This document shows positions 1 through 64,000 of a DNA stretch of 64,000 nucleotides, in pieces. Every line of letters begins with the position of its first letter. Within the stretch, counting starts at the first letter, position 1. The notes beneath the pieces were generated by a model that was not told the origin of the DNA, did no database searches, and saw only the letters and a program-made list of their open reading frames with translations. The DNA comes from Cloeon dipterum (lineage: Eukaryota; Arthropoda; Insecta; Ephemeroptera; Baetidae). The translations under genes and the position numbers were made by a program. Location: NCBI RefSeq assembly GCF_949628265.1, contig NC_088789.1, forward strand, positions 36,015,883 through 36,079,882, read 5' to 3'.

Positions 1-1399
1 GAAATGGTGTGAAAATTTCTATTTTGGGAGATAAAGTAATTTCCTGTTAATATATAAATCTGCGTTAATTTCTCAAAGGGAAAAAATCGAGCTTGTTGAA
101 CATAGAGAAGTTAATCATAATTTTGATATCTTTTGTACGGGTCAAAACTATTTAACTGCAAAATGATTTAAAAAAATTGATGTTAAATTTTCAAAAATTG
201 TTTTTAGAAATAAACTCAAACGCAGAAATTTAGATAAATCGTCAAAAAATTTCATAGAACTATTAAAACGCTTGCTGTGAAATGCGAGGGTGAACACTGA
301 CCCTCTCAGGGAGGAAAAGAATGAGTCACACACCCCTTTAGATGAATTCAAGGGATGCAACAATTCCAAATTTCCTTTAGTAAATGTGAGCGGTATAATT
401 CAAAACTGACAGAGAATTGAGAATTTTTTGAGAAATGTAGCTGCATTTTTGCTGTTGGTTTCCGTTGTTTTGGTTTGGTTTTGTGGCCTTGAGTGACTCT
501 TCCATCTTCCTGTCGCTGCGTGACCGCGTTTTCGATCATGTTGGCTGACCAGGAGCAGGCACAAACTATCCAATATTAAATTAACGAACGAAGGGAAACA
601 AAGCAGATGCGAAATGCGATCTGCAGAAAATTTAAAAAATCGCATGGAAGGATGATAGCGATGATAGTTTCTATGGAGTTAGATTTTGAGGCTTTTTAAT
701 AAATTGCAAAGGAAAAAAGGTATTTGCTTCGCCCAACAAATTAAAGCTCTAGTTTTGTTGAAAGCATTACGCGTCCCGATATTAAAGCGGTTGAAAACAA
801 GGCTGGCTCACCGCACTTTTAATTAATCCAGATACATATATACAGGTTGATTTTTTTCAATCAGGAAATATTACAAAAAAATCATAGATGTAAGTACAGA
901 CTACAGTCGGTGTCATCTCAAAACTATGCTTCATCAATCTGCTATCGTTCGGCTTGTTGTGGTTGAGCTAAAAACGAAATAAAGCGATGCTGTGCAAACG
1001 AGAACATCAAAAAGACGTGTTCGTCTTTCTAAACTTTAAAAACTAACTCAAATAAAATGTTTCGTAGTTATGTCGCGTGTATTTAGAAATAAAATTAACT
1101 TCCACGCCTGCCTCTAACAGATGGAGCGGAAATTGTCGGTGGACAACGATAAGAGCGTCTGATATTCAGTCTCGCTTCAATTACACAAATTTATTTTTAT
1201 AAATCTTGATAAGCAAAAGGAAAAGAAACAATTTTCGTTAAAACGGCCTAATACATTGGAAATCAGGTACAATATGCAAAATTTATTTAGAACGCTTTTA
1301 TTCAAACGTGCGTATAAAACAAAACATAAGACATAAGTTGTGCAAATAAAACTCAATCTCTCGAAAAACCTAGACAATCTTGATTTTTGCGTCTTTTCG
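1..1399. other. Non-coding 3' flank of lectin copy 1
   Basis: I see no convincing gene here. The stretch is AT-rich. Around 484-570 it carries a segment that recurs at 8872-8960 (shared bases such as gagtgactcttccatcttcc), marking one edge of the tandem duplication. The same segment, read on the minus strand, resembles part of the small conserved stretch at about 6700 and 14730, so it may be a decayed copy of that. From about 1050 onward the sequence is nearly identical to 9085-9437. Confidence 0.6.
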
Positions 1400-4300
1400 C
1401 TAGGTTTCAACGCAGAGGAATTTATTCAATCCAGTGTAAGTGAAGTTGTACTTCTCCGGGTATAAGAAATAATCGACGATGTCAGAGCCAGCCATGGTCA
1501 CAGACATAAAACCTCTACTGAAGTGATCCGCTGTGAGGATCGACGGCGCGCTTGGGTACCTGGATTGTAGGTCGTAGTACATGTTGTCCGGCAAGACTTT
1601 GCGGCTTTGGCACCACACCTCGTGCGACTGGTTGATGAACTCCGTTTCACCCACCAGTGCGTAATGATTACTCGCTGCGCAGAAGAAAAAAATTGTTAAT
1701 TTATACGCTCGAAGAGATTATTCTGCATAACATAACAGATACATAACGCGCGCTATATTCTCGCAAGGATTTTTAAATTTATTAAAATTTGGAGTTACAA
1801 TGAACAGGTTGGGACCCTGTAGTCATTTGAACTGTTCAAAATTTTTCAGAACCTAAGCATTTCAACTTACAAAAGGTTGACATGATAAAGTTAGATTCTG
1901 CCCTGGTTTCGGGCTCCAGCATCTTCATTCCAATTGAGCAGCAGTGTTTGTACGCATCAATCGGATTCTGCAATATGGCGAGAATTAACAAAATATTTGC
2001 CCCACCGGTTTGCTGGAAATTTTATATCTTACCAGAGATGCAACCATATTTGAGACGTAGACCGTCATATTGTTATTCGTCATCAAGGTTCCATTGCCAT
2101 CTATAAATACGTATTTGTTAAAGTTAATTTAAGTGTAAAGAGAGATTAGTGCTTTTTCTTTTACCATAACGAGTTTTGTTTAAAAGATCGGTGGCAGTTT
2201 GCTGCAACATTAAATCATTTAAACCGAATAATAACCTAAAATGCCAAATGGCCTACATTTTTCACGCAAGGGAATGCATTCGAGATCCAACAAGTCCGGG
2301 GCGGAGGAACGCGAGGAGTCGGTGGTTTGAACTGAAATTTTACTCTGCTAAAATCTTCAACTTTGAAATAATTTCTATGCGAACTATGGTGCTATTGCCG
2401 AAATTATTTTGCACGATTTCTGAGAGCAACGCGGGCTCCTTCTCCTGGCCGCACTTGAACGTCTCGTACGCAGTCACGCATTCGTCGTCAAGTTCTGAAC
2501 GCAAATCGAATTTATAAATGGATAAACAGTTTAAAATGTGAAACAAACTTTTTCCACTGCATTCGTCGTGCGCGACAAATCCCTGTTGAAGCCTCGTCGG
2601 CTCCTCCTGCGACACGAGTTCTATTTCCCGCAACATTTTGATGCTGTTCAAACCGCTCCCGATGTCAAACTTGAATTCACAAGATTTAAATTTTAAATTT
2701 AAGGTGTCTACATTCAACTGTTTACCGATCCAACTTCGACTCCGATGCATTTCAAAAAGCACTGTAAAATAAAATTATTAACCAAAGATCAAATAGAAAA
2801 TTTTAATAACCTTGAGATTGAGTGAGAAAGAGGTCGCTAGGAAGGCGCTCGCGTTCAAAAGCAGGTCGATTTGCTCTGTTTCGTGAATGATTAGATTAAA
2901 CACTTTAATTTGTTTCATAGATTCTCATATACGTGAGGTGATGTTCCAGATTTCTGCGCACTCTGTTTGCATGGCCTTTTGAGAGGTGGCCTTCTTGCGC
3001 ACCTCGCACAAAAAGTCTTTCTTTTCGGCGCAGTCGGCAGTGGCCAAAAGCAAAGATTCGTTTCTCACTTCGAGGTAAACGCAATCCAGGCCTTTTACAG
3101 GGTGACCAACCTTCCACCTGAGCTCAGCCTCCTCGAAGGCACGGTTCATCGAGCACCACCGGAAGTTCGAATCGCAGTCCAGGTCCGTGCCGGAAAGCCA
3201 GAAGTCGCCAAAGGTCACGGGAGCAAACTCTTTAAAAATTCATAAAAATAAAAGATTTTTTAGTTCGGTTCAATTCTTACTGGAGACGATTTTGGAAAAA
3301 CAATTCGCTTTTCCCGTCGACTCCATCGAGGCCAGGGTCAAACCAACACTGCAGCAATGAGTCCGGGCAGTCTCCCACGTTGACTGAGGACAACAATTAT
3401 TGCATAAACCTTTATTAAAGGTATCCATACCATGTTCTTTCTGTAAATTAGAAAATTTCTGCCGCAAGCATCGTACCAGTTGCCGTACGAAAAATAGTCT
3501 GTGAATTTGGATCAAAATTTATTATCCCTTAATGTATATGCATTAAGTGCTTACTATAGAGGATTTGTTCTGTGTCGAAAAGGCTATACTACAAAAGAAG
3601 AAAGCAGTAATTTGGATTAAGATTAATTCTTTATTATGTTTTTACGTCTCTTTGGCAGATGGTTTGTGGACAGGGAGCAACGCACGGCTTCGAAGTTGTG
3701 CTCAGTTGACCCTGGAACGTATTTATTAGCTATTTACTATCTCTAATACTAAAAATCAAAATGTCTTAAAGTGATGTAAGGTTCAATTTTACATTATAAA
3801 ATCAGGGGCTAAATAAGAGAATACTTTTTAAATTTCACCTTGCAAGCGAAAATATATTTGTTGGAGCAGTTCCTGTCAGTCAAGACAGCGCCTGTGTAGT
3901 TTAAAACGAAGCGGAAGTGGACGCAGCTCTCGTTTCCCCCTTTGTTGTCTGGCTGTCTGTCCTCCCAATCAAGATCCTGGGTGAAAACGGTGGGCCCATT
4001 GGGCTCGCACCACGCCCACTTGCCCACCGGTGCCCCCTGCCACGTACCGGAAGTCCAGTAGTTGAAGTTTGCACTCCAGTTGGCTTAAATCAACTCGAAT
4101 TTGTATTATTTCTTCGTCTTAACCTGCGTTAAACCTATGTTGACGATCGTGAATCTTGTTAGTCCCAATTGCTCGGCCGCGTTGTCAATGTTGAGGGCTT
4201 CCATCCCCAGAGCGCAGCACTGCTGGTAGTTGCCAGCCCAAGTCACCTGCCCACCGAGAGTTGAGGCATGGATTTTAAATGAATTAGAGACAAACCGGCT

Positions 4301-6228
4301 TGTTTCCCAAGAGATACGTCAAGTTTCCGATGTTGTACCAAATTCCGTAAGCGGCTTTGTCTGAAAAAAAGAGCGACACGTTGGAGTAAATTGATTGGAC
4401 CTAATTTTGACCAATACTCATCAAGTTTCCAACTGCATTGAACAGCGAGTCCTTAAAAACATTTTATTTGAATCAATTTAAATATAAGCTTGTTCAAGCG
4501 AACGTTTTTGACGCAGAGTTTCGGACAGTCGACGTTGTACTGACAGATGAAAGGCAGGGTTTGGTTGCACCCCCTGTGCTCGATTCCCCTTCTAGGGGTG
4601 CTCGATATGGTGACGGCCAGACAGCGGTCGAGGGTGGTCGGGATGGTGTTGGTCGGCAGCCAAAATTCGTTGAGAGCGAGCAGAGCCGAGGACAAGGCAA
4701 AGCCCGTCGAACACCACGCGTACTTGTTCTCAGAGTCGCAGTTGAGGTCCTCGTTCGAGCCGCTCGTCCAGTAAGTGCCGGCTATACACGTTATTTAAAT
4801 TGTTTTAGGGGCATCTCAGGAAAAAAAGGGTGAAACCTTTGAAGTTGCTGATGCACCGCAGGCCTTCCATGGAGGTGACGGTGAGAAGAGTCATGTTCAG
4901 GGCCTTGCATCGCAATGCAGCCTCATTCCGCGTCACCTTTACACGCGTTCTTTACTCTCAATTTTATTAAACTGTTTGAATACTTGCATTTATTGTTGAA
5001 ACGAAATATTCCAGTCTGCAACTCGACGACTGCATGGAACCCTCGTCTAAATAAACACGCAATTTTTATTAACGTGTAATAATAACTCTTGAACCTACTT
5101 GGTCTCGGTTTTGATGTGGGAGTGTCCTTTTAAAAAAAGAATTAAAAGTGTCTTTTACGAATTTCAACAAAACACCTTAAGAAATGTGTTGAAGTTTGAG
5201 CAAGACAAACTGCATGGTGTTGGCTAAATTCAATATTTTCCCTTGGATATTTAATTTCGGTATTCCAAAAGGTTCACGACAAACCGTTGTTGTTGTTGTT
5301 GTTGTGGAGGTGGTGGTGGTTGTTGTTTTCGTGGTGGTGGTGATGGTGGTTGTTGTGGTGGTGGTTGTTGTTGTGGTGGTTGTTGTGGTCGCGGTTGAGG
5401 TTCTGGTTTTAGCTGTGGTTGTTGTTGTTGTCGATGTGGCAGCAACACTTCCAGTTAAAGCCACCGCTGACGAGGACGCCATTGTTGGCTCTTCTGATTT
5501 GTCCGGAGATGCATTAGTTCCAGCTTCCGCCGTCGTGTCTGCTGGTGCTGGTGGAGGTGTTGGCGAATCGGTTGGAGATCCTGCTTTGGAAATAATGCTC
5601 TTTTCTTTTTCTGTTCCTCCGACGGTGCTGCTGGAACTCGTCTGCTCTGGAGGTGTAGGAAATTTTTTTTTCATTTCTAGGAACTCTAAACTCTTATTAT
5701 TACCAGGTAAAGTGCTGACGTCAATAATTTTCGACTCATCAGGCTCGCTTCCTGTCGAAACGGTCGCTCGAATCGTTAGTACCTTTACGGGTTCGCTTTT
5801 GCGCTAAAAAATCAACGCCAAATTGAAACGCATAAAACTTCAATTACGAAAAATTGAAATTTCGTTGCTTACCTTGGGTGCGGTTGTAGAAGTTATTTTA
5901 GTTGTGGCGTTAACTGGTGGTGGCAGACACGTTTTAAATCCGCAACATTTGACGATGTATTTTCTCCGCATTTTTTTCGGCAAATGAATCGTGATTGGAG
6001 CTATGAAATTCGTTTTAGTTCGATTTCTTACAGGCTGACGTGAATAGTTACCTGCATTCCCGCTGTAAATGGTTATCTTGAGCGATTTCGCTTTGCCCTC
6101 CTGTTGGAAAGAAAAAGCTTTGATTAAGAATTTCATAGCGTTAAAATAGGCGCATTCACTTGGGGTGTAGCTTGGTCGAGCCTAATCAGCAGCGGAATCA
6201 AAATCAAGCTCCAAATGCCGAGCTTCAT
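1400..6228 (-). CDS. Secreted mucin-like multi-CTLD protein with embedded OBP domain, copy 1
   Basis: The start at 6228 opens a hydrophobic signal peptide (MKLGIWSLILIPLLI, exon 6160-6228), so the product is probably secreted. Next come a short basic, Cys-containing stretch and a Thr-rich, probably O-glycosylated stalk (5285-5600). Several C-type lectin-like units follow: CTLD1 (about 5000-4500, TYWTSGSN and CNQTLPFICQ), CTLD2 (about 4400-3830, with a QPD sugar-binding motif in DRQPDNKGGNESC) and CTLD3 (about 3500-2940, FWLSGTDLDC). An odorant-binding domain runs from about 2970 to 2400, then a diverged terminal CTLD (about 2340-1400). The OBP part reads C-x30-C-x3-C-x43-C-x8-C-x8-C once introns are removed, with CFLKC encoded at 2726-2761. 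The first OBP cysteine lies in the same exon as the end of CTLD3, so this is a true fusion. Many donors are weak GTTxxx sites, so some exon edges are uncertain. The likely role is extracellular binding of glycans or small ligands (inferred). Confidence 0.72.
5285..5445 (-). repeat. Thr-codon repeat (mucin-like stalk), copy 1
   Basis: ACA/ACC/ACG codons run almost without interruption on the minus strand, giving long poly-Thr tracts broken by Ala, Lys or Ser. The equivalent tract in copy 2 (about 13328-13425) is visibly shorter, so the tract length is unstable. Such Thr runs are typical O-glycosylation regions. Confidence 0.85.
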
Positions 6229-7497
6229 TGCATTCGAGAAGAGTTTCGAAAGTGGACTGCCAGCGGGGCGTATATAGCATCCTTTTTTCAGGCAGCCATC
6301 ATTCGAGTGACGCATTTCCTCTCTTCACATCTACGTATAATAATTTCGCTCTTTTATTTTTTCAAATATTATTTTATTTACCTTTTTTGATCAAAATTGA
6401 ATTTTTAATCGAGAAAAGCTAGGAGAAACAAGATGTAAATTCATATAAATTAATTTATTCTTTTGCTTTTTAAACTCGTGTGTAAGATTAAGATTCAAAT
6501 TTTAAAATTCACCGAGTTCTTTTGGAATTCAAAGGTGTCGTTTTTTCTACAGGCCTTCTCAAAGCCTGGCCAATAATGTTCTAAATTTTCTTTGGCACAT
6601 TTGTTGTATAATAGACTTCTGTGAGATTGAGAACAGCGCATTTTGAAATTTGCTAGCGAATTCAATTTTATTCGTATGCTCTGCATCCTGTATCGTGGTT
6701 TGTATTGTTGCAGCCTTGAGCGCGCTGCGAGCTTTCCCTGTTGCTGTGACCGCATTTTGGAATCGATGCTCGGCATTGCTGCACGCTACGAATTTTTGAT
6801 ATTAAAATATTGAATTATACTGTGGCGGTCCCCACCACTTACTGGCGGCGCAAGTCAGGCTCATACTCTCCCGAACCGGTAGAGGGCATTGTAACTGTGC
6901 GACAAGCACGTTACTTGCACTGAACCTCCCACTACAAATACTAAATTCCGTGCGAGGAAATATAATTATTGAAGCAGCAACATCCGCATTCGGGGTAAGA
7001 CATAACTTGTGATACATTATTTTCGTTGTGAACAATTAATTATTTAATTTGCAAAATTTGTGATTGTGATTAATTTGTATTACAGTCTTGTACCACTACT
7101 AACTTTTACAATAATTAAAAGACGATTCAAGTCAAAAGACGTTTTTCCATTACGCGGGTACCTCGATGTCTTACAATGTCAAGGATTTCTTGCAGGAATT
7201 TGAGCCATATTTAAAGATACATTTTTATTGATGAAATTGCTAAACTAAAAGCAAGGTAGATTCTAATTTTATCAGTTTGGAAAATTATTTTAAATAAAAA
7301 AGTAATCACATTTTAACATTCTCAAATTTATTTGGAATTGGTACATGAATCAATTGTTCCTACAATTTATAATCTATGATTTTCTGAGCACTTGAAATTC
7401 TTATTGTTTGATTTCAATAAATTAATTTAAAAAACCCAACTCCTCCTGTCCAAAATATTTATATTAATATTAAAATGAATAAAATACAATAATTATA
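6229..7497. other. Spacer between lectin copy 1 and ankyrin relic
   Basis: The bases just upstream of 6228 should contain the copy 1 lectin promoter. A minus-strand stretch at 6495-6790 is well conserved with 14500-14850 in unit 2 and reads as a short helical, Lys- and Asn-rich peptide ending in FEFQKNSVNFKI. Reading frames differ between the two copies, so I treat it as a possible decayed small gene. Bases 6830-7140 have no counterpart in unit 2 and look like a later insertion. An AATAAA on the minus strand near 7327 would serve the ankyrin relic. Confidence 0.5.
6495..6790 (-). pseudogene. Possible small-gene remnant, copy 1
   Basis: Similar sequence sits at 14500-14850. The minus strand encodes a piece like SNAEHRFQNAVTATGKARS and, in a different frame, NKCAKENLEHYWPGFEKAC. 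The two halves could be exons, but no good splice sites join them in both copies. I do not recognise the family. It could be a small secreted protein or a decayed exon pair. Related scraps occur at 484-545 and 8872-8940. Confidence 0.25.
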
Positions 7498-8120
7498 TCA
7501 TTTGAAATCCTCGAATGGTGCAATTTTGTGCAGCAAGTCCAACCGTTGCGATTCCATTGCGTATTGCAGAGCCGTTTTGCCTGCTCGGTCCGCTTTGCTG
7601 ACGTCCACGTTGTTGTCCAGCAAAAGCTCAACCACCACCCACATTTTCCTCCGACAGGCAAGCACGAGGCCAGTCAATCCGCTTTCGTTGCTTTTGTCCA
7701 GATCGATTTTTATTTCGTCGACCAGAAAACGAATCACTTGGAGTGAACCTCGAGTAATGGCCACGTGCAAACTGGTGCTTCCGTCTTTCAACTCTTCCTT
7801 GATCAGCTCTCCATTCAATTCGTGAAGGAAGAAAACCGTTTCAAAGTGTTTCAGGGCATGGTGCAGCACGTTCAATCCCTTGTCGTCCTTCACAGTCAAA
7901 TCGGCCCCTCGCTCGATAAGCTCCTTCACCAAATCCAATTTTCCCGAACGTGCGGCATAGTGCAGAGCAGTTTTCCCGTCGCGGTCTTTGATGCTGACGT
8001 TTAGTTTCTTGGTCAACAGGATATCAACGATGCTCCACTTTCCTCGCTCGCTGGCACGGAGGAGTTCTGATTCGCTGTTTTGTTTGACGTCGTTGATTTA
8101 CTCAACCAAACCAACAATTT
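7498..8120 (-). pseudogene. Truncated 3' end of a caspase-NACHT-ankyrin gene
   Basis: About 170 codons of ankyrin repeats are nearly identical to the C-terminus of the gene at 15395-22030 and share its stop region. Identity to that gene stops at about 8115 and no NACHT or caspase part is present. Upstream of the conserved repeats the frame has an in-frame stop (TAA around 8100). The breakpoint abuts, on the same strand, a copy of the element otherwise found 5' of the two intact genes. It is best explained as the edge of the segmental duplication, and no protein is expected. Confidence 0.85.
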
Positions 8121-9437
8121 GTCGCAGCTCGTGTTCGGTGCGGCACTTTGCCCGGCCAGAGCGTCAAAATCGACGCGGAAAGGCAAGAGGCAGCAGGCAG
8201 GCCGCTTTGCGTTGCGGCTGCGCATTTTTCGCGAGACGAGAGAGTCAATTCGCGTGGCATCTGCGGCGCAGCATCTCCGGGCTCGCTCTCCCTCTCTCGA
8301 AAATTCGGCTGCTAAAACAAATTGCGCGCGATTCTCTGCTCTTGCCGGTTTGAGATTAAATTTAAAATGTACACGATTGACCGGTCATATTCAGCATTTC
8401 AGTTTTGTAGAAAATGCGGCCAGATCTATAAATATTTTTAAATTCAATCCTCAATTTCAGTCATATCCCCGCATAATCGGTTGAAGCTGTAATTGGAGAA
8501 AAAGCTATTCTAAATTTAGCCATCTTTAAAATAAAAAGCAAATTTTTCAACTCATCTATAGCTCAATTTGCTCCATTTAGGCGGCAGCAAACACGGGCCA
8601 CTTTTAAAAATCAACTAAAAAAACTATTTCGTCGAAATTGAATAATTTAATTTTCAACCAAGATCTAAAGTAGCCGCAAATGCACAAAAAACGCGCGCGG
8701 GTAAAAAATTTAAAGTGTTTAAATCGGCGTTAGCTCAAATCCAAGGTTCGAATTATTGTTCAGAAGTGATGGGAAGCGTAAATTATATTGACCAGGCACG
8801 ATGGCCAGGACTTTTTTAAGACCGCGTTTTCACACGGTCACAAATAAAAAGCCGTTGGTATTCGTAATTGTGGCATTGAGTGACTCTTCCATCTTCCTGT
8901 CGCTGCGTGACCGCGTTTTCGGTCATGTTGACTGAACAGGAGCAGGCACAAACTCTCCAATATTAAATTAACGAACGAAGGGAAACGAAGCTTCTCTCTT
9001 CAAGCAGATCAAAAGTCAAAAGTAGTTGTCATGAAAGGATGATAGTTTCTTTTGAGTCCTTTTTGATAATTTTGATAATTTGATAAATAAAATGTTTCGT
9101 AGTTATGTCACGCGTGTATTTAACAATAAAATTAACTTCCACGCCTGCCTCTTAACAGATGGAGCGGAAATTGTCGGTGGACAACGATAAGAGCGTCTGA
9201 TATTCAGTCTCGCTTCAATAACACAAATTTATTTTTATAAATCTTGATAAGCTAAAGGAAAAGAAACAACTTTCGTAAAAATGGTCTAATACATTGGAAA
9301 TCAGGTACAATATGCAAATTTTAATTAGAACGCTTTTATTCAAACGTGCGTATAAAACAAAACAAAACAAAAGACAAAGTTGTGAACATAAAACTCAATC
9401 TCTCGAAAAAACGACAATTTTGATTTGCGTCTTGTCG
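8121..9437. other. Duplication junction and flank of lectin copy 2
   Basis: The left part (8130-8340) is a reversed copy of the NLR-upstream element, listed separately. From 8350 to 8870 I see only AT-rich sequence with no gene. From 8872 the sequence repeats unit 1 (484 onward), then the 3' flank of lectin copy 2. No coding potential is supported here. Confidence 0.55.
8130..8340 (-). repeat. NLR-upstream element, copy A
   Basis: Read on the minus strand, this matches 23870-24070 and 31965-32160 (for example ACTCTCTCGTCTCGCGAAAA, then a GC-rich CTGCTGCCTCTTGCCTTTC, then TTTTGACGCTCTGGCCGGGC). It lies in inverted orientation relative to the other copies and directly at the breakpoint of the truncated ankyrin relic. 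The function is unknown; it may be a promoter/first-exon region or a repeat that promoted rearrangement. Confidence 0.6.
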
Positions 9438-12400
9438 CTAGGTTTCAACGCAGAGGAATTTATTCAATCCAGTGTAAGTGAAGTTGTACTTCTCCGGGTA
9501 TAAGAAATAATCCACGATGTCAGAGCCAGCCATGGTCACAGACATAAAACCTCTACTGAAGTGATCCGCTGTGAGGATCGACGGCGCGCATGGGTACCTG
9601 GATTGTAGGTCGTAGTACATGTTGTCCGGCAAGACTTTGCGGCTTTGGCACCACACCTCGTGCGACTGGTTGATGAACTCCGTTTCACCCACCAGTGCGT
9701 AATGATTACTCGCTGCGCAGAAGAAAAAATTGTTAATTTATACGCTCGAAGAGATTATTCTGCATAACATAATAGATACATAATGCGCGTTATATTCTCG
9801 TGGGGATTTTTAAATTTATAAAAATTTTGAGTTACAATGAACAGGTTGGAACTCTGTAGTCATTTGAACTGTTCAACATTTTTCAGAACCTAAGCATTTC
9901 AACTTACAAAAGGTTGACATGATAAAGTTAGATTCTGCCCTGGTTTCGGGCTCCAGCATCTTCATTCCAATTGAGCAGCAGTGTTTGTACGCATCAATCG
10001 GATTCTGCAATATGGCGAGAATTAACAAAATATTTGCCCCACCGGTTTGCTGGAAATTTTATATCTTACCAGAGATGCAACCATATTTGAGACGTAGACC
10101 GTCATATTGTTATTTGTCATCAAAGTCCCATTGCCATCTATAAATACGTATTTGTTAAAGTTAATTTAAGTGTAAAGAGCAATCAGTGCTTTTTTACCAT
10201 AACGAGTTTTGTTTATAAGATCGGTGGCAGTTTGCTGCAACATTAAATCATTTAAACTAAAAAAAAACCTAAAATGCCGAATGGCCTACATTTTTTACGC
10301 AAGGGTATGCATTCGAGATCCAACAAGTCCGGGGCGGAGGAACGCACGGAGTCGGTGGTTTGAACTGAAATTTTACTTTGCTAAAATCTCATCTTTACAA
10401 TAATTTCTATGCGAACAATGGTGCTATTGCCGAAATTATTTTGCACGATTTTCGAGAGCAACGCGGGCTCCTTCTCCTGGCCGCACTTGAACGTTTCGTA
10501 CGCAGTCACGCATTCGTCGTCAAGTTCTGAACGCAAATCGAATTCATAAATAGATAATCAGTTTAAAATGTGAAACAGACTTTTTCCACTGCATTCGTCG
10601 TGCGCGACAAATCCCTGTTGAAGCCTCGTTGGCTCCTCCTGCGACACGAGTTCTATTTCCCGCAACATTTTGATGCTGTTCAAACCGCTCCCGATGTCAA
10701 ACTTGAATTCACAAGATTTAAATTTTAAATTTAAGGTGTCTAAATTCAACTGTTTACCAATCCAACTTCGACTCCGATGCATTTCAAAAAGCACTGTAAA
10801 ATAAAATTATTAACCAAAGATCAAAAAGAAAATTTAAAAAAACCTTGAGATCGAGAGAGAAAGAGGTCGCAAGGAAGGCGCTCGCGTTCAAAAGCAGGTC
10901 GATTTGCTCTGTTTCGTGAATGATTAGATTAAACACTTTAATTTGTTTCATAGATTCGCATATACCTGAGGTGATGTTCCAGATTTCTGCGCACTCTGTT
11001 TGCATGGCCTTTTGAGAGGTGGCCTTCTTGCGCACCTCGCACAAAAAGTCTTTCTTTTCGGCGCAGTCGGCTGTGGCCAGAAGCAAAGATTCGTTTCTCA
11101 CTTCGAGGTAAACGCAGTCCAGGCCTTTGACGGGGTGACCACCCTTCCACCTGAGCTCAGTCTCCTCGAAGGCACGGTTCATCGAGCACCACCGGAAGTT
11201 CGAATCGCAGTCCAGGTCCGTGCCGGAAAGCCAGAAGTCGCCAAAGGTCACGGGAGCAAACTCTTTAAAAATTCATAAAAATAAAAGATTTTTTAGTTCG
11301 GTTCAATTCTTACTGGAGACGATTTTGGAAAAACAATTCGCTTTTCCCGTCGACTCCATCGAGGCCAGGGTCAAACCAACCCTGCAGCAATGAGTCCGGG
11401 CAGTCTCCCACGTTGACTGAGGAAAACAATTATTGCCAAGACCTTTATTAAAGGTATCCATACCATGTTCTTTCTGTAAATTAGAAAATTTCTGCCGCAA
11501 GCATCGTACCAGTTGCCGTACGAAAAATAGTCTGTGAATTTGGATCAAAATTTATTATGCCTGATGTATATGCATTAAGTGCTTACTATAGAGGATTTGT
11601 TCTGTGTTGAAAAGGCTGTACTATAAAAGAATAAAGCAGTAATTTGGATAAAGATTAATTCTTTATTATGTTTTTACGTCTCTCGTGCAGGTGGTTTGTG
11701 GACAGGGAGCAACGCACGGCTTCGAAGTTGTGCTCAGTTGACCCTGGAACGTATTTATTAGCTATTTACTATCTCTAATACTAAAAATTAAAATGTCTTA
11801 AAGTGATGTAAGGTTCAATTTTACATTATAAAGTCATTGGCTAAATTAGAGAATACTTTTTAATTTCACCTTGCAAGTGAAAATATATTTGTTGGAGCAG
11901 TTCCTGTCGGTCAAGACAGTGCCTGTGTAGTTTAAAACGAAGCGGAAGTGGACGCAGCTCTCGTTTCCCCCTTTGTTGTCTGGCTGTCTGTCCTCCCAAT
12001 CGAGATCCTGGGTGAAAACGGTTGGCCCATTGGGCTCGCACCACGCCCACTTGCCCACCGGTGCCCCCTTCCACGTACCGGAAGTCCAGTAGTTGAAGTT
12101 TGCACTCCAGTTTGCTTAAATCAACTCGAATTTGAATTATTTCTTCGTCTTAACCTGCGTTAAACCTATGTTGACGATCGTGAATCTTTTTAGTCCCGTT
12201 TGCTCGGCCGCATTGTCAATGTTGAGGGCTTCCATCCCCAGAGCGCAGCACTGCTGGTAGTTGCCAGCCCAAGTCACCTGCCCACCCACAGTTGAGACAT
12301 AGATTTTTCGTGAGTTAGAGACAAACCGGCTTGTTTCCCAAGAGATACGTCAAGTTGCCGATGTTGTACCAAATTCCGTAAGCGGCTTTGTCTGAAAAAA

Positions 12401-14213
12401 AGAGCGACACGTTGGAGTTAATTGATTGGACCTGATTTTGACCAATACTCATCAAGTTTCCAACAGAGTCGAACAGCGAGTCCTTAAAAACATTTTATTT
12501 GAATCTATTTAATATTTAAACCGCGGTTCAAGCGAACGTTTTTGACGCAGAGTTTCGGACAGTCGACGTTGTACTGACAGATGAAAGGCAGGGTTTGGTC
12601 GCACCCCCTGTGCTCGACTCCCCTTCTGGGGGTGCTCGATATGGCGACGGCCAGACAGCGGTCGAGGGCGGTCGGGGTGGTGTTGGTCGGCAGCCAAAAT
12701 TCGTTGAGAGCGAGCAGAGCCGAGGACAAGGCAAAGCCCGTCGAACACCACGCGTACTTTTTCTCAGAGTCGCAGTTGAGGTCCTCGTTCGAGCCGCTCG
12801 TCCAGTAAGTGCCGGCTAAACACGTTATTTAAATTGTTTTAGGGGCGTCTCAGGAATAAAAAAAGGGTGCAACCCTTGAAATTGCTGATGCACCGCAGGC
12901 CTTCCAGGGAGGTGACGGTGAGAAGAGTCATGTTCAGGGCCTTGCATCGCAATGCAGCCTCATTCCGCGTCACCTTTTCACGCGTTCTTTACTCTCAATT
13001 TTATGAAACTGTTTGAATACTTGCATTTATTGTTGAAACGAAATATTCTAGTCTGCAGTTCGACGATTGCATGGAACCCTCGTCTAAAGAAACACGCAAT
13101 TTTTAATTAACGTAATAAGTTAAACTCTTGAACCTACTTGGTGATGGTTTTGATGTGGGTGTGTCCTTTTTAGAAAAAGAATTAAAATTGTCTTTCACGA
13201 ATTTATTTAAAATACCTTAAGAAATGTGTTGAAGTTTGAGCAAGACAAACTGCATGGTGTTGGCTAAATTCAATATTTTCCCGATAATATTTAATCTTAT
13301 AATTCCATAAGGTGCACTACAAACCGTTGTTGTTGTTGTTGTGGTGGTGGTGGTGGTGGCTGTTGTAGTCGTGGTTGAGGTTGAGGTGCTGGTTTTAGCT
13401 GTGGTTGTTGTTGTTGTCGTCGACGTGACAGCTTCAATTTCAGTTGAAGCCACCGCTGACGAGGACGCCATTGTTGGCTCTTCTGATTTGTCGGGAGATG
13501 CATTAGTTTTAGCTTCCGCCGTCGTGTCTGCTGGTGGTGGTGGTGGCGGCGAATCGGTTGGAGATCCTGCTGTGGCAATAATGCTCTTTTCTTTTTCTGT
13601 TCCTCCGACGGTGCTTCTGGAACTCGTCTGCTCTGGAGCTGTAGGAAATTTTGTTTTCATTTCTAGGAATTTTAAATACTAATTATTACCAGGTAAAGTG
13701 CTGACGTCAATAATTTTTGACTCATCAGGCTCGCTTCCTGTCGAAACGGTGGCTCGAATCGTTGTTACCGTTGCGGGCTCGCTTTTGCGCTTAAAATTCA
13801 ACGCCAAAGTCAACGTATAAAACGTCAATTACGAATAATTGAAATTTCGATGCTTACCTTTGGCGTAGTTGTAGACGTTATTTTGGTTGTGGCGTTAACT
13901 TTTGGTGGCAGACACTTTTTAAATCCGCAACATTTGACGATGTATTTCCTCCGCAATTGTTTCGGCAAATGAATCGTGATTGGAGCTATGAAATTCATTT
14001 TAGTTGGATTTTCTACAGGCTGACGTGAATATTAACCTGCATTTCCGCCGTAAATGGTTATCTTGAGCGATCTCGCTTTGCCCTCCTGTTGGAAAGAAAA
14101 AGCTTTGATTAAGAATTTCATAGCGTTAAAATAGGCGCATTCACTTGGGGTGTAGCTTGGTCGAGCCTAATCAGCAGCGGAATCAAAATCAAGCTCCAAA
14201 TGCCGAGCTTCAT
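9438..14213 (-). CDS. Secreted mucin-like multi-CTLD protein with embedded OBP domain, copy 2
   Basis: This paralogue of the gene at 1400-6228 has the same layout: signal peptide (start 14213), basic Cys stretch, Thr-rich stalk, CTLD1 (about 13000-12530), CTLD2 (about 12430-11860, QPD motif kept), CTLD3 (about 11550-10970), OBP domain (about 11000-10400; CFLKC just after 10793, then DDECVTAYETFKC) and a terminal CTLD ending at 9438. A short exon encodes the His-rich stretch HPHQNHHQ, where copy 1 has HQNRDQ. Copy 2 has a 51-bp intron at 13639-13689 with a good TTTCCTACAG acceptor. In copy 1 the acceptor AG reads AC and the same 51 bases are open in frame. No defect breaks copy 2 in the exons I traced. 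A minor splice-edge uncertainty remains. Confidence 0.72.
13328..13430 (-). repeat. Thr-codon repeat (mucin-like stalk), copy 2
   Basis: Consecutive ACA/ACC codons occur on the minus strand, shorter than in copy 1. This points to repeat-length change since duplication. Confidence 0.8.
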
Positions 14214-15394
14214 TGCATTCGAGAAGAGTTTCGAAAGTGGACTGCCAGCAGGGCATAGCATCCTTTTTCAGCCTCTATACCTCCACATTCGAGTGACGCA
14301 TTTCCTCTCATCAATTCTACGTATAATAATTTCGCTTTATTATTTTTCAAACATTATTTTATTCGCCTTTTTCGACCAAAATTGATTTTTTAATTTAGAA
14401 AAGCTATAGGAGAATCATAAGTGGTAAATTCATGTAAAATAATTTATTCTTTTGCTTTTTAAACTCGTGTGTAAGATTCAAATTTTAAAATTCACCGAGT
14501 TCTTTTGGAATTCAAAGGTGTCGTTTTTTCTAAAGGCCTTCTCAAAGCCAGCCCAATAATGTTCTAAATTTTCTTTGGCACATTTGTTACAATACTGCTT
14601 TTAGTTTTAAAATAGCGCATTTTGAAATTTGCTAGCGAATTCAATTTTATTCGCATGCCCTGCATCCTGTATCTTGGTTAGTATTGTTGCGGCCTTGAGC
14701 GCGCTCCGAGTTTTTCCTGTCGCTGTGACCGCGTTTCGGAATTGATGCTCGGCATTGCTGCACGCCACGTAATTTTGATAAAATTTGAAATATACCCAGC
14801 AGGAGCCAGCTGTGCGATAAAATTGGTTCTCACTGCGCAGATCCAAGATGGCGTGCGAATGTGGGAAGCAAAAAGCTCTCTTTGGATTGCCGTACGAGTT
14901 TGAAAAGTTTGTTTTTATTATTCAAAAGACACAATAAGTACAAGTAATGGAAATTATACGTCACAAGATTAACCAAAACTTGCTTCTTTTCGCAAATTTT
15001 CACTTGACCGTTTTTTATCCACCTGACGCTATATCTACGCGTCGCACGAATTTGACCCCCGCTGATTATACCAAGGATATCTAGCAGGTATTTTCGTCAT
15101 GTCCAAAAGTGACATTTTTATTGGTAAAATTACTTAACGAAAAGCAAGGTAGATTCTTATTTTATTAGTTTGGAAAATTATTTGAATTAAAACTAAAGTT
15201 ATCACATTTTAACAGTCTCAACTTTATTTGGAATTGGTACATGAAACAATTGGTCCTATAATTTAAAATTTATGATTTTCTGAGCACTTGAAATTCTTAT
15301 TATTTTTTAACCCAATAAGTAGATTTAAAAACCCAATTCTTGCTGTCCAGATTATTTTTTATAAAATTAAATTAGATAAAATATAACAATGATA
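14214..15394. other. Spacer between lectin copy 2 and caspase-NACHT-ankyrin gene
   Basis: The right side carries the 3' UTR of the NLR-like gene, with AATAAA on the minus strand near 15222-15227. The left side should hold the lectin copy 2 promoter. A conserved minus-strand stretch at 14500-14850 corresponds to the possible small gene in unit 1; here it reads SNAEHQFRNAVTATGKTRSA and then hits a stop before NKCAKENLEHYWAGF. Bases 14850-15130 are unlike unit 1. Confidence 0.5.
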
Positions 15395-18300
15395 TCATTT
15401 GAAAGCCTCGAATGGTGCAATTTTGTGCAGCAAGTCCAACCGTTGCGATTCCATTGCGTATTGCAGAGCCGTTTTGCCTGCTCGGTCCGCTTTGCTGACG
15501 TCCACGTTGTTGTCCAGCAAAAGCTCAACCACCACCCACATTTTCCTCCGACAGGCAAGCACGAGGCCAGTCAATCCGCTGTCGTTGCTTTTGTCCAGAT
15601 CGATTTTTATTTCGTCGACCAGAAAACGAATCACTTGGAGTGAACCTCGAGTAATGGCCACGTGCAAACTGGTGCTTCCGTCTTTCAACTCTTCCTTGAT
15701 CAGCTCCCCATTCAATTCGTGAAGGAAGAAAACCGTTTCAAAGTGTTTCAGGGCATGTTGCAGCACGTTCAATCCCTTGTCGTCCTTCACAGTCAAGTCG
15801 GCCCCTCGCTCGACAAGCTCCTTCACCAAATCCAATTTTCCCGAACGTGCGGCATAGTGCAGAGCAGTTTTCCCGTCGCGGTCTTTGATGCTGACGTTCA
15901 GTTTCTTGGTCAACAGGATATCAACAATGTTCCACTTTCCTCGCCTGCAGGCACGGAGGATTGCTGATTCGCCGTTTTGATTGACGTCGTTGAATTCCTC
16001 AACCAGAGCAACAATCGTGTTGAGCGGATGTTCACTGTTTTTCACTGCCAGGTGCAAAGAGGTGACATCTTTGTCTTCGCCGTGGAGGAACCTGATCATT
16101 TCCAAGTTCTCCAGAGCATGTTGCAAAATATTGATTTCTCTTTCGTCATCCAGAAACAATTGGGCGCCGTTCTCAATTAATTTTCGCACCATTTGCAAGT
16201 TGTTAGACCACACGGCGACATGCAGAGCGGTCCATCCTTGGCTCGTTTTCGAATTCGCATCAAAGCCTTGGTCCAAAAGAGTTTGCAACAACTCTGGATT
16301 GTTCTCAAGGACGGCAAGATGGAGAGAACTGGTTTCTGCTTGAATGTCAAGAGATTTTATCGCCTCTTGCAAAAGGCTCGACCATCCGGATTGTTTCAAA
16401 TTGGTTTCTTCTTGGCTGTGGCTGAGAAGCATCTCCGTTATATCTGGACAATTCATCTCTTTGGTTAGGTCTAGAGGGATCATTCCTTTGTTGTTCTTCA
16501 AATTTACATCGGCTCCATAGTCAAGCAGCAATTGCACGCACTCGTGCTGATTTTTAGAGACTGCTAGGTGCAGAGCGGTCGATCCGTCTTTTTCCTGTTG
16601 ATTGACGTCGGCGCCGTGCTCGAGCAGCTTCAGCATCAATTCCAAATCATTTTCTTTCACGGCGAAAAACAACGCTTTGAATCCTTCTGTTGTTTTTAAA
16701 TTCACGTCAGCGCCAAGCTCGAGTAGCTTTTCCAATAATTTGCGACAACCTGCGGTCACGGGTAGAGGAATTCTTGAGCTCGAGTCCACGTCGTCTTCAT
16801 CGCCGCTCATGGCTGGACAATTTTCTCCCTCAAATACTTGCACGCTGGTCCGTTTGAGTATTTTGGTCCAGAATCTGTCGGGATCTAGCTCGATCAGCCT
16901 CTTCACTGACTCTAAACAATTCCCTCTTACGGCGTAATCCATGGCTGTCAAGCCCTTCCGGTCTTTGATGGTGACGTCAGCGCCGTGAGCGATAAGAATT
17001 TGTACCAAGTCAGCGTTATTTCGACTCGCGGCCAGATGCAAAGCGGTCCATCCGTACTCGCACTGCAAATCCACTTTGGCTCCTGAATTCAGGAGCTTTT
17101 GCACCGACTCAGAATAACCATTGTAAGCGGCAACGTGGAGAGCGGTCACTCTGTGTTCGTTTTCTAGATTGGTTTCGGTGCCATGATCGAGCAGAGTTTG
17201 AAGCAGTTCTTGGCAATTTCTATGAGTGGCTTCAAGCAGAGCTGTCGTGCCGTTGCGATCTTTGGAATTGACGTCAGCTCCCAGGCTGAGCAGCTCTTGC
17301 CCCAAGGTCAAACTTCCTGATTCAGCCACGTGGTGCAATGCAGTTCTTCCGTCCATGCTTTGCACGTTCACATTGAAGTGCTTTGATAGCAATTCTCGCA
17401 CCTCGTCCCATTTTTTCGATTGGCACGCATGCAAGAGCCTGTTCTCGTTTTCCAGGGCTTCGTTGCTCTTCTTATACATCGCATCGACCTGGTCAGGTTG
17501 GTCGGGAAGGCTAACCCTGATGGAGGGGTTAAAGTACCTATCCAAAATTAATGTTTTGATCGAATCGGGGAAGAATCTCTCTTGAACGATGCTGACGGCT
17601 GAGCTACCTCGGCAGTCCTGAACGTTGACATCGACTCCAGCGTGCTGGACCAGAAAACGAGTGATATCGCCCTGATCGTCGCCATTCTCGAGCAAAAGAT
17701 GCAACGGAGTTTTCCCCTCGCTCGTCTTTTCTGTCGCCAAGGAAGGGTTTTCGCTGTGCAACAGTTTGATTGTCTTGATGCCTCGGGGTGAGTGACAGGC
17801 GAAGTGCATGGCATTCCACCCGTTTTCGTCTCTGGCTGCGACTTCAGCACCGGCAGCGATTAGCTCGCGGACCAAGTGGTAGTATCCGTGTTTGGCGGCG
17901 CAGTGGAGAGGACTTTTCCCTTCCTCGTCCTTCTTCGTGACGTCACTTTGAAGCATCAAGAAATGCTCGTATTCGGTGCGATCACGTTCCGTCCAAAATT
18001 TCCTCACGGCACTCGGAATAAGAGTGTTCAAGTTGGCGTTTTTATCTCGCAGCCAAAGCAGCATTTCCCACTTTCTCTTGCCGGCAGCTAGTTGCAAAGG
18101 ACTCTTTCCGTCTTTGGTTTTGATTTCTATCAAAGTTTTACTTTTTGAAATCAAATATTCTGCTGGTTCTATTCTTCCGTGGTTAATTGAATGATGGAAA
18201 GCATTCCAGTCTTCATCCAGCATCCCATCAATTACGAAAGTCTCGTCATCACGATTCAATCCGCTGACCTTTTCTTCTAAAAGAAATTTCACAATCTCCA

Positions 18301-21300
18301 TTTGTCCGAATTCCACGGCCCAATGCAGAGGGTCTTCGCATATTTCCTTTTTTCCTCCGTGTTTGAGCAGAACCTCAAGGCACTTTACACTTCCGAATTT
18401 GCAAGCCAGGCGAAGTAGTATTTTCATTTCATCGAAATCAGCAAAAGATAAGATTCCTTTTTGCAACAGCAAGTCGAGAATTTCAAAGTGGCCCCTTCGC
18501 ACCGCATTCAATCCCAGTCTTATTTTACTGATCAACTCTGGCAAATGTGAAAACGTCACCAGCAGCCGATCAAAAAACTTGCACGCGTTATTGTTCTCGA
18601 TTTGTTGCATCAATTCTGGCAGCATAATCTCGACGCTTGCTTTGTCGAATATTCCCAATTCCAACAGTTCGATGGCGATTTCTTCACGCTCAACCGACTT
18701 GATCAACACGTCAACGGAGGCACTTTGCTCCTCAGAAAAGGAAATACTGGTTTTCACCATCTGGAAAACCTGTTTCAGATTGCCCTCTAAGATTAGAGCA
18801 ATTAGACTTTGTGTCGAAAGTGACTGTGCGGAGCTCAAGAGTCTCTTTGTGTGAGACTTGATGTCTTCCTCGCTGTCCACAGTGGAGTAGAACATGTCCA
18901 GGAACATTGTGCACTGCCGCATGTTGCTCTTGAGAAACAATTCAGAGTCCAAAGGGCCATTCGCCTTCAACAAGTGCTGCGTGGCGAGGAACTCTGCGAA
19001 AGTCTGATGTAAAAAAGTGACTTTTTCGTTCACAACGTTGGCCACTCCAATGCAGTTCATCTCGTCCACGTCTTTCCTTTTCACTCCCGGTCCGACGGGA
19101 TCGAGTCCTTTGACGACCCGAAATGCAATCAGTCGAAGGGTTTTCAAACAATTTTCTACTCTGCAAACGAACTTTGGGTGAGTCTTGTCGTATCCGTCAT
19201 TCACCAAGTACGATTGCACTTTCAACTGCATCACTTTGTCATAAATTTGGTACAGGTTGCCGTCGCCGTCGGTCTGGGCGAGCAGAGAGAGGTGCAGAGG
19301 GTTCCCGAGAACGTCCTGGTTCTTGAAGACGCTGAGCAGGCGCTCGCTTTCGTCCTTTTCCTTCCCTGCTACACACTGCAAGAAGTTGAGTTGCTTTGCT
19401 TTGTTCAGGGGCTGGATGTCGAGGAGCAGTGCTGTTTGCGCGCTTCCTTTGATCATCTCCACTTCGTGAGGCCTGGTTCCGATCAGCAGTGTTGTCCCCC
19501 TCGCATTCAAAGCTCTGATCAATTCGAGAACTTCCATTTGGTGATTCGTGCATATTTCGTCAAAACTGTCGAGGACAACGATCACCTTCTTCTGTTCAAT
19601 CCAATTTTCGATTTCTTTCGGCCTGTTTTGAGTGGTATTTGCCAGGAACTCTATCTCGTCTACTTCGTATTTGTCTGAGAAGAATTTAGTGTGTTTCTCC
19701 AGCGAAACGCGCAAAATTTTGGTGTGCGGATAGCATTTCGCGAGTTGGAAAGCAATTTCCTTGAGCACAGTCGTTTTTCCCGCTCCAGCAAGTGCACTCA
19801 AAAGCCAAAATTTGCTTTCTTTCACAGAGTTGTTTATTTCTTCCATCAACTTGTCGAAATCCAAATTAATTTTAGGTTGTTCTTCAGAGCTTGCAAGCGT
19901 GAAATTCGGTTTGACGAAGGACCTCGGCCAGTCTGGAAAGTCGAGCAGGTATTGCAGCGTTGAGTTTAGAAAAACATTTACTTCTGTTCCGGGTTTTGAG
20001 ATAAGGAGCGGCGGGAGTAAGTCTTGCAAGCATTTTCCCCTTTTGAGCTCGTCACCTTTTAAGATATCGACCAACTTTTTGAAATCACCTGTCGAAAAAG
20101 AGTTTAAATATTAAGTTTCACAGGTGTATTAGAATACTTATTGCATACCTTTGTCTCTCAATATTAGAACGAACCAGCCACTGTGGTTCGTAGCCGATAC
20201 TTTGAATTCAAATTCATTTTCAGCGGCCGAAAACTGTAAATTTAATTTTATTTTAATTTTTAATTAATTGAGTGCAGCTTACATCGTCGTGTAATAGCTC
20301 CTCCTCGTCGCTGATATCGATTAGGAACAGGATTTTGGGTTTTCCGATCCACTTCTCGTTCTTCGGACCGATGAAGTAGTGCAAAATGTCCGTGATTGGT
20401 TTTTCTTCATTCTGCACGAGCACGCAGATTTCTTTCCTCTCGTTTTCCTTCACTCTGCCAAATATGCAGGTCAAAACGCAGCCAATGTCATGCTCCAACT
20501 CAGAAGCTGAATTTCAAATTAATTTTGCGAATAAATAATCCCTTAAAGTGCTACCTTTGTCAAACAACAGTTTGAACGCGTCTCTGCCGAGTTGCCATTC
20601 GCTTGTTTCAAAATTCAAACTGTGCATCAGAGTTTTTTTAATTTCTTGCGTTTCTTCACTGAGATGATTATACACGAGGAAAGCGTGGCGACCTCTGATG
20701 TTTCGTCCAGCGTCCGACTCCCACGAGTAAAACTCTGGGTTTTTTGGAGTCTCTTCCGTGTTTCCAATCGCATCGTGCTGGCTACAAGGAATTTCCGGAG
20801 TCTCGGCTCTGGAAATTATTAAATTAATTTGGTGGTATAAAAAAACCGGAAACGCACTTGGAGAAGAAAAAGAGGGCGTCCTGCGAGAAGAGTTTCGCTT
20901 CTGGTGTTTGGCCGGCCAAGCCCTTTCTTTTCGCGCTCAGGTGGATGCCCTGAGACTCGATGTGCACTTTCCACTGGACCATCGTGAGGAGCTTGAGCAG
21001 CGGGCAGTCCTCGTCGATCGAGTCGAGCACGTTGCAGAAGGCCCTCACGAACCAGGAGCCGGATTTTTCGTTCCGATTCGCCATTGTCGCTAAAAAAAAA
21101 TCAATCAAATCGAGAGGAATATCAATTTTTACGGAGGCTTACTCTCGACTGTCGAGTAGAAAACGACAAGGTTGTGCATTTTCGGTTGGAATGTGATGCG
21201 GCACGAATTTCTGTTCTCGTACTTTTCGTCGAAATGGTTTGATTTCGTGAATCTCACGTCGGCCAGCAATCCGCGACAAGACTGAATAATTTTTAATTAA

Positions 21301-22030
21301 AAATTATTTATAGATCTAATAAATTTTTTAAGCTTACGCCAAAGTTGACGAGTTTGAGACATTTGTCAAAATTTTCCAGCTTTTTCAGTGACTGGAAGAT
21401 GTCCTCTGTGTTAAAGCAAACGAAATTGTTTATTTCTTCGCTCCAGTGGTCGGTGGAAATAACGCCCTCTTCAGTTCCGTGAGAGAGAAAGAACAGCAGG
21501 AAAACAGTCGGATCGTCTAAGTCAAGAGTAGATTTAAATTTTATTTATAATTAATTATGTTCTTTTGTACCTTTGCAATCGAAATATTTTAAGAGCTGCT
21601 GTCTGTCACTGAGCAATCGAAGCAGAAAGTCTTTCTCTGGAGATAAGAGATCCCGGAAGTTGCAATTTCTTTTCACTTGGAAGGAATGTCTCAGGTTTTG
21701 CACGTCCTCGGCGTCGCCATTCCGAGCAATTCCCTCGTAGTGTTTTGCGAGGTGTTCAGGAAGGTTTTCTTTGCGTTCGAAGGTGTAATGAACGACAAGG
21801 ACCCAAACGCTGCGGAATAATCCCGTTCCAAATTAATTGATTTTCTAAATTGAGCTGAAATCTTACCTGTCAGCCTTTTTAACTACAATTTCCCCGTTCT
21901 GGGTGTACTGGAAGAACCCCAGACCTGCCGAGTCTTTTTTCTTAATTAACGAATCTTCCATTTTGGGCGTCTCCTTGCCCGGGAAATTATTAAAAACGCA
22001 GCTGTTGCCTCTGCACTCATTGTCGGCCAT
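15395..22030 (-). CDS. Caspase / pseudo-caspase / NACHT / ankyrin receptor-like protein 1
   Basis: Nine exons (22030-21867, 21809-21571, 21516-21338, 21281-21143, 21089-20858, 20808-20555, 20506-20283, 20233-20149, 20088-15395) sum to 6210 nt, giving 2069 aa with no break. Residues ~56-318 form a caspase domain: catalytic His147 in LFFLSHGTEEG, Cys196 in NFGSCRG, and a p10-like FYSTVE...NEKSGSWFV. Residues ~318-510 are a second caspase-like fold (ILHYFIGPKNEKWIGKPKI) in which the SHG and QACRG positions are replaced (FGR; LIDISD), so it should be inactive. A NACHT ATPase follows: Walker A GAGKTT at ~607-612, Walker B VVLDSFDEIC at ~676-685, and a winged-helix motif FLHQTFAEFLATQHLL at ~863-879. 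From ~1030 to the end are some 20 or more ankyrin repeats. By family logic the ankyrins sense, NACHT oligomerises and the caspase acts. An innate immunity or cell death role is inferred. No signal peptide; cytosolic. Confidence 0.9.
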
Positions 22031-22889
22031 TTTCGACCTTCGTTGGCTGAAAAATGTCGTTGGTTCAATTTCTTTACGTCCATAAATATCTTTATCGTTA
22101 AAACTACTTGTTAAAAGGCTTGTTAAAGCATTTCCGTATCTGATAACGAGTGCGGAAGCGAAATCATCGTTGGCAACGAAACGTCCGTTTTCCTCTTTCG
22201 GGAAGTGTGGTTAATTTAGCGGCGATAAAGTAGCTAGAGTTCACTCAGAGGTTTATCGTTATATTTGAAGAGAAATAAGCAAGCGCTATCAAAGCAATAA
22301 ACAAAAACAAGGCATTGCTTGTTTATGCATCCCCAATAAGAAATGATTATTGTTTAACGAGTATTCGGACACTCGTAGTATGTATTTGATTAAATGGACC
22401 GTCTATCAGTGTGCTGATTTAAGATGACGGTGAAATATCTATCTCAAATAAGTTCAAATACTCGTTACAATTGCATACAGAGTTCTCAATCGTTTACTCA
22501 CCAGCATACGGAGAGAGGAGTTGGTATTTGATCCGCGAGTGTTTCCGCGCCGAGCGCCTCTGCAGAAGTGACGCCACAAAGCGCAGGCCGCCGCCACAAC
22601 ACGCTCGTCCGTCTGCATAAATACATAATATCGGGCGCGGAAGTCGGTTGTTAGTTAGCCTTTTAATCGCACAGAGGCTTGATGTGGGGAAATCGGAAGG
22701 ATTTTATTTCCCCCTTGTACATATTTAAATTATAAAAAGTTTGGTTGCATGTAAACCAATCGGATTAGTTCGTTTGTTAATAGCGAGAAATGTTCAACTT
22801 AGTTCAATATTGCTTGCGGCTGATAATAATAGCGGAAGTAAGCGTGTGCTGGCTTTGCAAAAATTATCGGCTTTTGCCGTCTACGCTGG

Positions 22890-22990
22890 AAAGTCCAATA
22901 ATTGTTGGCTCCGATTCATGAAAAAATGTACAGCTGCAAAGGGGTCTGGTGTCGGTGCTCTTCGCCTTTCGAGGATTGTTTAATTGTGCG
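22890..22990 (+). repeat. NLR-upstream element, copy B1 (diverged)
   Basis: It matches 30620-30730: attggctncgattcangaaa, an ATG followed by a short Cys-containing reading frame, then CTTTTCGAGGATTG and TTGTGCGAGTTTAGAAC. The ATG-led peptides of the copies resemble one another weakly. Confidence 0.55.
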
Positions 22991-23339
22991 AGTTTAGAAC
23001 AATCAAAATTGAGATGCCAGATAGAGCAGAGGATAAATACGATAATTTCAAGTATGTGAGAACAGAGCAAAATAAATTAATTACTGGAATTCTTAAGAGT
23101 TCTCCGAGGCAAAGGGTCTCAAAATTAATTTACTGGGAATGGATTAAAATCTCAGGTAGTCGGACAAAGAGAAAAAATATTGCTGTGATAACATACGGAT
23201 GGAAACCGACGAACGATATTTTTTGGAAAAATGGTAAAAAATATAAGGCTCAAAATAAGGGTTCAATTAACAGAATATTTAATTTAGAACAAGAATATTG
23301 GATTGATTTAGAGCACGAATTGACTCACGAAAAATGTAC

Positions 23340-23650
23340 TTACCACTCACAATCTGGCATTCGCGTTTGCGTGGATGGGTACTTATGTGTTTCCTCTCGT
23401 CGAAGCGCAACCTGAAGGTTGTTTTCCGCCCTTAGTGAGACCGCGAGTTGACCCGGTAGGTCACTGACCACTACGAGGCCGTAGGCGGGATCCAACCGGG
23501 CGTTTTTTCTTGACTTATTGTTAGGGGCACTAATCAGCCCTGCTGGTGGTTCACCTATAAATAACCAACTAATAAAAGGGCAAGACGACACGGGTTTCGC
23601 CCAGCATGCCAACCTTACGTAAAAAACCTCGTGCAAGAGAATAGCCGGAC
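23340..23650. repeat. Conserved upstream block, copy 1
   Basis: This block is similar to 30905-31130: cttaccactcacaatc, then a GC-rich core (gaccgcgagttgac, ggtaggtcactg, gaggccgtag), then TTTTTTCTTGAC. The T-run after a GC-rich stretch could end a pol III transcript, but I could not find properly placed A and B boxes. Its position 5' of each NLR-like gene argues for duplication of the whole upstream region rather than a mobile element. Confidence 0.55.
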
Positions 23651-23835
23651 GCGAGCAGTGCGCTGGATGAGTTGCGACAGAGGCACACTAGAGGACGCGT
23701 GCTTCTCGCGTGCGTGTTTCTGAATAATGGATATAGGACCCAATCTCACCTTAAACGAGCAAAATTCGTTCCCCCAAAGTCTGCGACGTCAGCGGGATAA
23801 AAAGTCTAATTTTTTGTACAGTAAAAAATAGTCGT

Positions 23836-23851
23836 GATAAAAATTATCAAT
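23836..23851. promoter_or_regulatory. Paired inverted GATA motifs
   Basis: The sequence TGATAAAAATTATCA holds two WGATAR sites facing each other. It is kept in the second upstream block (about 31946-31960). GATA factors drive many insect immune genes, so this is a candidate control site for the NLR-like genes, though it lies ~1.8 kb from the start codon. Confidence 0.35.
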
Positions 23852-23869
23852 GTAGAATAGAGTGGGTGC

Positions 23870-24070
23870 GCAGGCATTTTATTTCTAGAGATCGAGCGCC
23901 CAGATAGTGTTTGAATCTTGCACTAGATGTCAGCCGAATTCACTCTCTGGTCTCAAGAAAAAATGAGCAGCCGCAAAGTGGCCTGCTGCCTCTTGCCTTT
24001 ACGCGTTGAGTTGTGCGAGAAAAGAGCACAATATTTGACGCTCTGACCGTGCACAAAGTTTATGTCGTAG
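23870..24070 (+). repeat. NLR-upstream element, copy B2
   Basis: Closely related to 31965-32160 and to the reversed copy at 8130-8340. It has cagatgtcagccgaattcac-type sequence, then AAAATGAGCAGCCGCAAAGT, and ends in TTTGACGCTCTGACCGTGC. The ATG opens a 27-codon frame starting MSSRKVACCLLPL. Confidence 0.6.
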
Positions 24071-25185
24071 ACATATTAATAATAATTAGTGTTTAATTGA
24101 TTTATTTTGATATTTTCGTGAATGCGTTGAAAATTATGGTGATAGTGTTGTGACACGGTGTGATTTTCTGTTTTCAGCTGCGGAGACGTCGTTCCAGTGC
24201 TGGAATCCCAGGAAACCCGCGTGACGGTGAGTGTTCACACTTTTTAAAATTATTTTTTCTCTTAAAATAAGCCTCCAATGGGGCAGCTCAATTTGATCAA
24301 GATGTACTTTTAGAGCCTCAATAAATTATAACCGGTGCCGCGTACTTTATATCCACACAGACATCGAATTTTTAATTTATTTAATTTATAATTTACAATT
24401 AGTGAAACGAGCCAAAATATCGAAAACAGATAAACAACTGAAATATGAAACTCAGGATGGATGACCTGAGGAAGAACGAAGCAGCGCCAGAGGCTTAGAA
24501 AATTATTCTTCAAGCCGAAAAAAGTGCAAAAATAGCGTGGAAACTGAAATCAGGGTACAAGCAACCTGAGGAAGGTCAGGGCAGGTCACGGTGATGCCGT
24601 TGAACGCCGACCGATTTCCCTCCGACGGGTGGAACACCTTCGCACCACTTCGATTAGCATAGCAGCACACGGGTGCAAAGCCCAGGGTCCGGTTTCAGGG
24701 TCTCAATCACCTGATTCACCTGATCGGCTAAAAACTCGAGATTTGGGTGTCATTGAACTCCCCGGGTGTAATTAAATCGCAAAAATGAATGAAAAGAAGG
24801 TTGTCCAGATTAGATAAGCAGCGGCGCCCTTTTTTGCCTATTGTCGCTGCTTGGTGCCAAGAGAGAAAATGCTATATATTAAAAAAAATCGCAATAAATC
24901 GCCTATGGGCCGTAGAGAGCTCAAACTCGGTTTCGCATCACTGTTCGCCAATTAGAATATGAAAGGGCAGAAATCGTGGCCGAATTAAAATTAGAACTAA
25001 CAAAATCCCAAAATTTAGATTGACCTTTTATCTGAAAAGCGAATTTGAAGGGTGGACACATTTTTGTATCGTTTATGGCACGTGGAACAGTTGAGTATCA
25101 CTCTTCTCGTTTAACAATAAAAGAAACAAAATTATTTTCTTAAATCCAATTTTATGTTTAAGACTGTAAATAGATAATTTATTTT

Positions 25186-28100
25186 TTACTGATTAAGCAC
25201 ATTCCACAGTTTAGGCTTATCATCATCAGCCACGTCCTTGGCCGTGCGGCCTTTTCTGTCCTTGGCTTCCAAGTCCACCCCTGCTTCGTCCACAAGGAAC
25301 CGAAAAGTTTCTCTGCTAAACGATATCTTTTCTTCGTATTGGTTGCAGTAGCTGTTGTTCACCAAAATGTGCAGTACAGTTTCTCCGTTATTTGTCGTTT
25401 CTTTCACCAGTCGAGGGTTAGTTAAGTGCAGCAGTTTGACCACTTCTGAATTGTCGTGGTAATTGATGAAATCGGTGAAGGTGCAGGCGAAGTGCAAGGC
25501 GTTCCATCCGTCGGCGTCTTTGGCAGCCACGTCGGTGCCTTTCTCAATAAAATCGCGGACGAGCTGCAAATGCCTGTGCTGGGCGGCGACGTGGAGAAGG
25601 GTTTTGCCTCGCTCGTCCGTTTTCGTCAGGTCGCCTCGCAGCAGCAGGAAGTGGTCGTAGATGAAGTGATCGTCTTCGGTCCAATCTTGTCGCTCGCCGC
25701 TCGGAATCAAAGAAGTCAGGTCATCGCCGACTTCTCTTGTCAGCCAGACCAGGAATTCTCCATGTCTGCAGTCTACTGCCAGCTGCAAAGGACTCATCCC
25801 ATTTCCTGTCTTGATGTGTTTCAAGGCTGGACTTTTTGAGAGCAGGTATTCCGCTATTTCCATTTTTCTGTAAAAGATGGCATATTGGAAAGCGTTGAAC
25901 TCGTCTCTGAACGTGGCAATGTAATCACTTTTCGGTTTCTCGTCGTAAAACACAAAAATATTTGCCTCAAGCGTCACCGTATCTCTGGCCAATCCGCTGG
26001 TTCCTTCCTCCAAAATAAGCTTGACAATATCTAGGTGGCCGAATCTCACAGCCACATTCAAAGGGTCCCAAATGATTTTGCCTATAAATACTTGATTGTC
26101 ACAACATGCATCTGTAATGGCTAGTTTCGCTCCGTGTTTGAGGAGAATTTGAACGCACTTGAGTCTCCCCCGGTAGCAAGCAAGGAAAAGTGCGTTTTCA
26201 TAGGAATGGTACTTTGTACTATTCACGTTGAATCCGTTTTCAAGGAACAGTTCTAGAATTTCATCGTTGTCCCTCTCAACCGCTGTGCAACCAGCGCCGC
26301 ATTTGAATTTTTGGAGCAGCTTGATGAATTTGTTAGGGAAAGTCTCTTTTAGCTGGTTGAACACGGAGATCGCGTTAAACTTGGCAATTTCTTCTAGAAC
26401 CTCATCCATGTATTTTTCCAAGGTTCGTGAATCGATGACGTTCATTTTCAACAGCTCGATTGCGATTTCTTCGCTTCTTATCGAAACGACCAGCAATTTT
26501 ATGGCGTATTTCACGCAAATGAAAGAACGATGTTTTCCACAATGAATAACATCATTTTCAGCAATATCTGGCGAAAGATTCATGATATTAGAAAATTCTA
26601 ATGTTTGTTCGTCACAAATATTCATGTGTGGCCTCACCATTCTAAATATCTGTTTGAGATTTTCTCTGCAAACTTGAATCATCAGAAACTGAGGTTCGTT
26701 GTATCTAGTTAAACTGAACACAATCATTTGCGTGTGAAACTCGATATCTTTTTCCTTTTCTAAAGTCGAGTAGAAAAGATCGACAAATTTTCTGACCTGC
26801 TCCATATTCCATTTGCTAATAAATTCCATGTCAAAAGTGCTCGACTCTTCCACGTTTTTCAAAAAGTGTTGGGCAGCAAGGAATTCAGCAAATGTCCGGT
26901 GGAGGAAAGTGACCGTTTCTTGCTCCACGGTTGCTACTCCGTAGTCGTTCATCTTCGCCAAGTCCTCTCTCGTCACGCCACCTCCGTCAAGCGGCTTGTT
27001 TTTTATGAAGCGAAACGCGATCAACCGCAGAAGGTTCAGGGCGATTTCAATCTTCTCCGATGCCACTTTATTGTAGCCATTTTCCCTGACCAAACACATT
27101 TCTACCTTCTTCCTCACCACTTTGTCGTAAATTAAGTATAAGTTTCCTTCGCCGCTGCTCTGAGCTACTAACAACAGGAGCAGGGGGTTGACCAGGACAT
27201 TGTCCCGATTTTTATCCTTATAAGGTTGATCATCAGAGTTTGAAAAGCTTATTTGTTTGATAGCGTGAAACACTCTTTTGATTTCTTCTTCATCCTTACC
27301 GAAAACGGACTGCAGAAACTCTTTTTGCTTCTCTTCATCGAGTGGCTCTATTTCGAGAAGTTTTACGTTGACAACTGCTTTCTCGATCACTTTCGCCTCG
27401 TGAGGTCTCGTTGCTACGCAAAGTGGAATTCCTCTTTCTCTCAAAGCCCTCACTATTTTGAGAACTTTTTCCCTGCTGTGCGGACAAACTTCGTCGAATC
27501 CATCCAGGAAGACTACGATTCTTATGTGAGCAATCCAACTTTGTATGTCTTCAGCAGAATACCCTGTGGTTTCGACAAGAAATTGGACTACATCCACTCG
27601 AGAAATGCTCAATATGTAAACGAAGTGTTTCTTTAACGAGATATTAAGAATTTTGGCATCTTGATCGGATTTTCCTAGTTGAAAAGCGATTTCTTTGAGA
27701 ACGGTCGTTTTTCCGGCGCCGGCAACCGAACTCAAAAGCCAAACCTGGTTTTCTCGCAACCTTTTCGCCTCTTTGATCAAATCATCGAAGCCAATCTTTT
27801 TCCTGTAGCCTTTCAACTTGAAATCTGGTTTCACGAAAGTCCTCGGCCAGTCGGGAAAATCAATTAAGTACTGAAGCGTCGAGTTAAGCAGAGTAAATTC
27901 TTTTTTAGCTCCAGTTGTGAGAAGGGGCTCTAAAAGCTCTTGCAAGCTTCTTCCCTTTTTCAGCTCATCACCTTTTAAGATTCCGATTAAGCGCTGAAGA
28001 AATTCTGGAAAACAACAGCAAGTTGGAGTAGCCGTTAAAAAATAACTAACGAATGTGGCACTATACCTTTTTCTTTCAAAATCATGACAAGCCAGCCGCT

Positions 28101-29930
28101 GTGGTTCGTTGACGAGACTTCAAATTTGCTCTTGAATGGAGAGTGCTAAATTAGAACCAAGAATAAAAGATATGGAATAAAAAATAACAAAGATTCTCAC
28201 AGAGTCACATTCCTGCGCCTTTTGGTCAATGATGAAAAAGATTTTGGGCTTTCCGATCAATCTTTCATTTTTCGGGCCGATAAATCCGTGTAAAATATCA
28301 GCGATTGGTTTTTCTTCTCCGTTCACAAGCACGCAAACTTCTCTTGTCCTTTCCTTTTCGCTCACTTGGCCGAAAATGCAAGTCAAAACGCAGCCAACGT
28401 CATGGTTGACTACGAAGCCGAACTTTTATTAATAATGCATCTCTTTTGGTTCTTCTTACATTACCTTGTTTGTAATAATCGTCCAAAGATTCTTTTTTCA
28501 ACTTCCAAAGTCTTGTATCAAAATCCAAGTTTTGCCTCAGAGCTTTTTCCGTTTCTTCAACTTCTAACGTTTGCTGTTCGTAAAAGATGAAGGCGCGTCG
28601 ACCTCTGATGTTTTTACCGTCGTCTGACTTCCACGAAAAAAATTCAGACGTTGACGTGATTGTTGCTGCTTTTTCCATGCGCGAATCAGTTCTTGAAACA
28701 GTTTTTGCAGCAGTCAATGCCCTGGAAAGCAATTCGAATTTTATTAAATTTTCGGTAAAAAAACCCAATATTACCTTGAGAAGGAAAAATTCCTGTCTAA
28801 GGGGAACATTTTGACCTCTGGCGTCTGTCCAAGATGAAGGTTTGTTGCGAAGTCTGGTCCAGCGATAGACGCTTTGTGCATTTTGTGCTGGACTGACGTG
28901 AGGAATAACAACAAAAGCTTATCCTCGCTGATTCGGTTCAAAACATCGCACATGATGCTCACGAACCAGGAACCGCGTTCACTTGTGTTTGCCATGGTTG
29001 CTGTAACACGAGATAATTCAAATGCTAATTTTGTGAATAAATAACGCAATGAAATTTTAATACTCTCAACTGTCGAGTAAATGATGACTGTGTTGGGCAT
29101 ATCAGGAGCCATCGTGATTCGGCAAGAGTTTTTGTTTTCGTAGTCTTTGTAATCCTTTTTTCGGTCGAATTTTGCATCTTCTAGTTTTCCCCTACATGGC
29201 TGTTGAATTTTTTTACTTTGATTTTTTGCATTTTAGCAACGCTAGCTATAACTTACACCAAAGTTGACAAGTTTCAAACATTGCTCGAATCCATGCAGAT
29301 TTTTCAGGGAGTCAAAAACCTCTTCTGTCGTGAAGGAAATAAAATCATTCTCTTGCTCGTTCCAGTAATCGGTGCCGATCACTCCATTTTCGTTTCCGTG
29401 AGAGAGGAAAAACAGCACGAAAACCGACGGGATCTTGTCTTGATTGAAATGGAAATAATTCAAGCCAGAGGGGATGATTTGTAAATTCGATCATTGCATA
29501 CCTTTTGAGGCGAAAAATCGCAAGAGCTTTTCCTGGTTGCCGAGAAGATCGAGCAGAATTTCCTTTTTTGGTCTAAAAAGGCCGCGGAAATTACAGTTTC
29601 GGTCTTTTCCAAAGGTTGTTTCCAGTTTTTCCACGTCTGGTGCGTCACAGTTACGAAATTTTTGCCCATGGTTTTTGAAATCGTAATGGACGACAAGAAC
29701 AAACACGCTGTGATTTACTTTCGTTTAAAACAAAATGGCGTTCAATTAATAGATAAGAAAATTTACTTTTCTGCGTTTTGTTTTCCTGATTCAGACTGAA
29801 AGAAACCAAGATTCGCTGGACCTGTTGGACGACCTTGAGTCTCACCTGGAAAATGGGTGATTTGTTTGTAAAATTTTGTACCGAGCCTGAGATGAAAATT
29901 ACCTCGTTTTAAAATCTCCTCCATCTCCAT
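25186..29930 (-). CDS. Caspase / pseudo-caspase / NACHT / ankyrin receptor-like protein 2
   Basis: Eleven exons (29930-29903, 29845-29767, 29707-29502, 29438-29257, 29199-29064, 29000-28775, 28721-28465, 28409-28201, 28145-28067, 28004-25186, with phases matching those of gene 1 from the caspase onward) sum to 4221 nt, so 1406 aa and intact. Ten exons are listed because the N-terminal region is split once more than in gene 1 and the count depends on how the 28-nt first exon is scored. The caspase domain has catalytic His118 (LFFLSHGNENG) and Cys167 (NFGPCRG), plus a p10-like YSTVE...SERGSWFV. The second, dead caspase fold (ILHGFIGPKNERLIGKPKI) lacks both catalytic residues. NACHT has Walker A GAGKTT (~563-568) and Walker B VVFLDGFDEV (~631-640). 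The ankyrin array is much shorter than in gene 1. It is a diverged tandem paralogue; different repeat arrays on similar effector halves suggest different ligands. Confidence 0.9.
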
Positions 29931-30619
29931 AATTCTTCGTTTTCTGTGACGTGAATTTTAATTATTAAACAAATTGCAAACATGCAATAAAATGGTTCAT
30001 TCAATTTTAAGAACGGTGTTTGTAATAGTTAAATGGTCAAGGGTGGTCTTTGTTCAACCTTTTGAAACGGCGCGGAACGTCGTGGAATCATCTATTAAAG
30101 AATGACTGCCCCTTGACACACGTAATTTCACATTTTTGCCGGCTGTGACGTCAGCCACGGATACTTTCGGCTAATGAGTTTAAAGGTGTCAAATCCTTTA
30201 TTATTGGTCGGCTGGGTGTCGGCACTTGCATGAATTTAGCATCATTACCAAGCTACCCTCTTCCTCGACACAACGCAACAAAAACGAAATCAGTACGACT
30301 TTCCGTTCTCGCTCGGGAGCTGCACACAGCAACAAAACAACGTTTCGCGCGCTAGTGATTTTTTAATTTCGTGATTTACTTCAGAATTTGATCTGTAACC
30401 CCACATGTCACGCATATTAGAAGAAGTAATAGTCAGTGGCAAATTTAATGTGCTGCGATGGCCGAGCTCTATTTGCTGTTGCTGCGGGGCGGCAGGTCTC
30501 TTTTACGACCACCCATGCGCGGTAGATTAATTAGAATTAGAAAGATTAAAGTTTGCGTCGAGCGATAACGAGGAGATAATGTCTGCATCGTGCTCCAGTT
30601 TTCTTTCCAGGCGAACTGA

Positions 30620-30730
30620 CTCTCGTTATTGGCTACGATTCACGAAAAAAATGAACAACTGTAAAAAAGTCGCGTCGTTGCTTTTAGCTTTTCGAGGATT
30701 GTTAAATTGTGCGAGTTTAGAACTCAGGTA
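30620..30730 (+). repeat. NLR-upstream element, copy C1
   Basis: The counterpart of 22890-22990. Its ATG opens MNNCKKVASLLLAFRGLL, which looks like a signal peptide followed by a GTATTC donor-like site, so a small secreted peptide exon is possible. The other copies are less convincing. Confidence 0.5.
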
Positions 30731-30904
30731 TTCGGACAAACAAGGCTGCGATTGATACCGATGGAAACGGACGAACGATATTTTTGTTAAAAAATGGTGC
30801 AAAAAAATCAGGCAGTGTGTTAATTATTAGTAGAGTATTAAATTGGGAACAAGAATGGTGGATTCGTGGATTGATAGAGCGCGCGACTTGACTCACGAAT
30901 AATG

Positions 30905-31130
30905 CACTTACCACTCACAATCAGGCATTCGCATTGGCGTGGAAGAGTTCTGCGTGTTGCTCCCGTCGAGTGGGTGCTTTTTCCGCCCTCGGTGTGACCG
31001 CGAGTTGACCTGGTAGGTCACTGCGACCTCTACGACGCCGTAGCCCGGCTCCAAGCGGGCCTTTTTTCTTGACCTTAGAGAAACTAATCGGCCAATTAGT
31101 ATCAGGGCAAGACGACACGGGCGTGGCAAG
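30905..31130. repeat. Conserved upstream block, copy 2
   Basis: The counterpart of 23340-23650. The sequence GCCCG...CGGGC before a T-run can form a short hairpin here; in the other copy the hairpin arms are not complementary, which speaks against a conserved RNA structure. Confidence 0.5.
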
Positions 31131-31964
31131 AGACTAACCGGGTGCGAGCGTTGTAGTCGGTGAGAGAAGCGAGAAAGTCACGCTACGCACAAGACGTGCG
31201 TTTTTATGGGCCACAAAATGATAGATAAAAACCGAGCTCACTTGAAACGAGCAAAGTTCGCTCCCAGAAAGGAACCTCAATCTGGCGGTGCGTATGCACT
31301 TTTTGAGTTGCACACGACATCAATCTTCTTAATCTTCCTCTTGAAAATGTCAATCTTAGATTACAGCAATCTCTCGCACATCTCTATTGCGTACACTTAC
31401 TTTGGGGCAGAAGTAAATCAGTTATAAAAATTAATTAAAAAGTTTAATATTATTTTCCACAATGTCGTGTTTTTGGCTGACCGATGAAACCCTTTAATTT
31501 ATCTTATATCTTTATCCCTACCATTTGACGACGGAAAATTTCAAAAAACATTTACAACCATGGAAATTCCAACGTAAAATTTTAAATTCCCGATTAGAAC
31601 TCTCTCTAAATCGCCTCATTAAATTCGCTGCCAAGAATCCGTCAAACTAATCATTTTCCGAGCTTTTTGACCTCGATTTGTAAATTCAACGTCCCGGCCT
31701 CGTAGTGAATAAGATTTAAATTTTTCCTCCAGCACTCAAGGCACTCAAGCCTTTTCCTAACAAAATATTTTACAGATCAAATTGGATCGCCGACTTATAA
31801 AATTGCTAAAAATTCAGTATTCAAGTATATTATAGAATGGCTTAAATAATTTCGCTGGCTTAAAAAATCGCTCTTTATTCGCACTCACTTGGCTGGTGAT
31901 GTCTACAAGATAATACATTTTTTAGGTCAGTTTTGTAGCTCTGATAAAAATTATCAATGTAGAA

Positions 31965-32160
31965 TGGAGTGGGTGCGCTGACGTTTTATCTCTCCCTCGA
32001 AAGAGAGCGCGGCGATGGTGTTTCGATCGTGCACCAGATGTCACCCGAATTCACTCTCCCGTCTCACAAAAAACGAGCAGCAGCGCAAAGTGGCCTGCTG
32101 CCGGCGCCTCTCGCCTTTCGGGCATCCTCATCGAGTTGTGCCGTGAAAATTCATTAATCG
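31965..32160 (+). repeat. NLR-upstream element, copy C2
   Basis: The counterpart of 23870-24070. The position of the ATG in the other copies reads ACG here, so any peptide reading is not conserved. Confidence 0.55.
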
Positions 32161-32566
32161 TGGTCGTTCACTTGGAAGTAGTTCGCTGAAGGAATCGAAA
32201 GTCAACCTGGACGAAAGCAATGAACGTGAATTAATTGTCGCACAAAAATGTGGGCAGTCGTTCGTTTGCTGGACAGAAAACCAAAAACCAGACCAAGCTG
32301 GGTGGTGAAAATTGGGTTTTCCCTGCGCAGAAAAATGCAAAGCTGCACTTTTTTATTTTACAAAATAATTATTGGTGCCTCAAAATAAATTTAAAATCAT
32401 AATAGCCTCATGGGAAATGGAATAAAACTCGAGCATTATTTAAACAGCTAAAAATCCCCGATTTTCTCCTTTATTCAAAGCACATAAACGTGCACTTGCA
32501 TTTTAAAAAGGAAATATAAGATTCAGATTTTGCCAAAGCTTCAAGATAAAAATCTGGATCCCCATT

Positions 32567-35500
32567 TTAGACTGAGAGCTCCGCGCTCAGGTTGTCCAGC
32601 TTGCCCTGGTAAAGGTCGAGCACCGGCTGCACTTCTTCCTGCAGGAACTCGGTCACCTGGAAATTTAATTCATCTCGTCAATATTTAAAGTCCAGAAACC
32701 CTTTCTCCGATGTTTCGTACCTGCTGAGGAGCGCGTCCGACGAAGGTGGCAGGGTCGAGCAGTTGCTGCAGGTGCGGCAGGATGGGCGCGAAGTAGGCGT
32801 CGGCCTCCACCCTGGCCACCAGGTCGTTGTCCTTTCCGTGCTCCTTCACCTGGGCGGCCGCCTCGTGCGACAGCACCCTGATCTTCTCGTGGCACTCCTG
32901 GCAAAAAAAACAATAATTTATTTTATTTTCAATTCAAATGGGCATTTCCGCACACCTGTCTGTCGGCACCCTTGCGCACCATGGCCATGATGAGGTTCTC
33001 GGTGGCCATGAAGGGCAGTTCCTGGCTGATGTGCCGCTCGATGACCTTCGGGTAGACCACCAAACCCTGCGTCACGTTCAGCAGGGTCAGCAGCACGGCG
33101 TCCGCGGTCAAAAACGCCTCCGACAGCGTCAGCCGCCTGCACACACACACACAAAGAATGCTTCATTTTCGTTAGTGCCGCGGAAATTTGGCCGATCCTT
33201 CGCCCCGCCCACTTTTACATCAGTGTGAAGTTAGACCTCTGCCTAATGATCCAGCGATCGGCCAAATTTCCGCGGCAAATAAAAAATTGGTAATGTTGGC
33301 AGTCGTGACCTGTTGGCGCTGTCGTCGAGTGTGCGTTCGAGCCACTGGGTGGCGTGCGTGTGCAGCGTGTTGGCAGGCAGCGCCATCAGGTGGCGGGAAA
33401 GCGCGCAGCAACGCTCGCTGCGCATCGGGTTGCGTTTGTACGCCATGGCCGACGAGCCGATCTGGTCCTTTTCGAACGGCTCCTCCACCTCCTTCAGGCT
33501 GGCCAACAGCCGCACGTCCGTGCACATCTGCACGCAAACCGAAAATTATTTTTTAACCGACGTGGGTTGAAGCATTTTCGGTGCCTTGTGGACGGAGGCG
33601 CCGAGCGAGGCGAGCGCGTTGACCACCTCCGTGTCCTGCTTGCGCGTGTACGTCTGTCCGCACACGAGGAAGCTGCGTTCGAAGCCGGACAGTTGGCACA
33701 CGCGCCTGTCCAGCTGCTTCACCTTCTCGCCGTCACCTGAACGCACCAATTCGGTATAAATTTATTTTTATTTTTGTGAGCTCAAAGTACCGTCGAACAG
33801 CTGGAGGAAGGAGGCTTGCGTGCCGGTGGTGCCCTTGACGCCGCGGAAACGCAGCTCCGAGTGGACGCGACGCAACGCCCGCTCGTCCATCAGCAGGTCC
33901 TGCAGCCACAGACACGCCCTCTTCCCCACCGTCGTCATCTGCGCAGGCCTAATCAAAGCAAAAGCACAAAATGGAAATCAGAGAATCATGAACGACGGTA
34001 AAACCGCGAAAACATTCTGGGGCTTGATCTCAGGTCACGTGACCTGAGAAAGGTCGGTGACAAGCAAGGATGAAAAATCGCCAAATGTAATCGAAATGCT
34101 GAAAAAAAGCATTAAAAACCGGCTTAGGAGCGGATCTCAGGTCGCGATACCCTGAAAAAGGTCGTCAGGGTAACCCAATTAAAATTCCAATCTAAGACAT
34201 GTCCGATGAGGGGTCGTAGTCAACGATCGGATGAACGGTCGAATTTTAATAAAAATAAAACCATGCGTTTAAAAATTTAGCAGAAAAAAATTAGTATAAT
34301 TCCAAAAATTGTCCGATTTTGGAAAACCGAATACTGGGGACGTGTCCCACTGAGGGGCTTCGATTGGTACCCGAATCGGCGCCTGGGCCCTGAAAACAAA
34401 AGTTTGAAATGTCGCAAATCATGTGTTTTGGACTTTTAAAATTAATAACTCGGCTCCTATGGGTCGCAGAGTGGAAAACCAAAGTTTTTTAGACTTGCCG
34501 TGAAATTCTGCGTTTTTTTGCCCGATTACCGCCGCCGGAAAAGCCCGGAAAATTTGCGCTTTATATATTTCTGGGTTTAATATTATTTTCATAAATTCAC
34601 CTACGGGTCGGATTCGATTTCTGACTTAAAAATCAGCCTTCCCGCATCAAAACGCGTCAATGGCTCCAATTTTGCGCCAAAATTCGCACCTTTGTCGATT
34701 TTTTCGCACGGGAAAATAGTGAACAGGGTCGGTCAAGGGGCCGGATTTGCAGCATTTTTTGGCTCAGAGGACAAATTAGTGCCCCGCACTTCCCTTTACT
34801 GTATTATTATTATTATTATCGAGCAAAAACTAACTGGAAGTGCGTGAATCCGAGGGTGGGCGTGTCGCGGTGCTGTTGCGCAAAGCGCGCCAAACGCTGG
34901 ACGCAGCCGGCGACGCGCACCAACAGCAGCTCCAGCGCCGAACGGATCACCAACAGGTCCTGCAACGCGTGAGTAAATCAAGTGCGCATGCGCAGAACAC
35001 GAGAAAATATTCGAACCGTGTTGTCGGTGACGTAGCAGGAGGTGGCGCCGAGGTGGATGATCGGCGCCGCCAGAGGGCAGCAGCGGGCGAACGTGTGCAC
35101 GTGCGCCATCACGTCGTGGCGCACGCGTCGCTCCTCCTCCTGCGCATGCGTGAAGTCGATCTGCGCCACGTTTCGCCGCATCTCGTCCAACTGCTCGTCG
35201 GAGATGTCCAAACCCAATTCCTAAAAAAATATATAGATATTTTTAATGAGAACGAGATGCGGAGATAACAGCTGATCGGAATTAAATTTTGGTCGCCTTA
35301 AGCCTTTGGTCGGTTGGAGGTCTGGCGATAAGCGCCTGTTTGTGTTTGTGTGGCTGCATAATCGAGAGGATTAAGATGCACACTTCCAAAATGATAAGGC
35401 GAGTAAAGAAAACCCTTTTGTTTGAATTGTTTCGTTCTTTAGCAATATTAAATGTGTTAAAATAAGATTTGGTGGTTTCATTTAATTAAAAATAGCCTTT

Positions 35501-38500
35501 TTATGGTTAATTTAGTAGTGTTTATCAGGAACTGCTGTTTTTCCATTTTTTTCAGTTAATAACGCTTTAAAATGTGTTATTACCTGACGACAAGAATAAT
35601 AAGATAATTAAAAAGCTCCTTCAGACAGTTAATTTTTTTAATTTAAATTCTCAAATCTGATCAGAATCTACAATATTACCTAAAGAGGCTAATGAGAAAA
35701 TTTTCAAACGGTTTAATCTATTTGGACGCGAAAACCAAAGTCATTTTCCCCAATTTTAGAGGCAAGGAAAATGTTGAATGGAAAACAGAGCGGTTGGTTG
35801 TTTATCGGCTTCGGCGGCGCGACGTAAAGGCGAGCGCGGTGTTTGCCGGCCGCGCAGTCCGTCAGTGATTCTCGACAAGTGCAGCCGAACCCTCGACACA
35901 CGCAGCCAAAATGCCCGAGACTTACGCAGGTTCGTTCCCAGATCCGTTTCCATTCAACCCTTTCTACGGTTTGTCCCTTGCATTTGAAAAAGCCCGATTC
36001 ACATCTCCGGGATTGGCTAGGAAAGGGTTATTTTTTAAAAATTCCGAGCGCATTGTGGCATCGATTTTCACGCGAAGAAGCCGCACAACTCACTCTCCTT
36101 TTTCCAATCAAATTAATACACGTACTCGCACCGATTTTTTTGCTACATGCCAATGTTTTTGCTCTGAGAATTTAGATCGAGAGGGATTTTAATTATATTT
36201 TACTCCCCTAATTTTAATTACCAAGCACAAAGTAAAAAACACGACTATTAATTTTTTTATAAAAAATATATTTTCAAAATTTCTCAGATAAAAATAAGTT
36301 AATTGCCGTGACTGATACTGTCGAAGCAATAAATAGCGCGTAATCAGCGATAAATTCCTTTGAGATGAGTTTTAGTCGAGTCAAGTGCGCGGGGAGAAAG
36401 GTTGGTTCGTGGGAGGAGAGTGAATCACTGATAGCCCAAAGCCGCGCGCTGATAAAAGTTATCGCGGCGGTAGCACGAGTGGCGCGCGCGAACAGAATAA
36501 TTTAGTCAGCGGCAATATTATCTGTGTTGCAGTCGGCGAAAAAGACATGGCCTCGAACGCGCTCACGCAAGTCAAGTCGATCGCCTTCTGGCTAAAGGTG
36601 GCCCAGCTGGTGAGTACTCGAAAAAAAAAAATCCAAAATCCCATTCGGATTATTCTTTTTATTTATCCCGCGCAGATCATCAACATCATCGTGATCGCGC
36701 TGCTCAGCGAGGGCGGCTTCATCGCCAACATTCCCAAGTGCTTCGTCGCCTTCGGCACGCCGTTCGCCTTTATCATCGTCAATACGATCCTCATCACGGG
36801 CCTGCTGCTCGAAGAGGCCCTCTCCAAGCGAATGGTCAGTGCAAAACGTTTTCTTCTATCAGAAAAGAGTTACTGCGCATGCGTAGGTCACCCCTAACGC
36901 TACTGCGCATGTATTTTACAATTAGGGAGCTACTGCGCATGCTCCGACCTCCCCGGGGCCTGCGCAGTTGGCTCCATTCAGTCTATTTCATGTCCGTCCT
37001 TGACTAATTCCTGAATTCCTTAGAGCATGGTGCTGACCGCGGGCGCAGGGTTGCTCTTCGTGACGGCCGGCGCCCTGATGATCGAGTCCTGGGTGAACTT
37101 CAAGCTCCAGAACGACCTGACGCTCGGCGCCGGGATCCTGAGCATCATCCTGTCGCTCGTCTACTTCGGCGACACAGGCTACACCTTCAAATTCGTGTGA
37201 CCCTCCCGCCCCTCCCCTCCCCTCCCTCGAAGCGGCCCCCTCCACCGCCCTTCCGTCCACAAACAATAAAACGTTCAACTGTTGAGTTTCTATAAAAAAA
37301 AACGTTCATTTTATTTCCACGAACAGAATTTGTAGGAGGTATTATCTAATCGCTGAATCGGTGCTCATCAATCCCAGACTGGCACATTCGCTGGCGTCAC
37401 CGCACTCTGGTCCTTGAGCTTATCTTTGCACTGCGTCATCCCATTTGGAAAGAATTCGTTCAATATTAGTCAACAGATTATCAGTTGTTATCGGTTTTTG
37501 ACAAAACTAATAAAGTAAAGTCCACGCCAGTAAGACAATTCATTGTTATCTTGATTTTTGTAGTTTAAACCGATTCATATAAATATAAATAATGACACAT
37601 TATATATTTATACGTGACGCATTTAAAACGACTCTGCGCCGCGGATTTAGCAGTTGGCGAGTGGGATATTTGGTGCGATCGAGTCTCGGCGCAAGTGCGT
37701 TTGCCGGGCGCGAGATAAGATAAAGCGGCGGACGGACGGGCTCGAGGGCGAGCCACCGGCAGAGACATTTATTATTATGCTCAAGGAGACGAGTTTCGGC
37801 GGCATCGAGCAGGGCCCAGCAGAGGCGGTCGCGGGGCCCAGCGCGGCCGCCGCCACCGCCGCCGTCGCCGCCGTCGAGGTGGCCCCCGTGCGGTGAGTGC
37901 GTCCACTGCCTCCAGCCACGCCCCTCCACTCTCTCATCTCGTTCGCAGGAGCAAGCCGCAGCCGCGCGTCAGCAAGCAGAGCCGCCCCTACGTCGCCTTC
38001 AAGTTCGTCGAATGCGTACGTTCAAATTTTTTATTCAAAATTGGCGCGAAAATGACGTGTTGCAGGCGTTTTGCATCGTGTGCCTGGTGGTGGGCAGGGA
38101 AAACTGGCAGGCCATGGTGATCAGGGGCAACGTGCACCTGGCTCTGCAGCCAGTCATCGCAGGGGCAACCTTCGTCGTCTACTGCCCCCTGCTGCTCATC
38201 TCGTACGCCCTCAACCGACCTCCCACGCCCTTCCTGGTCAGTCTCCAATTTTAGTTCCTCAATATTCCGGTTAAATTTAACCCCAACTCTTCTGGAAATA
38301 CTAGAAAAGGGGAGGATTTCTATGTAAGGGTGATTGAAATTCAGGTTTTCGGTCAGTGGCAATCCCCCAGTTGAATTTAAAGCTTATTTCGTGACTCTGC
38401 GCATGTGTACAGTGCAATTAACGCCACTGCGCATGAATTTTACCATTGAGAAACTACTGCGCATGTATTATTAATTTAGGAAGGTATATTTAACAGTTTG

Positions 38501-40639
38501 GAAGGTACTGCGCATGTAATGAACGATTAGGAAGCTACTGCGCATCTAATATACCGTTAGGACGCTACTGCGCGTGCTCTGGACATAAACAGCCTGCGCA
38601 GTAGTTTCCCATGCATTCTACACATGCGCAATTCACTCAAATTAGTCCGACTTGTCTCTGCGCATGCGCATGACGAATCTGAGTTTCCTAAAAATCTCGG
38701 CAGATGGCGTGCATGGCGGCATTGGGCTCTGTCTACTTTATCTTCGCGGCGATCACGACTGGGGTGTTCTGGTCGGACTTGGCGTTGCTGCTGGACGAGC
38801 TGGACGGCGCCACGCCCATCTTGGAGCTGGAGGATTTGCAGAAGCTGCTGGAGGCGACGGGGGCGGACCCCGACCCCCGGCTCGCCGCCGACCGCCTGCT
38901 GCTCTACTGCATGATCGCCACGCCCACCGCGGCCATCTTCCTCGGCGACCTGCTGCTCACCCTCAAGTACGCCATCCTGCGGCACATCCCCGCCTCCACC
39001 CTGCCCCCCTCTTTGTCCTTTTTCTGACAATAAATTTAATATATTTATTACGACACACATTTTGCTGGAATTTTTGTTTGAAACCTTTTTGAGAGATAAT
39101 TTTGCGAGTAAACAGCTTTCGGATTGCGTCAAACGTGTGTCACCTGTGCTAATCTCGGGCGTTTATCAGCGAGCGCGACAGATAAGCGGCGAATATATCG
39201 ATTCGACTCACGCATGCAGAGATGGCCGGTCGGCGGGCCACGCTGGCCGCCCTCAAGCGGCCGCTCCTCGTCGGAAAACTCGTCTTTTTGGTGCGTATTC
39301 AATCCTTTTAATGTGTTTTATCAGTTTCGGGATGTGCAGAATCTTCCAATCGCTTTTAAACCCACCAAATTTGAATTTTCTGATCCAAAATGGCGCCTTT
39401 GGGGAGTCTTCTCAGGACTTTCAAGTGTTTAAATAGGTCACGCCCCCAATTTTAAATTTCCCGCCTTCCTGGCCTACAAAAACTGAATCCTAATCGTTCC
39501 AACTGCGCAGCTTCTAAGGACTTGACGACGCATTCGCAGCCATTTTAAATTTAGCGCCAACCGCGCATGCGCACTCATCCTTTCGTGATTATTTCGATTT
39601 TTGTAAGCAGGCTCTGGTGGGCAGCGTTCTGGGCCTTCACACGCAGGTGTATCCTTGGGTGTTCGACGTTGGCGGCCACCACCACGTGCTCCTGGTGCAC
39701 GTGGCCGGCGGGGTGGCCGCCGCCCTCGCTTCAATGGCCGCCGTTGGCCACCTCTTGCTGCAGCCACTGCCGCTTCTGCTCGTAAGTTGATTCAATGCGC
39801 CATCACGAGTTCAAAAATGCAATATGGCCGACTTATTTCCATTAAAGGACCCGACGAGCCGCCATATTTAATCTTGAAATTTTGATTTTTGCTCGATTTA
39901 GGAGGCCTCTTTCGACGTGGTGAGCGCGGCGCTGCTGTCAGGTGGCGGCGGCGTGCTGCTGTCGGCGTGGGGCCAGCTGCTCAACGACAACAGCACCGTG
40001 GCGACGCACTTCGTGCTGCCCGGCGTCCACACCGTCGGCTTTCTCAACATCAACAACCTGGCCGCCGCCGGCTTTCTCGCTGTCGGCGCCGCTGTCACTG
40101 CCCTGGCGCAGGTCGTCGTCGCCCTGAGATGCCCGAGGCCCGTGTGAAAAGCCCTTTTCTCGAAAAGAGACGGACTCTTGGGAGTGTGTTGGCTCCGTTA
40201 ATGTGTGTTAAATAGTATTCAACGACCTGTATCTATTGTCAATTATTTTATTAAATTCGAAAAATTATTGTAGCACTCGATTTTAGAAAAATTTCTTCTT
40301 TCCCGATTTAAAAAAAAATATGGCGACTCTTTAACGTCTTTAATTTAAAGGTACTTGGTTTTAATTTTAATTAAACGCATGAATACAGATGATAATGTTA
40401 ATTAATTGAGAAATAATGAGGATTAATGAGGGCGATAAGTGGAGCAAACAAACAAGGCGGGTCACGCGTTCGTGGACAACTCGTGACACCGCGCGGGTGG
40501 GTGGGTGGCTGACCTTCTGCGCGGTGGCCAGGTTGATCCACAGGGTGCGCCAGGTGCGGAATTTGTTCTGCTCGCTGAACAGAAACTGCATCTCGGAGGA
40601 GCAGTAACGCGTGGACAACGGAGACTTGTAGCCCTCCAT
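32567..40639 (-). CDS. ADSL: Adenylosuccinate lyase
   Basis: This purine-synthesis enzyme splits SAICAR and adenylosuccinate, releasing fumarate; it is a cytosolic homotetramer. Nine exons (40639-40514, 35220-35017, 34959-34835, 33948-33791, 33736-33585, 33527-33310, 33136-32956, 32897-32721, 32656-32567) sum to 1431 nt, 476 aa, close to the human 484. The start [12 protein letters not shown] aligns with the conserved N-terminus; an upstream in-frame ATG exists but is less likely. Visible motifs: GATSCYV, the catalytic-His segment [11 protein letters not shown] (split by an intron), [14 protein letters not shown], and the flexible signature loop [15 protein letters not shown], where most family members have SSAMPYK. 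Intron 5 (33528-33584) uses a GC donor with an AG acceptor. Intron 1 (35221-40513) contains three plus-strand genes. Very sure of identity. Confidence 0.96.
33176..33277. repeat. Inverted repeat in ADSL intron
   Basis: TGCCGCGGAAATTTGGCCGA at 33176 returns as its reverse complement ending at 33277. This gives a 22-bp perfect stem with a loop of about 58 bases, perhaps a small foldback element. Confidence 0.6.
34029..34048. promoter_or_regulatory. Perfect 20-bp palindrome with E-box core
   Basis: CTCAGGTCACGTGACCTGAG equals its own reverse complement and has a CACGTG core. It sits in ADSL intron 3, where looser GACCTGAG-like words recur (24450-24560, 34130-34170, 60010-60060). It could be a bHLH site or simply the core of a repeat. 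Confidence 0.4.
35911..37200 (+). CDS. Small tetraspan membrane protein 1 (Snakeskin/MARVEL-like)
   Basis: Four exons (35911-35929, 36533-36609, 36676-36834, 37024-37200) give 143 aa in frame. The tiny first exon encodes MPETYA and joins to exon 2 as [17 protein letters not shown]. Four hydrophobic segments are clear, starting near [56 protein letters not shown] and [15 protein letters not shown], with very short ends. Size, topology and features such as the EGGF turn and ALMIESW resemble the insect smooth-septate-junction protein Snakeskin, but I cannot assign orthology. It is nested on the opposite strand inside ADSL intron 1. AATAAA is at 37265-37270. Confidence 0.75.
36867..36970. repeat. 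Short array of TACTGCGCATG motifs
   Basis: Three TACTGCGCATG words spaced about 30 bases apart, plus an inverted TGCGCAG, lie in intron 3 of tetraspan gene 1. They are related to the larger array at 38390-38680. Confidence 0.55.
37777..39027 (+). CDS. Small tetraspan membrane protein 2
   Basis: Four exons (37777-37892, 37949-38015, 38066-38236, 38704-39027) give 225 aa. An Ala-rich, probably cytosolic N-terminus (about 60 aa) is followed by four hydrophobic segments ([67 protein letters not shown]). The loop between segments 3 and 4 is long and acidic. The function is unknown; it shares topology with its neighbours and is nested in ADSL intron 1. AATAAA at 39029-39034 lies two bases after the stop codon. 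Confidence 0.75.
38390..38680. repeat. Degenerate array of CTACTGCGCATG motifs
   Basis: About nine words of the type (C)TACTGCGCATG occur at roughly 25-50 base spacing, often with TTAGGA between them, and end with inverted copies and a full TGCGCATGCGCA. The full form matches the NRF-1/erect wing consensus. The array fills much of the last intron of tetraspan gene 2. Confidence 0.6.
39222..40147 (+). CDS. Small tetraspan membrane protein 3
   Basis: Three exons (39222-39290, 39611-39781, 39902-40147) give 161 aa. Four hydrophobic segments are seen ([78 protein letters not shown]). The N-terminus starts [16 protein letters not shown] and the tail is very short (RCPRPV). An NNS sequon lies between segments 3 and 4. 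The function is unknown, and it is the third gene in the nested cluster. Confidence 0.72.
40148..40513. other. AT-rich tail of ADSL intron 1
   Basis: Contains the 3' UTR of tetraspan gene 3 and the donor side of ADSL intron 1. No other feature seen. Confidence 0.5.
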
Positions 40640-41712
40640 CTTCGGCTCAGAGGCGAACGACGACTGACACTCGCGGACAACACCAAGTACTGACCTCCCA
40701 AGATGAGGCAAAAGTCACTCGTGTCGCTTGTCGCAACAACAACAACACCGGCAACTCACGAGACAAGTGACCGAAAAAATGCAAGAATTGTACCGGTTTT
40801 TTTAATTAAAAATGGAAAATATTAAGAATATTTGAAGAAAATTCCTTGAAAATGGTTGAATTACAAATCACGGACAATTATTGATTGTATTTTTAAGAAA
40901 TAGACGTTAAAAATAATTGAAAATTTGAAAGGTATGCTAAATTATTTTAAAGAAAACCGGTTTCTTAATGAAAAGAGCAATCTGTGCCGGTTTTAATGAA
41001 TTCAGCTGGTAGCCAGATGGGGTTACGGCAAAGGAGTTGAGAATAATGGTTCAAAATTTTGGTTTAAAATGGTTTAAATGTTTCAAATCAATTAAAAATA
41101 AATAATTAGATACTATTTAATATTAAAATATAAAAATTAGGCGTATTTACCAGCTGATGAGCATTGAGTACCTGTCAAAGTCTTTGGCTCCTTTGATAAA
41201 CTCGCCCCGTCGATGCAGTACGCGCGGAAATCGCGGCCGCGGGAACTGGAACAAGTCGGCCTCATTGTCTGCGATGACGCAAATCTAAATTATAATCTGC
41301 TTTCTGTTTCGATAACAAGCGAGTGCAGGAGAAAAACAACTCTTCTGCTGTGCCGCCAACTCTTTATTCCACAATAAATTGACGCAGCTGATAAATTGCT
41401 ACTTTCCTCACAAGATTAATTGACGAAAAATGAAAGTGAATTTTACCATTTTTTAAAAATTAATGGCCTCGTTTTGTTCTTTTGATGGGGTTTACTATTT
41501 TGTTTTCGGAGGTGGCGAGAAAGCTAGTGATTAACGCGAACTTGTCGATTTGCTTTTTGTTGGCAGCGCGCGCACGAGGGAACAAAAGGCGGCGCTTTGT
41601 TCACCTGGCGCTGGCGGTGTGGCAAGTGGCAGCCAGGGCCCTGACTGACTGAGTCGACCGAGCGAACTGCCTCCGACCTGACGCACGCACCTTTCCTTCC
41701 TGCGACGTAGAC
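40640..41712. other. Region between ADSL and tetraspan gene 4
   Basis: ADSL promoter region, including TACCGGTTTT at 40791-40800 and two more CCGGTTT words near 40956 and 40988. A possible minus-strand exon lies at 41147-41268 (listed separately). The right part is GC-richer and should hold the promoter of the gene starting at 41713. Confidence 0.5.
41147..41268 (-). CDS. Possible orphan terminal exon
   Basis: On the minus strand, a good acceptor (CGTCATCGCAG) leads into 40 open codons that read like coding sequence, with DLFQFPRPRFPRVLHRRGEF and ending KDFDRYSMLISW, then TAA. I find no upstream exon for it; a minus-strand gene would have to overlap tetraspan gene 4. It could be the last exon of an unrecognised gene, an exon fragment, or chance. 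Confidence 0.3.
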
Positions 41713-44700
41713 ATGGCCTGCGACGCCTGGATTTCCATCAAAGTTCTCCTTTTCGTGAGTACTTGCCTTTTCTTATTTATTTATTTATTTATTTACATTC
41801 TTCGAACTGTTTTATATTTTTATTTAATAAGTAAATTCCCCAAAACTGAATTGTTTATTTTAAAATAATGCTGTTTGGATTTTTCAAACACAAACTTCTT
41901 TAACTGCAGATATTTATTTATTTTTTATTTTATTTTGCAGGCTTAAATACATTTCTTGCTGGTTTTTTTTTAGAAAAAAAGAGAGAAACGATCTAATTAA
42001 GAGCCTTGCGCGCGCGCGTGTGTAAAAATGAGGGCCATTCGGAGAGAAAAATGTGGCAAGTTTCCCACGGCGAGCAGGCGGACAAAGAGCACTTGTTTGT
42101 GTGCAATTTGTGCGACGAGGCCGGAATATTCTGCTTTCTGTCTCACCTTTCGCCGCAAAAGGGTAGATTAGATAAGCCAGGGCTGCTATCGCGCGCGCGC
42201 GGCCCACTTTTCCGCTCGCTCTTCCGCCTTTCGCCGACCTGGCAGCCCCGAAAACGGTTATTTTCCCGTTTTTCTTCTGGCACACTTATTTTATCGACCG
42301 GAAAAATATAAATAAATATTTAAAAGAAATTTCTGGGGATTGAATTTATTTATTTATTATTATTAAAATGCATGCTGAATTTGTAATTATTTCGCTCGCA
42401 GATCATGAGCGTGGTGTGCATGCTGGTGAAGAAGGTGACGGACTACGACGCGAGCCGGCTGTTTTTCCTGCTGGAGAAGCTGTCGTACGAGTGGCCGCTG
42501 CTGACCAACGTCACCTGGGACGAGCACGGCGCCGCCTTCGTCGACATCACCTTCGGCGGCTTCATCATCATCACCGCTGGACTCGTCGTCGCCGCCGCTG
42601 CGGGAGAGCTGCGCCGAAAAAGCGCAATGGTTCGCAAATTTTCCTTTTTATAAATAGCTAACAAATAATTAAATGTTGCTGCCTGGGAATTTATCAAAAA
42701 AATTAATATTAGTAAAAAACCTGTAATTAAATTTTTATAATTATTAAATTGTGCTCCTGACGAGTGGAAAACCGATTTGTTTGTTCCAATCAGCAGCTAA
42801 AGAGTTGGCCAGGCGATATTTAATTGCAGAAACACTCCGAATGTGGATTTAAACAGATTTAATTGCGCGCAAAACGGAGAAAATAGCAAAGATTCTTTGC
42901 TCGACGCTGATTGGCTGGACGCAACGCGCGTGACAGCAGCTGCCGCGTAGTTTCAATGTGTGAGCGTTGCTAGGTAACCGCGACATCTGTTATTCTGTTG
43001 ACATGCGCAATGCGTTCAGCCAATCAGCGTTGAGGATGATTCCAGCAAAGAATTATTCTTTATGCGCTTTCTTCAGTTAAAAATTCTTTGCCCAAAAAAT
43101 ACTCGGCGCTGATTGGCTGGCGCATCACGATTGTCAACTGTTCTCACGGTTGCCTCTCAAATTGCGCGGGAGCGTTTTGCGTCAGCCAATCAGCGTCGAG
43201 GATTCTGCTCTCAAAGAATTCTTGCTGCTTCCTTTGATTTCATTGCTTTTATTTGCAATTAAATCCACTTTTAATGCCTTTTTACTGTTCAAAATCGAAT
43301 AACAAACTCTTTAGCTGCAAATATACGCCATTGTTAAAAGTTTTTCTTTGATTTCTCAGTGATTCATAGACAAAAAATCAGGGTTTAGAGGAAGTATAGG
43401 AAAAAAATCGTTTATTATTAATTTTAATTCACTATTATTTCGTGATTTTCAGGAAACTTTCTTTTTATTTGTTGGTGCTTTGATGTTCGGCGCCGCCGGG
43501 GCGCTGATCCTGGCGTCGATCGACCAGATTCCGCACCAGCTGATTGGACACGCGGCGGGACTGGGCGTGATCGCGCTGCTCACGGCGCTGCTCTTCCTCG
43601 CCGACCTGCTGCTGGCGTCGCGCAGACGCAAACGGGCGCCGCTCCTCCGCAGGGCCGTCGCCGCCACGCAGACCACGTTCTCGCCGCCGCCTTACCCCCC
43701 GGAGCCCATGTTCGCCTCGCATGCGCCCCCAAAAACCGTTTACAGGTGAGATTTTCCATCAAAATGTTCTATTTTTAGTCATTACTAGGAGAGGTTTGTT
43801 TGGTTGTGACTGACCTAATGGGATTTTATTGTAAATTATTAGCAGTTTAGGCAGATATTTTTGAGCTAATTTATCACATTTCGCCAGTTTTGAGGTTAGG
43901 ACAGGCAGAAATGTACAATTAAACGCGTATTTATTTTGTTATTTGCCATGTTTATTATTATTTAATTTTTGCAAGAATAAACAATATTGGATAGTATTTT
44001 ATGTATTTTTTTTTATTTAGAGGAGCACCACAAAACGATACCTGCTGTTATAGTCTGTTTCGCACGTGACAAAAGCATGCTCGCAAAATTCTTCTCGCGA
44101 TACCTCCTACCGTCTTCTGCTGACTGGATACAAAATAGTCAATATTTAATTTAACGGCAAGCCTGTTTAGCGTTAAAATCGGCTTTTAATACCGGGTTCG
44201 CATGCAACAAAAGGAGGTACGCAGAATTGTTCTTTTCTTACCTTCTGCCGTCTTCTGCTCACTGGATACAAAATGGTCATTATTTAATTTAGCTTCAAGC
44301 GAGAATATGCAGCGTTAAAATCGGCATTTTTTACGCGGTTCGCATGCGACAGACGGAGGTACACAGAATGCATCTTTTGATACCTTCTACCGTCTTCTGT
44401 TGACTGGATACAAAATGGTCAACTTTTAATTTAACGTAAAGCTACGTATCCTAGCGATAAAATCGGGTTTTAGTACGCGGTCTGCATGCGATGGTAGGAG
44501 GTATCTTAAGGAGAATTCTGCGTACCTCTTTTCGTTGCCTGCTAACCTGATACGAATGAGCCATTTTAACGCTTTTTACGTAGCAAAATACGCATTTTGT
44601 ATTAGGACAGCAGGCTATAGCAGGAGGTATATCTTTGTCGCTGAACAAACTAGGAGATTTGATTATTCTGTTTGGTGGATCAGCTGTTTTGGTAAATAAA

Positions 44701-45336
44701 ACAAATAATTACATCCGCTAGAAATAGTCGTAAATTTTATTTGTAAAGAGAGTTACAAGAAATAAATTAATGTACATCTCTGAAGTCAAAAATTCAGTTA
44801 CATAAGAGTGATTTTGGCGCCATCGCTTGGTGGTAAATAATTGCTTTTAACTAGAGAACAGGGAAACATAAGAACTTTTAGAACTTGCACTCACACACAC
44901 ATTCAAATTTACCGCAAATTTTCGTCGGAATGCCAAAAAGAAAAAGAAAATCCCGCCTTTTCCGCGACACCAGCGCCAAAGCTTTGAATCACTTTTTGTG
45001 CTTCGCAGGGTGAACTCGATGGACCCGATGGCCGAGCAGACGCGTCCCAAGTGGCTGGAGAGCGGCGGCGGGGGCCGGGATGCAGGCTGGGGGCCGTCGA
45101 GGGGCGGCTACGTGATGCGGACGGCGCAGGGCTGGCCCAAGGGCGGCCACAGCGGCGGCGTCGAGGGCGGCCGCGGCCTCGACACGGCCGACGCTGGCGA
45201 CTCGGAGATGGAATTCGAGCCGACGGCGCACCTCGACATCCGCACCGAGGGCCCCAAGGCGCAGGTCATCAACACGCACGTGCTGCACAAGTGGCTGCGC
45301 AGGCAGCGCCGCCACGAACACCTTCCCGCCGCCTAG
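41713..45336 (+). CDS. Tetraspan membrane protein 4 with long C-terminal tail
   Basis: Four exons (41713-41754, 42402-42629, 43453-43745, 45009-45336) give 296 aa. Hydrophobic segments lie near ISIKVLLFIMSVVCMLV, DITFGGFIIITAGLVVAAAA, FFLFVGALMFGAAGALILAS and GLGVIALLTALLFLADLLLA. They are followed by a basic stop-transfer RRRKR and a tail of about 150 residues carrying PPPY (~168-171), a PPxY motif that could bind WW domains, Gly-rich stretches and a C-terminal QVINTHVLHKWLRRQRR. Introns 2 and 3 carry foldback elements and a satellite-like array. AATAAA is at 45402-45407; the convergent ANAPC7 stop is only 135 bases away, so 3' UTRs may overlap. The function is unknown. Confidence 0.75.
41770..41800. 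repeat. (TTTA)n microsatellite
   Basis: A short tetranucleotide run in intron 1 of tetraspan gene 4. Confidence 0.7.
42886..43060. mobile_element. Foldback (MITE-like) element with CCAAT arms, copy 1
   Basis: The left arm ATTCTTTGCTCGACGCTGAT-TGGCTGGACGCAACGCGC is mirrored by GCAATGCGTTCAGCCAATCA-GCGTTGAGG...GCAAAGAAT. Two related elements lie at 43080-43222 and 48250-48390. No coding capacity; it is probably a non-autonomous inverted-repeat element. Confidence 0.6.
43080..43222. mobile_element. Foldback (MITE-like) element with CCAAT arms, copy 2
   Basis: Arms: AATTCTTTG...CGGCGCTGATTGGCTG and GTCAGCCAATCAGCGTCG...CAAAGAATT. It lies directly beside copy 1 in the same intron. Confidence 0.6.
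44095..44660. repeat. Tandem repeat, ~140-bp unit, about four copies
   Basis: Units begin at about 44100, 44239, 44381 and 44522. Each has TACCTxCTxCCGTCTTCTG, ACTGGATACAAAATGGTCA, a GCGTTAAAATCGGC-like core and a TTCGCATGC...GGAGGTA end. The start TACCTCC and end GGAGGTA are complementary, so each unit can fold and may derive from a short inverted-repeat element that amplified in tandem. The fourth unit is the most diverged. Confidence 0.7.
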
Positions 45337-45470
45337 AGCAGCCACGCCCCCTCACACGCCCCCACCACAGCTGCCATTTTTACACTGTAATAAGTCTTTT
45401 CAATAAAACAGAGATTCTAACTTATTTCCATCGCGCTTTCTTCACTTTTGCGTCCAAGTGTAAATCGAAT

Positions 45471-48400
45471 TCACGAGATTTCGGGCCAGTTCGCACCCTC
45501 GCCTTCGTCCAACTGAAATTACGATAAGGAAAATATTTTACCTGAGGATAGGGCCATAATTGAAGTAACACCAGGTTGTTTTTTGTTACCTCGTCCGTGT
45601 CGCTGTTGTCGATGGCTTCTTCGACGTCCAGGCTCATGTCGGCATCATCGGCGCCGGGCGTCGACAGAAAACACGGCGACGGCTTGCTGGCTCCGCCTGC
45701 GGGATTAGCGCCTGCGCAGTCAATATTGTCGATGCCCGCCTGCGCCACTCGGTTTTTAGGATCAAAACTGCGCAAGACAAAATAAAATCAAAATCAGCCT
45801 CCTGGAAGAATGCTCGGAATGTTGACTAACTTTAAAGCTAGCGTGAAGTGGCTTAGCGCTTTGTCGACGTTGCCGACGCGGCTGTGAAGGTCGCCGATCA
45901 TCGAGTGCAGCTTGGCGTTGGGCGTGGCGTCGATGTGGCGCTGCAGCAGCGCGATGGCGTGGTCGTACTTGTGCTCCTTCTCCAGCATCTCGGCCAAAAG
46001 GTAAGCGGCCGGCAGGAAGTGTGCGTCCTGGTTCAGCGCCTTCTCCAAGGCGCTTTTTGCCTTCGACGACAACCCTGGCTCGTTCATCAGCACCTGCGCG
46101 TACAGCTGCAACCCAAATTGGAGCTCAATTTCAGTTGTCACGCATGCGCAGAAAGCCTAGAACTTTGCTACGCTTGCGCAATTAAATTTTTTATCTGAAT
46201 ATACCTTTGAGGATGCGTAAAAACATTAGGCCATTCATTATAAGATAAATTACGCATGCGCAGTTGCCAAACTCACCGTGAGAGCGCGTGGGGCGTGGTT
46301 GAGCTTGCGGCAGGCTGTGGCAGCCAGGGTGAAGGCCTCGCGTTTGCGGTTGGGCGCCGCCAGGTAGCAGTTGATGAGGCCCTCGTAGGCCTCAAACATT
46401 TTCGGCGCAACGTTCAGCACGTCGCGGTAGCACGCAATGGCGGCGTCGAGCCTCTTCAACTGGCGCTGAGCGGCGCCGCGCAGCAGCAGCGCCTCCACGC
46501 TCGAGTCGCGGAGGCACAGGTTCTTGGCGCGTGCCGCCAGGTGGTTCGCTCGGACGGGCTGGCTGCGCGCAAGGGCGTACCTGGACACACGATACACCCG
46601 TTGCGGTTGTAAAAAAACTATTTTTACGATAACATGCGAAAATTAGGGATAATTGAGGCTAAATTAAAACTGCGCATGCGTCAAGTGTCGTGTTTGTTTA
46701 GCAATGCAGCGCTTTCTAGGCCCCCTAGCGAGCATCACTGTAAAGAGAGGAGCTCTTTGCCCGCGACGACCACTCCCACACTAGAGCGTAAGGAAAGGAG
46801 AGTAGATACTAGCAGGCAACAATGGCATCAGAGCTGATACTCTACTACTCCTTTCCTTACGCTCCTCTTTTTAGAGGAATGCTCGCTAGGGGGCCGAGAT
46901 GGCGCTGCTTTGTTACAAAATACGACTTGACGCATGCGCAGTTTCAATTATTTCTTACTTTCGCATGGGATCATAAAAATAGGGTCAGAAATGGCTGAAA
47001 AAAAAGAGAAAGAGACTCACCAACCGACGGCGACCCAGACCTCAGGGCCGTGGACGCCGAGAGTGGCCTCGCTGAGCAGGGAGCGGTTGCACGGCGACAC
47101 CATTGGCGCCGAAACGCTGTCCGCGAGCGGCGCCACCAGCTTCTCGAGTTCCTTGGTGCGTTTCTCGCGGTAGAGGCAGTGCGCGCGCACGTCCAGCCCC
47201 GCGCTCACCGTCGGATCGAATATTTGGACCTTCTGAAGGGCGTCGATGGCGCTGGCGTAGTCGCCCTTGAGGTAGTAGGCGCGTCCGATGGTGAGCGTCA
47301 GCTGCGAGCAGCCGCGCAAAATGATTTTGTTGTCGAGCGACTTGAGCGCCGTGATGACGTCCGAGTACTCGCCCTGGTGCAGGTGGCCCAGCGCGCGCAT
47401 CCACATCTGCACCCAGTCGAGGCCGCGCAGCCGGCAGTAGCCGTTCACCATCAGCGTCATCACCTCGGCGCCGCTCACGCCCAGACGCAGCAGCTGCTCC
47501 GCCGCCTCGATCGCTAGCGGCGCCTCCTAATCACACAATTTATTAAAAAGAGAGCAATAGGAAAAATGGTTAAAATAAAAAACACACACTTGACCCCCTC
47601 TCAAATGCCGGAATCGCCAAATTCGCACCTCAATAAGAGGTTGAACAGCTGTGTTCGAATTTTAAGCAGTTGCAATTAATGGAAATGGCGGCTAGAATTG
47701 CTCTAATTACCAGAAAAATTGCATGAATTTTTTAAAATGGCAATATGGCGACGGATGTGTGCATTAATGGTGCTCCTTGAGCTCAAGAATGTTGCACTGT
47801 ATTGCGTCACCCGAGTGGCGCTAGCATCGTCTGTTACCGCGAACTCTAATAACAATATGGCGGCGGAGATTTGACCAACACACGCATGCGCATAAATGGT
47901 CGCGAGAGTGTTGCGCTGTGTTGCGTCATCCAAACAATGTTTTGGCGCTAGCATAGACTTTTTTTCCCGCCTGGTTGGCGAATTACTATCCTACGTTACG
48001 ATTTCAAACATGCAAATCAGGGTTAATAGGAAATTGTATTTGAAAAGAGTAATTTTGAGATGGAACTATGTTAATACCGACATTTAGAGATCTAAATCGC
48101 TACTTTGTCTCTCCTTACCCAAAAAAGAGCGTTAAAAATACGCTGACTAAGAATTTTCATTTCATGTAAAGTCGTTTAAATTTCCCGCTATTGTGGCATG
48201 CAAAATCTGGGGCATAATAGGATGTCAAGAATTATTTTTTATTATTTGCCGTTGCTGGAATAACCCTCAACGCTGATTGGCTGGACGCAACGCGCATGTC
48301 AGCAGCTCCCAACTACGTACTGTTGACACGTGCGTAGCGTTCAGCCAATCTGGCCAATCAGCGTCAAGGGTTCTTCCAGCAAGGAATTCTTGCTGCTTAC

Positions 48401-49331
48401 TCTGATTTCCTTGTTTACGTTCTCATTTAAATCCGCGCAAATCAACTTTTAATGTGAATTTACTGAATGGAGATATTAATCTTGATGACAACAGAATGCT
48501 AAGCGGTTTTAACAAGGAATTCCAATAATTTTTATCCGATTTGCGTAATATTTCGTAATCAAATCGGTTTAAACCAACTCTTAAGACTGAATTTGGCACC
48601 AAACAATTCGTTTTCTGCTCAAATTAATGAACAAAATTAATTTTCTCAATCAAGGCGAAATATTTTTTAAAGAAGAATAATTATGGGCGCTTCTAGTGGT
48701 CATTAAAATAAAAATTGGCGTGCTACGAACCTTGAGGACCTCCTTGTAGGCTGTTATGGCGGACCTCTCGAGGCCGCGGGCGGCGTAGAGCTTGCCGAGG
48801 GCCATGTTGACGCGCGGATTGCGGGCCTTGGCGGACACGGTCTCGAGAATGGAAATCGCCCCGGCGCCGTCGTGCTGGCAAACGCGGCACTCGTGTATCA
48901 AATACTTGATGTCTGTCAATATATTTTAAAATAGAAAATTAATAATGTGAAGAGCGAGGAGGAGGAGAATTGCGGACGCACCGACGTCGAGGAGGACCTC
49001 GTAGTCGCCGAGGGTTGCGCCCTTGGGCTTGAGGATGCACTTGCGCAGCAGCAGCGCCTTCTCCAGCACGCTCTCGGCCTTGCGCGGGTGTCCGGTGCGC
49101 AGCAGCGAGTCTCCGTACACCACGAGCGTCTGCGCCCGCTGGTGCGGAATGCCCAGCACCTCCGGGTTGTTGTCGCACGCCGGCACCGCGATGTTGCACT
49201 GAAATCAACCACAATTTCTCATTCTTTGCTGCTCTGCACGCGCGGATTAATCCGGCCATTACCAGCGCCACCACGTTCGAGTACAATTTGGCGTCGTACA
49301 AATGCTTAATCTGCTCGGCCAGGCCCGTCAT
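45471..49331 (-). CDS. ANAPC7: Anaphase-promoting complex subunit 7
   Basis: A TPR-repeat scaffold subunit of the nuclear APC/C ubiquitin ligase. Eight exons (49331-49263, 49198-48982, 48912-48731, 47526-47021, 46580-46277, 46105-45831, 45767-45590, 45512-45471) sum to 1773 nt, 590 aa, against about 565-599 in human. N-terminus MTGLAEQIKHLYDAKLYSNV matches the APC7 style (short helix, then L.SNV). Tandem TPRs follow, e.g. YKEVLK (exon 3), GLDWVQMWMRALGHLHQGEY, FDPTVSAGLDV, LRDSSVEALLLRGAAQRQL, FEAYEGLINCYLA and ATPNAKLHSMIGDL. It ends in an acidic tail with a tryptophan (ELDEGEGANWPEIS), as in the human protein. The start of ANAPC15 lies 1.3 kb further 5', on the same strand. Confidence 0.94.
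46660..46960. mobile_element. Long foldback element in ANAPC7 intron
   Basis: Arms of about 75 bases or more: the left starts AAAACTGCGCATGCGTCAAG and includes GGCCCCCTAGCGAGCAT; the right carries ATGCTCGCTAGGGGGCC and ends CTTGACGCATGCGCAGTTT. Inner parts also pair (GAGCGTAAGGAAAGGAG with CTCCTTTCCTTACGCTC). No coding capacity. It is probably a non-autonomous inverted-repeat element, and its TAAGGAAAGGAG word recurs 5' of ANAPC15 at about 50904. Confidence 0.7.
47688..48006. repeat. Dispersed repeat, copy 1
   Basis: Matches 55472-55796: GGCGGCTAGAATT, CTCAAGAATGTTGCACNGTAT, CACCCGAGTGGCGCTAGCAT, AATATGGCGGCG, CACGCATGCGCA and a final GTTACGATTTC. There is an internal approximate duplication around GGCGCTAGCAT. 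Both copies lie in introns. The family is unknown. Confidence 0.65.
48250..48390. mobile_element. Foldback (MITE-like) element with CCAAT arms, copy 3
   Basis: Arms: CTGGAATAACCCTCAACGCT-GATTGGCTGGACGC and its partner GCGTTCAGCCAAT...CAATCAGCGTCAAGGGTTCTTCCAG. Same family as 42886-43060. Confidence 0.6.
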
Positions 49332-50168
49332 TGTTGCTCCTCGCTCTGCGGAAGAACACCTTTCTGTTTGTAAACACGATTCGCGCACTGCACTACTTAC
49401 TACTTGCGATTCGTCTCCGTCTCCGCTCTGGTACCGTCAGCTGAGACGCGGTGTAAAATATTACCGAAAAAATAAAACCGGTACTTTATACCGATTATAA
49501 TTCATATATTTCCATACATTTCCAACATTTTCTTACTCAATCTTTGCCTTCTGCACTTGAAAATGTTATAGAAAGCAATAATTCTTGCAAATTGTATAAG
49601 TTCTTGATTTTAACAGATTACCGGTATTTCAAGATTGAAGAACCGGCGTTTTTAAACAACAGGTTAAAAGAGGCGGCAAATTTTAAATGTTTAAAAAGTC
49701 GCCACTGGCCTGAATATGAGTTCTCGAACATTTTCTTGCGAATGTTCGCTAAAAGAGTGCAATAATTCGCGTCAAACAATATTTTAAATACGGATAAGGC
49801 AGAATAACAATTGAGGGGTGGTAAGAATTATCAGCCAGGCCACCATTTTTGGCGCTTCTTCACTCGATCTCTATTTTTTCTTATGTAAACGAAAAAAAAT
49901 ACCGATTATACAAGAAAAATTCCATTTGCATGACTCAAATTGGGCCTTTCCAGCCTTGACTCGCAAAGTGATAATATTTTATTTTAAATACAATCCCATG
50001 AGAAACGCCAATTTTTGGCTATCAAGATGATAAATGTACAATAAATTCAGAAAAAAGCAGAAGAGCGCGGCAGTCTTGAAATAAACACAGAAAAAGTGTG
50101 CTCGGCTGCTCAGGTTTCCTCCTGCAAAGAGAAGAGATGAGGAATTGGCGCCACAATTGCGATATCGG
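49332..50168. other. ANAPC7 promoter region and ANAPC15 3' flank
   Basis: ACCGGT words lie at 49475-49481 (AAAACCGGTACTT), 49488 and 49618-49626 (TTACCGGTATTTC). No gene seen. Confidence 0.5.
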
Positions 50169-50665
50169 TCACCAGACCGGCGAGTCGGCGTGCTCGTAGG
50201 TCAAGTCCATGTGGTCGTGGTCCAGGTCGAGGTCCTCCTCCTCCTCGTCTTCGCCGCGGCTGTCCGAATCGTTGTCCTCTTCCTCCTCCTCCTCTTCATC
50301 CTCCTCGATCTCCTCCATCTGCTTCAGAAACAAAAAACAGTACAGCGGGAAAGGAAAGAGAAGCAAAAACTCACTTCCGAGTTGCTCTTGCCGAAGACGG
50401 GCGCGTCGCTGTCCTTGTTCGCAATCGATTCCAGCTGCAGAGCACAAATTTATCCAAACTTCAGTAATAAATATAGATAAACCGACCGTGGTTGACAGCT
50501 CCTGCTCCATGGCGAATATTTCAGCCTCTTCGTCGCACGGTTTGTCAACGCTGAACCACAGCGGGTCCACCAGCCGCGGCTTCAAACTGTTCACGGGCAA
50601 AAATTAGTTAAATCGCATGCCTGCGAACCGAATTCAAACCTTAATTTGATGGGAAAGAGGTCCAT
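50169..50665 (-). CDS. ANAPC15: Anaphase-promoting complex subunit 15
   Basis: APC15 (Mnd2 family) helps APC/C-bound checkpoint complexes turn over Cdc20 and silences the spindle checkpoint. Four exons (50665-50640, 50586-50487, 50434-50375, 50318-50169) sum to 336 nt, 111 aa; the human protein is 121 aa. Key matches: N-terminal LFPIKLSLKPRLVDPLWF, FSVDKPCDEE (human has a LWFNLDRPC stretch), then LESIANKD, a short GKSNSE, and a long Glu/Asp-rich tail. It is on the same strand as ANAPC7 with 837 bases between them. Upstream there are AAGATGGCGC and GTAAGGAAAGGAGC words. Confidence 0.92.
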
Positions 50666-52504
50666 TTTCGGCTCAGCGTTCAGATCTGCCGAAAAAGCGG
50701 CCTCGCAATCGGTAAATTCTTTTGGGAGCTGGCAGGATGTAAACAAACAATGATCAAATTAAATAATTCTCCAAAGATGCGATCTAGAGGAATTAAGACC
50801 CGCGAATTTTTGAACTTACTTGACGGCCGATGCGAACAGGTCTAACCAAGATGGCGCTAACACTGCTCCTCTTCACTCGTTCGCCTGCACTGCTCGTAGC
50901 GTGTAAGGAAAGGAGCTATGCGCGTTTGGACTATTTTGACTAATTACGTATTATTTTGATAATGATATATTTGTTTTTAGCAAGAAAACAAATAAAATTT
51001 GGATATTTTTCCAAAATTTGACCAATTTACAGTTCTCGGAGGCATTTTGCCAGGTTTGATGTACTCGGGAATTCTTCTCCTTTTCTCACAGCCATCTCGA
51101 GTGAACGAATCACGTGAAATGCATGCAATCCGCGTGACATCGCTGCCGTCTCACGCAGCACGTTTATTTTTTACCTGTTGAGCTCGGTCTTTCATTGGAA
51201 ATGACTTTGTGATACACGAAGGTTTGGTTCAGGTCAAAAAATGAAATCCAGGAAATATTATATCAGTGAGTAAATGTTAATTTTATTCTCTAACACTCGT
51301 TCTTGTCAATATATTATAATTGTATGACATGTATTTTCGTGTAAATTAAATTTGTAGGTTTACGAATAAAACTAAATGTTCAGTTTGAGAGCAAATAAAA
51401 AATGACTAATACCACGCTAGAAAAGATCTTTCGAACATAAAAGGAACCTAAGTAAGCAGCGGCTTTTGGTTTCGTCCAAAACGCCGCACATTGTAATATC
51501 GTGGTGTCCGCGTCAAAAGAGCTAGTCGCATTATTTTAATTAAAGATAATTAGTCCTATTTCGGGGGAAGATATTACTTAGGCGACAAAGTTCAAACCAA
51601 AACTTACAAATTGAAATTACTTTTTATTTGTCACCCTTCCAAACCCTGAAATTCGAATTAGACTGTTTTTGGCGTTTTTGGTGGGTGTCAAGGCACTTTT
51701 TTTTACAAATTTGAAAGGCACTCTCTTTTGTAAAGAGACGGAGATTTGGTTCCCATGGAACCAAATCATTCTTTTGGTTTAATTTCACGGCCAAAATAAA
51801 AATTCGAATTTTAGACTAGCGCCAAAAATAAAAGACGGTGCCATAATTTCATTCCTCGACCAAATGGGAAAGATTAAATTTTATCGAGTGAAATGCATCA
51901 AAAGTAGAATTCTCCTGGTTATTTAGGGCTTTCAAGAATAAACACAAAAGGGTTGCTTTTAAATTTACAGCCACGGAATCCGGGATTCAGAGACGCCAGA
52001 ATCAAAATGCTTGCTCCTTTCCCGCCAATTTTCGAACGTCCGCGCGCCTGCGCATCTGAAGGCCTTAAAAACTTACTTTTGCAGACAAATGGACGGTTGG
52101 TTTGCGTAAATTTCGACTTCTTCCGTGTGTCTAGAGCTGGATGCGGTAGTTTGGCGGCTGGTGGGCGAGTCTGCAGGCCGAGTGCCTCAGCCTGGAGGAC
52201 GAGTGGAGGCTCTCCTTGCTGGAGGAGCGGTCCAGCCGGTGGTAGCCGGCGCTGGCGGGGGCCGCGGGGGCGGCCGGCGGCCTGGCGAGGCCGGAGGCCG
52301 AGTCGGAGCTCTGCGAGCCGGCCGAGCTGCGGCGCTGGCGCTGCGAGGCGCGGCCCTGCTTCTCCAGGATCAGGATGTCCGAGCGCTCGTGCAGCGACGA
52401 CGCCCGCGGCGCCGCGCCGCCCTGCAGCGGCGGCGGCGGCGTCGGGGGCAGCGAGCCGCCGCCGCCGCCGCCGAGGGCGCCGATTCCGGCGGGCGGGCGG
52501 CGCT
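50666..52504. other. Intergenic region, ANAPC15 5' side and angiomotin 3' UTR
   Basis: The left part holds the ANAPC15 promoter. From 51000 to 51950 it is AT-rich with no gene seen. From 52131 there is a GC-rich open frame on the minus strand, listed separately. Confidence 0.5.
52131..52504 (-). other. GC-rich open frame 3' of angiomotin stop
   Basis: In a frame shifted from the angiomotin C-terminus, the minus strand stays open for about 150 codons, with Ser-rich, codon-like stretches (LHERSDILILEK, SSSKESLHSSSRLRH) and a Gly/Pro-rich part, ending NYRIQL. Reaching it would need a phase-1 donor upstream of the 52570 acceptor. It could be an alternative C-terminus or just 3' UTR. Confidence 0.3.
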
Positions 52505-55500
52505 TCACACCAGCCAGTAGTGGCTGGGAAAGGCCTTCTTTTCTTGCTGCAACGCCCCGATTATAGAGCCCTGAAAAGCAGCACAGCACCCTCTGCTTGA
52601 GTCGGCGACCAACCACCACCGCAACCACAACCACGGATCGCAGGAGAAGAGAGTGCAGCGCCGCCCGAGACAGAGAGAAAGGACACAGAACGCTTTATTT
52701 TCTGCTCACCGACATCGACTCACGCGTTAGTCGCACACAAAGGACCCAACATATTTTTTATTCCATCGATTTTCCCCATTAGTTTAAAATCCAAACAAAA
52801 TTCAAACTGGATATATGTTAAATTAGGTTTCTAACGTTAATTCTAGCTTAATTTCTTGCTCACTGAAGCGGTAACGCCGAATTTCTATAGCAGAAATGAA
52901 AATAAAAATGGCGGAGAATAAATTCTTTGATTGAAAAAACGACGATGCCAGCGCCTCCTGGAGATCTAATAATAATAATCTGACGTCACTAATTGCACTA
53001 ATTGCTAATGGCTACGTTCTTCTTCCCCTACCACTCACAATCAGTCCGAAGCAGTTAGTTCACCTTGAATGGCGCATGCGTCGTTGTAGACTACTAGAAG
53101 CACTCCCCCCCCCACAGGTCTAAGAATTTCTTACCCGCCATTATGTACTGATAACCGATTTTCGCAAAGAATTATTGTAAAACCCGTGAGGATCTGGCTA
53201 CCTGGCTAGGACATTTTCCGATTCAAAAAGGTAAAGTAAATCCATTTATCTGTTTAAACTGACGCGCTTACACCATTTAAGTCCTGATGATGCGATCTTC
53301 CTCAAGAATTTTCAGCATAAAAGCTTATTTTTCATCCTTCGGATCGCGATGGTGAGCGTTAATTACTAGAATTCGGACACTAATTCAACGCTTTTTCTTC
53401 CACGCAATGAAGGCCGAATGTTTTTAAGTAGAAAATCGATCGAATAAAACATCTCGTCCTTTCGCAAACGCTACCAACGCGGGTTAGAACTCGGCGAAAT
53501 CCTTCTTCCCTGATTATTTATTCAAATTACGAGGGAAATATTAAAGGTTTATGTATTTAATTGATTTAATTATTCGAAATAAGTAATAAAAATCAAGAAA
53601 GAGTGGTTTGAACCGAGTTAGAAAGCCGAAAGAATTTAAAAGGGGGTAGTTAGCGACACTGCACTCTCAAACGGGGCCGCATGCCTGGTTAGGGGTTGGT
53701 TTCGGGACAGTTTTCGGTTATAACTCACCCCGCCAAGGACCTGCGAGTCGAGCGTGTGCAACTGCTCGTCCAGGCTGTGCGCGTCGTCGCTGAAGCTGCG
53801 GCCCAGAGTCGAGCCGCCGCCTGCAGCCGTCGTTTTCGCTGCCGAAGACACTAAATGAGCGCTTGACGAGGTCGTCGACGCCGCCCCTGACGAGCCTCCG
53901 TAATCGGCCGCGACCGAGGGAGAGCGCTGGAACGCCAAACCTGAAATCAAACACGATTACGCGTTAATTAAAATTTCCCGCGTTTTTTGATTGCGTGCCA
54001 CGCCCCTTGGAGTGAATTTTACAGTATACTTACCGGCGCTGGAAGCCCTGGCGGCGGAGAGGGCGCGCGGGTAGGACGCGAGCGTGGTGCTGGACGCGTT
54101 GGACAGCATCATGCTGCCGATGGGCGACGGACTGGGCTGCCGGTGGAGGTGGTGGTGCGGCGAGGCGCGCATCGACTGCTGCAGCACCTTGATCATCGCG
54201 TCCTTCTCGGCCACCTTGGACTCGAGCTGCTGCGCGGTGGCCTCGACGTCGGCGAGTCGGCGCTGCGCGGCGTGCAGCTGGTCCAGCTGCCGGATTTTGT
54301 CCTCGCAGATGCGCCGCTCCGACTGCTGTTGCTGCTGCTGCTGCGACTTGTCGAGGGCCGCTTGCGCCGCCGCCGCCATCTTGCCCTCCTTGGGCATGCT
54401 GGCCGCCTCGATGACCGCCTGCCGGAAGGCGCTCTCGTCCACATACCACTGCTGCCACTGCGCCACCTCCTTCTCCAGGGACAACACCCGCTCCTCTCGT
54501 TCCCTCAGCAGCTGCCGCAACTCGCTCTCGTCGCCCTTCTCGCCTAGAAAAAATTCCCGAAAGGACGGAATGTTTTATTCAATCGAATTTTGTTTGAATA
54601 AATACCTTTGTCCCTTCGGAGAGCGTCAAGCTGGGCCTCGAGTTTGTCGTTGGCGGCGAGCTGCGTGTCGAGGCTGGTCTGCAGGTGGAGGAGGCGCTGC
54701 TCGTGCAGCTGCCGCTTCCTGCACTCGTGCTCCAGCCTGAGCACGGTGGCCTGAGCGTTGTTGAGCGCCGTCTCCAGGATGTGCATGTGCTTGCGCTGCT
54801 CGTGCAGAGTGGCCCGCTGCGCCGCCAGCTCCAATTCCTGCCGTTCGCGGCACGCCAGCAGCTCCTTGGTCTGCGCGGACGCGGCCGCCAACGCAGACTC
54901 GCGCTTCGCCAGCTCGCACTTTAGCACCGCCACCTCGGCCGCCGCCGACGCCTCAGGACCGCGCTCCACCTGAACATTCATTTGCAATTCCTCCGCTGTT
55001 AATTAATATTCATTCTTAGAGGGAGGAGTTTTTGCCGGTAATAAAGGGTAAGGGTAAGGCGCGGCTACAAATATATGTACGGAAAATTCGATTTTTTACG
55101 TCCGAAAATTACTTGCAGGCCTCAGTTCTGATTCTTTTGATTTTCGAAGATAAATTAAATCAATTCAAATCGTGTCCGCGCTGGCCAAACCACTACTTCC
55201 GCACGGGCAAGAGTTAATAAAACGCAAAGAATCGCTTAAATCTCCAAAATTCAAGTCGGATCACCGCCCTTTCCAGCTAAAATAAACTCGCTCGCTGCTC
55301 TAGTAAAATAATATCGCCTACCTTGCGTCCCTGGACCTCCACAGGTCACGAAACCTTGCCTAGACTCTCTTTTTCGTCTCAGATTTTAGCGCTGATTGGT
55401 CGCGAAATATTTATTCTCGCGGGCGGGAAAATCAACTAGAAGACCACTGCCACACAAAAATTAGATTTAACGCGGCTAGAATTCCTCCAATTGCCAGAAA

Positions 55501-57345
55501 GTGGCAAGAATTTTTTAAAATTGGCAATATTGCGGCGGACATGTGCATTAATGGTGCTGCACGTTGCTCCAGCTCAAGAATGTTGCACAGTATTACGTCA
55601 CCCGAGTGGCGCTAGCATCGTCTGTTTCCCGCGAACTCTAATAACAATATGGCGGCGATCAGACCAACGAGTCACGCATGCGCATCAATGATTGCGCTTG
55701 TGTTGTGCCGTGTTACGTCATCAAAACAAAATTTTGGCGCTAGCATTATCTTTTTCCCGCCGGGTCTGCGAATTTCTATCTTCTGTTACGATTTCCAGCA
55801 AATTTTCCGCTCAAAATACCCTCATCGCAAATGGGCACGTCGTCAACAGCTCCCGCGAACTATAATATCAATATGGCGGCGGAGATGAGACCAACACACG
55901 CATGCGCAATGAGGTTTAACGCGTTTTTCCACTAAATTAATTAATCAAGCCGACTTATTAGTCATTTTCAGGACTATTCACACCATTCCTAAGCTCAGAT
56001 TGCACTGTTTAAGGCTACTTGTTCTATTTAAAGTTGAATTTTTCAAGAAAAAAAAATAAATTTTTTAATTAAAAAATATATATATACGATCGAGAAGTCA
56101 AGATTGAACGAGTACCTGGGCAAGAAGGAGCTCATACTGCTGCCTGAGGAGGCGATTGTCCTCTTGCAGCCGCTGTCTTGCCGCGCGTTCGAGTTTTTCG
56201 CGCCGCTCCGACGACTGCATCAGCTCCTGGTGAGATCTGTGAATGTTCGCCACTTCTTCCTCCAACTGCAGACAAAATTATCAATGCCAGAGGCCGCAGA
56301 CTAATTCGGGACTGACCTTTTGGCTCTTGGCGACCTTCCTGAGGCACATCTCGAGCTCTGCCTTGAGGTAGGCGGTCTCGTTGACCAGCAGCTGCACCAT
56401 TTCGGACTCGGGCAGCACGAGTTCGAGGCGGCGTCGCGGCTTGGCCTGCTCCTGCTGCTGCGTCAGGTCGGGCTGCGACCTGCTGAGCGCCAGCCGACCC
56501 TGCAGCGGCGCCGGCGGCGGCGACCGCTGCACCGGCGTCGAGTACCTGTGCGCCAGGAGGCGCGCGTGTCGCTCGGGCGAGACGTCGAGCACCAGCAGCC
56601 GGCGGGCGCCGCCCCCGCCGCCTCCTTTCGCGTCCTGCTTCATCTCCTTGGCCAGGTGCTTGAGGACGCGCGACTTGCTCAGGTAGTCGGCCGGAATCTC
56701 GTTGATCTCGCGCGTTTCGCCCTGCAGACCGCCCAGCCCGCCGCCGCCGCACAGAGTCGGTGACGACGACGCCGAAGACGACGGCAGACTCGCCTTCGAG
56801 TGGCTCGACGCCGCGGAAATGTAGCTGTCGCGCAGACTGGACAATCTGCACACACAAATTTGGGGAGAAATTAATTAGAAAGGCGAAGGAAACGAGCTAG
56901 AGCACCTGTTGGGCGAGAGCGAGGCCCAAGGTTCGAGTCCCTCCTCACCATTCGCGTGGATGATGAGGGTGTTGTAGCTGGACGCGTTGTCCAGGCTCAG
57001 CTGGCGGCCAGGGTGAGGCGCCAGGCCGTCGGCAGGCTGCAAAATTGCGTAAAATTGTCGAAACACGCACGGTTATGTAAAAAACGCAGACCTCCTGCTT
57101 TTCCTGTCCCTGAGGCTCCTGGCGGGCGGTGTGCTTGATGACATAGCGCTCCTCCTGGCTCAGGTTCTCGGTCGAGGTGGACACGTCCGTCTCGGAGCCG
57201 CTCAGACTCGTCTTTTTGGACGTGGGTTTGTCGGCTGCTGGGACACAAATACATACCCATAACAATGCAAAATTCTGTGCGAATTCGCGAGGGAAATGGC
57301 ACCTGCGGCAGGTTTGGCCGGCGCCTTGGCTTGCGCGGGCAGCAT
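52505..57345 (-). CDS. AMOT: Angiomotin-family coiled-coil protein
   Basis: Angiomotins bind actin, tight-junction proteins and Yorkie/YAP in Hippo signalling. Nine exons (57345-57303, 57234-57092, 57036-56906, 56845-56317, 56265-56116, 54969-54606, 54543-54034, 53940-53729, 52570-52505) sum to 2148 nt, 715 aa. The signature ARQEPQGQE (~51-59) is near-identical to vertebrate AMOT. A coiled coil follows (~265-575; LLVNETAYLKAELEMCLRKV, then QQWYVDESAFRQ and EKDAMIKVLQQ, all AMOT-specific). The last residues YWLV resemble the vertebrate PDZ-binding EYLI. I see no PPxY or LPTY motif, so YAP/Yorkie binding through these is not supported unless upstream exons exist. The start at 57345 fits the phase of exon 2, but a longer isoform is possible. 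TACCGGTTTT lies at 57542, about 200 bases 5'. Confidence 0.9.
55472..55796. repeat. Dispersed repeat, copy 2
   Basis: The counterpart of 47688-48006, in the angiomotin intron 54970-56115. A further partial copy (AATATGGCGGCGGAGATGAG...CACGCATGCGCA) follows at about 55870-55908. Confidence 0.65.
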
Positions 57346-57957
57346 CGCCCTGGCATCGGCGGCCTCCGGGCGGGGGCGGCTCGCTCAGGCCGATTCGCAA
57401 GCCGTCGCCTCCGCTTGCCGAAAAATCGTATTTCTGCTGCCCGTCGCTCTCATGCGTGTTAGTCACACAGCGTTGCCAAACTTCCCACGTCGGACGTTGC
57501 CGCCCACGCCCACTCCGTTTGCGAATTCCGATTCTGATATGTACCGGTTTTTAAATTCATAAGCTAAATTGTTTCCGGAACCAATTTAAACATATGGAAA
57601 CAGATTTAACAAGAGTTAAAAAGTACTTTCTGGTCCTAAAATGAACGTTGACGCTATCTGTGGACAGCCCAGTACATCAAATAATCTTTTGTAAATCTCC
57701 GAATTTATCACCATTATAGTAGCATTTAGGCGCAAAGTGTATTCATCTAAAAAATTCTGAATAGCCTCGTAACGCACAGCGAACATCTTTATTCAAATAG
57801 AATTACAGCTCTAATCAATGTACACACGCAGAAGACGACGCGGTTCCTCCAATCTATTAAGCCGAGCAGCTTGCTTCTTTCTCGCCGCTCTTCCCGTCAC
57901 CACCAATTTCCTTTTAATTAAGTAATTTGCCTTGCGTTCTAATAAATCTAAGAATTG
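57346..57957. other. Angiomotin 5' flank and LEDGF-like 3' UTR
   Basis: Holds the ACCGGT motif at 57542. The remainder is AT-rich with no gene seen. Upstream angiomotin exons cannot be excluded. Confidence 0.45.
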
Positions 57958-60310
57958 TCAAACCTTGCGCTCCTCCTTCTGGTCCTTGTCCGTGTCGTCG
58001 CTCTGCTCAGAATTCGTAGCGACGGCTGAAATTCCAGAATTAATTTAATTAAAAAAGGGAAATATATTGTGGATTTACTTGGGTCCTTGGCGAGGGCGGC
58101 CAGGCGGACGGGCGTCAGGTTTTTGGTCTTTTCCCGCAGCTCGCTGATCTGCTTGAGAAACTTTGCACTCACGTCCGTCGCGTCTTTCGAGCCGAGCAGC
58201 ACAAACCTGAAGTACTCGAAAATTTGGCCCGCCTTCTGCCTGATTTCACCAGCCTTCTTGGAAAACTCCTCCTGACATTAAATCAGGGTTATTATTTGGA
58301 GGAAATTTCAGGGTAAGTAAATTTACCTTCTCGGCGTCGGTGTGGTTCCACTGCTTGGTGTTTCCGACGTACCTGCGCAGCTTCTTGATAGTGAAGACGA
58401 TGTCCGGGTGCTTCTTGAGCATGATCGGGTTGAGTTTGAGGTTCTTGAGCTCGTCGAGCACCTGCAGCACGGGCTTGGTCTCGGCCTTGTCGAGGCTCAG
58501 GTTGGCCTTGATGATGGTGTCGATCTGCAGGAGGCGCACCTCGATCCGCAGGAAGAGCAGCCGCGTGCGCCGCTTCTCGGCCTTCTTGCAGCGCGCGCTC
58601 TCCTCGCGCTCCTTGGCCTTCAGGGCCATCTCCTTGCTCAGCTGCTCCTTCACCTTGTCCGGCGTCTTGTCGCTGTCCAGCACCTGCTGCGCCTGCTGCT
58701 GCGTGAACGTCACCTTCATCTTCCTCGCCTCTGCCTGCTGCAGCGGCGTCTGCTGCTTTTTCCCAGACACCATCGGACTCACCGTCGCCGTTGGCGGCGC
58801 AAACTCGTCGCCACCCTTTACTTTTCCACCCTTCGACACCTGAGAATCGTTGAAAATAAAAATTAGCACAATTACAAAACAACCCTTGCCGATTTACATG
58901 TGTGAAAAAATCGCCAAAACCGCGAATTTCCCCGCAAAACCCGAGCAATCGACGCGTGGCAACAAGTCGGAAAAATCCCATTGCGGCATTTGAAAATTTT
59001 AATTTCGCGGCCCAGGCAGGGCCCTGTGGGCCGCACGGGGCTGATTTCAGCACCAGTTGATGCCCCTCGGTGGGGCATGTCCACCCGTGTGCAGTTTTCC
59101 AAAATCGGACCATTTTTAGAATTTTAATTTTATTTTCACGCAGGATATTGTCTCGAAACTGCTGATTAGAAAATTTCGCACCAAACCTGTCCAACACCTA
59201 GAAATAAAAGATAAAAATACCGTTATTTTGATGCCACATACCGAGTGCGGCTGCTTTTCATTCCTCCTAGTCTCCAGCGTGGCGCCGGCGGGGGCGGAAG
59301 TGGGGGTCGGAGGGGCCGGGTGGGCGCGGGGCTTGGGGTCGATCGGGGCGACGGCGGCCACCTTCCTGCTGGCCTCGTCGGCGGCCGCCGGCCTGCTCCT
59401 GGCCCTTGGCGTGTCCTCGGCGCCGCTCGTCCTGCGCTCCTCTTCGTGCTCCTCCTCGTCCAGGAAGCGTTTCGGCTTGATTTTGCGGCCGCTGCGGCTC
59501 ACGCGCTCCGGCTCGGCGCCCTCTGAGGGACTGTCGTCGGCCCGCTTCGCCTTCTTCCGCGGCTCCTCCTCCGCCGCCTCCACGGACTCGCGCTTCTTCG
59601 CCACCGACTGCCGCCGCGACGGCTTGGACGACGACACGCTCACCTCCGACATGGCGTCTTCGTCTTATAATATTCTTTTATTAATTTGAATTCGTTTAGA
59701 AATAAAAAGCTACCTTTCTGGAAGTCGGTTGGAGGCTCGAAGATGCGTTGGGGGCCCTCGGTGTTGGGCTCATTCTCGATCTCGTGCAGCGCCTCTTTGA
59801 AGAACTTTCGCTTCTGCATTTTGCCAAGCTTCTCCTTGTTGCTCTCGTAGTCGCAGACCTCCTCAGGACGGCACACAGCTCTGCAGAAACAAATTAAAAT
59901 AAATCCAACCCTCGACTATTTTATTTTTTCTTTTTGAATGTGAAACGTAAATCGCACAGCAAGCTTAGGCTCTAGGTTCGAGCTGTCGGCATACGCTTCT
60001 AGGTTTGCTGTCGGGCTTATCAGTGACCTGAGTTCAAGCTTCAGCACTCAGGTCAATATCTCGGCCCTGAGGTTAACAAAGGAAAACATGCAAATTACGT
60101 TTCGTAGGTGCCGAAGAAGAAGACTTCGATCTTGGTGTTTTTGCCGTTGGCCGCCGCGTCGGTGATGATGCTCTTCACCTGCGAAAAGAAAGGGTTCAGC
60201 CTCGGTATTCGGCAAGTCGGCAGGTTGCTTACCCTGGCCGGCCACGAGGGGTAGCCGCGAACCTTGGCGAACACCCGGTCGCCGACTTTGAACTCTTTTC
60301 TGTCCGCCAT
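57958..60310 (-). CDS. PSIP1: LEDGF/HDGF-related PWWP protein with integrase-binding-like domain
   Basis: A chromatin reader of the PSIP1/HDGFL2 family, which binds H3K36-methylated nucleosomes and tethers partners. Seven exons (60310-60233, 60178-60099, 59880-59714, 59663-59242, 58839-58327, 58271-58079, 58025-57958) sum to 1521 nt, 506 aa (human p75 is 530). PWWP domain at residues 1-~90: KVGDRVFAKVRGYPSWPAR, then KIEVFFFGTYET. A charged, Ser/Lys/Glu-rich nuclear linker with RKIKPKR follows. A helical domain at ~340-450 (LLQIDTIIKANLSLDKAETK, VLDELKNLKLNPIMLKKH, TIKKLRRYVGN) aligns with the LEDGF integrase-binding domain, normally used for MLL/menin, JPO2 and other IBM-bearing partners. An optional exon near 59102-59197 is not needed for the frame. 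Confidence 0.9.
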
Positions 60311-62461
60311 CCTGACGCTAATCTGAAAAAACAGCCAGCGTTTTCATTGTTTGCCTCCGTCAGTGTCGTCGGCCGGCATGCAGACTCCATGGCGGACCAA
60401 TTTTACCTTCAAACCGCCCATTCTCGCCTGTGTCTCGGCCCAGATCGGGCTACCACATGAACCTGGACTTACACTCAAAACAAGACTGCCCTCCACTCCA
60501 CTCTCTCATGCGAATTCCTCGTCTTTCGGCGTGTTTCGACGTGAGCGGGATTCCTGAAATGCCGTCTAGTGTTTTGTTTGCTCTTCTCCTGCGTGAACTC
60601 ACCAACTCGGATGTTCGCGACGAAAAAGGCGGAAAACTTCGGTTAACATCGGTCGGACGACCAATCAAAAGCGAGAATCGAGCATGACGTCAGCTTTACG
60701 ATTTCTACCGGTATTTTTTTAAAACTCTCTTCAGGTTTTCGTCGATTTTCCACATTTAAAGTTTTTTAATTAAAAACATAAGTTGCAAAAGCGCAAACAG
60801 CATACATTATTTTTTCTTTTTATTGTTTTTAAAGGAGAAACCGGGAATAACCGTTATTAAAACCGGTATTGATTCATAAATCCCACCGGTTTTTTCAAAT
60901 AAGAATTGCGCGAACCACTTCTTACCTCACGCTTATTAAAATGACCAAGCTCTGTACTAATCCAGCAACTTTACTCATAAATTAATTAAACTGATTATTT
61001 TAAACGCAATTAATAATTGATTTACATGATTCTCCTAGACATCGTTCGCCTATATAGAGGATTTACAAATAAAAAGCCAATTATTTTAATAATTTACGTA
61101 ACATTTATTTCTCTATGTTCAAGAAAGTTGATTTTTATTACGTATATGCTGACTTTTCTCGCAGTCACAAGCTGAGTAAACATCGAAAGGGTCCAATTAA
61201 TCCTTCTCTGCTCTTTTTCCGCGACAATAATTATTTATTTACACGCATCACATAATGAACAGCTACACATTTTCGCAAGTAGATTTTCCCGCACAACACA
61301 AGAAACGGGCGTTTACTGGCGCGAATCTACTCTCTTTAATCAGCCGTGTTTGTGTTTCAAATAATTTAATCAAAATAAAATGTTGCAAAAGTAAAAACAA
61401 ACTGCGCAGATATGTGTTTGTGTGCTGATTCGAGTTCGAGTTCGAGTTCGGTTTTGAGACGAGAGAGTGAGAGTGAGAGAGATACAAAAATGATTAGTTG
61501 GTATAAATGCGCGGGATAAAATTATTTTACATGCATGCAGGCGCGCGGCGGCGGCGGCGCAGACACTTAGTTAACATTCAATAAAATGGTTCTTTAATCG
61601 CTAAACACACTGCTTTCCTTGGCGCTTCTGCTTATTACAATTGTTCTTACGAGAGAGAGGGAGAGAGAGTGTGTGTGTACATGTATATAATCGTTACGTA
61701 CTAAAAAAGGTTCTCTGCCAATTTGCCCTGCTTTGATTCCATCACTGCGCCGAGTTCCGCGATTGCACACAGTTTTTTCATTTTCATTTTCCTCCAAAGA
61801 GACTAGCAAACAGCTGTTACAAGTGTATCACTTTTTCAGTGTCGCAGCAGTGTTTCCATTTCAATTAATCGTAAACATTATTTTCTTCTTCTGATTAGTC
61901 GTATATAAATTGTAAAACACGAGAGATCGTCGTGGCGGCACCGTGTTCCCTCCATTCATTTGGATCCATTTTCAGATCGAATGCGTACGTACGTGGCTTT
62001 ATTTATTTGTTTGTTTCTTTATTTATTTTTGTCTCAAATACTCAGATCTGACGCACCATTAATATAAATTGATTAGTCCAAGTCGAGCGCGGCGGCAAAA
62101 CTCTCAAATTCAATTCATTGAGATCTGCCAAATATCAAAATGAGCCGCGGCTGTGCTTCTCCTTTCCCCTTCAAAGTCGCAATTTGGCGAATTCACAGTC
62201 TCTTCGATTCACCGGCGAGGGAAATATTTTCGAGTTTGAGCGAGCAGCGTGTTTCCAGGAGAAAATTCGCGCCTTTGATCTGCTTTTTCCAGCGGAAAGA
62301 ACAGAAAAATGGCGGTTTTTCGGATAATCGCACTGCCTGTTTTTTTTCTCTTTATTGTGGCTGCGAGAGCGGGGAAAGGCGCACAGGCGCGGTTATTGCC
62401 AGGCGAGGGTAGGAAAAAGTAGTGGGAGGAAGAGGGGGAGGGGCTGAGACTCTGAAATTGA
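60311..62461. other. Intergenic region with u-shaped 3' UTR
   Basis: The left part is the PSIP1-like promoter, with TACCGGTATTTTTTT at 60706-60720 and two ACCGGT words near 60872 and 60897. From about 61000 to 62400 the sequence is AT-rich with microsatellites (GAGTTC near 61430, GAGA/GTGT at 61640-61680) and looks like a long 3' UTR of the u-shaped-like gene. No protein gene seen. Confidence 0.5.
61640..61682. repeat. GA/GT microsatellite
   Basis: GAGAGAGAGGGAGAGAGAGT followed by GTGTGTGTG. Confidence 0.75.
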
Positions 62462-63705
62462 TCATGTGGCGGCTGCTTCGGCCGGCGGCCGCGGACTAGG
62501 CGTGGCGTGCGAGTCGCATTCGCTGCACTCGGCGGGGGGCGTGGCCGCCGGTGGCCGCTCGTCCGCGGCCGCCTGGCTGGTGGCGGCGGCGGCCGCGGCG
62601 TCGAGCTCGTCGTGCAGCACGCACGCGATGAAGTCCTCCTCCTTGACGTCACCTTGCTTGTCCTGCGCGTGCGCGGCGGCGACCGGCGGCGGCTGCACCA
62701 GGTGCGCCCTGATGTGGGTGCGCATGCCGCGCAGGGTGTTGCCCCGGTAGCTGCAGATGGTGCAGCGGAAGCCGCGCAGCAGCCCCGCGTGCTGCTCCTC
62801 CAGGTGCTTCTGCGCGGCGGTCGCCGTCGGAAGGTGCGACCTGCAGCACGGACACCGCCACCCGCTCGACGACAGCACCGAGGTAACCGCCCCCGCCGCC
62901 CCCACCACGCACTCGTGCGCCTCCTCGCAGCCGACGCTCACCTGGAATCAAGCGAAAGAAACATAAATTAGCAGTGACTTCCGGTATTCGAGAGGGGGTC
63001 AAGTGTGTGGTTGTCAACGAAATGAATATTTTTACGATTTTTTCTCATTTTTAAGTTCCTGATTTGACTGTGACGAGGCAATTTAACCCAATTAATGGAT
63101 TTTTAGTGCCTTTAATAAAATATTTGTTTCAAAATCGTAATTATCGTTCATTAAAATCTCCGAAATAAATTTACCTTGCACTTGGGGCACTTTTTCTTGT
63201 CCTGCGGCGGAGGGTCGTTATTGTTGGTGCAGTTGTTGGCCGGCTGGAGGTGGCTGTCGCGGCAGTAGTAGGTCTGGTGGGCCTTGAGGTTGTTCAGCGA
63301 GGTGAACTTGATGCCGCAGTTGCCGCAGATGAACTGCTGCAGCAGCTTGGCCTGCGTTTGCGGCTGCTGCTGCGGCTGCTGCGGCTGCACGGCGGCCGGC
63401 GGCGACGGCGTGGCGGCCGGGGCCGCGTCGGAGGCGGCGGCGGAGGCGGCGTCGGGGCGGCTGCGGCCCTGGCAGTAGTACTGCTTGTGCACCTCGAAGT
63501 TCTCCAGCTTGCAGAAGACGATGTTGCAGCTCTCGCACTTGGCCGTGCCCTGCTTCACCAGGATCTGCGGCCCCGCCGCCCCAGGGCTCGCCACCCCCGC
63601 CGCCCCCACCGCCGCCTGGAACGCCTCCGCGCCCAGCAGCGGCCGCTGCAGCAGCGCCAACTGCGATCCCAGCAGCGGACCCAGCAGCTCCGGAACCAAC
63701 AGCTG
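62462..63705 (-). CDS. ush: u-shaped / Friend-of-GATA zinc-finger protein, 3' part
   Basis: FOG proteins are nuclear cofactors that bind GATA factors through C2HC fingers. Two exons are present (63705-63175 and 62941-62462, joined in phase 0), giving the last 336 codons; the 5' exons lie beyond the window. The first exon has two C2HC fingers of FOG type (CESCNIVFCKLENFEVHKQYYC split here as CESCNIVFCK and HKQYYC; then CGNCGIKF and HQTYYC). The second has CPCCRSHL...HLEEQH and the FOG-like CTICSYRGNTLRGMRTHIRAH. Linkers are Ala/Pro/Gln-rich. It ends at 62462 with a low-complexity Pro/Ala tail. Confidence 0.85.
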
Positions 63706-64000
63706 CTGCGCCAAAATTCAATTTAAGTCAAATAAATTATAGTAATTGCAACCGAGTGCAAATAAACACATTTTAAATTGTGCTCAATATTAAACGATTT
63801 ATTTAATTATGAAAACTAATGACAACAAAAAATAAAATAAACCGATTGGAGATTTCAACGCTGGCAATTAACGTCCTGTTTTAGTTCAAGACCAAAATTC
63901 CAGCAGGAAAATTGCTTTCCTCAATGTAGAACATTCAAAAAATATTAAATTAAGTGAAACAGTTGAATTCTTACTAAAAAATGACGTAGCAAGTCATTTA
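63706..64000. other. Intron of u-shaped-like gene (truncated by window)
   Basis: AT-rich sequence 5' of the 63705 acceptor (TTTTGGCGCAG). No exon recognised before the window ends. Confidence 0.6.

Follow-up and report, generated by a model that had tools for sequence, protein, structure and literature searches.

The window, a stretch of 64,000 nucleotides of Cloeon dipterum DNA in whose numbering positions are given below, carries two genes on its minus strand that each encode a caspase, a pseudocaspase, a NACHT ATPase and ankyrin repeats, in that order. Gene 1 (LOC135942228, RefSeq protein P0001) occupies 15395..22030 (-) and possesses a 9-exon CDS (22030-21867, 21809-21571, 21516-21338, 21281-21143, 21089-20858, 20808-20555, 20506-20283, 20233-20149 and 20088-15395) for 2069 amino acids. 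Its introns are of the GT-AG type and 48-60 bp long, and the spliced exons give the LOC135942228 protein letter for letter. The caspase domain (Peptidase_C14; residues 56-319, 20805..21808) contains the motifs SHG at 21484-21476, SCRG at 21281-21270, STVE at 21155-21144 and GSWF at 21060-21049. The pseudocaspase domain, delimited by a family-profile match to caspase p20, covers residues 344-505 (20150..20732) and may extend to about residue 553 (19946), judging from the models of relatives. It contains IGKPK (20348-20334) and HSGW (20185-20174), and the alignment places Arg and Ile where the catalytic His and Cys would stand. The NACHT region (Pfam NACHT; residues 510-887, 18944..20077) has Walker A at 19789-19772, Walker B at 19573-19556 and the winged-helix motif FLHQTF at 19015-18998, and is followed by an ankyrin array of 14 Ank_2 stretches (Pfam) that runs from about residue 1020, a start judged by eye, to residue 2069 (15398..18547). 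Peptidase_C14 (E 1.8e-21), NACHT (4.1e-10) and Ank_2 (3.3e-137) all exceed the curated Pfam cut-offs in the joined protein.

Gene 2 (LOC135942229, RefSeq protein P0013) occupies 25186..29924 (-) and possesses a 10-exon CDS (29924-29903, 29845-29767, 29707-29502, 29438-29257, 29199-29064, 29000-28775, 28721-28465, 28409-28201, 28130-28067 and 28004-25186) for 1399 amino acids. The exons, separated by GT-AG introns of 53-70 bp, again match the RefSeq protein exactly when spliced; a second solution of the splice search differs only by an extra 4-base last exon. The caspase domain (Peptidase_C14; residues 35-284, 28721..29706) contains SHG at 29403-29395, PCRG at 29199-29188, STVE at 29076-29065 and GSWF at 28974-28963. 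The pseudocaspase domain (residues 311-460, 28068..28642), with IGKPK at 28257-28243 and HSGW at 28103-28092, shows Gln in the alignment where the catalytic His and Cys would each stand. The NACHT region (Pfam NACHT; residues 465-847, 26845..27993) has Walker A at 27723-27706, Walker B at 27507-27490 and FLHRTF at 26907-26890, and the ankyrin array (Pfam Ank_2) extends from about residue 1030, also judged by eye, to residue 1399 (25189..26298). The joined protein exceeds the curated cut-offs for Peptidase_C14 (E 2.3e-16), NACHT (5.0e-8) and Ank_2 (2.1e-32).

The preliminary description had reported two intact genes, each with the catalytic His and Cys of its caspase kept (SHG...SCRG and SHG...PCRG), a p10-like half (STVE...GSWF), a second caspase-like fold, NACHT motifs and a long ankyrin array. 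All of these are found, the NACHT motifs reading AGAGKT for Walker A and LDSFDE and LDGFDE for Walker B in the two genes, respectively, and exact exon models show, as it had claimed, that a single gene and reading frame encodes the caspase together with the NLR-type switch and the sensor array. Its exon sum of 2069 amino acids is exact; the other, 1406, is 7 residues longer than the RefSeq protein of gene 2. Eight introns are common to the two genes, with their phase conserved in all eight, and the joins 21281/21338 and 20088/20149 correspond to conserved intron positions in both genes (alignment column 195 in phase 0 and column 515 in phase 1). The genomic exon series of the paralogue P0015 is similar to those of the window genes, and exact splice models were obtained for 5 of the 16 paralogues attempted at selected loci of the genome. 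A recent tandem origin of genes 1 and 2 is rejected, as they belong to separate clades and share 48% of aligned residues (617/1289). The window also contains a tandem duplication of about 7 kb (self-BLAST 1050-6820 to 9085-14795, 92.8%, and 7180-8118 to 15072-16015, 91.8%), within which the 3' end of gene 1 recurs in truncated form at 7498..8139 (-), with 199 open codons after an in-frame stop.

The caspase domain of the family has the caspase fold, comprising both p20 and p10. Both catalytic sites are spanned by 67 of 77 aligned sequences, and the catalytic pair of His and Cys is intact in 65 of these 67; protease activity is predicted. When the caspase profile was set against PDB chains, caspase-3, caspase-7 and CED-3 were matched and the best 60 of 183 matches were all animal caspases, which points away from metacaspases within that set. 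By fold, the first caspase domain matched caspases-3, -6, -7, -8 and -9 and filled the matches listed, among them the caspase-8 chain of 3h11, a caspase-8:cFLIP-L heterodimer. The S1 pocket for Asp, which we take to be formed by Arg64, Gln161 and Arg207 in caspase-3 numbering, is kept in part: the first Arg is conserved in 57/67 sequences, the position two before the Cys is Gly in 58/70 non-gap sequences where caspase-3 has Gln, and the Arg beside GSWF is conserved in just 39/67. Asp specificity is uncertain because two of the pocket positions are altered.

The second caspase-like fold is identified from its alignment as a pseudocaspase, that is, a domain of caspase homology lacking the catalytic pair. 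Its family profile best matches the caspase p20 chain of 6pdq (E 2.7e-8), followed by caspases-6, -7 and -8; no p10-like half was matched by sequence. In the AlphaFold models of two relatives the strands and helices of this domain are ordered as in caspases, as read by eye from secondary structure. Cys occupies the catalytic position in 0/67 non-gap sequences and His in 1/77, the exception being the second unit of P0022, and none of 79 sequences has the full pair. The pseudocaspase accompanies the caspase in 69/69 proteins with a caspase match. A joint model of the two domains in a 514-aa relative reaches a pTM of 0.87, a value that does not tell which surfaces meet, and the predicted model of a 963-aa relative that includes NACHT reaches 0.76.

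The P-loop pattern is present in 69 of the 70 sequences that span Walker A and B, and the winged-helix His in 67 of 73. The model of a relative has NLRC4, NLRP3 and NOD2 as its best Foldseek matches. These proteins share with NLRs a NACHT domain in central position, with a winged helix and Walker A/B; Pfam scans of P0001 and P0013 (E <= 0.01) detected no LRR families, with ankyrins in the C-terminal place, and no CARD, PYD, Death or BIR, with the caspase in the N-terminal place. Since they bear C-terminal ankyrins and not LRRs, they are NLR-like and fall outside the strict NACHT-LRR definition of an NLR.

The C. dipterum genome contains at least 101 NACHT loci, 18 of which are clustered at C4:35.59-36.05 Mb, both window genes included. 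A family caspase exon lies upstream on the same strand at 95/101 loci, at a distance of 1.5-4.3 kb (median 1837 bp), and at the other 6 no caspase exon was found among the matches listed. The pseudocaspase is upstream at 90/101, both caspase-like parts at 87/101 and at least one of them at 98/101. The caspase-pseudocaspase-NACHT arrangement accounts for most of the species' NACHT repertoire found and is not confined to the two window genes. Of the 76 proteins with family domains that were sorted, 69 are caspase-pseudocaspase-NACHT (single or repeated, partial matches included), 4 pseudocaspase-NACHT and 3 NACHT alone. This set comprises 45 Cloeon RefSeq proteins, 21 from the older Cloeon assembly and 10 from Neocloeon (9 loci), and some of the Cloeon proteins are alleles because two assemblies are mixed in it. 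It derives from three protein searches, each scoring the roughly 8000 candidates with most words in common, one of which gave the best 120 of 161 matches. The third yielded 11 proteins, 2 of them from the family, and missed query members such as P0049, so that it carries no weight on the absence of the family in other animals. P0001 served as seed of the domain profiles, which biases the alignments towards that protein. Proteins matching neither caspase profile (P0051, P0052, P0053, P0076, P0077 and P0082-P0084) and those from P0085 onward, mostly ankyrin matches, were left out of the family count. P0076, from a metagenome, has an N-terminal stretch resembling the pre-NACHT motif and is perhaps a truncated family member.

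The preliminary description had proposed a search of other insect genomes for the same domain order, and this order is annotated in a second mayfly genus, in 9/10 proteins of Neocloeon triangulifer. According to the family tree the expansion is largely species-specific, with two clades that mix Cloeon and Neocloeon. For comparisons of P0015 with its paralogues, all pairs thus sharing one member, dN/dS is 0.30-0.32 in the caspase (4 pairs), 0.08-0.48 in the pseudocaspase and 0.21-0.46 in NACHT (five paralogues, 5 pairs each), and 0.62-0.93 in the ankyrin part (the same five, 5 pairs). In these paralogues the caspase, pseudocaspase and NACHT are under stronger constraint than the ankyrins, whose values may reflect relaxed constraint instead of diversification.

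Our main reading, to which we assign a probability of roughly two in three, is that each gene encodes an adaptor-free, single-chain, NLR-like receptor for cell death or defence, whose caspase is gated by the pseudocaspase in cis. The ankyrin array would sense either a ligand or some host protein that has been disturbed; the NACHT ATPase, judging by its motifs and fold, would switch and oligomerise in NLR fashion; and oligomerisation would turn on the N-terminal module, in which the catalytic caspase forms a pair in cis with the pseudocaspase. The latter would be a built-in partner similar to cFLIP-L for caspase-8, as their co-occurrence and the confident joint model suggest. The protease would then cleave host substrates and lead to death or inflammation, with neither an ASC-type adaptor nor CARD, DED or pyrin involved. 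We infer the activity, assembly, ligand, substrate and immune role of these receptors; the architecture suggests a self-contained cell-death receptor with nothing like it in the fruit fly. That about 100 genes of C. dipterum are one-chain inflammasome equivalents, with the pseudocaspase as allosteric gate or obligatory dimer partner and NACHT assembly activating the protease without an adaptor or a recruited zymogen, could equally prove right or wrong.

The caspase module might instead be mainly a non-proteolytic scaffold, or a protease not specific for Asp, with a developmental or homeostatic role. The changed S1 positions and the constant presence of the pseudocaspase favour this possibility, which we regard as unlikely in view of the catalytic residues kept in nearly all sequences and the purifying selection on the caspase; a set of about 100 copies, clustered and with ankyrins that evolve faster, would also look more like immune receptor families than like developmental genes. 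A selfish or genome-conflict system, such as a killer element or germline incompatibility factor spread by tandem duplication, would fit the large, clustered and largely species-specific expansion and the 7 kb duplication in the window, but is highly improbable, as the copies are under constraint, the fusion goes back far enough for two genera to share it, with two mixed-species clades, and the layout fits STAND defence receptors. That prediction software merged an adjoining caspase-pair gene and NACHT-ankyrin gene is hardly credible: caspase exons are missing from some RefSeq family models, and RefSeq P0012 begins in the p10 part, yet the genome has caspase exons upstream of it, and a merger is rejected on the join and intron phases identical in genes 1 and 2 and the tight spacing of caspase exon and NACHT, besides the full order in most proteins and its annotation in a second genus.

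Accounts of insect immunity usually leave out NLR-type receptors, and the preliminary description took this architecture to be unreported in insects. In agreement with this, no caspase-NACHT fusion in insects or Ephemeroptera was found in the literature searched, which covered titles and abstract openings, with most subscription journals and preprints outside its scope; within it, Cloeon dipterum together with NACHT retrieved a single faunal catalogue, and caspase-NACHT the bacterial paper only. The main text of the C. dipterum genome paper does not mention NACHT, NOD-like, caspase or ankyrin. NACHT is missing from Drosophila and C. elegans according to the passages cited from PMC2575513. Expression data for C. 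dipterum across life cycle and organs have been published (PMC7250882), which makes the receptor question directly testable. The family presents one insect with at least 101 NACHT loci, most of them with their own caspase and dead caspase partner. If active, such receptors would allow a test of whether adaptors are needed for NLR signalling, of the role of a non-swappable pseudocaspase and of the way in which sensor and protease co-evolve. If they are one-chain inflammasomes, this insect lineage would have acquired an NLR-caspase axis of its own, with receptor and executioner diversifying jointly.

NLRC4, NLRP3 and NOD2 share with the mayfly proteins a NACHT with P-loop, Walker B and winged-helix His, C-terminal repeats and an N-terminal effector side. 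Their caspase is recruited via CARD or PYD, whereas that of the mayfly proteins is in the same chain, with ankyrins instead of LRRs and a pseudocaspase in addition. Caspase-8:cFLIP-L likewise partners an active caspase with a catalytically dead caspase fold, in two separate chains with DEDs; the mayfly pair lies in one chain, coupled to NACHT, and the Pfam scan detected no DED in P0001 or P0013. Insect NACHT-ankyrin proteins also occur in Blattella (P0052) and Lamprigera (P0077), and no caspase was found in P0052 by Pfam and the family profiles or in P0077 by the family profiles. Homologues of a phage WO NACHT occur in arthropods, for example Bombyx and Culex, in the part of PMC5062602 cited. 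The amphioxus LRR-caspase and TNFR-caspase hybrids also join an animal sensor-type domain directly to a caspase, and differ in that the cited passages of PMC2575513 name no NACHT-caspase fusion. A figure legend on sponge NLRs lists CASc (caspase), so that a caspase-bearing sponge NLR is possible (PMC12909245, legend). Fungal NLRs with an N-terminal protease, linked to gasdermins, likewise join a protease effector to an NLR switch within one chain; from a different kingdom, they bear mostly serine proteases and some cysteine proteases such as CHAT, with no pseudocaspase partner described in the passages cited (PMC12881547). Finally, the published bacterial metacaspase-NACHT-WD40 proteins unite a C14-type peptidase, a NACHT switch and repeats in one chain, as described in the part of PMC3501461 cited, while the mayfly proteins possess an animal-type caspase, a pseudocaspase and ankyrins. 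With bacterial metacaspase-NACHT proteins and fungal protease-NLRs already published, what is new here is the animal variant.

Gene 1 (LOC135942228), located on the minus strand from window position 22030 to 15395, joins nine exons into exactly 2069 residues, the length given in the preliminary description, and its product is matched at 100% identity by the Cloeon dipterum protein of that locus. Gene 2 (LOC135942229; 29924 to 25186, minus strand) consists of ten exons encoding exactly 1399 residues, in place of the 1406 proposed earlier. All introns of both genes are 48-70 bp long, and the eight introns common to the two keep the phases 2,1,0,1,2,1,0,1. Six of these fall in identical alignment columns and the other two are offset by three and seven columns; the last common intron is, in either gene, the one between the pseudocaspase exons and the NACHT-ankyrin exon. 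A tandem duplication of about 7 kb (window 1050-8118 versus 9085-16015; 92.8% and 91.8% identical) takes in the 3' terminal part of gene 1 together with downstream sequence; the lower-numbered copy is a gene fragment, truncated and carrying an in-frame stop. Short repeated stretches, 76-82% identical, occur at 23193-23990 and 30755-32102, about 1 kb 5' of the two gene starts, and could be a shared promoter region, a mobile element or an old duplication boundary. Minus-strand exons resembling the Angiomotin C-terminal region (53957-54574), LEDGF (58246-58893) and a ZFPM2-type zinc finger (63151-63717) belong to ordinary neighbouring genes.

For the joined protein of gene 1, the Pfam search suggested in the preliminary description gave E values of 1.8e-21 for Peptidase_C14, 4.1e-10 for NACHT and 3.3e-137 for ankyrin repeats; the corresponding values for the joined protein of gene 2 are 2.3e-16, 5.0e-8 and 2.1e-32. 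The caspase is easily overlooked, because its exons taken one by one yield weak matches or none. With an E cut-off of 0.01, a caspase profile built from nine family members matched 183 different PDB chains, and the best 60 of these 183 are all animal caspases, such as caspase-3, caspase-7 and CED-3. Both catalytic sites are spanned by 67 of the 77 aligned caspase rows, 65 of which retain both residues, the two exceptions being in proteins P0055 and P0062. Substrate specificity of the predicted protease may differ, or vary from copy to copy, because two of three S1 pocket positions depart from caspase-3 in many copies.

The second caspase-like domain, by its sequence, is a pseudocaspase. Its profile matches the p20 of an ancestral effector caspase (E 2.7e-8), followed by caspases-6, -7 and -8, which bears out the second caspase-like fold claimed earlier. 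It retains the caspase word GKPK, and its HSGW is likely the counterpart of GSWF. When the profile is lengthened through the STLQYLLDFP motif, the sequence match still stops short of p10; up to this motif, strands and helices follow the caspase order in AlphaFold models of relatives, the order being judged by eye. At the catalytic positions, located by profile alignment to caspase p20, none of the 67 non-gap rows at the Cys position has Cys, a single one of the 77 at the His position has His (the second unit of P0022), and no row has both. Gene 1 carries Arg at the His position and Ile at the Cys position, and gene 2 carries Gln at both. A shifted catalytic site is formally possible in P0072 and P0081, because a Cys lies two places earlier in the former and a His two places later in the latter.

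The 190 Mb C. dipterum genome, in which the window occupies 36,015,883-36,079,882 of contig C4, contains at least 101 loci by Pfam NACHT search, counts being lower bounds and the 101st passing the cut-off only when its in-frame neighbours are counted. Contig C4 carries 46 and contig C2 carries 34; 18, including genes 1 and 2, lie within C4:35.59-36.05 Mb. Caspase first-exon matches and pseudocaspase matches from exon-level protein searches were tallied where they lay up to 6.5 kb upstream of a NACHT locus and in its orientation. A family caspase exon precedes 95 of the 101 NACHT loci at 1546-4263 bp (median 1837), and 95 of 102 caspase exon loci in the tally are so placed. A pseudocaspase exon precedes 90. 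Both are present at 87 loci, caspase alone at 8, pseudocaspase alone at 3 and neither at 3. Evenly spread exons would give such a neighbour by chance in about 0.2% of cases, a figure that clustering raises. Other parts of the genome, for instance C5:27.15 Mb, have stronger caspase matches that resemble ordinary caspase genes. At C3:8.34-8.63 Mb, several caspase and pseudocaspase exon matches have no NACHT match nearby and are possibly divergent or switch-less members.

Among the proteins listed by the protein searches, 76 have family domains. C. dipterum contributes 45 from RefSeq and 21 from an older assembly, and Neocloeon triangulifer, likewise a member of Baetidae, contributes 10 from 9 loci. 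With partial hits included, 69 have the order caspase-pseudocaspase-NACHT, which 65 show once and 4 in repeats; pseudocaspase-NACHT is found in 4 and NACHT only in 3. All 69 proteins with a caspase match have the pseudocaspase. A FastTree tree of 65 proteins, with P0078-P0081 as root, has two clades that combine Cloeon and Neocloeon (support 0.98 and 0.86); the clade at 0.86 includes a species pair with support 1.0. Judged by eye, 51 of the 56 C. dipterum proteins form one species-specific clade. This topology indicates that the caspase-NACHT fusion predates the split of the genera and that expansion came afterwards in Cloeon. P0079, P0080 and P0081 (739-918 aa), on a branch common to both genera, have SACRG at the active site and no ankyrins listed, and may resemble the ancestral form. 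The older-assembly protein P0078 (2613 aa), annotated nSTAND3, contains the caspase-pseudocaspase-NACHT unit twice; fusion of gene models may account for the repeated units in P0003, P0022 and P0055. More than 70 residues precede the caspase in 18 of the 69 caspase-bearing members (P0036-P0040, P0054-P0064 and others), 233-247 in eight of them, and this part of P0037 matched no Pfam family. The NACHT-ankyrin protein P0052 of Blattella germanica has an N-terminal region of more than 500 residues matching no Pfam family at E 0.05.

Pairwise NG86 dN/dS of P0015 versus P0014, P0009, P0013 (gene 2), P0012 and P0010, pairs that are non-independent because P0015 is in each, was 0.30-0.32 for the caspase in four pairs. 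All five pairs gave values for the other parts, 0.08-0.48 in the pseudocaspase, 0.21-0.46 in NACHT and 0.62-0.93 in the ankyrin part. The pseudocaspase is thus under constraint and not in decay. The rise in dN/dS from the effector end to the sensor end matches that of receptor families, as a pattern and not as proof of positive selection. Along the gene, dS is strongly uneven between P0015 and both P0012 and P0010 (versus P0012, 0.29-0.35 across the caspase parts and 0.10-0.13 across NACHT and ankyrins), a sign that paralogues may have undergone gene conversion or exchange.

Caspase, pseudocaspase, NLR-type switch and repeats thus belong to one gene and one frame in a large family with an intact catalytic pair; the dead partner accompanies the caspase wherever the latter occurs, and the repeat array evolves faster. 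In the mechanism proposed, the ankyrins would sense a ligand, NACHT would assemble, and clustering would activate the caspase, with the pseudocaspase as partner in cis and death or defence as the putative output. The literature searched, which covered few subscription journals, contained no report of a NACHT-ankyrin protein fused to an animal-type caspase plus pseudocaspase, and the C. dipterum genome paper mentions neither NACHT nor caspase in its main text. Metacaspase-NACHT-WD40 proteins are described from bacteria (PMC3501461), fungal NLRs with N-terminal proteases are treated alongside gasdermins (PMC12881547), NACHT homologues are published across arthropods (PMC5062602) and sensor-caspase hybrids occur in amphioxus (PMC2575513). 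The family described here is therefore a variant among STAND receptors with a fused effector, set apart by the host in which it occurs, by the pseudocaspase and by its scale.
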